DNA from: Alphaproteobacteria bacterium
GTDB lineage: Bacteria; Pseudomonadota; Alphaproteobacteria; Micavibrionales; Micavibrionaceae
Length of the DNA: 37,596 bases
Assembly (NCBI GenBank): GCA_016764775.1
Contig: JAESRE010000023.1
Span: 1-37,596, forward strand
Direction of reading: 5' to 3'
Within the stretch, counting starts at the first letter, position 1; the number at the start of each line of letters is the position of its first letter. Both the position numbers and the translations under genes were made by a program. The notes beneath the pieces are model-generated. The model worked only from the letters and a program-made list of their open reading frames with translations. It ran no database searches and had not been told where the DNA came from. This document shows positions 1-37,596 of the stretch, piece by piece.

Positions 1-578
1 TACTGATCGTGCATGATGATGCTTGGGAAAGGCAGGAACGGAAATTTATGCGCCGCGACATCCAGTGCGCTTGAGAACGGCACCTCAAGGATGAGTGCTT
101 TAGCTTCTACCTGAGTGGCGAGGTGTACTGCAGGCCCTGAGCCTAATGATTGTCCGTAAATGATAATGTCTTTGATATTGTTTTGTGTCAGCCACGCGAA
201 GTGCGCTTCCGCGTCTTTATACAATCCTTCTTCACTCGGCGTTCCCTCGTTTCCTCCGTAATAACGGTATTCTGCCAACAAAAGACCGTACCCTTCTCCC
301 GTGATTTTTCGGGCTTGCGGGATGAGGTGCCAGATGGTACCGCCATTGCCATGGAAAGCCAGAAACGTTGGTTGGCCGTCGTCGGCTTTTTTGTACCATG
401 ATTTTAAAACCAGCCCGTCTTCGGTTGTGATCTCTACCAACTGCATATCTGGGGCATCTGCTATTTCTGATGAGAATGTATGGGCTTCTGGCGGGTACAT
501 CAAATCGCGCTGCTTCCAATAGAAAAGCCCGACAATGATAATGTAGGTTATGATGCAGGCTGCGATAAACCTTTTCAT
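1..578 (-). CDS. Alpha/beta hydrolase, partial (C-terminus beyond window)
   Basis: This leftward reading frame is open from the ATG at 578 to the window edge, about 192 codons, so the C-terminal part is missing. The N-terminus is a single hydrophobic anchor (residues about 4-17). It is followed by an alpha/beta hydrolase core with the oxyanion-region motif FHGNGG and the nucleophile elbow GQSLGSG, the Ser being the expected catalytic nucleophile. The catalytic Asp and His would lie in the missing part. It resembles its upstream neighbour (578-1414) along its whole visible length and is probably a tandem duplicate. Its start codon shares one base with the neighbour's stop (TAATG), so the two are translationally coupled behind the TetR gene. 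The substrate is unknown; an ester or lipid is likely from context. The fold is certain, the specificity is not. Confidence 0.88.
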   Translation of the reverse strand, partial: MKRFIAACIITYIIIVGLFYWKQRDLMYPPEAHTFSSEIADAPDMQLVEITTEDGLVLKSWYKKADDGQPTFLAFHGNGGTIWHLIPQARKITGEGYGLLLAEYRYYGGNEGTPSEEGLYKDAEAHFAWLTQNNIKDIIIYGQSLGSGPAVHLATQVEAKALILEVPFSSALDVAAHKFPFLPFPSIIMHDQ

Positions 579-1414
579 TATTCCGCGGCCTCGGGTTTTT
601 GTTCTTTATTCAAGGCTTCGATGAACGCAACGGCGTCTTGTGGGAAGCCATGGTGGTGTAGGTCCATGTGGCCGGAGTCTGGATATTCTTTCATCTGTTT
701 CGGTTCAACCGCGAGTTCATATAAAGCACGACCGAAATGCGGACGGACGACCATGTCGCTGCCTGCGAGGCCAATAAAGACAGGGGCGTTGATGTTTTTG
801 ATTTTCAAATCGCTTCTGTATTGGTCCCACATCAGATATTCGAGGAACGGCACGACAAAGAAGTGAGACTTGGCGACGGCGAGTGCGCTGTTAAACGGAA
901 CATCGAGCAGGACAGCTTTCACGTCATATTCGGTCGCCATTTGCACGGCCACGCCCGAGCCTAAAGACTCGCCGTAGAGGATGATGTTGTCCGCAGTAAT
1001 GTTTTGATCATTGATCAACCAGTTGATGTAAGCGCGCCCATCCTTGTACACGCCTTCTTCGGTGGTCTTGCCCGGGTTGCCGCCATAGCCGCGATATTCA
1101 GCCAAAAGGGCGCCGTAACCCTGTTCCCTGAAATGCTGAACTTTCGGCGGGCGGTAGGCGATGCTTTGTCCGTTGCCGTGGAACATGACGATTACGGGTT
1201 TGGTGTCTTCTGTTGGCGGGTCGTACCAGCCTTCAAGCTCTAATCCGTCGTCTGTTGTAACTGTTATTACGTCCATGCCACCGGAAAGATAAATGTTCGG
1301 GCGTTTGCTACCGAAGGGGAAGTACATGAAGTTGCGTTGGGTCATCACGATAATGGAGACATACAGCACATAGACCAGCAGGGCGACGCCCGCCCATTTT
1401 AAAACAACCATCAT
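578..1414 (-). CDS. Membrane-anchored alpha/beta hydrolase
   Basis: A 278-residue serine hydrolase of the BEM46/ABHD13-like type. Residues about 6-25 form an N-terminal membrane anchor. The core shows FHGNGQS near residue 80 and the nucleophile elbow GESLGSG near residue 148. Later come a GSDMVV segment and a GHMDLH segment, which supply the likely catalytic Asp and His. The length is normal for the group. The gene overlaps the tetR stop by 4 bp (ATGA) and the next hydrolase by 1 bp, so tetR and the two hydrolases form one leftward operon. Two adjacent Met codons (1414 and 1411) could both start it. Its position beside a phospholipid synthesis operon suggests a lipid or carboxylic ester substrate. 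In E. coli YnbC a hydrolase is fused to the methyltransferase that here is a separate divergent gene. That link is inference. Confidence 0.9.
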   Translation of the reverse strand: MMVVLKWAGVALLVYVLYVSIIVMTQRNFMYFPFGSKRPNIYLSGGMDVITVTTDDGLELEGWYDPPTEDTKPVIVMFHGNGQSIAYRPPKVQHFREQGYGALLAEYRGYGGNPGKTTEEGVYKDGRAYINWLINDQNITADNIILYGESLGSGVAVQMATEYDVKAVLLDVPFNSALAVAKSHFFVVPFLEYLMWDQYRSDLKIKNINAPVFIGLAGSDMVVRPHFGRALYELAVEPKQMKEYPDSGHMDLHHHGFPQDAVAFIEALNKEQKPEAAE

Positions 1415-2019
1415 TTACGCAGTCCTTTCACACAGTTTTCTATCAAGGCATCCGTCATGTTTTCGCAGACATCTTCGCCATCGAGTAGCGGCAGCTTTCC
1501 CGTTTCATGCAGGAAATAAATGCCGTGGATGGAGGCCCATAAAAAACGGGCGGCGATTTGTCTTTTCGCATCCGAGCTGAACGTAAAGTGATCTTTCAGC
1601 ACATCTTCGAGTGGCTGGAAGAGCAAGGCGATTTTGCCGCGAAACCATTCGGGGATTTCTTCTTCATCTGAAATCTCATGTTTGAACATCATCAGCCAGC
1701 GCTCGCGGTTCGTGGTCGCGAAATCGCGATACTCCCTCGCCATCGCCTTCATGATCTCTTCGGGGGCTTTGTCTTTGTTCACCTCTTTGCTTTGCGCGAG
1801 GACGGGCAGCAGCTTTTCTAACGTGATGCCGTTTAAAGCAAGTGTTAGCCCGTCCATGGATTGGAATACATTGTAGAGTGTGCCGGGGGTGTAGCCGATG
1901 TCACTGGCGATTTTACGCGCCGTCAGGGCGCTAAACCCTTCTTTTTCAATGATCTTTGTTGCGGATGCGAGGATGAGGTCTTTCAACTCCTCGCGGGTGT
2001 GGTCGCTGCGTCGTGCCAT
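1411..2019 (-). CDS. TetR family transcriptional regulator
   Basis: A 202-residue TetR-type repressor. The N-terminal helix-turn-helix spans about residues 10-55, with the typical pattern ILASATKIIEKEGFSALTAR followed by a GYTPGTLYNVF recognition helix. The C-terminal two thirds is a helical ligand-binding domain with no recognisable ligand signature. A good ribosome binding site (GGAGC) lies just upstream of the ATG. The gene is divergent from the lipid cassette starting at 2151 and is followed by two hydrolases with start-stop overlap. The divergent region holds a perfect inverted repeat and two TTGAAC-n3-GTTTA sites, the best candidates for its operators. One overlaps its own likely -10/-35 region, so autorepression is probable. 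The ligand may be a fatty acid or lipid, which is inference from the controlled genes. Confidence 0.93.
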   Translation of the reverse strand: MARRSDHTREELKDLILASATKIIEKEGFSALTARKIASDIGYTPGTLYNVFQSMDGLTLALNGITLEKLLPVLAQSKEVNKDKAPEEIMKAMAREYRDFATTNRERWLMMFKHEISDEEEIPEWFRGKIALLFQPLEDVLKDHFTFSSDAKRQIAARFLWASIHGIYFLHETGKLPLLDGEDVCENMTDALIENCVKGLRK

Positions 2020-2052
2020 ATATTTGCTCCTATACCCTTAGAATACCAGGGA

Positions 2053-2136
2053 ATTATACGTCGTTCAATATTTTTATTGAACAAAGTTTATTTTTATGGA
2101 ATACTAACAATTGAACAATGTTTAATTAATGTTCAA
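2053..2136. promoter_or_regulatory. Divergent promoter region with two TetR-type operators
   Basis: A perfect inverted repeat GTTCAATA-TTTT-TATTGAAC lies at 2063-2082. Two dyads of the form TTGAAC-n3-GTTTA follow, at 2077-2090 and 2109-2127. The second is nearly perfect, AATTGAAC and GTTTAATT around AAT. Their centres (2084 and 2118) are 34 bp apart. A further GTTCAA half-site is at 2131-2136. On the minus strand a TATAAT box (plus-strand 2053-2058) sits beside the first repeat, so binding there would block tetR. On the plus strand TTGAAC at 2077 with AATACT at 2100 (17 bp spacer) could be the cassette promoter. Assignment to the adjacent TetR protein is inference. Confidence 0.68.
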
Positions 2137-2150
2137 AACAGGAGAGACTT

Positions 2151-3007
2151 ATGACTACGACAACATTTGAAACTTTATCCAAGCCTTTGCCCTTGTGGTG
2201 CCCGAAGAAAATCTATTACGGCATTACTAAAGTTTTGATGAGCACGGTCGGTCGTGCATCGGACGGTATTAATATCGGATACCGTTACGGGTTCGATTCC
2301 GGTGTGATGCTTGAATATGTGTATCAGAATAAAGCGAACGGAAAATTCGGTATCGGTAAGTTGATTGACCGTGCGTATCTGGACGCGCCTGGATGGAAAG
2401 GGATCCGCAACCGTGGTGAATTGCTGACCGATACTTTGAAATCCGTCATCGTTGAAGAGTACGCGCAAAAGCAACGTCCGTTGACGATTGTCGATCTGGC
2501 GTGTGGCGGTGGTCGTTATGTATTGAATGCGTTGGCTGATTTGCCCGCACATATCGAGACCAAAACCGTACTTCGGGATTACCGCATTGAGAATGTAAAG
2601 ACCGCAATGCGTCTGGCGGATAGCTTGCGGTTGGGCGTGAAATGCGAACAGGGTGATGCGTTCAGTGATTTCGATCTTGAGAAACTCGTGCCCTCAAACC
2701 CGACATTGTTATCGTCTCGGGTTTGCATGAAATCATCGATGATGACGATGTGATCCGTAACCATTTCCGCCAGATTTCGGCATTGCTCTCGACTGGTGGT
2801 CGTCTGGTTTTCACCATCCAGCCCGAACATCCACAGCATGAGTTTGTTGCGCGTGTATTGCCCGCACATACTGGGAAACTCTGGGTTATGCGCCTTCGTG
2901 ACTGGCACACAACTACGATCTGGAGCGAGTTTGCGGGATTTCACATTGATAAAAAACAGATGGAAGCGCAAAATATCTTCGGGGTAGTCACAGCTACTAA
3001 GACCTAG
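2151..3007 (+). pseudogene. YnbC-type SAM-dependent methyltransferase, interrupted by a frameshift
   Basis: The first 181 codons read as a class I methyltransferase with the SAM-binding motif IVDLACGGGRY near residues 112-123. At the CCC at 2691-2693 the frame is lost and a stop follows after about 20 unrelated residues. Homology continues in the -1 frame as LKPDIVIVSGLHEIIDD and runs to a stop at 3007. One extra C in the C run would restore a protein of about 285 residues. The restored protein matches the C-terminal half of E. coli YnbC-like hydrolase-methyltransferases (features such as the SGLHE segment and FTIQPEHPQHE). Here the hydrolase part is not fused. A good Shine-Dalgarno (AGGAGA) precedes the ATG. 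The next gene starts 15 bp after the stop. Either a real inactivating deletion or a sequencing error in the C run is possible. Confidence 0.82.
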
Positions 3008-3022
3008 GGGGGATTTCCAGCG

Positions 3023-3637
3023 ATGATCAGCGTTTACGACCTGAAACCGCGTTTCCAGAATTTGTTACGTCCGCTTACGGAGAGTCTGTTTAAGGCGGGC
3101 GTAACAGCTAACCATGTCACGTTATTCGCCATGGTGGCATCCGTCGGATATGGCGCTTGGATTTACGCGGCCTCTTCGGGGGTCGTCGGGGGCAGCGCAG
3201 CGTCTCTCCTGCTGCTGCCCGTTTTTCTTTTCTTCCGCATGGCGCTCAACGCAATCGACGGTATGCTCGCGCGGGAGTTCAAACAAAAATCCGATCTCGG
3301 TTTTTATCTGAATGAACTTGGTGATGTGGTCGCCGATACTGCCTTGTATCTGCCGTTCATGTTTTTACTTCCAAATCCGATGTTGGTTCTCATGGTCGTT
3401 TTGCTCGCGATATTGATCGAGTTTGCGGGTGTGCTCGCGCTTGGTGTTGGCAATGACCGTCGTTATGACGGGCCGTTCGGCAAGAGTGACCGCGCAGTAG
3501 CGTTCGGGGTTCTGGGTTACATTATGGTGTTTTTGAATTTACCAAGCATGGCCTATACGGGCATTTTCGGCGTGTTCATTGTATTGAGTATCTGGACGCT
3601 TCACCGCCGCATCAAATGGGGATTGAACAATGGATAA
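3023..3637 (+). CDS. ynbA: YnbA-like CDP-alcohol phosphatidyltransferase
   Basis: A 204-residue polytopic membrane enzyme. It is expected to transfer a phosphatidyl group from CDP-diacylglycerol to an unknown alcohol, releasing CMP. The family motif is present as DGMLAR, then eight residues, then GFYLNELGD and VVAD. Two positions that are Asp in most family members are Asn here (the N of NAIDG and the N of LNELG). From memory the same is true of E. coli YnbA, and the later GPFGKSDRA segment also matches that protein. It therefore belongs to the YnbA branch rather than to PgsA or PssA. A G-rich ribosome binding site precedes the ATG, and the 3' end overlaps ynbB by 8 bp. The acceptor alcohol cannot be deduced. 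Confidence 0.9.
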   Translation: MISVYDLKPRFQNLLRPLTESLFKAGVTANHVTLFAMVASVGYGAWIYAASSGVVGGSAASLLLLPVFLFFRMALNAIDGMLAREFKQKSDLGFYLNELGDVVADTALYLPFMFLLPNPMLVLMVVLLAILIEFAGVLALGVGNDRRYDGPFGKSDRAVAFGVLGYIMVFLNLPSMAYTGIFGVFIVLSIWTLHRRIKWGLNNG

Positions 3638-4568
3638 TATACTGACCGATCCGATATGGCTTGGCATGTTCGGCGTCTATGCCGTTTTGGGAACGGCGGC
3701 GGCGAGTATTTTGCTGCTGAAAAACCGATTAAAGGATAAGGACTTTTCCGAGCTGGTCGCGCGGACCAAGACATGGGGTTACATCATCCTCATGGCGACG
3801 GTGGTGCTCGCACTCGGCACAAAGGCGGCGATCATCGCGATCGGGTTTATCAGTTTTCTCGCTTTAAAAGAATATTTCACGCTGGTGCCGACGCGCAAAG
3901 TTGACCGGCGGGTTTTGCTTTGGGCGTATCTTTGTGTGCCGATCCAGTATTACTGGGTCTTTATCGGCTGGTACGGATTGTTCATCATCTTCATTCCCGT
4001 TTATGCGCTGCTCTTTATTGCTTTCCGTTTGATTTTAGCAGGGGAAACGAGCGGCTATATCAAATCCGTCGGCACGATGCACTGGGGGTTGATGCTGACC
4101 GTATTCAACCTCTCGCACCTTGCATTTTTGCTCGTGATGCCGACGACGGTCGAGTTGCCAGCTGGTGGTGCGGGGTTATTGTTTTACGTTCTCTTCCTGA
4201 CGCAGTTTAATGATGTGGCGCAATATTTCTGGGGCAAGTTGTTCGGCAAACATCAGGTCACGGAGATTAGTCCCGGTAAAAGTTGGGAAGGCTTAATCGG
4301 TGGTATTTGCACGACGACCGTTCTGGCCATCATTCTGGCGCCGTTTTACACGCCCTTCACCTGGCCGTACGCGATGGCGGCGGGCGCATTGATTGCCTCG
4401 GTCGGGTTTATCGGGGATGTCACAATCTCGGCAGTAAAACGAGATCTGGGCACAAAAGACAGCGGTTCATTATTGCCCGGTCATGGCGGAGTGTTGGACA
4501 GGCTGGATAGTCTGACATTGGCCGCGCCGTTATTCCTGCACTTCACACGTTATTTCTTCGGGGGGTAA
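3630..4568 (+). CDS. ynbB: YnbB-like phosphatidate cytidylyltransferase
   Basis: A 312-residue integral membrane protein with about eight hydrophobic segments. It would make CDP-diacylglycerol from CTP and phosphatidic acid at the inner membrane. The full family signature is near the C-terminus: SAVKRDLGTKDSGSLLPG followed by HGGVLDRLD, including the metal-binding Lys-Asp and His-Gly-Gly-x-x-Asp-Arg residues. Upstream, ISFLALKEY and SPGKSWEGL also match E. coli YnbB. It begins within the last 8 bp of ynbA and ends 3 bp before the acyltransferase. The three enzymes form a substrate chain: acyltransferase product, then CDP-lipid, then phosphatidyl transfer. It is a second, specialised CdsA rather than the housekeeping enzyme, judged by context and similarity. 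Confidence 0.93.
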   Translation: MDNILTDPIWLGMFGVYAVLGTAAASILLLKNRLKDKDFSELVARTKTWGYIILMATVVLALGTKAAIIAIGFISFLALKEYFTLVPTRKVDRRVLLWAYLCVPIQYYWVFIGWYGLFIIFIPVYALLFIAFRLILAGETSGYIKSVGTMHWGLMLTVFNLSHLAFLLVMPTTVELPAGGAGLLFYVLFLTQFNDVAQYFWGKLFGKHQVTEISPGKSWEGLIGGICTTTVLAIILAPFYTPFTWPYAMAAGALIASVGFIGDVTISAVKRDLGTKDSGSLLPGHGGVLDRLDSLTLAAPLFLHFTRYFFGG

Positions 4569-4571
4569 TGC

Positions 4572-5240
4572 ATGCTCGGACGGGCGCTACAAATTTTGTT
4601 TTTCTGTTTGATCGTTAAGCCTGTGCTGCTGATTATTTTAGGTGTGCGGGTAAAGGGGCATGAGAACTTGCCCGAGGATGGACCTGCTATCCTCATTGCC
4701 AACCATAACAGCCATCTCGATACTTTGGTGCTAATGAATATGTATTCGTTACGTAACTTGCGAAAGCTTCGCCCTGTTGCGGCTGCGGATTATTTCATGA
4801 AGACGCCTTTGCGGGCGTGGCTGTCGACGAACGTCATCAACATCATCCCGATTGCACGCAAAGGCAAACGTACGAGTGATCCGTTAGAGCCGATTTATGA
4901 TGCGCTGGATAATGACCAGATCGTGATTTTTTATCCTGAAGGGAGCCGCGGGGAGCCCGAAAAGATTGCAGATTTCAAACGCGGGATTTCGATTTTGGCC
5001 GAAAAATATCCCGACGTATCTGTCGCGCCTATCCTGACATTCGGTTTGGGGAAAGCCTTGCCGAAAGGTGATCCTGTGATCGTACCGTTCTTTGTTGATG
5101 TGATCGTCGACAAGCCCTGCAAGTTCAAGGATTGCAAGACGGATGATTTTTCAGAATTTCTGGAGCAGAAATTAAAGACGCTTAAGAACGGGCAATATTT
5201 CGCGGATTATATCGAGGAAAACCCGCTGGTGGATGCTTAG
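4572..5240 (+). CDS. plsC: 1-acyl-glycerol-3-phosphate acyltransferase family protein
   Basis: A 222-residue PlsC-type acyltransferase. The catalytic HX4D motif is NHNSHLD (residues about 44-50), and the substrate-binding EGxR motif is EGSRGEPE (about residues 117-124). An N-terminal hydrophobic helix (residues 1-25) would hold it at the membrane. The expected reaction is acylation of lysophosphatidic acid at sn-2 to give phosphatidic acid, the substrate of the upstream ynbB product. The gene starts 3 bp after ynbB ends and closes the cassette. An acyltransferase in this position is an addition to the E. coli ynbABC arrangement. A different lysolipid or glycerol acceptor cannot be excluded. 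No clear terminator separates it from the convergent protease gene 12 bp downstream. Confidence 0.92.
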   Translation: MLGRALQILFFCLIVKPVLLIILGVRVKGHENLPEDGPAILIANHNSHLDTLVLMNMYSLRNLRKLRPVAAADYFMKTPLRAWLSTNVINIIPIARKGKRTSDPLEPIYDALDNDQIVIFYPEGSRGEPEKIADFKRGISILAEKYPDVSVAPILTFGLGKALPKGDPVIVPFFVDVIVDKPCKFKDCKTDDFSEFLEQKLKTLKNGQYFADYIEENPLVDA

Positions 5241-5252
5241 GGGCAGTTCGCT

Positions 5253-6425
5253 CTATGGGCAATTTACTTCGGCGACCAGATCGCTGCGGATATAGCCGTC
5301 ACGCCCGTCTTCGGTTTCCATGACTTCCAGCCATACATTCGGGTCGCCGATTTCCGCGCGTTCCCAGTCCAACGTATCGCGAACCCGCACAACGCTGCTT
5401 TGGGGCATTGCATCACCGACTGTGTCGCTGCCAATATCGGCGTGCATGCGCAAATTTCCGCCGTCAGGCTCCATGATCATGACACATTGATCGACTTTGT
5501 TTAGGAATGGTACATCGGCAAGTTGATGATGGTAAAACGGTGCATAATAACTGCGGAAATTATCGGCCGTTACGTCGATTTCGCCGTCCTTGACTGTGCC
5601 CCCCGCCAATACGGCCAGACTTTCAAGCTCACCAAAGAGATTTCGAACAAGCAGACTGCCGCCGCTGGCGCCGTAATTGATTTTACACGTTGTGGTCACT
5701 AAGCCACCATTTAGTGGTTGGCTTGCTTCACATTCTTCATCAATGCTTTTTCCGTCGGGTAAGTCCCGGGAAAAGCCTGCCGCGCTGGCGTGTAATGCTC
5801 CCAAAGCCGCAATGTTGTAATCTGCCATGTGATGAGCAAATACGCGCTGTTTAATCGGGGTGATTGCGGCAGGCGGGCGTCTATGCGGAAAAAAGATGAT
5901 GGCATTATCATCCGGCTGTAGTTTTTTCTTATCACCTAAATCAGGATCATATCCGGGGTTGGTCCATACCAGAGCCGGATTGTCCGCACTGCTTTCCAGA
6001 AGAAACTCCGTTTCTTCACCGTTAGCCGTTGCGTATGTCGTGGAAAAATTGAACTTTTCAGGGTCTTTTCCAAATGTGCAGTGTGCGGCTGTGGTTAGCA
6101 AGGTGCCCGGCACATCTGTGAAATATCCGGGAATATCTACAATTTGGGCTGTGCATCTCTTGCTTTCGTACATGAGTTTACCAATAGCGGCGATCTCGTA
6201 GTCCTCTGCGGTTGCCATGCGGCGGCCAAAGCTCTGCTCTACGGCGTCTTCAATGGCGTCCTTCATCTGTTGGGATTGTTCGGCGTCTACTTGTGAGGTC
6301 TCTTCGGAAAGCGGGGTAGAGCTTGCCATGAATAGTCCCAGCAAGACATCCTTGCCGATGATGGCTGCAACACCTGCGCCACCTGCAGCCAGAATTCCGT
6401 ATTTATGAGTGCGTGTTAAACCCAT
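5253..6425 (-). CDS. Trypsin-like serine protease with C-terminal SH3-like domain
   Basis: A 390-residue exported or membrane-tethered protein. Residues about 9-34 form a hydrophobic, Gly/Ala-rich export segment. The trypsin-fold core has the catalytic His in TTAAHC (His115), a probable Asp in PDDNAIIFF (Asp172 or Asp173) and the nucleophile Ser254 in GASGGS, where Ala stands in place of the Asp of the usual GDSGG. Cysteines near 91 and 116, and near 232 and 247, could form disulfides in the periplasm. Residues about 312-390 look like a bacterial SH3 domain, with NLRMHADIG near its start and WLEVM and GYIRSDLV near its end, suggesting cell-wall or peptide binding. It is divergent from an ECF sigma factor gene. 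The substrate is unknown, and no propeptide boundary can be placed. Confidence 0.8.
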   Translation of the reverse strand: MGLTRTHKYGILAAGGAGVAAIIGKDVLLGLFMASSTPLSEETSQVDAEQSQQMKDAIEDAVEQSFGRRMATAEDYEIAAIGKLMYESKRCTAQIVDIPGYFTDVPGTLLTTAAHCTFGKDPEKFNFSTTYATANGEETEFLLESSADNPALVWTNPGYDPDLGDKKKLQPDDNAIIFFPHRRPPAAITPIKQRVFAHHMADYNIAALGALHASAAGFSRDLPDGKSIDEECEASQPLNGGLVTTTCKINYGASGGSLLVRNLFGELESLAVLAGGTVKDGEIDVTADNFRSYYAPFYHHQLADVPFLNKVDQCVMIMEPDGGNLRMHADIGSDTVGDAMPQSSVVRVRDTLDWERAEIGDPNVWLEVMETEDGRDGYIRSDLVAEVNCP

Positions 6426-6455
6426 AGCCCTGCTTAGTATTCGTTTTTATATAAG

Positions 6456-6481
6456 TAAGAATGAATTTATAGTAATTCTTA
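6456..6481. promoter_or_regulatory. Inverted repeat between protease and sigma factor genes
   Basis: TAAGAAT at 6456-6462 and ATTCTTA at 6475-6481 form perfect 7-bp arms around a 12-bp AT-rich spacer. The site lies 31 bp upstream of the protease start and about 114 bp upstream of the sigma factor. It could be an operator for the protease promoter. No matching regulator is evident. AT-rich repeats of this length can arise by chance. Confidence 0.35.
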
Positions 6482-6594
6482 TGGTAAATGTCAAGCAGAG
6501 AGCAGTGTTCAGCTCTGAATACTCTTCAATAAAAAGCTGAATTTTTTTCCAAGGATTCTATACTGAGCCTCGTCATATAGGTAAAAGGCGCTTT

Positions 6595-7137
6595 ATGGAC
6601 GACGAAGATGCATTGATAAAACTGGCGCAGAAAGGTGATGCTGTTGCTTTCGAGCAGTTGGTCAACCGTCATTATGTGACCATGTTTAAAATGGCGTTCA
6701 AGTGGTGTGGTAATCAGAATGATGCCGAAGACATCACGCAGGATGCCTGTATCAAGCTTGCACGCGGGCTGGATTCATTCAAAGGGGATTGCGCGTTTAC
6801 CAGCTGGCTTTACCGCCTCACCATCAATGCGGGTAAAGACTGGTACAAAAAGCAAAACCGCCATACGCAAAAAGCGGAGCCCGACCCCGAAGCCCTCGAT
6901 AACGTCTCCACGAATGCCAAAAGCGATTCAAAGCTCTATGCCAAGCAGGTCTTGGCGGCGGTGCAGGATTTGCCCGACGGGGAGAAGGAAGCGTTGCTTT
7001 TGGTGATGAGTGAGGGGCTGTCGCATAAAGAAGCCGCGAAAGCGTTAGGGGTGAAGGAGAGCACCGTATCTTGGCGCATACACGAGGCGCGTAAGAAATT
7101 GAACGCGCAGTTTGAAAAGGAACAGAAATATGGATGA
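6595..7137 (+). CDS. ECF-type RNA polymerase sigma factor
   Basis: A 180-residue sigma-70 family protein with only regions 2 and 4. Region 2 spans about residues 15-85 (FEQLVNRHY, then NDAEDITQDACIKLARGL, then FTSWLYRLTIN). Region 4 spans about 120-172 (LPDGEKEALLLVMSEGLSHK, with the helix-turn-helix ALGVKESTVSWRIHEARKKL). Its length and order are typical of ECF sigma factors, which redirect RNA polymerase in envelope or stress responses. The ATG is preceded by AAAAGG at a good spacing. The next gene starts inside its last 8 bp. That partner has a cytoplasmic N-terminus and one membrane span, so it may act as its anti-sigma factor. There is no zinc-binding HxxxCxxC anti-sigma motif nearby. 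Confidence 0.92.
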   Translation: MDDEDALIKLAQKGDAVAFEQLVNRHYVTMFKMAFKWCGNQNDAEDITQDACIKLARGLDSFKGDCAFTSWLYRLTINAGKDWYKKQNRHTQKAEPDPEALDNVSTNAKSDSKLYAKQVLAAVQDLPDGEKEALLLVMSEGLSHKEAAKALGVKESTVSWRIHEARKKLNAQFEKEQKYG

Positions 7138-9262
7138 CGCACAATTAAAGAAAATTTTGCAAGACATCGACGTTCCGGAGCACGATATCAATGAACAGAA
7201 ACGTGCTGTAAACGTTGCTGTGTCTGAATTTAAGGCGCACCAGCAAGAAAAAGAAAAAAAATCCCAAGGATCTTCATTCCTTTCTCGTCTTATGGGTAGA
7301 AACTCACAAAACGGGAGAGAAACAATGGAACAGAAAAGTAACAAAAAACTTTTACAAGGTACGGCCATGCTGGTCGTTGCCGGTGCGCTTTTTGCAGTGC
7401 CGTTTATGTACGAGAATATGTATGAAACGGTTGGTGAAGGCACTACAAACTCGACAGCTGGTGGCGCTGGTGGAAACAACTTCTCCAGTATCGCTACAAA
7501 TATTTCAACCTCTGGCGCATCAAACCCATTTGGAAATTTATTTAAAGATGATCAGAAAACGACTGAGGTCGCGAAGCTTAATCAAGTTGAACTTGGTTTA
7601 ACTGACGGTAGTCAGACAAGACAAGATCAACAGCCTGCATCTAAGCCTGCTCCTGAAATGGAAATGGCGGAAGCGGATATGGCCGCTGTATCACCTGCGC
7701 CGGAAACATCAATGGTTGAAGGTTTGGTTGCCAACAGAGCCATGAAGGCGAAGGAGAGAAAGGCCGAGGGTTTTGCACGTCACTTGATTGCCCCTGTGCC
7801 GCCGCAAGATGATGTTCATCAAGGATATTACAAGGACGAAGGGCGCGATAAGTTCGAAGAGTTTAACGTCAATCCTTTCAAGCAGGTCTCTGCCGAACCC
7901 GTCTCTACATTCTCGGTTGATGTCGATACAAGCTCTTACAGCTTTATGCGCCGACAACTGAACAACGGCCAGATGCCGTCAAAGAGCGCGGTGCGTGTTG
8001 AAGAGTTGATCAACTATTTCGATTATAACTATGCGCTGCCTGAGGACGCATCACAGCCATTCAAGCCGACTGTGACCCTTATGGATAGCCCATGGGCGGA
8101 AGGTAAGCAGTTGATGCAGATCGGTATCAAGGGCTTTGAAATCGACGGACCACAACCGAAAAGCAACCTTGTCTTCTTGCTGGATATTTCGGGGTCGATG
8201 AATTCACCTGACAAGCTGCCGCTTTTGAAAAATTCTCTGAAGCTGTTGCTGAGTAAGCTGAATGATGACGACACTGTATCTATCGTTACATATGCCGGTC
8301 ATACAGGTGTGGCGTTGGAGCCGACCCCTGTGTCCGAGAAGTCGACAATCATCAACGCGATGGACAATCTGCGCGCCGGTGGTGGTACGGCCGGAGCAGC
8401 GGGTATTGAGCTGGCCTATAAGATGGCGGAAGAAAACTTCGATGATGAAGCTGTGAACCGCGTCATTCTGGCGACTGATGGTGACTTCAATGTCGGTATC
8501 AGCGATCCGAAGAAGCTGGAAGAATATGTCGAGAAGAAACGTAATACAGGCATCTTTCTCTCTGTTCTCGGCTTCGGTCAGGGTAACTACAACGACCATA
8601 TCATGCAGTCTCTGGCGCAGAACGGTAACGGCGTCGCCGCCTATATCGATAATCTGAACGAGGCCCGCAAGGTGCTGGTGGAAGAGGCGACTTCAAGCCT
8701 GTTCCCGATCGCCAAGGATGTGAAAATCCAAGTCGAGTTCAACCCGAATGCTGTGGCCGAGTACCGTTTGATCGGTTACGAAACACGTCATTTGAACCGT
8801 GAAGACTTTAACAATGATAAAGTCGATGCTGGTGATATCGGTGCGGGTCACACAGTGACAGCCATTTACGAGATCGTGCCGACAGGTAGCTCCGCGGTGA
8901 GTGTTGATCCTCTGCGCTATGGTGACGCTGAAGAGAAAACTGAAACGGCGACAGCGGATACGGATTTCAGTAACGAGATTGCCTTCCTGAAGATGCGTTA
9001 CAAGCTGCCGAAGGAAGATACGTCTACGCTGATCACGACGCCGATCACGACCGCGCTTGAAGGGACAGCGGGCCAAGAGCAAAAATTCGCGACAGCGGTC
9101 GCAGGCTTTGCCCAGCTCCTGCAAGGCGGCCATCACTTAAGCGGTGACTTCGATTACGACGATGTGATTGCGCTGGCTCAGGAAGGTAAAGGCGAAGATA
9201 CATTCGGTTACCGTGCGGAGTTCATCAATCTGGTGAAGTTGACGAAAGCCACCAATCAGTAA
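7130..9262 (+). CDS. Membrane-anchored von Willebrand factor A (YfbK-like) protein, possible anti-sigma partner
   Basis: A 710-residue protein. Residues 1-70 are charged and probably cytoplasmic, about 76-94 form one membrane span, and about 100-230 are low-complexity linker. A YfbK-like N-terminal domain follows (FSVDVDTSSYSFMRRQL), then a von Willebrand factor A domain with the metal-site motif DISGS (Asp352, Ser354, Ser356). The C-terminal extension after about residue 530 ends near FINLVKLTK, as in the YfbK family. I chose the ATG at 7130, which has AAGGA 8 bp upstream, over an upstream TTG at 7112. The 8-bp overlap with the sigma factor implies co-translation. Met66 (7325) has its own strong ribosome binding site and could give a form lacking the cytoplasmic tail. 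The anti-sigma role is inferred only from position and topology. Confidence 0.85.
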   Translation: MDDAQLKKILQDIDVPEHDINEQKRAVNVAVSEFKAHQQEKEKKSQGSSFLSRLMGRNSQNGRETMEQKSNKKLLQGTAMLVVAGALFAVPFMYENMYETVGEGTTNSTAGGAGGNNFSSIATNISTSGASNPFGNLFKDDQKTTEVAKLNQVELGLTDGSQTRQDQQPASKPAPEMEMAEADMAAVSPAPETSMVEGLVANRAMKAKERKAEGFARHLIAPVPPQDDVHQGYYKDEGRDKFEEFNVNPFKQVSAEPVSTFSVDVDTSSYSFMRRQLNNGQMPSKSAVRVEELINYFDYNYALPEDASQPFKPTVTLMDSPWAEGKQLMQIGIKGFEIDGPQPKSNLVFLLDISGSMNSPDKLPLLKNSLKLLLSKLNDDDTVSIVTYAGHTGVALEPTPVSEKSTIINAMDNLRAGGGTAGAAGIELAYKMAEENFDDEAVNRVILATDGDFNVGISDPKKLEEYVEKKRNTGIFLSVLGFGQGNYNDHIMQSLAQNGNGVAAYIDNLNEARKVLVEEATSSLFPIAKDVKIQVEFNPNAVAEYRLIGYETRHLNREDFNNDKVDAGDIGAGHTVTAIYEIVPTGSSAVSVDPLRYGDAEEKTETATADTDFSNEIAFLKMRYKLPKEDTSTLITTPITTALEGTAGQEQKFATAVAGFAQLLQGGHHLSGDFDYDDVIALAQEGKGEDTFGYRAEFINLVKLTKATNQ

Positions 9263-9286
9263 GCTTTAGATATATCGAATAACAAG

Positions 9287-9313
9287 CGGCCCGCGCGAAT
9301 AGCGGGCCGTTTT
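9287..9313 (+). terminator. Rho-independent terminator after the VWA gene
   Basis: CGGCCCGC (9287-9294) pairs perfectly with GCGGGCCG (9302-9309) around a 7-nt loop, followed by TTTT. It lies 24 bp after the VWA stop codon and just beyond the stop of the convergent rimK. It closes the sigma-VWA operon. The strong stem could also help to end leftward transcription, but the minus-strand side lacks a long U run. Confidence 0.88.
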
Positions 9314-9315
9314 CT

Positions 9316-10230
9316 TTATGAGGCGGCTTTCTTGGCCTTTTTGGCTTTTTTCTTCGCGACCTGTTTTTCAATATGCTCGATCATCAGGCCGGCGATGTCT
9401 TTCTTGGTCGCGCCTTCGACACCCTCAAGACCGGGGGAGGCGTTGACCTCCAGAACGCGTGGTCCTTCGTGGGAGCGGATGATATCTACGCCGCAGACTT
9501 TGAGACCGCAGACTTTCGCGGCGGCGACTGAGATTTTACGCTCTTCGGGTGTGATTTTGACCTTGTGACCTGTTCCGCCCAAATGGATGTTGGCGCGGAA
9601 CTCGCCTTTGGCGGCGCGGCGTTCCATGGCGGCAACCACTTTTTCGCCGACAACAAAACAACGCAAATCCGTGCCTGCGGATTCCTCGATGAATTCCTGA
9701 ACCAGCACGTTGCCTTTCAGGCTCTTGAACGCATTGATCACGGATTCAGCTGCCTTGGCTGTTTCGGCCAGTACGACGCCTTTGCCTTGCGTGCCTTCCA
9801 GCAATTTGATTACGACGGGCGCACCGCCGACGGTCTTGATCATGTCTTTCGTGTCGAGCGGTGAGTTGGCAAACGCCGTACGCGGGATATTGATGTCATG
9901 GCTGCACAGCATCTGCATAGTTCTCAGCTTATCCTGTGCGCGGCCAATCGCGATGGGGCCGTTGAGCAGGTAGGATTTCTGCATTTCGAACTGACGTAAA
10001 ACCGCATTGCCGTAAAATGACAGGCCGGGACGGATGCGCGGAATAACCGCATCGAATTTTTTCAGGATTTCGCCGCCACGGTAATGGATTTCGGGTTTGC
10101 GCGCGGTGATGTCCATGTAGCAATCACGGATCGAGATAAAGTGCATTTCATGGCCGCGCTCTTCTCCTGCTTCCATCAAACGTTTGTTGGAATACAAATC
10201 GGGATTGGTGGCCAGAACGGCTATTCTCAT
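9316..10230 (-). CDS. rimK: RimK: ribosomal protein S6 glutamate ligase
   Basis: A 304-residue ATP-grasp ligase that adds glutamate residues to the C-terminus of ribosomal protein S6, using ATP. The N-terminus [10 protein letters not shown] and the segments [14 protein letters not shown] and [12 protein letters not shown] match RimK. The metal/ATP site appears as [16 protein letters not shown] near residue 265. The length is that of E. coli RimK (about 300). A lysine/alanine-rich tail ([12 protein letters not shown]) may contact RNA. Its ATG overlaps the rimB stop by 4 bp. In pseudomonads rimK acts with the protease rimB in controlling ribosome composition, and the same pairing here supports the assignment. 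An alternative substrate among RimK-like ligases cannot be ruled out. Confidence 0.94.
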
Positions 10231-10712
10231 GTCGTTTCTCCTTCGGATGCGGCTGTGTAGCGTTCTATAGGGTCCTTTACCTTGCCAAGCAAGAAGGATT
10301 TTACGGGATCGACTGTAAATTTTGCTTTTGCGATCGCATCACGGCCCAAAAGCATGCGGAATGTCATTTTATGGCGTGATGTTAATGTAACTTCTGCCTC
10401 AATGGTTTTGTTCCCTAATTTCATCGGTGTTTTAATGACATAGCGCTTTTCGCGCTCACCGTTAGAGCTTGTCACGCTGCGAAAGTCGGAAAGCGGGGCC
10501 TCGCATTGGACTTCGAGTGTTTTATTTTTTTGCAGCGGGTGGATTTTAAACCGCACATATTTCTGCCCGTCCTTGGTGACGGGTTTAATGTCATAGGCAT
10601 GGATGGAGGATGTTTTGGCGCCTGTATCCACCTTGGCTTTAATGGCTGGCAGTCCCAAGTCGGGAAAAGCGCACCATTCCTCCCATCCGATCATCGTTTT
10701 GGCTTTGCGCAT
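10227..10712 (-). CDS. rimB: RimB-like retropepsin-type protease
   Basis: A 161-residue protein of the family often labelled ATP-dependent zinc protease, with an aspartic-protease-like fold. The signature VDTGAKTSS places the presumed catalytic Asp at residue 29. GWEEW near the N-terminus and LLGRDAI near residue 119 are also family features. In Pseudomonas the homologous RimB acts with RimK on ribosomal protein S6, apparently working against the added glutamate tails. Here rimB lies between a metallopeptidase gene (2-bp gap) and rimK (4-bp overlap), so all three are likely made from one transcript. The cytoplasmic location is inferred from the lack of a signal peptide. Met7 is an alternative start. 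Confidence 0.88.
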
Positions 10713-10714
10713 TT

Positions 10715-11755
10715 TTAAATCTTGTCCTTAACGAGGATGTTATGCAGGAAATTATAATAATTTTCGATCGCTTGGGAAGTCGTAGTCTCGTTACTGGTGT
10801 GATACATCAGCGTCGGTATTTGTATTGTTGCGCCGTTCCACAGGCCTTCCGAGCCTTCGACAAGGCGGCCAAGCTCGGTTGAGCCGAGGTCGTCGATTTC
10901 TTTGCCTTGGGATAAAAGCAACTCGTCTTTCACAATATAAGGCAGCTTCATTTTTTCGCAGCGGGCTTTGAGCTTATCGACAAGGTTGTCGTTGAACTCT
11001 TCGCTTTTGTCCTGATTGCGCAGGATGATCGGGCCCTCCTCTATAACGTCATGTTCAGAGAACGGGCTGGTGTCGATGACCAAAAGTTCGTCGGTTTCAA
11101 TGCGCATACCGTTCAGGTAGTTCGCGATGTGAAGCCAACTTTTGCCGATTTCTTCCTCACAGGTCAGCAGAGCCGTCCCTTCGTACCCGTTTTTATACAG
11201 CGCGTAGAGTATGGCGATGGAGATGACGTTATCAATTTGTCCGGCCAGATGGTCGTTTTCGAAGCTCGCCTGCCGTGAGTAGGCGAGCGGGGTGTTTGGT
11301 TCCAGCAGCGGAATGCCCTCTACGAAAAAGAGCGCATCATCATTGCGAAGCTTGGGGTAGCAGGCACGGATGATGCCTTCACCGATATGCTCGCCCGTGT
11401 CTGGGTGATAGGCGTAGACTTCTTCGCCTTCAAACCGTTCGGCAATGCTTTCGACCTGTTTGCGCGATGATTTGTTATTTTCGCCGTATTTGATTTCCTT
11501 GATGAACTGCGCGGCATAGACATATTCGTCATCGCCCAGACAGATCAAACCGTGGCGGTCGATATGGGCGCAAACGATATGTTCACCGACGTCTCGTCCT
11601 TGAATTTCCATCACGCCGTCATAACGATATGTGTTGAGGTCCAGAGCCTCGAACTCCTTCTCGAGATAATCCATGAAGAATTTCTCGTGCCCGACAACGG
11701 AGGGGATGGCTAAATATTCAGCGGTTTTTTTGACAATTAAATCCAGCACACGCAC
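10715..11755 (-). CDS. M42/M20-like metallo-aminopeptidase, first gene of the rim operon
   Basis: A 346-residue peptidase when started at the GTG at 11755. All expected dinuclear-metal residues of the M42 type are visible: His64 and Asp66 (CAHIDRHG), bridging Asp175 (GQIDN), the glutamate pair near residues 200-202 (CEEEIG), Asp228 (LVIDTSP) and His319 (LMYHTS). The frame stays open upstream to a TTG at 11836. A TATAAT-type promoter lies inside that extension, so I prefer the shorter form, although its ribosome binding site (GAAAG) is weak. M42 enzymes remove N-terminal residues, often Glu or Asp. Placement with rimB and rimK suggests a role in glutamate-tail turnover or peptide recycling. 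That role is inference, and no specificity can be read from the sequence. Confidence 0.82.
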   Translation of the reverse strand: MRVLDLIVKKTAEYLAIPSVVGHEKFFMDYLEKEFEALDLNTYRYDGVMEIQGRDVGEHIVCAHIDRHGLICLGDDEYVYAAQFIKEIKYGENNKSSRKQVESIAERFEGEEVYAYHPDTGEHIGEGIIRACYPKLRNDDALFFVEGIPLLEPNTPLAYSRQASFENDHLAGQIDNVISIAILYALYKNGYEGTALLTCEEEIGKSWLHIANYLNGMRIETDELLVIDTSPFSEHDVIEEGPIILRNQDKSEEFNDNLVDKLKARCEKMKLPYIVKDELLLSQGKEIDDLGSTELGRLVEGSEGLWNGATIQIPTLMYHTSNETTTSQAIENYYNFLHNILVKDKI

Positions 11756-11782
11756 GGGCTTTCGGATGGGGCAAAGAACATC

Positions 11783-11812
11783 ATTATAACAATGAGTATG
11801 AAACCCAGACAA
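11783..11812 (-). promoter_or_regulatory. Promoter of the M42-rimB-rimK operon
   Basis: On the minus strand a perfect -10 box TATAAT (plus-strand 11783-11788) lies 18 bp downstream of TTGTCT (plus-strand 11807-11812), which matches the -35 consensus at four of six bases. Transcription would begin near 11776, about 20 nt before the GTG at 11755. This excludes the longest TTG-initiated reading of the peptidase if the promoter is real. Confidence 0.6.
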
Positions 11813-11859
11813 TAGGTTGCAATGGCTTTCATACAAGAAAAAGTGAATATACGCCGCGT

Positions 11860-13110
11860 TTAGATCGGCGTGTAGGATGCTTCCATGCCATTCGGTTCGC
11901 GTGACGGCACTCCCGGAAGTGGGCGTGCGGGTTTTGAGTATCTGGCGTTACCCAATGCGTGGCGAACCTGCATCATGGCCAGCGCGTTGTCGACATCAAA
12001 CGGCGGCAAACGGTAGTAGTCGCTGGTCAGGATATTGCGGCCGCTTTCTTCGCCCAGATAGTTCCCGTTATGGCGTTCGCCCAGCTCTCCGCTTGTGAGG
12101 TCCTGCATCGTCATTGGTGTGCCGCCGTAGTTTTGCGGCAAGACTGCATCACGGCCCAGTTCGGCGTTATATCCGTTGCGTGCCAACTGGCCGAGGAAGG
12201 CTTTCGGATATGATGTGTCCAGTGACACGAAAACTTTATCCTTGGTGAAGAATTCATCGAATACTGCGCGACGGTTATAGGCTGTGATTTCACCGTTGTT
12301 GTTTTCATCCATGGTTGCTCTCAGCGCGTCTTCCATATCCCGTGCCAAACCGACGGCGGTTGTATCGGGGTAGGGGAACTGGCGCAGAAAGTCATGCAAG
12401 CGATCGTCGCCTGCAACTTCTTTCAAGCGCATTGATGCTTCGGCAATATACAAGATGTGGTCGATATAGGACGCCCGCAGCTTCAAGTGGTTGTCATCCA
12501 AAGAATAGAGCGGGTTAAAGCCCATGGACTGCAGGCCCACTTCATTGAGTGTTACCGGTGCGGGGGCGCGCTCCCCGTTGGTCATTTCGGTACGCAGCGC
12601 TGTCAGCATCGCGAACATCGCACCGCCATCACCGGCGGGAATGCGTTGACGCTGTAGCCCCGTAACGGACCGCGAGGGGTCAAGTTGAAGAAACATTCCG
12701 TCATCACCGAATTTGACCATCTTTGATGGTGCGCCGAGAGTGTCGGAACGGCATACATGCACGTGGTTCTGATCCATGTATTCAAGTATATCTGCGAAGT
12801 ATGGATCTTTACGCAGTGGTTCAATTAGGGCTGTCGACCATTGCGAACCTGTTAGTTCAGGTTCTGCGCCTTCTGCGTCTACAACGGGTGACAGCAGCTT
12901 TTCAGATACGCTTTGTGCATCCGATGCTGTGCAGAAACTCTTGATGAGCTCCGCTTCAGCGTGTCCTGGCACCATCATTCCTTGATGGGGCATATTATCT
13001 GAATTTGATAAACCGTGTTCCGCAGCGCTTGGCTGAGCGCTTGCTATTGCTGCTAAAAATTGAGAAGCAATTGCCGCTACGCCCGTAACCATTACGGATG
13101 CGCGTGACAT
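11860..13110 (-). CDS. Secreted protein of unknown function
   Basis: A 416-residue protein I do not recognise. Residues 1-25 are a clear signal peptide with a cleavage site near AIASA-QPS, so it is periplasmic or secreted. The mature part is acidic, and the two cysteines at about residues 60 and 120 could pair. DENNNGEIT and the residues after it (Asp268 to Asn279) resemble a calcium-binding EF-hand loop, though position 12 is Asn rather than Glu. No catalytic motif such as HExxH is visible. A GGGAG ribosome binding site sits 8 bp before the ATG. The gene stands alone, between the rim operon and the sulfur regulator, with 104 bp downstream and 152 bp of AT-rich DNA upstream. The long Q/D-rich stretches near the C-terminus look unstructured. 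Confidence 0.78.
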   Translation of the reverse strand: MSRASVMVTGVAAIASQFLAAIASAQPSAAEHGLSNSDNMPHQGMMVPGHAEAELIKSFCTASDAQSVSEKLLSPVVDAEGAEPELTGSQWSTALIEPLRKDPYFADILEYMDQNHVHVCRSDTLGAPSKMVKFGDDGMFLQLDPSRSVTGLQRQRIPAGDGGAMFAMLTALRTEMTNGERAPAPVTLNEVGLQSMGFNPLYSLDDNHLKLRASYIDHILYIAEASMRLKEVAGDDRLHDFLRQFPYPDTTAVGLARDMEDALRATMDENNNGEITAYNRRAVFDEFFTKDKVFVSLDTSYPKAFLGQLARNGYNAELGRDAVLPQNYGGTPMTMQDLTSGELGERHNGNYLGEESGRNILTSDYYRLPPFDVDNALAMMQVRHALGNARYSKPARPLPGVPSREPNGMEASYTPI

Positions 13111-13262
13111 TTGAGTAACTCCCTGTAACTCGCTTAATTAGTAAAGAATAATAAAGAAAAATATATGAAAAGCAATAATAATTTAAAAGTGGGTATTTAT
13201 TGAGTAATTAAAATGCGCTGTATCAATGATTTATGTGAATAACTTAATGCGCGTCTATTCGC

Positions 13263-13703
13263 TTAAATGGCGAAATCCAGCACCGCTTCGCCCATTTTCG
13301 GCACGCCCGAGTCGTCGAGCTTTTCGCACAGGCTGGCGATGGAGATTTTGGACATAGCCTGAAGCCAGTCATGCAGACCGGGTTTGAGCGCATCCATCAT
13401 AACGGGGGCGAATTCGGTAAATGCCTTATCGCACGGGTTTTTATCATCCAGAAAACAGGAAACGACATCGGCCACGCTGACATTTTCAGGGGCGGGCATG
13501 TAATAGCCGCCGCCTTGTCCGCGAATGCTGTCCAATATGCCTTTACTGCCCAGACATTGAAGCGTAGGTTCCAATGCGCGCTTCTTTAAACCGTAATGTT
13601 CGGCAATCGCCGTGCCCGCAATGGGGGTGTCTTTACCGCCGTGAAAGGCGATGAAAAGTGCGGCTCCGAGCGCGATATAGGCTTTGTTAGGCAGTGCTTG
13701 CAT
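13263..13703 (-). CDS. Rrf2 family transcriptional regulator, probable controller of the cys operon
   Basis: A 146-residue winged helix-turn-helix protein of the Rrf2 family (relatives include IscR, NsrR and CymR). The recognition region is AEHYGLKKRALEPTLQCLGSKG, here broken at residues about 34-55. The wing follows as IRGQGGGYYM. Cysteines occur in VVSCFLDDKNPC, roughly where IscR and NsrR bind an iron-sulfur cluster, but only two are close together there. Cluster binding is therefore uncertain. The gene is divergent from cysG across about 100 bp containing two palindromes. CymR, also of this family, controls cysteine synthesis in Bacillus. Control of the cys operon here, perhaps in response to iron-sulfur status or a sulfur metabolite, is inference from position. 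Confidence 0.88.
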   Translation of the reverse strand: MQALPNKAYIALGAALFIAFHGGKDTPIAGTAIAEHYGLKKRALEPTLQCLGSKGILDSIRGQGGGYYMPAPENVSVADVVSCFLDDKNPCDKAFTEFAPVMMDALKPGLHDWLQAMSKISIASLCEKLDDSGVPKMGEAVLDFAI

Positions 13704-13722
13704 TCGTTCATTTTATCTTAAA

Positions 13723-13768
13723 GTAATTAAATTACAATTTAAAAATGTATTTACAAATTTATTTTGTA
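13723..13768. promoter_or_regulatory. Palindromes in the Rrf2-cysG divergent region
   Basis: A perfect 13-bp palindrome GTAATTAAATTAC lies at 13723-13735. A second inverted repeat, TACAAA-n5-TTTGTA, lies at 13752-13768. Both sit in AT-rich DNA between the Rrf2 gene (start at 13703) and cysG (start at 13805). They are candidate operators for the Rrf2 protein or promoters shared by the two directions. The two sequences differ from each other, so they may bind different proteins. Confidence 0.5.
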
Positions 13769-13804
13769 GATTATATTGTTTTTAATCGTTAAGAGTAGAG
13801 TGAA

Positions 13805-15262
13805 ATGACGTATCTGCCTTTGTTTTTAAAAGCCGATGATGACCACCCCGTTCTTGTTGTCGGAGGAGGTGAAATTGCCTGTGCCAAGACCGAAGCTTTG
13901 GCATCTGTCGGCGTACGTGTCGATGTTGTGGCGAAGGAATTGGGCGAAGCCATTATCGACATGTGTGACGATCATGGTTTTTCCTATGAGCAGGGCGAAT
14001 ACGAATTGAGAAGAATTGAGGGGCGCCGGATTGTGATCGCGGCGACCGATGATGATGCGTTAAATGAACGAATAGCACATGATTGTCGTGCCCATGGAAT
14101 CCTCGTCAACGTCGTCGATAACCCCCCTTTATGTGACTTCATTTTTCCGGCGCTTGTTCGTCGCGGTCCGCTGCAAGTTGCGGTCTCGACTTCGGGTATT
14201 GCACCGACGCTCGCGCGCATGATTAAGCAGACTCTGGAGACGATTGTTCCGGCTGAGTTCGAACGGCTGATCGATTTCATGGAGGCTCAAAAAAGTAAAT
14301 TAAGAAAAGGTCTTAGCCAAATTCAGCCAAGACGGTTATTCAGTGAAGATGTCATTCGCGGACCCATTGCCGAGGAGGTTTTGGAAGGAAACGTACAGCG
14401 GGCTGAGGAACTGTTTGATGAAGCCTTGGCGCGCTATCCCGACCGTCATTCACCGGCCCTTTATCTGGTCGGAACGGGACCCGGGAATGCCGATCTGGTG
14501 ACCTTGAAAGCGATCCGTTTATTGGGGCAGGCCGATGTCATTTTGTATGACCGTTTAGCCGCCCCCGAATTGATTACACAATATGGCCGCAAGGATGCGG
14601 AAAAGATTTTCGTCGGCAAGACACGTTGCCATCATCATAAGAAGCAAGAAGAGATCGACGAGATTATCGAGCGTCATTTACGTGACGGTCATATTGTTGT
14701 GCGTCTGAAAGGGGGAGACCCCGGAATTTACGGACATGCGGCGGAAGAAATCGCAATTGCGAAGAAGGTGGGTGTACCTTATCAAATCGTACCGGGGATC
14801 AGTGCGGCGCATGGTTGCGCAGCCTATGCCGGTTTGCCGTTGACCGAGCGGGATAAGGCTCTGAGTGTGCGTTTCCTGACGCTTTATAAGGACCAGTTGC
14901 ATGATGAGACCTTCTGGGAAGGTATGCAATATGCGACCAATGAGACTTTGGTGTTCTATATGAGCAGCCATAATTACGGTACATTATGCGAGAAGCTGAT
15001 CGAAAACGGTTTTGATGCCGATACGCGTTTCCTTGTTATTGAGCAGGGGACCACCCCTTATCAAAAAGAATTTCCGGGCACGCTTGCACGTTTTGAGGAG
15101 GATTACGCCGATAAAAAGTTTGCCTCCCCGTGCTTGATGATCGTGGGTGAAGTCACCCGTTATTACGAAGAATTCAAGTGGAAGCAGCCCCCGATCGAAG
15201 ACGGTAATTTCTTTGAAGATTTGCCGCCCCTTCCTGAAAAAGACGAGAAGGAGGCCGCGTAA
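13805..15262 (+). CDS. cysG: CysG: bifunctional siroheme synthase
   Basis: A 485-residue fusion that makes siroheme, the prosthetic group of sulfite reductase, from uroporphyrinogen III. Residues about 1-150 are the NAD-dependent precorrin-2 dehydrogenase/ferrochelatase part, with the dinucleotide motif VLVVGGGEIACAK and the NVVDN segment. A linker runs to about residue 218. The C-terminal half is the SAM-dependent uroporphyrinogen methyltransferase: LVGTGPGNADLVT, LKGGDPGIYG, VPGISAAHG and a LPLTERD segment. E. coli CysG is about 457 residues, and the extra length is mainly the acidic C-terminus. Its stop shares one base with the cysH start. It is first in a six-gene operon, which fits siroheme supply for CysI. 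Only a weak ribosome binding site is seen. Confidence 0.95.
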   Translation: MTYLPLFLKADDDHPVLVVGGGEIACAKTEALASVGVRVDVVAKELGEAIIDMCDDHGFSYEQGEYELRRIEGRRIVIAATDDDALNERIAHDCRAHGILVNVVDNPPLCDFIFPALVRRGPLQVAVSTSGIAPTLARMIKQTLETIVPAEFERLIDFMEAQKSKLRKGLSQIQPRRLFSEDVIRGPIAEEVLEGNVQRAEELFDEALARYPDRHSPALYLVGTGPGNADLVTLKAIRLLGQADVILYDRLAAPELITQYGRKDAEKIFVGKTRCHHHKKQEEIDEIIERHLRDGHIVVRLKGGDPGIYGHAAEEIAIAKKVGVPYQIVPGISAAHGCAAYAGLPLTERDKALSVRFLTLYKDQLHDETFWEGMQYATNETLVFYMSSHNYGTLCEKLIENGFDADTRFLVIEQGTTPYQKEFPGTLARFEEDYADKKFASPCLMIVGEVTRYYEEFKWKQPPIEDGNFFEDLPPLPEKDEKEAA

Positions 15263-16005
15263 TGGATAAAAAAGAGCTTACAGCCAAGCTGGTCGAAGAA
15301 CTCGGTGCGCTTGATCACTGGGAAGACCGTATCGAGAAGCTGAAAGACTACAGCGACTATTCAATCGCGTTTTCGACGAGTTATTCGCTCGAGGATCAGG
15401 CGATTTTGCATGCAATTGCACAATATGACGTGCCTGTACGTGTGTTCACTCTGGATACGGGGCGTTTATTCGAGCAGACCCATAAAGTTGCGCAAGAATC
15501 CCGCGAAACTTACCCCAATGTCGCGATCGAAACCTTCTATCCCGATGCGCAAAAGACGCAGGAACTGGTCGCCAAGCAAGGGATAAACGGTTTCTTTGAA
15601 TCAGTCGAAAACCGTAAGGCGTGCTGCTTTGTGCGCAAAGTCGAGCCGTTGGGCCGTGCCCTGGAAGGGGTTGATATCTGGATATCAGGCTTGCGTGCGG
15701 CACATTCCGAAAACCGCAGTGATATGCATGTAGCCGAGCTGGATGCAGGGCGTGATATTGCAAAAGTCTCGCCGTTAATCGACGTGAATATCGATGCATT
15801 GAGATCATATATTGACGAATACGACATTCCGTACAATTCTCTGCACGATATCGGTTACCCATCAATCGGTTGTGCACCGTGCACGCGTCCGATCAAGCCG
15901 GGCGAGCATCCGCGTGCGGGCCGCTGGTGGTGGGAAGAGGATAATAAGCAAGAATGCGGTCTGCATCTTGTTGACGGAAAATTGGTTAGAGCTTCGAACA
16001 TATAG
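15262..16005 (+). CDS. cysH: CysH: assimilatory APS/PAPS reductase with iron-sulfur motif
   Basis: A 247-residue thioredoxin-dependent reductase that releases sulfite from activated sulfate. The nucleotide-binding part has FSTSYSLEDQ and LDTGRLF. The catalytic Cys232 is in QECGLH. Four further cysteines form the pattern Cys121-Cys122 and Cys204-x2-Cys207 (KACCFVRK and GCAPC). These cysteines bind a [4Fe-4S] cluster in reductases that prefer adenylylsulfate (APS) over PAPS. No APS kinase gene, or CysC domain on CysN, occurs in the operon, which agrees with direct APS use. The start overlaps the cysG stop by 1 bp, and cysJ begins 9 bp downstream. The protein family is certain, and the APS preference is well supported by the cysteines. 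Confidence 0.95.
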   Translation: MDKKELTAKLVEELGALDHWEDRIEKLKDYSDYSIAFSTSYSLEDQAILHAIAQYDVPVRVFTLDTGRLFEQTHKVAQESRETYPNVAIETFYPDAQKTQELVAKQGINGFFESVENRKACCFVRKVEPLGRALEGVDIWISGLRAAHSENRSDMHVAELDAGRDIAKVSPLIDVNIDALRSYIDEYDIPYNSLHDIGYPSIGCAPCTRPIKPGEHPRAGRWWWEEDNKQECGLHLVDGKLVRASNI

Positions 16006-16014
16006 AGGGAATGA

Positions 16015-17511
16015 ATGCTTAATCCTGAACAGCAGAAACTTTTGCAGGAACTGGAGGCACGGCTAAACCGTGACCAGTTGTTATGGGTGTCGGGCTATTT
16101 ACAAGGCAAAGCCGGTGGTGAAATGGCAGCCGGTATGGGCGCAGCCCCCGCAGCCGATAAGCCGAAGGTGAATATCTATTACGCGACCGAGACGGGCAAT
16201 TCCAAAGGCTTATCCTTGCAGGTTATGAAGGGTCTGAAAGGTGCAGGCTTCAAGGCGAAGAACAATGCGGTGAACCGTTTGAAGGTCGAAGATATACCCA
16301 AAGATGAATTCGCGGTCTTCCTGATTTCTACACACGGTGAGGGCGACCCGCCGGAGACAGCCATCAAGTTTTTTGATGCGATTAAAGCCGCCGATGATAA
16401 TGCGTTGGAGGGGTTGCAATTTGCCATGCTCGGGCTTGGTGATAAGACATACGAGATATTCTGCGGGGCGGCTACGCAATTACAGGAGCAGTTGGAGCGC
16501 CTCGGTGGTAAAGCGTTTCAGGAGATTGCTTTGTTCGATGTCGATTACGCATCACACACGCCGAAATGGATTGATGAGACTGTCGCCGAGTTGAACAAAA
16601 TCGTTGGTGATACGGCGCCAGCCGCTGCTGCCCCGATGGGCTTTGATATGACACCGACGGTGGAGGTTCGCACGGGCAAAGGTTATACGCGCCTCGAACC
16701 TGTCAAAGGTGTTGTAAGGGACATCGTGAATTTGAATGACCACGATTCCAAGAAACAGACCTATCACATCGAAATCGAATATGAAGACGACATCATTTAT
16801 TCCTGCGGGGATGCGGCGGGCATTATTTTGCCGCGCGGTGATGAAGTAGAAGAACGCGAATTGACGCCGCGTCTGTATTCTATCGCGTCTTCCCCGTCTT
16901 ATCACGAAGGGGAAATCCACCTGACGGTTGCGTTGGCGACCTATACGGAAGAGGACGGCAGTATCGGCTACGGGATCGCATCAAAATATCTCGCCGAATT
17001 GAAAGAAGGCGACGAGATCGAGTTCTACATCTCGCAAAACCAGATATTCAATCTGCCTGCTAATGATCAGGATGCGATTATGATCGGCCCCGGTACGGGC
17101 ATCGCGCCGTTCCGTTCATTTGTGTATGAACGCAGCGAATTGGGCCATGACGGCCGGAACTGGGTGATATTCGGTGATCAGCATGCGCATTGTGATTTCC
17201 TGTATCAGACCGAATGGCAGGAGCATCTCGCAACAGAAACCATTCATAAGCTCGACCTCGCATTCTCCCGCGATCAGGACGAGAAAGTCTATGTTCAACA
17301 CCGCCTGCAACAGAATGCCGAAGAATTGATGGCATGGGTCGATGGCGGGGCCGCGATTTATGTGTGCGGTAACAAAGACCCGATGAGCAAGGATGTCGAT
17401 AAAGCCCTCATCGACATTTTCACGCATCAGAAATCATTGTCTCCCGAAGATGCCGAGGATTTCCTCGCCGATCTCGAAGAGCAGGGCCGATACGTAAAGG
17501 ACGTTTACTAA
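16015..17511 (+). CDS. cysJ: CysJ: compact sulfite reductase flavoprotein
   Basis: A 498-residue flavoprotein that would carry electrons from NADPH through FAD and FMN to CysI. Residues 51-195 are a flavodoxin domain (YATETGNSKG, STHGEGDPP, LGLGDKTYE). Residues about 220-345 bind FAD (TPRLYSIASS at 285-293). Residues about 350-498 bind NADPH (IGPGTGIAPFR at 357-367) and end in DVY like E. coli CysJ. Compared with that protein (599 residues), about 95 residues are missing exactly between GDAAGI and LTPRLYS, where the helical connecting domain should be. The reading frame is intact and the flanks align well, so this is a compact architecture rather than a broken gene. Its stop overlaps cysI by 1 bp. 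Confidence 0.9.
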   Translation: MLNPEQQKLLQELEARLNRDQLLWVSGYLQGKAGGEMAAGMGAAPAADKPKVNIYYATETGNSKGLSLQVMKGLKGAGFKAKNNAVNRLKVEDIPKDEFAVFLISTHGEGDPPETAIKFFDAIKAADDNALEGLQFAMLGLGDKTYEIFCGAATQLQEQLERLGGKAFQEIALFDVDYASHTPKWIDETVAELNKIVGDTAPAAAAPMGFDMTPTVEVRTGKGYTRLEPVKGVVRDIVNLNDHDSKKQTYHIEIEYEDDIIYSCGDAAGIILPRGDEVEERELTPRLYSIASSPSYHEGEIHLTVALATYTEEDGSIGYGIASKYLAELKEGDEIEFYISQNQIFNLPANDQDAIMIGPGTGIAPFRSFVYERSELGHDGRNWVIFGDQHAHCDFLYQTEWQEHLATETIHKLDLAFSRDQDEKVYVQHRLQQNAEELMAWVDGGAAIYVCGNKDPMSKDVDKALIDIFTHQKSLSPEDAEDFLADLEEQGRYVKDVY

Positions 17512-19268
17512 TGAGCAACGATAATCCAAAACCCGAAGACATTAACGACCCCGCCAAACTCTCTGCTAACGAGAAGATGAAGACGGACAGCCGCGGTTTG
17601 CGTGGTGATTTGTCCGATGAAATGGCGGACTCCCTGACCGGTGCTATCCCCGAAGTCGGGCAGCAATTGATTAAATTCCACGGTGCGTACATGCAGGACA
17701 ACCGTGACCGCCGTGAAGAGCGCGAGCGTAAGAAGCTGGAATGGGCGTATTCATACATGATCCGCCTGCGTATTCCGGGTGGTGATTTAACGGCTGACCA
17801 ATGGGTCGCGTTGCAGGATTGCTGTAACGAGAACGCGAGCGGCGATGTGAAAATTACAACGCGCCAGACGATCCAGTTTCACGGTGTTGTGAAGGCGCGC
17901 ATGAAGCCGACGATGAAGGATTTCGATGCGTTGGGGCTGGATGCAATTGCCGCATGTGGTGATGTGAATAGAAACGTGATGGCGGGGGCTTACCCTGACC
18001 TTGCGCCGTATCACGCCGAAGTTTTTGATTATGCGCGCAAGATTAGTGAGCATTTGCTGCCGCGTACAGGCGCGTTCAAGGAAGTCTGGCTGGATGGCGA
18101 GAAGCTGGAGCAGGACAAACCGCCCGAGGATGACCCGCTCTATAAGGACATTTATCTGCCGCGTAAGTTCAAGATCGCGATTGCGATTCCGCCGCATAAT
18201 GAAAACGATGTGTTCTCCAACGATATCGGTTTGATTGCGATTGGTGAAGGCGACGAATTCCAAGGCTTTAACGTCTCTATTGGCGGTGGTTTCGGAACAA
18301 CGCATGGTAACCTGCAAACATATCCGCGCCGTGGCACGATTATCGGTTTTGTACCGAAAGACCAGGCTCTGGATTGCGTGTGGCAGATCGCCGCCGTTCA
18401 GCGTGACTACGGGAACCGCGAGGCCCGTAACCAAGCGCGTTTGAAGTACACGGTTGATCGCTTGGGCGTTGATTTCTTCAAAGGTGAAGTCGAGAAACGT
18501 TGCGGATTCAAGCTTGAAGAGGCGCGTCCATACAAGTTCACCTATCGCGGCGACCCGTATGGTTGGTATGAAGATCATCACGGTGAGTGGTTTTACGGCA
18601 TTTTTGTTGAGAATGGCCGCGTGATTGACGGCAAGACCGCGTTCGGCGCCGAGTACAACATCAAATCCGCACTCTATGAAGTTGCCAAGACGGGTAAGTG
18701 CGGTGTGCGGTTTACGGGTAACCAGAACGTGATGCTGACCCATGTGGCCGAGAAAGATAAAAAGGCGCTGGAAGACATCCTGAAAAAGCACGGCGTGGAT
18801 GTGGAAGCGGCGTCGAAAGCGCGTAAAGAAGCGATTGCCTGTGTGGCGTTGCCTACTTGTCCGCTGGCGTTGGCTGAAGCTCAACGTTATTTGCCGGACC
18901 TGATTTCCAAGATTGAAGACGTGCAGGACAAGCACGGATTAAAAGACGAAGCGATGACGATCCGTATGACGGGTTGCCCGAACGGATGCGGTCGTCCCTA
19001 CATGGCGGAGATCGGGTTTGTCGGTAAGGCGGCGGGTAAATACGCCCTGCGTCTTGGCGGTGACTATGAAGGTGAGCGCCTGAACCAGGTATACAAGGAA
19101 GAGGTCGATGAGGCTGAAGCTTTGGAAACTTTGGATGAATTGTTTGGCGAGTTTGTGAAGAACCGTGACGGCGAAGAGCGTTTCGGTGATTACATCCATC
19201 GCACGCATTTCAAAGGCAAAGAGTTTGACGGTAAAGCGATTGCGGCTCAAGCGGTCGCGGCAGAGTAG
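17511..19268 (+). CDS. cysI: CysI: sulfite reductase hemoprotein
   Basis: A 585-residue siroheme and [4Fe-4S] protein that reduces sulfite to sulfide with six electrons. The cluster and siroheme cysteines are in place: Cys444 and Cys450 (CVALPTC) and Cys489 and Cys493 (GCPNGCG). The substrate-binding arginine and lysine regions (ITTRQTIQFHG, VNRNVM, RLKYTVD) are conserved, and the length is close to E. coli CysI (570). The gene starts on the last base of the cysJ stop and is followed by cysD after 15 bp. Siroheme comes from cysG at the head of the operon. A ferredoxin-dependent homologue is less likely because the flavoprotein gene is directly upstream. Confidence 0.96.
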   Translation: MSNDNPKPEDINDPAKLSANEKMKTDSRGLRGDLSDEMADSLTGAIPEVGQQLIKFHGAYMQDNRDRREERERKKLEWAYSYMIRLRIPGGDLTADQWVALQDCCNENASGDVKITTRQTIQFHGVVKARMKPTMKDFDALGLDAIAACGDVNRNVMAGAYPDLAPYHAEVFDYARKISEHLLPRTGAFKEVWLDGEKLEQDKPPEDDPLYKDIYLPRKFKIAIAIPPHNENDVFSNDIGLIAIGEGDEFQGFNVSIGGGFGTTHGNLQTYPRRGTIIGFVPKDQALDCVWQIAAVQRDYGNREARNQARLKYTVDRLGVDFFKGEVEKRCGFKLEEARPYKFTYRGDPYGWYEDHHGEWFYGIFVENGRVIDGKTAFGAEYNIKSALYEVAKTGKCGVRFTGNQNVMLTHVAEKDKKALEDILKKHGVDVEAASKARKEAIACVALPTCPLALAEAQRYLPDLISKIEDVQDKHGLKDEAMTIRMTGCPNGCGRPYMAEIGFVGKAAGKYALRLGGDYEGERLNQVYKEEVDEAEALETLDELFGEFVKNRDGEERFGDYIHRTHFKGKEFDGKAIAAQAVAAE

Positions 19269-19283
19269 AGGAAGGACGTAACA

Positions 19284-20189
19284 ATGACATTACCCAATTA
19301 TTTGCAGGAGCTGGAGGATGAGGCGATTTTCATCATCCGTGAAGCGATCTCAGTCGCGGATAATCCTGTCATGCTGTATTCGATCGGCAAGGATTCAAGT
19401 GTCCTGCTGCATCTGACGCTGAAAGCGTTTGCGCCCGCGAAATGTCCTGTGCCGCTGCTTCATGTTGATACGACATGGAAGTTTCAGGAGATGATCAAGT
19501 TCCGCGATGAAACGGCGAAGAAGCATGATCTGAAGCTGCATGTGCATATTAATCAGGACGGTGTGGATATGGGTATCGGTCCGTTCGAGCACGGTAGTCG
19601 CCAGCATACGCAGATTATGAAGACCGATGCGCTGAAACAGGCGCTGGATAAGCATAAGTTCGATTTCATTCTGATCGGCGCACGCCGCGATGAAGAAAAA
19701 TCCCGCGCCAAGGAACGTGTGTTCTCGACACGGAATAAATTCCACGCATGGGACCCGAAAAACCAACAGCCTGAATTCGGTTGGTTGTACAACACACGCC
19801 TGCAACAGGGGCACAGCTCCCGCGTGTCGCCGATCTCCAATTGGACGGAGCAGGATGTCTGGGAATACATCATGCATGAGAATATCGATCTCGTGCCTCT
19901 GTACTTCGCCAAGGAACGCCCTGTGGTCGAGCAGGAAGACGGTATGTTGATTATGGTTGATGATGACCGTATGCCGATTGATGAGGATACCGAAGTTAAG
20001 AACATGAAAATCCGTTTCCGTACGCTGGGGTGTTACCCGTTGACGGGGGCGATTGAATCCGAGGCGGAAACGCTGGAGGAAATCGTTGAAGAGCTGCGCC
20101 TGAGCAAGCATTCGGAACGTCAGGGCCGCTTGATTGATAAGGATTCATCGGCATCCATGGAACAAAAGAAAAAGATGGGATATTTCTAA
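19284..20189 (+). CDS. cysD: CysD: sulfate adenylyltransferase subunit 2
   Basis: A 301-residue ATP-pyrophosphatase-type subunit that forms APS from sulfate and ATP. The PP-loop is [12 protein letters not shown] (residues about 33-44). [30 protein letters not shown] and [10 protein letters not shown] are all typical of CysD, and the length equals that of E. coli CysD (302). Its partner CysN follows after 2 bp, giving a tightly coupled heterodimer. It is the fifth gene of the cys operon. A ribosome binding site (GAGGAAGGA) precedes the ATG. Nothing unusual is seen. Confidence 0.97.
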
Positions 20190-20191
20190 AA

Positions 20192-21430
20192 ATGGCTAAC
20201 GATAAAGATTTGAAAACCATTCAGTTTCTGACCTGTGGTCACGTGGATGACGGGAAGTCGACCTTGATCGGTCGCCTGTTGCACGACATCGGTGTTGTGC
20301 CTGATGACCAGATTGATGCCGCCAAGGATGATGAGGGGAATATTGATTATTCCCTGTTCACGGATGGTCTGGAAGATGAGCGCCGCCAAGGAATTACGAT
20401 TGATGTGGCCTACCGTTATTTCCGCCATGACGGGTGCCGTTACCGTATCGCCGACACACCGGGTCACCTTGAATATATGCGTAATATGGCGGTGGCAGCC
20501 GTTTCATCGGATATTGCCGTGATCCTCGTTGACGGTATTCACGGTGTGCGTTTGCAAACCGTGCAATACAGCAAGATCGCGCGTTTCTTTGGTGTGAAGC
20601 AGTTCTTGGTTGCCATTAACAAGATGGATGCCGTGCAGTATTCACAGGACCGCTTTCACGAAATCCAGAAAGCGTATCTGGATGAATTCGAAAATGACGA
20701 TTCCGATTGTGTTGTGAATTTTGTCCCTGTCAGTGCGATTGAAGGCGACAACGTGGCCGAGAAAAGCAGCAATATGAGCTGGTATATCGGTCCGACCGTT
20801 CTTGAATATCTGCAAAAGGCGGATCGTCACACGCACACCAATGAAAGCATTCGCTTGCCGATCCAACACATGATGAAGGATGAAGAGGGCAAACGCTGGT
20901 ATATGGGGACGCTGCATGGCGGGTCTTTAAAGATCGGTGACAAGATCGTTTCCGTTGATAGCGGACAGACAGCGACCATTGATGGGCTGGTTTACAGCGG
21001 TGAACATGTCGAGATCGTCAATCGCCGTCAGGCCGTGGCCGTACGTGTGGCCGAAGATATCGATATTACCCGTGGGTCCGTTCTGGCGCCCGCCGAAAAG
21101 GAGCACGAAGTGGGTGAGGCGTTTTATGCCGATATTTTATGGCTCGATAAAAAGTATCAGGACAAGGATACGTTCAGCGGCACAGTCAAAATCCACCATC
21201 AGGAAACGCAGACACAAGTCACCATCAAGGATGACGAAACAGCCAACGATAACGGCCCGCTGAAAAGTGGCTTTGTCAATCTGGCCAAGCCGATTGCGAT
21301 GGATGTGTTTGAGAGCAACCCGCATACGGGCCTGTTTATCCTGATCGATCCGTATACGGAGCTGGCTGTTGGTGTTGGTACGGTTAACCGTGTTATTCCG
21401 ATGCAATTTGCGGGCAGCAGTTCTATCTAA
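20192..21430 (+). CDS. cysN: CysN: sulfate adenylyltransferase GTPase subunit
   Basis: A 412-residue translation-factor-like GTPase that drives APS formation by CysD. The P-loop is GHVDDGKST (residues 16-24), followed by the switch region QGITIDVAYRYF, DTPGH and NKMD. Beta-barrel domains 2 and 3 follow. The protein ends without a fused CysC (APS kinase) domain, so the product of the pair is APS, which the iron-sulfur CysH can reduce directly. E. coli CysN is about 475 residues, and this version is shorter in the C-terminal part. It is the last gene of the operon. No standard U-tract terminator follows; the hairpin before trkH lies 30 bp downstream. Confidence 0.95.
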   Translation: MANDKDLKTIQFLTCGHVDDGKSTLIGRLLHDIGVVPDDQIDAAKDDEGNIDYSLFTDGLEDERRQGITIDVAYRYFRHDGCRYRIADTPGHLEYMRNMAVAAVSSDIAVILVDGIHGVRLQTVQYSKIARFFGVKQFLVAINKMDAVQYSQDRFHEIQKAYLDEFENDDSDCVVNFVPVSAIEGDNVAEKSSNMSWYIGPTVLEYLQKADRHTHTNESIRLPIQHMMKDEEGKRWYMGTLHGGSLKIGDKIVSVDSGQTATIDGLVYSGEHVEIVNRRQAVAVRVAEDIDITRGSVLAPAEKEHEVGEAFYADILWLDKKYQDKDTFSGTVKIHHQETQTQVTIKDDETANDNGPLKSGFVNLAKPIAMDVFESNPHTGLFILIDPYTELAVGVGTVNRVIPMQFAGSSSI

Positions 21431-21459
21431 ACGGCTTGCGTTCGCAGTGTTTTTTCGTT

Positions 21460-21494
21460 CTGATGTGCAGATGGTTTCACAACTTGCACATCAG
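21460..21494 (+). promoter_or_regulatory. Perfect 10-bp hairpin directly before trkH
   Basis: CTGATGTGCA (21460-21469) and TGCACATCAG (21485-21494) are perfect complements around a 15-nt loop. The right arm ends 2 bp before the trkH ATG (21497) and covers the place where a ribosome binding site would lie. No good Shine-Dalgarno sequence is otherwise visible. It could limit trkH translation, or bind a regulator. The T run (21450-21455) precedes rather than follows it, so it is not a normal terminator for cysN. Confidence 0.6.
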
Positions 21495-21496
21495 GC

Positions 21497-22945
21497 ATGA
21501 AATTCCAGTTGATCGGATACGCGCTCGGCGTTCTTATTACCGTCATCGGCTTAACGCTGACGATTCCGGCGATCGTGGATTATTACTTCGATCACGATAA
21601 CGCCCAGATATTCTTCTTTAATGCTGTTGTGTGTGTCTTTTTCGGCGGTGGTCTGATTATTTCCAATCGTTCATACGATCCACATATCCGTACGCGCGAG
21701 GCGTTTTTGTTGACGATCGGGGGGATGATTGTCACGTGCTTCTTCTGTGCATGGCCGTTGATTATGTCGAACCTGCATTTGAGTGTGGTCGATGCGGTGT
21801 TCGAGGCTGTTTCGGGTATTACGACCACAGGGGCGACGGTACTGGATGAGTTGCGCATCGTGTCGCCGGGGATGTTGTTCTGGCGGTCTTTGATGCAATG
21901 GTTCGGCGGGTTCGGGTTTATCCTGTTTGCGACGATTTTGCTGCCGTATCTAAAGGTCGGCGGTATGCAGATATTTCGCAGTGAATCCGCGGGGCACACT
22001 GATAAGGTTATGCCCCGCAGTGTCGAGTTGATGGCCTCCATGTTACAGCTTTACGCAGCGATGACGGCTGTTTTCGTGCTTGGTTATATTGCCGTGGGCA
22101 TGAATGGTTTTGATGCCCTCAACCATGCCATGACGACCATCTCCACAGGCGGGTTCACCACCTATAATGAATCTTTCGCCAGATTTCAGGATAATCCGGG
22201 CATTCATTATGCCGCTTCCATATTTATGATTTTGTCGGCGCTGCCGTTCATTGTGTATATGCGTCTGGTGTTTCAGCGTAAGCTGTCATTTATTACAGAC
22301 TCGCAAGTACGCGTGTTTTTGTGGGCGCTTACATTTTTGGTGATTGCGATTACCCTCTGGCTATGGATGTTCGGTTATTATTCTCTCGAGCACAGTTTCC
22401 GTTCCGCCTTATTTAATGTGGCGTCTATCATGACCACTACGGGGTATATCGAGGGGGACTATACCGCATGGGGCGGGTTTACCTCGCTGGTGTTTCTCAT
22501 TTTGCTCTATACGGGTGCTTGTGCGGGTTCCAGCGGTGGCGGTATGAAGATCATGCGTTTGATCGTGGCGTGGAAAGTGACTATGCGCCAGTTTAAAACG
22601 CTTATTTATCCGAACGGTGTTTTCGTTCTGAACTACCAACGGCACCGCCTTAAAGACAGGACCGTTCTCAGCGTTCTCGGGTTTTTAAGTCTGTATGTCG
22701 GGGCAAACGTCATTTTTACGGTCTTGCTGGCGGCTACGGGACTGGATTTTGAAACCTCCATGAGTGCTGCTGCGGCGGCTTTGGGGAATGTCGGTGCCGG
22801 TACAGGCGCTATAATCGGGCCGCTTGGCTCTTATGCGGATTTGCCGGACTCCTCCAAGATTATTCTTTCACTGGCCATGCTGTTCGGACGTCTTGAACTG
22901 CTGGCATTCCTCGTGATCTTTACGAAAAATTTCTGGAATGACTGA
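21497..22945 (+). CDS. trkH: TrkH-type potassium uptake channel
   Basis: A 482-residue inner-membrane protein that moves potassium as part of the Trk system, normally with the cytoplasmic subunit TrkA (not in this window). Four pore-loop motifs are visible in order: GITTTGATV, TISTGGFTT, IMTTTGYI and LGNVGAGTG, each with the filter glycine. The start GYALGVLITVIGLTLTIPA and the full length match E. coli TrkH (483). A 10-bp hairpin abuts its ATG. The gene lies 66 bp after cysN and may share its transcript or have its own promoter. The downstream DUF6134-like gene begins within or just after its 3' end. Confidence 0.95.
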   Translation: MKFQLIGYALGVLITVIGLTLTIPAIVDYYFDHDNAQIFFFNAVVCVFFGGGLIISNRSYDPHIRTREAFLLTIGGMIVTCFFCAWPLIMSNLHLSVVDAVFEAVSGITTTGATVLDELRIVSPGMLFWRSLMQWFGGFGFILFATILLPYLKVGGMQIFRSESAGHTDKVMPRSVELMASMLQLYAAMTAVFVLGYIAVGMNGFDALNHAMTTISTGGFTTYNESFARFQDNPGIHYAASIFMILSALPFIVYMRLVFQRKLSFITDSQVRVFLWALTFLVIAITLWLWMFGYYSLEHSFRSALFNVASIMTTTGYIEGDYTAWGGFTSLVFLILLYTGACAGSSGGGMKIMRLIVAWKVTMRQFKTLIYPNGVFVLNYQRHRLKDRTVLSVLGFLSLYVGANVIFTVLLAATGLDFETSMSAAAAALGNVGAGTGAIIGPLGSYADLPDSSKIILSLAMLFGRLELLAFLVIFTKNFWND

Positions 22946-22976
22946 ACCGTTTTTACGCACACAGCGTAAAAGGAAC

Positions 22977-23621
22977 ATGATCAAGAAAAGCCATTCATTA
23001 TTTGTATGCACTCTTTTGCTGTCGACACCTGCGCAGGCCGTTGTTCCGCAGCAGGGAGAGCTGGTTTTCGATATTTACCGCAACGGCAAGCCGTTCGGTA
23101 CGCATAAGCTGGTTTTTGACGAAAACGGCGCGGTGACCGAGGTCCAAATCGATATCAACATGCAGTACAAGCTGGGGCCGATTACATTGTTCCGTTATGA
23201 CCACAGCAATACCGAGATTTGGGACGGTGACCGGATCGTTTCCATGAAGTCGGAAACGGATGATGACGGCAAGCAGTATGACATCGATGCGGAGTGGGGC
23301 GAGCAGCTCTCAGTGGACGCTAATGGCGAAACCTTCACGGCCGCGCCAATGTATACGACCAGTTACTGGAACCCGATTGCTTTGGAAGGCGACAAGCTTC
23401 TGAACACGCAGAAAGGGGAAGTCGAGGATATCACCGTTGATTATAAGGGCGTGGAAGAGTTCGAGGTTGCGGGGACCACAGTACAGGCAAAGCATTACAG
23501 CGTTGATGCCAGCGTCCCGATCGAGATCTGGTACGATGAGAAAACCAATCAATGGGTGGGGTTGAAGTTCAATATACGCGGATCAGATTTTGAATATCGC
23601 CGGATGACGCCTATTCAATAA
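22977..23621 (+). CDS. Exported DUF6134-like protein
   Basis: A 214-residue protein with a signal peptide (residues 1-18, ending near TPAQA) and a mature domain rich in beta-strands, starting QGELVFDIYRNGKPFG. This pattern resembles the DUF6134 family of uncharacterised exported proteins, with no known catalytic residues. An AAAAGGA sequence lies only 2 bp before this ATG, unusually close. The frame also begins at an ATG at 22938, which overlaps the trkH stop by 8 bp, and that start (13 residues longer) is possible through coupling. It is convergent with the DUF3833 lipoprotein gene, 2 bp away, and a small inverted repeat AATAAG-CTTA-CTTATT spans the two ends. The function is unknown; a periplasmic lipid-binding role is a guess. 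Confidence 0.78.
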   Translation: MIKKSHSLFVCTLLLSTPAQAVVPQQGELVFDIYRNGKPFGTHKLVFDENGAVTEVQIDINMQYKLGPITLFRYDHSNTEIWDGDRIVSMKSETDDDGKQYDIDAEWGEQLSVDANGETFTAAPMYTTSYWNPIALEGDKLLNTQKGEVEDITVDYKGVEEFEVAGTTVQAKHYSVDASVPIEIWYDEKTNQWVGLKFNIRGSDFEYRRMTPIQ

Positions 23622-23623
23622 GC

Positions 23624-24166
23624 TTACTTATTCCGCTTATCAAAGAAGATGTAGACTTCGCCGAGACGGAAACCCCAGCGGCGGATTGTCGCCTTGTTAA
23701 ACAGGATATTTTCGTCCTGCAGATACATCCAGTCATCGAATGTTACACGCCATGTTTTGCCTTCAACGGGTAGGTCGAACGTGTATCTGAAGTTAAAGGC
23801 ATTGCCCGAACTTTCGCCCTCGGCGATACCGACGACACCATCGGCTACACCGTTATAAGAGTTCTTGCCGGTTTTGGTGATTGTCCAGACGCGTTGTTCG
23901 GTTGCGCCGTCGTCATATTGAAAATCCTCAGTGAGGATCAGCACTTTATTCTCTGCGTCCCAGTCACCTTGTATATCGACGACAAAACGGCGTCTTACTT
24001 TGCCGAAGCGGTCCTGAAAAACGCCCCACGCTTTGCTTTTACCCTGAAAGTAGTTTTCAATTTTTAATTCAGGGCTTTTGTTTTGATAGTCTTGTACATC
24101 CACGCTGCTACATCCCCATATCAAAAACAGGCTCAAAAAACTCAAAATTCTATATTGCGCCTTCAT
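23624..24166 (-). CDS. DUF3833 family lipoprotein
   Basis: A 180-residue lipoprotein. The signal peptide ends in the lipobox FLIWGC with the lipidated cysteine at residue 19, followed by Ser-Ser. The mature domain (SPELKIENYFQGKSKAWGVF, FVVDIQGDWD, FRYTFDLPV, DDWMYLQDENILFNKATIRR in that order) matches DUF3833. The function of this family is unknown, but it recurs in gene sets with a CFA-type methyltransferase, DUF1365 and an FAD oxidoreductase. Exactly that set lies upstream here. It starts 8 bp after the methyltransferase ends. A role in holding or sensing the modified lipid at the outer membrane is inference. Confidence 0.88.
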   Translation of the reverse strand: MKAQYRILSFLSLFLIWGCSSVDVQDYQNKSPELKIENYFQGKSKAWGVFQDRFGKVRRRFVVDIQGDWDAENKVLILTEDFQYDDGATEQRVWTITKTGKNSYNGVADGVVGIAEGESSGNAFNFRYTFDLPVEGKTWRVTFDDWMYLQDENILFNKATIRRWGFRLGEVYIFFDKRNK

Positions 24167-24174
24167 AGTGTTGT

Positions 24175-25485
24175 TTACGCACCTGCTCGGGAATTGGATG
24201 AGTTGTCGATGTTGATTTGAATGACATCAATCGCACCTGTTGCAAATCCGGCCTGACAATAGCAGAGATATTGCTCCCATAAGCGTTTGAAGCGCGTATC
24301 CATTTTTTCACCGTTGAGGGTGGGCCACGCATATTGGAATTCGCGGTTCCACAATTCCAGTGTGCGGGCGTAATCGGGCCCGAAGCTTAAGTGGTCACCT
24401 TGTTCTAATCCGGCCTCGGCGATTTGTTCTTTCAGTTTGTTCATGGATGGCAACATGCCGCCGGGGAAGATGTAGCGTTGAATATAATCGGCGCTGCGGC
24501 GATAATCTTCGAAGTCCTCATTTCGTATTGTGATGATTTGAAGGACTGCGCGACCGCCATCTTTCAAACAGGATTTGAGTGTGTCGAAGAATGTCGGCCA
24601 ATAGGCTTCGCCGACCGCTTCGAACATCTCGATAGAGGCAATGCGGTCATATGTGCCCGTTACATCGCGGTAGTCCTGCATGCGGATTTCGACCTTATCG
24701 GCTAACCCTTCTTTTTCAATTCGATCCGTAGCGTATTTATGCTGGGCTTCTGAAATTGTTATCGCCGTAACCTTGCATCCGACGTGTTTGGCCGCGTACT
24801 CGGCAAAGCCGCCCCAGCCGCATCCGATCTCGAGTACGTGGTGTTCGGGTTTGAGTTCGAGGCGGTCGACCATCTCCTGATATTTTCTACTCTGGGCGTT
24901 TTGCAGGTCTTCGATACCGTCACTGAACAGGGCGGCGGAATAGGTCATGGACGGGTCGAGCCATGCTTCGTAGAAGTCGTTACCGATATCGTAATGACGG
25001 TAGATATTCTTCTTCGATCCTTTTTTGGAATTGGGTTGAAGGGCGTGCAAAATACATGAAATCGCTCTGGCCCAAGGCTTACCGAGCAGAAGCGTTTTTA
25101 TAGCTTGCCCGTTAAGCAGGATCAGCTCGAAAAAGCGCGCAATGTCCGGTGATGACCAGTCTCCGTCCAGATAGGCCTCGCAAAAGCCCAAATGGCCTTT
25201 GGTCAGAAACCGTCTGGCGGCGCGGTCATTATGTATGCGCAATACTGCCTTGGGCTGGCCGTCAGGCTTGCCGAAACGCATTGTGGCACCGTTGGGCATG
25301 ATGACATCCAGCTGCCCTATACGCATATGGGTCAGGGCATGCAGGCAGAAACGCATCGCACGGGTTGGTTTATAACCGTGTTCTCTGGTCAGGTTCTGGG
25401 CGAGAAAATTCTTGAGCGTATGCGGGGTTTCTACAACAACATCTACATTTTCTGCGCTGCGTGCCATTACATCGGACGGGGGCAT
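24175..25485 (-). CDS. CFA-synthase-like SAM-dependent lipid methyltransferase with altered active site
   Basis: A 436-residue enzyme of the cyclopropane fatty acid synthase family, which modifies double bonds of phospholipid acyl chains using SAM. The core is clear: HYDIGNDFYEAWLDPSM, then EIGCGWGGFAEYA for SAM, then IEMFEAVG and RYIFPGGMLP. Relative to E. coli Cfa the bicarbonate-binding Cys139 aligns with Ala184 and His266 with Ile318 (region VLQIITIR). Glu289 and Tyr372 remain. Loss of two bicarbonate ligands argues against ordinary ring closure and for methylation of an acyl chain, as in the Rhodobacter furan fatty acid enzymes. The start has AAAGGA at good spacing. It lies 83 bp after the DUF1365 gene and next to DUF3833. 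Confidence 0.9.
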   Translation of the reverse strand: MPPSDVMARSAENVDVVVETPHTLKNFLAQNLTREHGYKPTRAMRFCLHALTHMRIGQLDVIMPNGATMRFGKPDGQPKAVLRIHNDRAARRFLTKGHLGFCEAYLDGDWSSPDIARFFELILLNGQAIKTLLLGKPWARAISCILHALQPNSKKGSKKNIYRHYDIGNDFYEAWLDPSMTYSAALFSDGIEDLQNAQSRKYQEMVDRLELKPEHHVLEIGCGWGGFAEYAAKHVGCKVTAITISEAQHKYATDRIEKEGLADKVEIRMQDYRDVTGTYDRIASIEMFEAVGEAYWPTFFDTLKSCLKDGGRAVLQIITIRNEDFEDYRRSADYIQRYIFPGGMLPSMNKLKEQIAEAGLEQGDHLSFGPDYARTLELWNREFQYAWPTLNGEKMDTRFKRLWEQYLCYCQAGFATGAIDVIQINIDNSSNSRAGA

Positions 25486-25568
25486 GAAGCATAATCCTTT
25501 GATTTGTTTATACTATTAATTCGTTATTCGCAGCACAGCGCTGATCAGATCAGTTGTTCTGTAATATT

Positions 25569-26324
25569 TTAACTCATGTCTTCGGCCGGAGGTTCCGGTT
25601 TGCGGATATATTTCGCGCCTTTGATCCAGAGTTTGAGCGCTTCCCAATGTATGCCGCCAATTATTTTTAGTGTCAGAAGCGGGTGGGTTATGAACGTTTT
25701 GAGAAGGATTTTATCGCTTAAATCCGTGCGCTCACCCTCCCACGTGGCGGTCAGGATTTTGCCTGCGGGTTGGAATTGATGGATGGCGAAATCGAGTTTT
25801 TCTTCGGGCTCCAGAAAACGGAATTTGTACTCGCAATCCATATGAATGAAGGGGGAAACGTGAAAAACCTTTTTACATTCCTGTTTGTACACGGCTGTGT
25901 CCTTTTCAGCGGGTAGGAGGTATCCGTGCTGTTCTCCGAAGGTGTTTTTGACCTGGTGGAGCACGGCTTTTAGCTTTCCGCCCTTGTTGTAGCAAAAATA
26001 GACGGTCAGCGGATTGAACACATAGCCGAGGATACGCGGGAAGACGAGCATGTATATTTTTCCGCCCTCAAGGTCGATATCCTTGGCTTTTGCGGCCGCT
26101 TCAATCCACGGGCGAAGCGGGCTGCCGTCCCGTGGGCCGTGGTCTTTATCGTGGAGGCTGAAGAGGTTGAATTTGTTGTATGAAAAGAATTTCATACGTT
26201 TTGAGAGGCTGGGCAGGTCATCGAGATCGATGAGCAGGGTAAACACACGGTAAGTGAACGCATGCTCGAACGGGGCATGCCGCTTATGAAAGACTTTGCC
26301 GGTATACAGGGAATTACGCGGCAT
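25569..26324 (-). CDS. DUF1365 family protein
   Basis: A 251-residue protein whose start (YTGKVFHKRHAPFEHAFTYR) and the segments FPRILGYVFNPLTVYFCY and VLHQVKNTFGEQHGYLL define DUF1365. No catalytic mechanism is established for the family. Conserved His and Tyr residues in the N-terminal block suggest a lipid or flavin-related role, which is speculation. The C-terminus ends in a proline- and acid-rich tail. Its start overlaps the end of the upstream flavoprotein by 11 bp, showing tight co-expression. DUF1365 proteins are regularly found between an FAD oxidoreductase and a CFA-type methyltransferase, as here, and are often within stress sigma factor regulons. Confidence 0.9.
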   Translation of the reverse strand: MPRNSLYTGKVFHKRHAPFEHAFTYRVFTLLIDLDDLPSLSKRMKFFSYNKFNLFSLHDKDHGPRDGSPLRPWIEAAAKAKDIDLEGGKIYMLVFPRILGYVFNPLTVYFCYNKGGKLKAVLHQVKNTFGEQHGYLLPAEKDTAVYKQECKKVFHVSPFIHMDCEYKFRFLEPEEKLDFAIHQFQPAGKILTATWEGERTDLSDKILLKTFITHPLLTLKIIGGIHWEALKLWIKGAKYIRKPEPPAEDMS

Positions 26325-27612
26325 TTTTGACCTTTTCGGGTGTGCAGTTCAGCCCTGCGGGGGATTTATCCGTTACATCCCACGGGCGCTTGAGGCCGCT
26401 CACGCTTTCCGCCACCGCTAGGCCTGCGCTTATGCCGTCTTCATGGAAACCGTATCCGCACCACGCGCCGCAGAACCATGTGCGGTTTGTGCCTTGGATG
26501 GTGCTGATTTTATCCCAGCCGTCCAATGCGGACATGGTGAACATCGGGTGCGCATATTCAATGACTTTAAGCGTCTTCTCGGGGGCAGGTTCGAACGGCG
26601 GGTTAAGGGTGACGAAATAATCCTGCTCTTCACCGATAAATGGCTGGAGCTTGTTCATCCAGTACGAGACGCACACCTGTCCGTCTTCGGGGGTGGTCAT
26701 GTAATTCCAGCTGGACCAGACTTTGCGGCGATAGGGCATAAGCCGCGCATCGGTGTGCAGATAGGCTGTGTTCATGGAATAGGGGAAGGCGCCCAGCACG
26801 GATTTTTCCTGCTCGCTGGCATCATCCAGTAAAGCCAGAGCCTCGTCGGAATGGGTGGCGATGATGATTTGGTCGAAGCGGTGTTTGGTGCTGTTTGTAT
26901 CGATGACCGTTACGCCGTCTTTATCCCTGTGGATGGCGGTAACGCCTGTGTCTGTCAGGATGCGGTCCTTGAACCCTGCGGTCAGTTTTTCGACATATTG
27001 GCGGCTGCATCCCTTGACCGTCCACCATTGCGGGCGGTCTTTCAGGTGGAACAGGCCATGATTGACAAAAAAGCGGATAAAGCTGGCGGCGGGAAATTCG
27101 CCGACATCGTTCTTGCCCGTAGACCATATAGCGGCGGCCATCGGCAGGATGTGGCAATGGATAAAGGTTTTGGAGTATTTGTTCTGCGTCAGATAATCAT
27201 TCAGCGACAATTCGGGGTTGGGGTTGTCCAGAAATTCGGGTGCGGTTTTGTAAAAGCGTAAAAGGTCGGCCAGCATCTTGTAATAATGCGGCTTGAAGAC
27301 GTTGGTGATTTGCGCAAATACATGCTCACCGGAATATTCGAGCTTGCCGTGATTGGCCGACACCGCAAAAGACATATCGGTTTTGACCGTTTCTACACCC
27401 AGATGGTCGAATAACGCGATCAGGTTCGGGTATGTCCATTCATTGTAAACAATGAAGCCTGTATCAATGTCCGGATGGCCGTCGACGGAGACCGTGTTTG
27501 AATGGCCGCCGACGTACCCGGCTTTCTCGAATACGGTGATTTCATGGTCCTTATGCAGTAGCCAAGCCGCCGCGTTGCCCGAAATTCCTGTGCCTATAAT
27601 ACCGATCTTCAT
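26314..27612 (-). CDS. FAD-dependent oxidoreductase of the lipid-modification cluster
   Basis: A 432-residue flavoprotein of the amine oxidase/phytoene desaturase-like type. The N-terminal Rossmann motif is IGIIGTGISGNAAAW, followed by the FAD ribose-binding FEKAGYVGGHSNTV. The C-terminal GYGFHEDGISAGLAVAES is the usual flavin-contacting end. It is the first gene of a leftward operon with DUF1365, a CFA-type methyltransferase and a DUF3833 lipoprotein. In Rhodobacter, related oxidoreductases help convert methylated acyl chains into furan fatty acids and are tied to the singlet oxygen response. A desaturase-like role on a methylated acyl chain is therefore the best inference. AGGACA precedes the ATG. 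Confidence 0.9.
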   Translation of the reverse strand: MKIGIIGTGISGNAAAWLLHKDHEITVFEKAGYVGGHSNTVSVDGHPDIDTGFIVYNEWTYPNLIALFDHLGVETVKTDMSFAVSANHGKLEYSGEHVFAQITNVFKPHYYKMLADLLRFYKTAPEFLDNPNPELSLNDYLTQNKYSKTFIHCHILPMAAAIWSTGKNDVGEFPAASFIRFFVNHGLFHLKDRPQWWTVKGCSRQYVEKLTAGFKDRILTDTGVTAIHRDKDGVTVIDTNSTKHRFDQIIIATHSDEALALLDDASEQEKSVLGAFPYSMNTAYLHTDARLMPYRRKVWSSWNYMTTPEDGQVCVSYWMNKLQPFIGEEQDYFVTLNPPFEPAPEKTLKVIEYAHPMFTMSALDGWDKISTIQGTNRTWFCGAWCGYGFHEDGISAGLAVAESVSGLKRPWDVTDKSPAGLNCTPEKVKNAA

Positions 27613-27677
27613 CTATTGTCCTGTTACTCCCGTAATAAACCATGTACGGATAATTACATTATAAAGATCATATAAAA

Positions 27678-28979
27678 ATGGACAGCCAAATCAGCCTTTT
27701 GAGAACGACCCGCTTTTTGCCCCTGTTTCTGGTGCAGTTTTTTGGCGCTTTTAACGATAACCTTCTTAAAACAGTTTTGGTGGTGTTGATCGCCTATGGC
27801 TTGTGGGATATCGGCGGCTGGGACCCGGCCGTTCTGGTGGCTGTGGCGGCGGGGCTGTTTATTCTTCCGTTCATTCTGCTGTGCCCGTTTGCGGGGAATT
27901 TAAGCGATAAATACGATAAAGCCGTGATGATCCGCTGGGTCAAGCGGGCGGAGATTGTGATTGCCTTGTTGGCTGTCGGGGCGCTGTACAGCGATAATCT
28001 GTATTACGCGTTCTTTGTATTGCTGCTGTTGGGCGCGCAATCAGCGTTTTTCAGCCCGTGTAAATTTGCCATTCTTCCCCAGCATCTTAAACGCGACGAA
28101 CTGGTTTCGGGGAATGCGTGGGTCAGTTCGGGGACGTACATGGCTATTCTGGCCGGTACAATCATTGGTGCGCTTATTGCACCGCTGGAGCATGGGAAGA
28201 TGATCGCTTCGGTCATCATCGTCTTTATTGCCCTCGTGGGTTACTGGGCGGCTGTATATATCCCGAAGGCCGAGCCGCCCGAGCCTGATCTGCATATCCG
28301 CTATAACGTGTTGGTTAAAATCTATGAAGTGTTCAGGCATGCGTTGAACCAGCCTTCTGGTGTGATTGTCGGTATTGTGGGCGTGTCCTTTTTCTATTTC
28401 GTAGCGGCCACGTTCCATGCGCAGTTCCCGAACTTCACGAAGCAAACATTGGGGGCGGACAATATCGTCCTGACCGTGTTCATGATTGCCTTTTCGGTCG
28501 GTGTGGCGGTTGGCGGTTTGTTGAACCACAAGCTGCTGGACGGCAAGGCCAGTGGTGTTTGGGTTCCTGTGGCATGTGTTTTTATGGGCGCGTTCGGTGT
28601 TGATATCTATTTCGCCGCGCTGGCGTATCCGAAGCCTGTTGATGGTTCGTTGCATGATATCGTGACGTTTGTTTCGAATTTTCACGGCGTGCGCCTCTTG
28701 GTCGATACGTTCCTGCAAGCCGTGGCGTGCGGGTTTTTCGTTATTCCCCTTCGTGCGATTGTGCAGGACCGATCGCAGGAAAATGTGCGTAGCCGTGTGA
28801 TTTCCAGCTCGAACATGATGGATGCGGTGTTTATTCTGCTTTCATCGGTGTTTTCAACGGTCGTACTGGCCATGGGTATGACAATCGAAGAACTGTATTT
28901 AAGTGTCTCCGTGATTACGATTTTTGTCGCTCTGGCCCTCTTTAAGATCCCGTCGCTTCGTGCTACAAAAGCCGCATGA
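27678..28979 (+). CDS. LplT-like MFS lysophospholipid transporter
   Basis: A 433-residue membrane protein with 12 predicted spans. The opening RFLPLFLVQFFGAFNDNLLK and the GNLSDKYDKAVMIRWVKR loop are typical of the MFS branch that includes LplT and the transporter half of Aas-type proteins, which flip lysophospholipids across the inner membrane. PCKFAILPQHLKRDELVSGN and the RSRVISSSNMMDAVF segment agree. No acyltransferase domain is fused. It is divergent from the lipid-modification operon across 65 bp of AT-rich DNA and overlaps the nucleosidase gene by 4 bp (ATGA). Transport of lysolipids released during acyl-chain turnover would fit. No convincing ribosome binding site precedes its ATG. 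Confidence 0.88.
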   Translation: MDSQISLLRTTRFLPLFLVQFFGAFNDNLLKTVLVVLIAYGLWDIGGWDPAVLVAVAAGLFILPFILLCPFAGNLSDKYDKAVMIRWVKRAEIVIALLAVGALYSDNLYYAFFVLLLLGAQSAFFSPCKFAILPQHLKRDELVSGNAWVSSGTYMAILAGTIIGALIAPLEHGKMIASVIIVFIALVGYWAAVYIPKAEPPEPDLHIRYNVLVKIYEVFRHALNQPSGVIVGIVGVSFFYFVAATFHAQFPNFTKQTLGADNIVLTVFMIAFSVGVAVGGLLNHKLLDGKASGVWVPVACVFMGAFGVDIYFAALAYPKPVDGSLHDIVTFVSNFHGVRLLVDTFLQAVACGFFVIPLRAIVQDRSQENVRSRVISSSNMMDAVFILLSSVFSTVVLAMGMTIEELYLSVSVITIFVALALFKIPSLRATKAA

Positions 28980-29530
28980 AGCCGACTCTCGTATTTGCAA
29001 TGAAAGAAGAAGCGCAGGACGTATTCGATGATTATGACGTCCTGTTTACAGGTGTAGGAAAGGTCAACGCCGCCTATGCTCTTGCCAAACATATTGCCGA
29101 AAACAAGCCGCAGATGATCATAAATCTGGGGACAGCCGGCAGCCGCAAGCACGCGGGTGGAACCGTTATCAACCCTACACAGTTTGTACAACGTGACATG
29201 GATGTGACAGCGCTCGGGTTTGAAAAATACCAGACACCGTTCTCCAGTGACCCTGTGATTATCGAATACGGCCAGCGTCTTGATATGTTGAGCACCGGTG
29301 TTTGCGGGTCAGGAGATGATTTTGCCACGGGTGATGAAGCATCGCATTTCGATTGCGTCGACATGGAAGGTCATGCTTTGTCGCTTATCTGTCAGCGGGA
29401 AAATGTCCCGTTTGCATGTTTGAAATACATATCCGACGGTGCCGATGACGGGGCCGATACGGATTGGAACGAGTCTTTGAAAACAGCGGCTAAAGCCTTA
29501 AGAAAAGCATTAGAGGAGGCAGAGCTATGA
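28976..29530 (+). CDS. Short MTA/SAH nucleosidase-like protein
   Basis: A 184-residue phosphorylase-superfamily protein, shorter than E. coli MTA/SAH nucleosidase (232). The three catalytic positions of that enzyme are recognisable: Glu11 or Glu12 (FAMKEEAQD), Glu131 in the VDMEG ribose-binding motif, and Asp154 in YISDGADDGA. The LGTAGS and GVCGSGDDF segments also match. It could cleave S-adenosylhomocysteine or a similar nucleoside. SAH is the by-product of the divergent SAM-dependent methyltransferase, so the placement is sensible, though not proof. The gene overlaps both neighbours by 4 bp with ATGA, so it is made together with the transporter and the coiled-coil protein. Confidence 0.85.
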   Translation: MKPTLVFAMKEEAQDVFDDYDVLFTGVGKVNAAYALAKHIAENKPQMIINLGTAGSRKHAGGTVINPTQFVQRDMDVTALGFEKYQTPFSSDPVIIEYGQRLDMLSTGVCGSGDDFATGDEASHFDCVDMEGHALSLICQRENVPFACLKYISDGADDGADTDWNESLKTAAKALRKALEEAEL

Positions 29531-30246
29531 ATATACAAGCTTGGAACGCGCTATTGGTATTGGCGTTACTGATCGTACTGGGTGGCGGTGGCTACATATT
29601 GTACGAAGACAATAAACGCAAGCAGGCCGAGATTGCGCAAGCCGAGGCTGAAGAGCGCGCGGCTGAGGAAGAGGCAGCCCGCATTGCCGCCGAAGAAGAA
29701 GCGGCCCGCAAGCAGGCCTTCGAAGACTTCCTGAATAATTTCTTGAAGGATGTCCACGGCAAAATGCGCGACTATCAGAAAGCCCGTAAGGTCGTTGATG
29801 ATCTGGACAATCCGTCCAATCTGGCCAAAGCGGAATACGCCCGTGAAAATGCCGAGTTTGCCGAGCAAACTATCATGGATCTGGAATTGCAGATGGGTGA
29901 GGTGATGCTGTCTTTCGAGCAAGCCGATCAAGAAGCTGAAGAGTTGATTTCCGGTTTTGATGAAGACGAGCAGGCCGGTATCCGTGAAAAATGGGAAGAA
30001 GTGCACGGCAAGTATGTCGAGGACTTCACGCAATTCTTTGCTATGGATCAGGATATTCTCAGAGCGCAGCTGAACTTGCTTCAGTTCTATTCCGAAAATA
30101 ACGAAGAGCTTTTTGTGAACCTGAATACAAACCGTGTTCTGTTTGAATCCGCTGAGCTGACAGCCAAGGAGCAAGAGCTTAAAGGTGAGGTCAGAGAACT
30201 GAAAGCTTTACGCAAAGAGATTATGACCGAAGAGCAGTCTAATTAA
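29527..30246 (+). CDS. Membrane-anchored coiled-coil protein of unknown function
   Basis: A 239-residue protein I do not recognise. Residues about 7-26 form one membrane span. Residues about 30-65 are an Ala/Glu/Lys-rich coiled coil (AEAEERAAEEEAARIAAEEE). The remainder, about 66-239, is highly helical and acidic. It resembles a bundle of long helices projecting from the membrane, perhaps a scaffold or tether. It overlaps the nucleosidase stop by 4 bp. Its own stop overlaps the convergent TetR stop in the sequence TTAA (30243-30246), so each gene's stop codon lies partly inside the other. No domain or catalytic motif is visible. Confidence 0.82.
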   Translation: MNIQAWNALLVLALLIVLGGGGYILYEDNKRKQAEIAQAEAEERAAEEEAARIAAEEEAARKQAFEDFLNNFLKDVHGKMRDYQKARKVVDDLDNPSNLAKAEYARENAEFAEQTIMDLELQMGEVMLSFEQADQEAEELISGFDEDEQAGIREKWEEVHGKYVEDFTQFFAMDQDILRAQLNLLQFYSENNEELFVNLNTNRVLFESAELTAKEQELKGEVRELKALRKEIMTEEQSN

Positions 30247-30845
30247 GGACTGGTGCGCAGGCATTTCATCGTTTCTTTGAAGGCCTGACCGAAAATTTTT
30301 CTGTCTTCTTCTATATTTTCGCTGAAGTCGAGGGCGCGTCCCGTTTCTCCTAGCACCCCGTAAACAAGAACAGAGAAGGTCTGGGCGTTATGTCCGGGAA
30401 AGTATCCGCGTGCAAATAAATCCGGTAACAGGTTATGAAGTTTGGCCAGTAAGGTTTTTTGTTGGACGGCGATGCGCTGTTCGTAAGTCATGGCGCCTTG
30501 TGATTCAATCAGGATGATTTTTCTGAATTCTTTTTGCAGGCATAAATCCAAAAATGCATCGGTGCCCGCCATAAAAGCGTCCCAGGCGTCATCGAAAACG
30601 TCCATTTTGGCGCTGACGCCGACAATGCACTTGCTCATGATGTCTTCATACACGTCATGAAACAGGCCGTTTTTGTCGCCGAAGTGATAATAAAGGGAAC
30701 CTCTTGCCATGCCCGAGCGTTCTACTATACGACTAGTAGACGCTTGAGCGAAGCCGTGCTCGCAGAACTCTTTTATTGCGACGTCCAAAAAAGTGCGACG
30801 CGTTTCTTCTAGGTTTTCCTTATTTGAGCCCGGGCGTTTACTCAT
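30243..30845 (-). CDS. TetR family transcriptional regulator
   Basis: A 200-residue TetR-type repressor. The helix-turn-helix occupies about residues 12-58 (FLDVAIKEFCEHGFAQASTS, then GMARGSLYYHFGDKNGLF). The C-terminal part is like the AcrR/NemR group, with two cysteines near residues 85 and 90. It is of a different subfamily from the TetR at 1411-2019. It is divergent from the glyoxalase-fold gene, and the shared region has two TGACA-n3-TGTCAGTAA operators. By analogy with NemR and glyoxalase genes, it may sense a reactive aldehyde or electrophile; this is inference. Its stop overlaps the convergent coiled-coil gene by 4 bp. Confidence 0.93.
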   Translation of the reverse strand: MSKRPGSNKENLEETRRTFLDVAIKEFCEHGFAQASTSRIVERSGMARGSLYYHFGDKNGLFHDVYEDIMSKCIVGVSAKMDVFDDAWDAFMAGTDAFLDLCLQKEFRKIILIESQGAMTYEQRIAVQQKTLLAKLHNLLPDLFARGYFPGHNAQTFSVLVYGVLGETGRALDFSENIEEDRKIFGQAFKETMKCLRTSP

Positions 30846-30887
30846 AAGTGCCTGTTTTTATTTTTTAAATGCCATTTTTTGATATGG

Positions 30888-30953
30888 TGTCAGTAATTTT
30901 ATTGACACATTGTCAGTAAAAAGTTAACATTAATATTGACATTATGTCAGTAA
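30888..30953. promoter_or_regulatory. Double operator and promoter for the TetR/VOC pair
   Basis: Two near-identical dyads lie at 30899-30919 and 30933-30953. Each has a left arm ending TTGACA, a 3-bp spacer and the right arm TGTCAGTAA. They share 13 of 15 core bases plus the same geometry, with centres 34 bp apart. A third TGTCAGTAA half-site lies at 30888-30896. The first TTGACA (30902-30907) is also a perfect -35 box, with TAACAT (30925-30930) as a -10 box at 17 bp, directed towards the VOC gene. Repressor binding would block this promoter. Assignment to the adjacent TetR is inference. Confidence 0.72.
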
Positions 30954-31030
30954 ATGGGTCAGAAAGAAACCCTTTTTAATCTGGATGGACGGCTAGTACG
31001 TACAAGAAGGTGTATTTTAAGGAGATTATT

Positions 31031-31459
31031 ATGTTATCTCAATTTTCATATCCGATTATATGTTCGGATAATTTTGAACAAACCGTAGCATTTTACGAAG
31101 ACTATTTTGAATTTGCTCCCTCTCTCGAGATGGAAGGTTTTGTTATTTTAGGGCGTGCAGAATGGCCTGATATGTATCTGGCGATTATGGACTTCACACA
31201 CAGCACCATTCCCGAGAAATACAGGAAACCTGTATCGGGTATGATTTTGAATTATCCGACAAAGGATGTGAAAGCTTTGTATGACAGGCTTTATGACGAA
31301 GGCCTTGATCTGATAACGGAGCCGTCGCACGCAAAATGCGGACGTAAGCATTTCTTTGTCGAAGATCCCAACGGGATTTTGATTGACGTGGCCGAAGACG
31401 TTGCTCTGGCCGAGGTTATGTCCCCCGAAGAATTTAAAGATTTATGTTTTGTGGCGTAG
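31031..31459 (+). CDS. Glyoxalase/VOC-fold protein
   Basis: A 142-residue protein of the vicinal oxygen chelate fold (glyoxalase I, bleomycin resistance and dioxygenase relatives). The start at ATG 31031 has a strong AAGGAG ribosome binding site. The frame continues upstream to a GTG at 31010, but that precedes the site. The fold signs are SDNFEQTVAFYEDYFEF near the N-terminus and HFFVEDPNGILIDVAED near the C-terminus, the latter giving a likely metal-binding Glu or Asp. The metal set is not complete enough to name a substrate. Its divergent TetR and double operator suggest induction by a small toxic compound. It ends in a clear terminator 65 bp downstream. Confidence 0.85.
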   Translation: MLSQFSYPIICSDNFEQTVAFYEDYFEFAPSLEMEGFVILGRAEWPDMYLAIMDFTHSTIPEKYRKPVSGMILNYPTKDVKALYDRLYDEGLDLITEPSHAKCGRKHFFVEDPNGILIDVAEDVALAEVMSPEEFKDLCFVA

Positions 31460-31523
31460 TCGTACGACACGGATAAAGAAGTAGCTAAAAATAAATAACT
31501 AGCCCCACAAAAGGCCCCTTGAT

Positions 31524-31554
31524 CCCCGCGTTCGAAATGCGGGGTTTCTTTTTT
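31524..31554 (+). terminator. Rho-independent terminator after the VOC gene
   Basis: CCCCGC (31524-31529) pairs with GCGGGG (31539-31544) around a 9-nt loop, followed by TTTCTTTTTT. It closes the glyoxalase-fold transcript and separates it from the sensor kinase starting at 31578. Confidence 0.88.
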
Positions 31555-31577
31555 CTGTATTTTTAAATCATGGGCGG

Positions 31578-32996
31578 ATGGCTTATGATGACATGTTAAG
31601 GTTGCAATCAATTGTAGGCATTATGGCCGGATTTACAGCATTGAAAGATACATCCTTCGGGGCGAAGCTGACGCTACGCTATCTGTTGGCGCTTGCGTTG
31701 ATTGCCGGTGTGATTGTCTTGTCATATTTTTTGCTGATCCAGCGTTTAAGTCTCAACGAGGATGATGCCTATATCATCAACATAAGCGGTATGCAGCGTA
31801 TGCTTTCACAGCGGATTGCCTTGACGGCGCGTGAAGTTCACGATGCGCGTTCGGCAGAAGAGGCCGATTTATACGCGGGTAAGATGGAAGTCGCGTTGGA
31901 GCGTATGATCGCCAATCACCGTATCCTCACGCAGAAAACCATGATTGATGATGTCAAAGCGCCGATGAGCGAGACGGTGAAAGAAATGTATTTTGCCGAG
32001 AACGGTATTGATGCGCAGGTGAGTGAGTACACGGCACTGGGGCAGCAGTTTCTGGATGTTTACCGCGAAGACGGTCAGGATGCTGTGCGCGAAAGCGGGT
32101 TGGTTTTTGATATTGTCAAAATCGCCAGAGACGGTTTGTTGGATAAGCTCAATAATGTCGTTTCCCAGTATCAGAAAGAGTCGGAAGAAAGCATCGTCCA
32201 GTTTCGCAAGCTGGAAACGCTGGTTATGTCAGTGGCGTTGTGCGTTCTGTTGCTGGAGGTGGTGTTTATATTCCGTCCGATGGTGCGGAGCATTGTGCGC
32301 ACCACGCGTGACCTTACCGATGCGAATAAAGAGCTTGTAGAATTTTCTTACCGGATTTCCCATGATTTGCGTTCACCTGTAATTTCGGCCCTTGGCTTGG
32401 GCGAGATGGCACAAAAGCTGATTAAAGACGGGGATATAAAAACAGCACAGCAAAGTCTGGAATATTCCAACGCATCTTTACGAAAAATGGATAGCGTTAT
32501 TGAGGATATTATCACGCTGACCAAAATCAAAAACGAAGACCAGAAAACGGAAGCTGTCGATCTGAAGAATATGATCGAGGAGTCTTTTGACAAGATCAGT
32601 TATTTGCCGAATTACGACAAGATGGATGTTCGTATCGATGTGCGCTTTGACGGCGATATACATGTGAAGGCCCATGCTTTAAGGCAGGTTCTTGAAAACC
32701 TGTTGTCCAACACAATTAAGTACGCGGATTACAGTATCGATGACCCATATGTCGAAGTCATCGCCATTAAAAACGATGATATATGCGAGATCTCAATTTG
32801 TGATAACGGGCTTGGCATTGAAAAGAAATACAGACCCAAAGTGTTCAAGATGTTCCAGCGTTTTCATCCCAAAATCTCTTTTGGCAGTGGGCTGGGACTA
32901 TACATTGTTATGCAGAATATTCAGGTTTTGGACGGTGAAGCGTCATACATGCCGCTGGAAAAAGGTTCGAAATTTACAGTTAAGTTTCCGGTGTAG
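31578..32996 (+). CDS. Orphan sensor histidine kinase with PilJ-type N-terminal domain
   Basis: A 472-residue membrane kinase. Membrane spans lie at about residues 30-53 and 213-233. The periplasmic part begins with ISGMQRMLSQRIALTAREV, typical of the PilJ/NarX-like type IV pilus chemotaxis sensor domain. The kinase core has the H-box RISHDLRSPVIS with phosphorylated His262, an N-box LENLLSNTIKYA, the G1 box DNGLGIEKK and the G2 box GSGLGLYIV. No response regulator lies nearby, so it probably signals to a partner elsewhere. The start is uncertain: ATG at 31578 has no good ribosome binding site, and Met codons at 31593 or 31623 are possible. It is convergent with the PRC-barrel gene, 3 bp away. 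The stimulus is unknown. Confidence 0.9.
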   Translation: MAYDDMLRLQSIVGIMAGFTALKDTSFGAKLTLRYLLALALIAGVIVLSYFLLIQRLSLNEDDAYIINISGMQRMLSQRIALTAREVHDARSAEEADLYAGKMEVALERMIANHRILTQKTMIDDVKAPMSETVKEMYFAENGIDAQVSEYTALGQQFLDVYREDGQDAVRESGLVFDIVKIARDGLLDKLNNVVSQYQKESEESIVQFRKLETLVMSVALCVLLLEVVFIFRPMVRSIVRTTRDLTDANKELVEFSYRISHDLRSPVISALGLGEMAQKLIKDGDIKTAQQSLEYSNASLRKMDSVIEDIITLTKIKNEDQKTEAVDLKNMIEESFDKISYLPNYDKMDVRIDVRFDGDIHVKAHALRQVLENLLSNTIKYADYSIDDPYVEVIAIKNDDICEISICDNGLGIEKKYRPKVFKMFQRFHPKISFGSGLGLYIVMQNIQVLDGEASYMPLEKGSKFTVKFPV

Positions 32997-32999
32997 CGC

Positions 33000-34037
33000 C
33001 TAGTTCTGTGTCGTGTTTTTCGTGAATAACATGGACGCCAGTGCGCGGGTTTGTTTTTCGGTTAATTGAACATCCAATCCGTCAGGTGTTTCCACGATCT
33101 CGGCTTTATCAAACGGCAATTTGAATTGCTTTGCACCTTGTGCGGACAGGGCTGGACGCAATGTAAAGAAGATGTCCTGCGCTTCTGCATTTTCGTAAAT
33201 AACGGTATCGATGCTGCCGGCGACTTTGCCTTCAAAGTCGATCAGTTCACCGTCCTGCAAGCGAAGCAGGCTGACAAAGGTTTCGTTCACTTTATCGGTG
33301 TATTCGAATTCCTTTGCTTTCTCGAAAGTGTTCTCCGTCACCGTCAGTACCGTATCGCCGTTATCCTGTTTTCTGTCGACTGCATTGAAGCCGACGGCTT
33401 TAAGGTCACGCTGGTAATAGGATTTGTCATCCTGAACGACAATGGCTTTGGCTGCGCCTGTTTCCTTGTTGACCAGAATGTCGAAAATCTTTCCCGTTTC
33501 CTGACCGTCTTTATCCTTAACGCGGCTGCCGACGATGTTTTGAATTGAATGGGCGTGTTCTGTGTTCAATGTCTGGCCGTACTGGGCATTGAGTTTCGTC
33601 GCGGCTTGTGCAGCGGCATCTTCAAGTGCGAGCTTGGTGTCGGGTGTGCCCATCACGTCGCCGGCGTTGATGTTGAACTGGTCAATGTGATCAACGTTAT
33701 CCAGATTGTGCGGATTTTCTTCCAGGCCTTGTTCGATGCCGCCGAACATGGTGTAGAAAAAGTCATACATGGCACCGCGTCCCGAACCTTCGGCATATTC
33801 GTTACCGGGGGCTTGCTCGACATCGGCAGCTTCGGATATGGGGGCGTTGGGCACTGCTTCTTCGTCATCGACCGTGCGGTCACCCATGAAAAACCACGAT
33901 ACGATACCGCCCATGAAGAACAGGGCGATCGCAATCCCTGCGATTGCCCGCAATGAGCGCTGCGTGAATGTCTGATGCACATCGTGATCAATGACATTGG
34001 CTGTTGTCGGGTCTATACGTGGGTCTTGATACGTCAT
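33000..34037 (-). CDS. PRC-barrel domain membrane protein
   Basis: A 345-residue protein. Residues about 25-55 contain one membrane span (RAIAGIAIALFFMGGIVSWF), followed by an acidic linker. Around residues 160-200 a PRC-barrel domain starts IVGSRVKDKDGQETGKIFDI and LVNKETGAAKAIVV. A second, weaker copy may lie around residues 250-300 (LIDFEGKVAGSIDTVIY). PRC-barrels occur in photosynthetic reaction centre H subunits, RimM and envelope or sporulation proteins, and bind partners or small ligands. The function here is unknown. ATG at 34037 is favoured over the GTG at 34043 because AAGGG lies 6-8 bp before it. It is divergent from the unknown gene at 34146. Confidence 0.85.
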   Translation of the reverse strand: MTYQDPRIDPTTANVIDHDVHQTFTQRSLRAIAGIAIALFFMGGIVSWFFMGDRTVDDEEAVPNAPISEAADVEQAPGNEYAEGSGRGAMYDFFYTMFGGIEQGLEENPHNLDNVDHIDQFNINAGDVMGTPDTKLALEDAAAQAATKLNAQYGQTLNTEHAHSIQNIVGSRVKDKDGQETGKIFDILVNKETGAAKAIVVQDDKSYYQRDLKAVGFNAVDRKQDNGDTVLTVTENTFEKAKEFEYTDKVNETFVSLLRLQDGELIDFEGKVAGSIDTVIYENAEAQDIFFTLRPALSAQGAKQFKLPFDKAEIVETPDGLDVQLTEKQTRALASMLFTKNTTQN

Positions 34038-34109
34038 GTCCACCCTTACGCTCGGAAGTGGGAAGTGTTACCAAAAAAAACTGCTTACACTACACATTAC
34101 GTAAATTAT

Positions 34110-34137
34110 TTGCGCTTTTTTACGGTTATGGTAATAT
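34110..34137 (+). promoter_or_regulatory. Possible promoter for the 34146 gene
   Basis: TTGCGC (34110-34115) and TAATAT (34132-34137) match the -35 and -10 boxes at four of six bases each, with a 16-bp spacer. Transcription would start near 34144, only about two bases before the ATG at 34146. That would give a leaderless message. The match is modest, so the call is tentative. Confidence 0.4.
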
Positions 34138-34145
34138 CCGCGCCC

Positions 34146-35123
34146 ATGCTTACAGAATTCGCAGATACCGCCGCCGCAACACGCGATGCAAACGCTCAGG
34201 AGCGCATGCTTTCGCTGGGAATGCGCATGCCATACACCGTGATGTTTGCGGATATGGCGGGCAACTATCACAACCAAGCCCGCTCCCGCTATATGCGCAT
34301 GTGGGACGCATTGCCGTTCACGCCCGATGAATTTGTTTCCGCGTTGTCGCGAGATGTTGTTGGTGGCCGTGATGATCTTGTTATCTGGGACCTGACCCTT
34401 AAAGCATTGGAAGAGCAGGGCGTGGTGAAACAATTGTTTCTGGAAAGCAAGTTTGTGCCTGCGCGATATAAGGACGATAAACCGTCTTACAGCCCGTATT
34501 TACATTGTGATCAGGTCTATGATCTGCAAACGGGTGAGTGTTTAAGAGGCGATGTGCGTACGAATGGTCTTCACGAGCCGGGTGTCGGGCGTAAAGCCGT
34601 TCGTAATAATTTAGAGCTCGGGCAGCGTCTCGGTTGTCCGAATGTTCATATAGAAGCAACCCGTGTCGGGTGCTTGCTCTGGCTCAAGGGCGATGCTTTT
34701 GATGTGAAGTCGGTTAATCCCAAATACCTGCAGAATGTCCGCGAGCGCTGGGCGGAGATTGAACCGCATATCGCCGATGAAGTTGATAAGGCCGCTATCG
34801 AAGCTGCAATCGAGAACGCGGACTTAAAAGCGCTGGCGGGCTGCGCGCGCGATATGTGGATGCCGTTAACGCGTACCCGGGCGGGCGTTCATGCGCACAC
34901 AGAATTGCAGGACGGGGAGAACGGCATTCCGCTGAACAGGTATTTGTTGTTCGATAATATGATTGAGTGCTGGGAAGGTACGTCCGATATGAACGATCCG
35001 CACAAGCGTGCGGAGCTTGCCAAATTGCTGGGTGAATGGTCGGGTGACCAGCCGCAAGCCGCAACGGTACAAGGCGTTCCTGCGAGCAAAGCATATTCGG
35101 GGCCACAAGACCCGCATGCTTAA
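34146..35123 (+). CDS. Protein of unknown function
   Basis: A 325-residue soluble-looking protein I do not recognise. No signal peptide or membrane span is seen. It has an N-terminal helical block (RMPYTVMFADMAGNYHNQAR, then YMRMWDALPFTPDEFVSALS) and a central part with four cysteines (HCDQVYDLQTGEC, LGCPNVH, RVGCLLWLKG). A disordered tail follows, ending QGVPASKAYSGPQDPHA. The paired His and Cys residues of the central part could bind metal, but no known motif fits. The frame is open upstream to 33975, crossing the start of the divergent PRC-barrel gene, so an internal start is more likely. Met at 34128 is an alternative. The gene stands alone, with 85 bp before the next one. Confidence 0.7.
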   Translation: MLTEFADTAAATRDANAQERMLSLGMRMPYTVMFADMAGNYHNQARSRYMRMWDALPFTPDEFVSALSRDVVGGRDDLVIWDLTLKALEEQGVVKQLFLESKFVPARYKDDKPSYSPYLHCDQVYDLQTGECLRGDVRTNGLHEPGVGRKAVRNNLELGQRLGCPNVHIEATRVGCLLWLKGDAFDVKSVNPKYLQNVRERWAEIEPHIADEVDKAAIEAAIENADLKALAGCARDMWMPLTRTRAGVHAHTELQDGENGIPLNRYLLFDNMIECWEGTSDMNDPHKRAELAKLLGEWSGDQPQAATVQGVPASKAYSGPQDPHA

Positions 35124-35208
35124 AAGGCTTTGGAAAAGATTTCAGCTTCCCTTCACCTTTATTAGGGAATCCTTTTAAATAGACATCACTAATTGAACTT
35201 GGGGCAAT

Positions 35209-36624
35209 ATGAGTAGAAGAAATATTTCGCGGAGAGACTTTCTGCACGGTCTCTCATCAGGCGCATTGTACTTGGCTTGCACATCATCTTTGGGTGTGTT
35301 GAGCGGTTGTTCCGCGCCGATGACATCCAGACAGTCCTACATCAATGACTTTATGAAGCCGCAAAATCTGTCGGCGGCTTATCATTGGACGGATGTGGCC
35401 TTGCAGGCCATCCGTAACCAGACCGTAACACCACCGCCCGCTTCACGCGCTTTGGCGATGGGGCATGTATCCGGCTTTTTGGCTGTGAACGGTATTGTCG
35501 GCGGTTACAACACACCGTGGAAGACAGTTCGTGGTCCACAAGATGCCGATCCCGAGGTTGCCTATGGTGTGGCGATGTCCCGCGCGATGAGCGAAGCATT
35601 CCAGACCTCCTTTGCGTTTGACCGTCAGCGCTTTTTATCCGCCTATCCCGATGGTGACGCGAAGGAACGCGGCATCCGCTATGGCGAATATGTTTCCGAT
35701 GTGGTGATCAAAAGCCGCATTCGTGACGGGGCGGAGCCAAACAAGGCGAACTTCTATCTGGGGCGTTACCCGCGTCGGGACGATGCATTGAGATGGGCGC
35801 CGACAGGGCCGTTCTATGCGGCGGAAGACGGGCCGTTTCTGGGGACGTTCCACCGTGGTTTGCTTCCCGGTTGGGGGGCGCAAAAGCCATGGGTGATGAA
35901 GGATAAGAAACGCTTTCTAGCGCCCGAATTTCCCGATGTGCGCAGTAAGCAATTCACCGAAGAATACCGCTATGTGAAGGCCATCGGCGGAAACACCAAG
36001 GATACGATCCGTACGGTCGACCAGACACAGATTGCCTTTTTCTGGGAAGACGGCCCGCGCGGCGTTACGCCTCCCGGACACTGGCAGATCATTGCCATGC
36101 GCGTGTCACAGGATATGGGGCTGTCATTATTGGAGCAGGCGCGGATGTTTGCATTGCTCAGTATGGGGCAGGCCGATGCCGCAATCACGACATGGGACAG
36201 CAAATACACGCACGATATTATCCGCCCCGAAACGACAATCCGCCGCCGTATTGACGATATGGGCAATCCCGAACTGGTTGGTGAAGGGGATTCAGACTGG
36301 CTCAGCCTTATCTTTACGCCTGACTTCCCGACATATACGTCGGGGCATTCGACATTCAGTGGTGTGTCCGCACGCATGATTGCAAACTTCATCGGTACGG
36401 ACCGTGTGAACTTCAATGCGCAAGCGCCCGATCTTGTGAACTGGCCGAAACAGCTCACCGATATTCGCAGATCATGGACAAGCCTCTGGCAAGCTGCGGA
36501 AGAAAACGGTATGAGCCGCATTTACGGCGGTGTTCACTGGCCCGCCGATAATGATCAGGGGTTGCGCATCGGTCGTGAACTGGCTGACTACATCTACAGA
36601 GATGCTTTTGTGCGGGCGGTGTAG
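35209..36624 (+). CDS. Tat-exported vanadium-dependent haloperoxidase/PAP2-type enzyme
   Basis: A 471-residue enzyme of the vanadium haloperoxidase and acid phosphatase superfamily. The N-terminus has a twin-arginine signal (SRRDFLHG) followed by a lipobox-like LSGC (Cys34), so a Tat-exported lipoprotein is likely. The anion-binding residues are present in order: Lys and Arg in KYTHDIIRPET, Ser-Gly-His in TSGHSTFSG, and Arg with His in RIYGGVHWPADN. These hold vanadate or phosphate. Oxidation of halides with peroxide and a phosphatase activity cannot be told apart from sequence. An ATG 1 bp after its stop begins a porin-like gene, so the two are co-transcribed and both act in the envelope. 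Most of the first 130 residues have no recognisable domain. Confidence 0.88.
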   Translation: MSRRNISRRDFLHGLSSGALYLACTSSLGVLSGCSAPMTSRQSYINDFMKPQNLSAAYHWTDVALQAIRNQTVTPPPASRALAMGHVSGFLAVNGIVGGYNTPWKTVRGPQDADPEVAYGVAMSRAMSEAFQTSFAFDRQRFLSAYPDGDAKERGIRYGEYVSDVVIKSRIRDGAEPNKANFYLGRYPRRDDALRWAPTGPFYAAEDGPFLGTFHRGLLPGWGAQKPWVMKDKKRFLAPEFPDVRSKQFTEEYRYVKAIGGNTKDTIRTVDQTQIAFFWEDGPRGVTPPGHWQIIAMRVSQDMGLSLLEQARMFALLSMGQADAAITTWDSKYTHDIIRPETTIRRRIDDMGNPELVGEGDSDWLSLIFTPDFPTYTSGHSTFSGVSARMIANFIGTDRVNFNAQAPDLVNWPKQLTDIRRSWTSLWQAAEENGMSRIYGGVHWPADNDQGLRIGRELADYIYRDAFVRAV

Positions 36625-36625
36625 G

Positions 36626-37596
36626 ATGATGAAAATGAATACACATATTTTGAAATATATCGTTGTCGCAGGATGCGCTTTTCCGTCTCTGGCCCATGCC
36701 GACGGTAACAGCCTGCCGATTAATTATGACGCTATTTCCTTTATCGAGGAGCCGATGGCGGTTGGTATCGGCCCTGTTACCGTGAATGCGAATGTTCTGG
36801 TCGACCAGAGTGTGGAATACAGCACGCAGGCAGAGGACGATGATTACAACACGCGTACGATCGGTGATGTGCAGGCTGAAGTCGAGTTGCCGAACACATG
36901 GCAATTGAGTGCGCGTTACGTCGCCAATTATGACCGCTTGCGTAACGATTCCTACGATGATGATTTTGCGGTGGCCATTTCGGATGAATGGGGCACGCTA
37001 GCGGGTGGTAACGTGACCGGTGCCGTGTTTGAAAATTCACGCCGTAAACGCGGTTTCGGAAATGCGGAGCTGAAGAACGACAACTTCCTTGGCGCGCTGG
37101 ACGAAGATGGTGGGTTCTATTCCGTACAATACAACTCGTATCGTTTTTCAGTCGCAGCTGATCAGGAAGGTCGTGCCGAAGCGGGTGTGTCGTTCACACG
37201 TCCAATCGGGAAACAAAATTATTTTGCCAGCTTGCGCGTGCGTAAAGGTGATACGGGCGAAGATCCGGGCGATACAATCACGGCCGTAGGTGCGCCGGGT
37301 GACACATATGGTGCCGCCGTTGTCGGTGAGGTCATTTATGCGAGTTTCCTCGCGGATGTGCAGCTCGGCTATGAGAATATCGATCTCGACAACCAGTCCG
37401 GCGAGAACGACCATGCGTTCGGTTCTGTCGGTATGCAGTACAAGGAGGGCGCTTACCGTTTTTCACTGGAAGGCGGTCTGGGCAGGTATGATGGCGATGA
37501 CCGTCGTTCTGCGGCGTTCGGTTCACAGGTTGATGTCGCTCGCGGCATGTCCCTCAATCTCGGTGTAAATTACGTGTACGAGAATGATGACGACGA
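36626..37596 (+). CDS. Outer-membrane porin-like protein, partial at window end
   Basis: The frame is open from ATG 36626 to the window end, about 323 codons. A signal peptide (residues 1-25, ending PSLAHA) precedes a sequence rich in alternating polar and hydrophobic residues, aromatic residues and acidic turns, as in general porin beta-strands (for example YRFSLEGGLGRYDGDD and LNLGVNYVYENDDD). The C-terminal aromatic residue needed for assembly would lie outside. It begins 1 bp after the haloperoxidase stop; ATG at 36629 or 36635 could also start it. Porins of this type form diffusion channels. Coupling to a haloperoxidase may reflect substrate entry or envelope protection, which is inference. 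Confidence 0.85.
   Translation, partial: MMKMNTHILKYIVVAGCAFPSLAHADGNSLPINYDAISFIEEPMAVGIGPVTVNANVLVDQSVEYSTQAEDDDYNTRTIGDVQAEVELPNTWQLSARYVANYDRLRNDSYDDDFAVAISDEWGTLAGGNVTGAVFENSRRKRGFGNAELKNDNFLGALDEDGGFYSVQYNSYRFSVAADQEGRAEAGVSFTRPIGKQNYFASLRVRKGDTGEDPGDTITAVGAPGDTYGAAVVGEVIYASFLADVQLGYENIDLDNQSGENDHAFGSVGMQYKEGAYRFSLEGGLGRYDGDDRRSAAFGSQVDVARGMSLNLGVNYVYENDDD

Follow-up and report, generated by a model that had tools for sequence, protein, structure and literature searches.

The closest described relatives of the operon analyzed here are the arc1 genes of Pseudomonas aeruginosa (arc1A-F, PA2541-PA2536) and the ynbABCD genes of Escherichia coli K-12. Arc1 guards P. aeruginosa against attack by the type VI secretion system (T6SS): according to the report on this cluster, arc1 is induced through Gac/Rsm and needed to withstand the attack, arc1-3 act as additive, independent units, and an arc1 mutant is not rescued by mutating any one effector of the attacker (PMC8926400). 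A further report adds that lipase-effector resistance in this species is due in part to arc1A, arc3A, and aas, with arc1A and aas apparently auxiliary to arc3A (PMC12663445). The arc1, aas, and arc3A defenses lie at separate Gac/Rsm-controlled loci in P. aeruginosa. The E. coli ynb genes are so far without a firm role, and the initial annotation of the present locus had extended this statement to the relatives of ynbABC, which has to be amended because the Pseudomonas cluster counters both T6SS attack (PMC8926400) and lipase effectors (PMC12663445).

The window (the whole 37,596-nucleotide stretch of alphaproteobacterial DNA that was analyzed) carries on its plus strand, at 2151-5240, four Pfam domains in the order Methyltransf_20, CDP-OH_P_transf, CTP_transf_1, and Acyltransferase (Table 1). 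The class assignment is supported by the 85% identity that two genomes of the same class share with a Rhizobium protein. By gene content, this operon is a compact variant of the widespread ynb/arc1 cluster, and we consider it, with rather more confidence than doubt, to be a TetR-repressed ynb/arc1 relative that belongs, as one arm, to a regulon for membrane-lipid repair. It had been described as a tight rightward operon of four enzymes behind a TetR gene; the order, the strand, and the packing of three of the genes agree with this description (8 bases are shared by ynbA and ynbB, and a gap of 3 bases separates ynbB from plsC), but the methyltransferase gene is split and tetR is divergent. The neighborhood search proposed with that description found all four genes in G006, a genome of the same genus, at 92-97% identity, and the operon is therefore a conserved unit rather than a chance array. 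Promoter and terminator scans of 1950-5400 gave results at chance level only, and none of five proteins matched the PADLOC anti-phage defense models at E 0.001.

Table 1. Features of the operon, its regulator, and the adjoining hydrolase genes, with positions in the window.
Feature	Position	Strand	Evidence and remarks
Alpha/beta hydrolase no. 2, C-terminal part lost at contig end	1..578	-	Edge ORF
Alpha/beta hydrolase, intact	578..1414	-	Hydrolase_4, E 7.1e-13; GESLG nucleophile elbow by eye
TetR-family regulator, divergent to operon	1411..2019	-	TetR_N (E 4.1e-10) and TetR_C_33 (Pfam)
Putative operator copy 1, TTATACGTCGTTCAA	2054..2068		2 mismatches
Putative operator copy 2, TTGAACAAAGTTTAT	2077..2091		2 mismatches; counterparts in G006, G014, G029
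Putative operator copy 3, TTGAACAATGTTTAA	2111..2125		1 mismatch
Methyltransferase PF12147, YnbC C-terminal type, frameshifted near 2688	2151..3007	+	E 1.4e-45 (N part), 1.9e-15 (C part)
YnbA/Arc1A-type CDP-alcohol phosphotransferase, N-D-N-D variant motif	3023..3637	+	PF01066, E 1.5e-7
YnbB-type CDP-diacylglycerol synthase	3630..4568	+	PF01148, E 2.4e-63
PlsC-type acyltransferase	4572..5240	+	PF01553, E 4.9e-22; HNSHLD and PEGSR motifs by eye

The methyltransferase gene consists of a frame at 2151-2753 and a second frame ending at 3007, and is one base short near 2688 relative to G006, in which the gene is intact as a single open frame. Programmed frameshifting was ruled out, as G006 has one open frame across the same sequence. 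Codon comparison with G006 gives 49 silent and 8 changed codons before the break and 24 silent and 5 changed after it; because silent changes still dominate past the break, the frameshift either arose by mutation very recently or was introduced in assembly. It is very improbable that the operon is decaying and that the break marks a loss of function in the window's strain, even if the frameshift itself and the patchy occurrence of the YnbB-type gene (just 10 of the 57 genomes searched) could be read in this way: ynbA, ynbB, and plsC are all intact, silent changes predominate on both sides of the break, a one-base error is plausible in an assembly of 128 contigs, and the relatives L014-L016 retain the rest of the operon with no methyltransferase in the stretch fetched.

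The Pseudomonas form of the cluster can be equated with arc1A-F because published primers fall on the corresponding genes of P. aeruginosa PA7 (L101): the PA2541 deletion primers fit the start and end of the CDP-alcohol phosphotransferase (CDP-AP) gene with zero mismatches, and the start of the PA2536 primer, ATGAACGAA, agrees with the N terminus MNE of the CDP-diacylglycerol synthase. The published primers had no match among 25 genomes of the genus of G295. The gene order in PA7 is CDP-AP, hydrolase-methyltransferase, PAP2/DSP phosphatase, small protein, PlsC, and CDP-diacylglycerol synthase; leaving the small protein aside, this order was found in 77 of 80 Pseudomonas loci (72 exact, 5 with an extra hit), the other three being two short stretches (L103 and L120) and a locus without a CDP-AP, PlsC, or CDP-diacylglycerol synthase hit (L140). 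Like arc1A-F, the window operon combines an Arc1A-type CDP-AP (59% identical to Arc1A of PA7 over 170 columns) with a YnbB-type CDP-diacylglycerol synthase, a PlsC-type acyltransferase, and a PF12147-type methyltransferase domain. Unlike arc1A-F, it has neither the small membrane protein nor the PAP2/DSP phosphatase (YnbD/Arc1C), the eight proteins of 578-6425 giving no PAP2/DSPc match, and its frameshifted methyltransferase is not fused to any hydrolase. Because the fused hydrolase-methyltransferase (YnbC/Arc1B) is missing, the operon is classed as an arc1 relative or variant and not as a complete cluster. Regulation differs as well, since arc1A-F is under Gac/Rsm and known to be inducible, whereas the window operon is predicted to be inducible, is accompanied by a TetR gene, and is linked to lplT-aas in relatives. 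A cyanobacterial relative likewise has a methyltransferase without a fused hydrolase, and no PAP2/DSP phosphatase is annotated beside the genes of the plasmid relatives L029-L031.

The E. coli ynb genes had been chosen as the comparison, rightly so: the window proteins are homologous to those of K-12, with identities of 50% over 165 aa for YnbA, 43% for YnbB, and 40% for the methyltransferase against part of the C-terminal half of YnbC. The K-12 cluster differs in having a fused YnbC and YnbD, and in having no plsC or tetR annotated within it. The acyltransferase had accordingly been taken for an addition in the window, a view that does not hold more widely, as plsC is present in 77 of the 80 Pseudomonas loci and in each of the seven plasmid loci retrieved (L033 included), among them the E. 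coli plasmid cluster L030. The window PlsC is 31% identical to that of an arc1-order cluster in Rhizobium sp. WL3. The window YnbB has, besides its PF01148 match, the C-terminal signature of CDP-diacylglycerol synthases, which we take to be PROSITE PS01315 (S-A-V-K-R...K-D...P-G-H-G-G-V-L-D-R-L-D, by eye in the translation), and its gene is distinct from a CdsA-like gene at G000:C30. YnbB of E. coli has been reported (data not shown) to be unable to replace CdsA (PMC6362211). A role of YnbB in ECA-PG synthesis was considered and rejected, as ynbB is reported as a transposon hit yet dispensable for ECA-PG (PMC8609368).

YnbA is homologous to the CDP-APs by profile and by predicted fold, its AlphaFold2 model (pLDDT 83) having as nearest solved fold a phosphatidylinositol-phosphate synthase (5D91; Z 19.1, rmsd 3.0 over 188 residues). 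The canonical motif, D-xx-D-G-xx-A-R-x8-G-xxx-D-xxx-D with four Asp, is replaced by N76, D79, N97, and D101. An alignment of the window YnbA with 16 diverse members shows Asn at the first and third motif positions throughout, whereas the phosphatidylinositol-phosphate synthases (PDB 5D91/5D92 and 6H53/6H59) have Asp at both. Pattern matching assigned N-D-N-D to 106 of 116 CDP-AP reading frames, with four in the wrong register and six unmatched; when the strings were read, all four of the former and five of the latter had Asn at both positions, as did the true frame of L020 (taken from L011), whose CDP-AP frame was wrong. The canonical control, a search of 13 genomes, gave 31 matches, of which 30 were fetched: 19 enzymes retain four Asp, 9 are of the YnbA-type N-D-N-D, and 2 have no pattern match. 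Conserved Glu85 and Asp105 were considered as replacements for the lost aspartates and rejected, because Mycobacterium tuberculosis PgsA1 (6H53) has the equivalents, a Glu after the AR position and an Asp four past the fourth Asp, in addition to all four Asp. With two canonical metal-binding Asp missing, the standard reaction cannot be presumed and is treated as a candidate activity only; N76 and N97 are the residues that may account for the difference of this enzyme. No description of the Asn variant was found in the literature searched, which included few subscription papers and no bioRxiv preprints.

The intergenic region between tetR and the operon contains three putative operators of the form TTGAAC-N3-GTTCAA, recognized here for the first time through comparison of sequences. 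Orthologues of the regulator scoring above 110 bits occur in 17 of the 57 genomes searched, the window's own included, and the palindrome is conserved with them, a putative operator lying just upstream of tetR at 14 of 15 loci examined. At each of the best 12 loci, the 250 bp upstream contain one or more sites with no more than one mismatch, where 0.001 per 250 bp would be expected from shuffled loci (20 letter shuffles for each of 11 loci); among further loci, a site at one mismatch or fewer was found in G050 and G010 and none in G038. Since the motif was derived from the window, G006, G014, and G029, the independent tests amount to 10 of 11. Genome-wide counts at one mismatch or fewer show a moderate excess over a reversed-pattern control in G000 (8 vs. 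4) and G014 (7 vs. 4) and little or none in G002 (7 vs. 6) and G050 (4 vs. 4); sites in G052 and G055 were counted, not placed. In four of the 10 genomes with a YnbB-type gene (G049, G011, G012, and G025), no site at one mismatch or fewer was present in the stretch fetched around the operon. At three mismatches the window has 24 sites vs. 19.4 expected, which is no enrichment, and scans of whole sources at this threshold are uninformative; the positions used are those at 0-2 mismatches only. The repeated putative operators at the divergent promoter favor the inducibility proposed earlier, and they provide a regulator and a candidate binding site that are now open to in vitro assay.

LplT-Aas imports and re-acylates lysophospholipids. 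A perfect operator match in the window's own genome (C53:847-861) lies ~60 bp upstream of lplT-aas; in G006 a site at 0-1 mismatch is again ~60 bp upstream of lplT-aas and another precedes a DUF2339 gene, and in G029 such a site precedes lipase-lplT-aas. The linkage is also physical. In G024 and G002, tetR adjoins the run DUF2339-lipase-lplT-aas-ynbA-ynbB-plsC, which occupies one strand, in G014 a lipase gene and lplT-aas follow plsC in the same direction, and the YnbB-type gene and a full-length lplT-aas are at most 5 kb apart in five of the seven genomes that have both. DUF2339 (PF10101) is the family by which the eLife paper identifies Arc3A; its gene, which heads the run in G024 and G002, is preceded by an operator in G006, G024, G002, and G003, and had no match in G000 or among the window proteins of the region. 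Overall, 13 of the 17 tetR orthologues adjoin arc1-like, DUF2339, or lplT-aas genes, and four adjoin no identified repair gene, those of G010 and G011 lying in the biotin operon. Linking arc1 and the ynb genes, through a common operator, to a regulon that includes LplT-Aas and Arc3A-family proteins provides independent comparative evidence of a common task; LplT-Aas makes no CDP-diacylglycerol, for which the window operon encodes a predicted synthase. A TetR regulon joining the three systems was not found in the literature within the scope given above.

These linkages bear on whether the operon might instead work on its own as an inducible route to a phospholipid that is new or made only under certain conditions, with a head group set by YnbA, modification by the methyltransferase, and no role in repair. 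Such a pathway would fit the complete order of enzymes, the intact YnbB signature and PlsC motifs, a YnbA subfamily plainly distinct from canonical CDP-APs, and the 14 kb around E. coli K-12 ynbABCD, in which no aas is annotated; it is nevertheless unlikely given the operators and physical linkage shared with lplT-aas and DUF2339, and given that the arc1 phenotypes against lipases point to damage repair (PMC12663445). A special lipid could itself be the means of repair, and this alternative therefore overlaps with the repair regulon. The regulator may also be a broader fatty-acid/biotin switch, since the biotin operon houses the orthologue in G010 and G011, and in G000 a small ORF and bioF-like genes lie downstream of a perfect site (bio genes being named by eye from translations); the arc1-like, aas, and bio genes would then be ordinary targets of a homeostatic TetR that raises phospholipid synthesis capacity. 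The window TetR does resemble FabR, FasR, and FadR models weakly, although it resembles the efflux regulators MtrR and AcrR equally weakly, and with most orthologues adjoining arc1-like, DUF2339, or lplT-aas genes, and with PgsA-like and CdsA-like genes at other loci of G000, we rate this switch as less likely still. The operon is thus most likely an arm of a repair regulon rather than a free-standing pathway, and probably part of a lipid-damage response.

For the repair arm, what we infer concerns TetR binding to the sites, the TetR ligand, the reaction of each enzyme, the product, and use against phospholipases in the window's bacterium. TetR, perhaps by binding an acyl or lysolipid signal, would leave the TTGAAC-N3-GTTCAA sites upon phospholipid damage. 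LplT-Aas would then bring in lysophospholipids and re-acylate them, while in parallel PlsC would convert lysophosphatidate to phosphatidate, YnbB would make CDP-diacylglycerol, and YnbA/Arc1A would transfer the phosphatidyl group to an acceptor that, judging from the nearest structural relatives of the enzyme, may be a phosphorylated alcohol; the methyltransferase would modify the product. The sequence from lysophosphatidate through phosphatidate and CDP-diacylglycerol to a phosphatidyl product, as first proposed for this locus, is consistent with the enzyme order, and the product of Arc1A/YnbA has become a directly testable question. More tentatively, and with doubt outweighing confidence, a dedicated, damage-sensing TetR of this alphaproteobacterial lineage could command the arc1-like operon, lplT-aas, and the arc3A-family gene as a single regulon, with N-D-N-D YnbA as a distinct CDP-AP class that has a rebuilt metal site and makes a possibly lipase-resistant phospholipid.

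The two hydrolases encoded across the divergent promoter had been regarded as the hydrolase part of YnbC in the form of separate genes. They were rejected as such because BLASTP against the YnbC hydrolase half gave E 0.067 (E. coli) and 1e-4 (P. aeruginosa PA7), a similarity at the level of the alpha/beta-hydrolase superfamily only. A PAP2-like protein recognized by eye at 35209-36624, 30 kb away, is not of the YnbD/Arc1C type. The truncated hydrolase is 42% identical to the intact one, and in G006 its counterpart is full length, with lplT-aas coming next in tail-to-tail orientation.

The gene list of the initial annotation holds, because the domain families (see table) agree with a comparison to ynbABCD of E. 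coli K-12: over 165 residues the CDP-alcohol phosphotransferase (CDP-AP) of the window shares 50% identity with YnbA, its CDP-diacylglycerol synthase (CDS) shares 43% with YnbB, and its methyltransferase shares 40% with a portion of YnbC's C-terminal half. Two details do not hold. The methyltransferase is broken into two frames, being one base short near position 2688 relative to the single open frame in the same-genus genome G006. Codon differences from G006 are mostly silent downstream of the break (24 silent, 5 changed; upstream, 49 silent, 8 changed), and the frameshift is therefore either an assembly error or a mutation of very recent date. The divergent hydrolases, previously equated with the hydrolase part of YnbC, resemble it at the superfamily level only. 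Convergent with the operon, at 5253-6425, is a gene for a 390-aa protein that by eye looks like a trypsin-type protease (GASGGSL) and has no Pfam match at E 0.01; its counterpart adjoins the G006 operon and is 58% identical.

Features of the lipid operon, the divergent tetR gene and the intervening palindromes.
Feature	Position	Strand	Basis or context
Methyltransferase, PF12147	within 2151-5240	+	Pfam
CDP-alcohol phosphotransferase, PF01066	within 2151-5240	+	Pfam
CDP-diacylglycerol synthase, PF01148	within 2151-5240	+	Pfam
PlsC-type acyltransferase, PF01553	within 2151-5240	+	Pfam
TetR gene	1411-2019		divergent from operon
Alpha/beta hydrolases			on far side of tetR
Partial palindrome TTGAAC-N3-GTTCAA, copy 1	2054-2068		intergene 2020-2150
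Partial palindrome TTGAAC-N3-GTTCAA, copy 2	2077-2091		intergene 2020-2150
Partial palindrome TTGAAC-N3-GTTCAA, copy 3	2111-2125		intergene 2020-2150

Pseudomonas loci carry the order CDP-AP, hydrolase-methyltransferase, PAP2/DSP, PlsC and CDS in 77 of 80 cases. The primers used by Ting et al. to delete PA2541 coincide with the exact start and end of CDP-AP in P. aeruginosa PA7 (L101), and the PA2536 start in their primers (ATGAACGAA) agrees with the N terminus of the PA7 CDS, so arc1A-F (PA2541-PA2536) and this Pseudomonas cluster are identical. The window operon is a compact relative of arc1A-F, and not a complete arc1, because it lacks the latter's fused hydrolase, phosphatase and small protein. 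PA2536-41, of which five of six genes are described as phospholipid-related, are reported to be induced by Gac/Rsm and needed against T6SS attack; that study also reports that an arc1 mutant was not rescued by any one effector mutation in the attacking strain, and that the effects of the three arc units were additive (PMC8926400, Ting et al., 2022). PA2541 is included in a list of CsrA/RsmA targets (PMC4066749), and a PA2537 transposon mutant is reported to survive less well in mouse airways (PMC2246019). Overproduction of E. coli YnbB is reported to increase the glycolipid MPIase, and YnbB is reported not to replace CdsA (PMC6362211). The original proposal of an inducible lipid pathway was right in part, although the operon is a member of a known defence-type cluster and the lipid product is putative.

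The search for the same neighbourhood in other genomes, proposed at the outset, retrieved related clusters. A Pseudanabaena plasmid carries CDP-AP, CDS, PlsC and a methyltransferase without fused hydrolase, and similar clusters occur on an E. coli conjugative plasmid, a Bacteroides plasmid and a Vibrio campbellii replicon and in Rhizobium and Shinella; a plasmid of Rhizobium sp. Kim5 has only PlsC and CDS. Since arc1/ynb-type clusters lie on plasmids of widely differing bacteria (loci L030, L029, L031, L032 and L035, L030 being the conjugative IncK2/Z plasmid NZ_CP027341.1 of E. coli), the system can move. A YnbB query matched 232 plasmid records, 185 of them over at least 80% of the query length, some of which may be ordinary CdsA. 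Of 398 Pseudomonadota genomes, 26 carry the full-length hydrolase-methyltransferase (scores above 690 bits); 110 more give weaker matches, most of which cover just the hydrolase half. A YnbB-type CDS lies near the full-length gene in 18 of the 20 regions examined (exceptions L066 and L083). PF12147 is sparse in the class to which the window belongs, where 6 of 190 genomes, its own among them, exceed the cut-off.

The model of the window CDP-AP (pLDDT 83) best matches PIP synthases (5D91, Z 19.1, rmsd 3.0 over 188 residues). In M. tuberculosis PgsA1, four motif aspartates are reported to bind two metal ions, the fourth being the presumed base (PMC6506517), and all four are present in 19 canonical enzymes (one family search, 13 of the genomes). 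Positions 1 and 3 are instead Asn (N76, N97), and 2 and 4 Asp, in the window protein and all 16 diverse members aligned; a larger set of 116 frames has the same Asn pattern after register corrections. The N-D-N-D motif is a subfamily trait, not a peculiarity of a single gene, and makes any reaction assigned to YnbA putative. A second YnbA-like branch (L017, L018, L019, L020/L011, L031, L033), aligned at 17-23% identity to window YnbA, is likewise found with these YnbB-PlsC genes and retains Asn-Asp-Asn-Asp, with motif AR altered.

The palindrome motif was drawn from the window and the genomes G006, G014 and G029, which share the three-site arrangement (spacings of 23 and 33-34 bases) despite drift of the flanking bases. 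At 0-1 mismatch, at least one candidate operator lies within 250 bp upstream at each of the 12 best tetR loci, against 0.001 sites per 250 bp in letter-shuffled loci. Among three further tetR orthologues, those of G050 and G010 have an upstream site and that of G038 has none at 0-1 mismatch; four of the 15 loci had been sources of the motif, which leaves 10 of 11 as the independent score. A perfect palindrome also stands ~60 bases before the lysophospholipid repair gene lplT-aas in the window's own genome, G000 (C53:847-861), and sites precede lplT-aas in G006, lipase-lplT-aas in G029 and a DUF2339 gene in G006; the sequence shows this shared operator, as it does the relation to arc1. DUF2339 is PF10101, the family by which Arc3A is reported to have been identified in the eLife paper (PMC8926400). 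As a check of specificity, genome-wide counts of sites with at most one mismatch exceed those of the reversed pattern only moderately in G000 (8 vs 4), G006 (10 vs 2), G014 (7 vs 4) and G029 (10 vs 0) and barely, if at all, in G002 (7 vs 6) and G050 (4 vs 4), so that the case rests on where the sites lie and not on how many there are. Scanning of the operon surroundings found no operator with at most one mismatch in four of the ten YnbB genomes (G049, G011, G012, G025).

YnbB-type genes occur in those ten of 57 genomes searched, own genome counted; seven of the ten have full-length lplT-aas, which in five (G006, G014, G024, G002, G029) lies within 5 kb of ynbB, in varied arrangements. G024 and G002 carry DUF2339, lipase, lplT-aas, ynbA, ynbB, plsC and a VTT-domain-like protein on one strand, with a divergent tetR at the head of the run and a perfect operator between. 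The first 260 lplT-aas residues of G000, 93% identical to G006, are at the edge of another contig, so that lplT-aas probably neighbors the operon as in G006; a DUF2339 gene was looked for in G000 and not found. Thirteen of 17 tetR orthologues (>110 bits) sit beside arc1-like, DUF2339 or lplT-aas genes, two others are in biotin operons (named by eye) and two are beside genes not named.

The VTT-domain-like (DedA-like) membrane protein follows plsC in L015 (10221-10781) and L016 (7149-7700), and by eye also in L014 and L019; its Pfam score of 33.5 bits is slightly below the cut-off of 33.9. The protein may act in this pathway as a lipid scramblase. In L270, a locus of G015, two membrane-type proteins (423 and 192 aa; 3131-4997) lie between divergent tetR and lplT-aas, the position of DUF2339 in other relatives. 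A perfect site in G000 (C58:7621-7635, L218) directly precedes a small ORF of secreted appearance and bioF-, bioD- and bioA-like genes (by eye), and the tetR orthologues of G010 and G011 are in the same kind of bio operon (named by eye), which suggests a link of TetR to fatty-acid supply. In G011 (C21:127455-129338) a perfect operator also separates an LplT-like gene from a second TetR, which is more distantly related (31%).

The most likely working is an inferred scheme, from the signal and its effect on TetR binding to the chemistry and its role in the window's bacterium: damage or a lipid signal would relieve TetR, LplT-Aas would re-acylate lysophospholipids, PlsC, YnbB and YnbA would supply or remodel phospholipid via CDP-diacylglycerol, and the methyltransferase, where intact, would modify the product.

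Elsewhere in the window, a separate LplT-like MFS transporter (27678-28979; 44% and 351 bits against the LplT portion of lplT-aas), with no operator of up to three mismatches found near it, lies 2.2 kb from a cyclopropane fatty acid synthase-like gene (24175-25485, by eye). A sulfate-assimilation-like cluster at 13805-21430 comprises siroheme synthase, PAPS reductase, sulfite reductase and sulfate adenylyltransferase, as judged by eye from translations.
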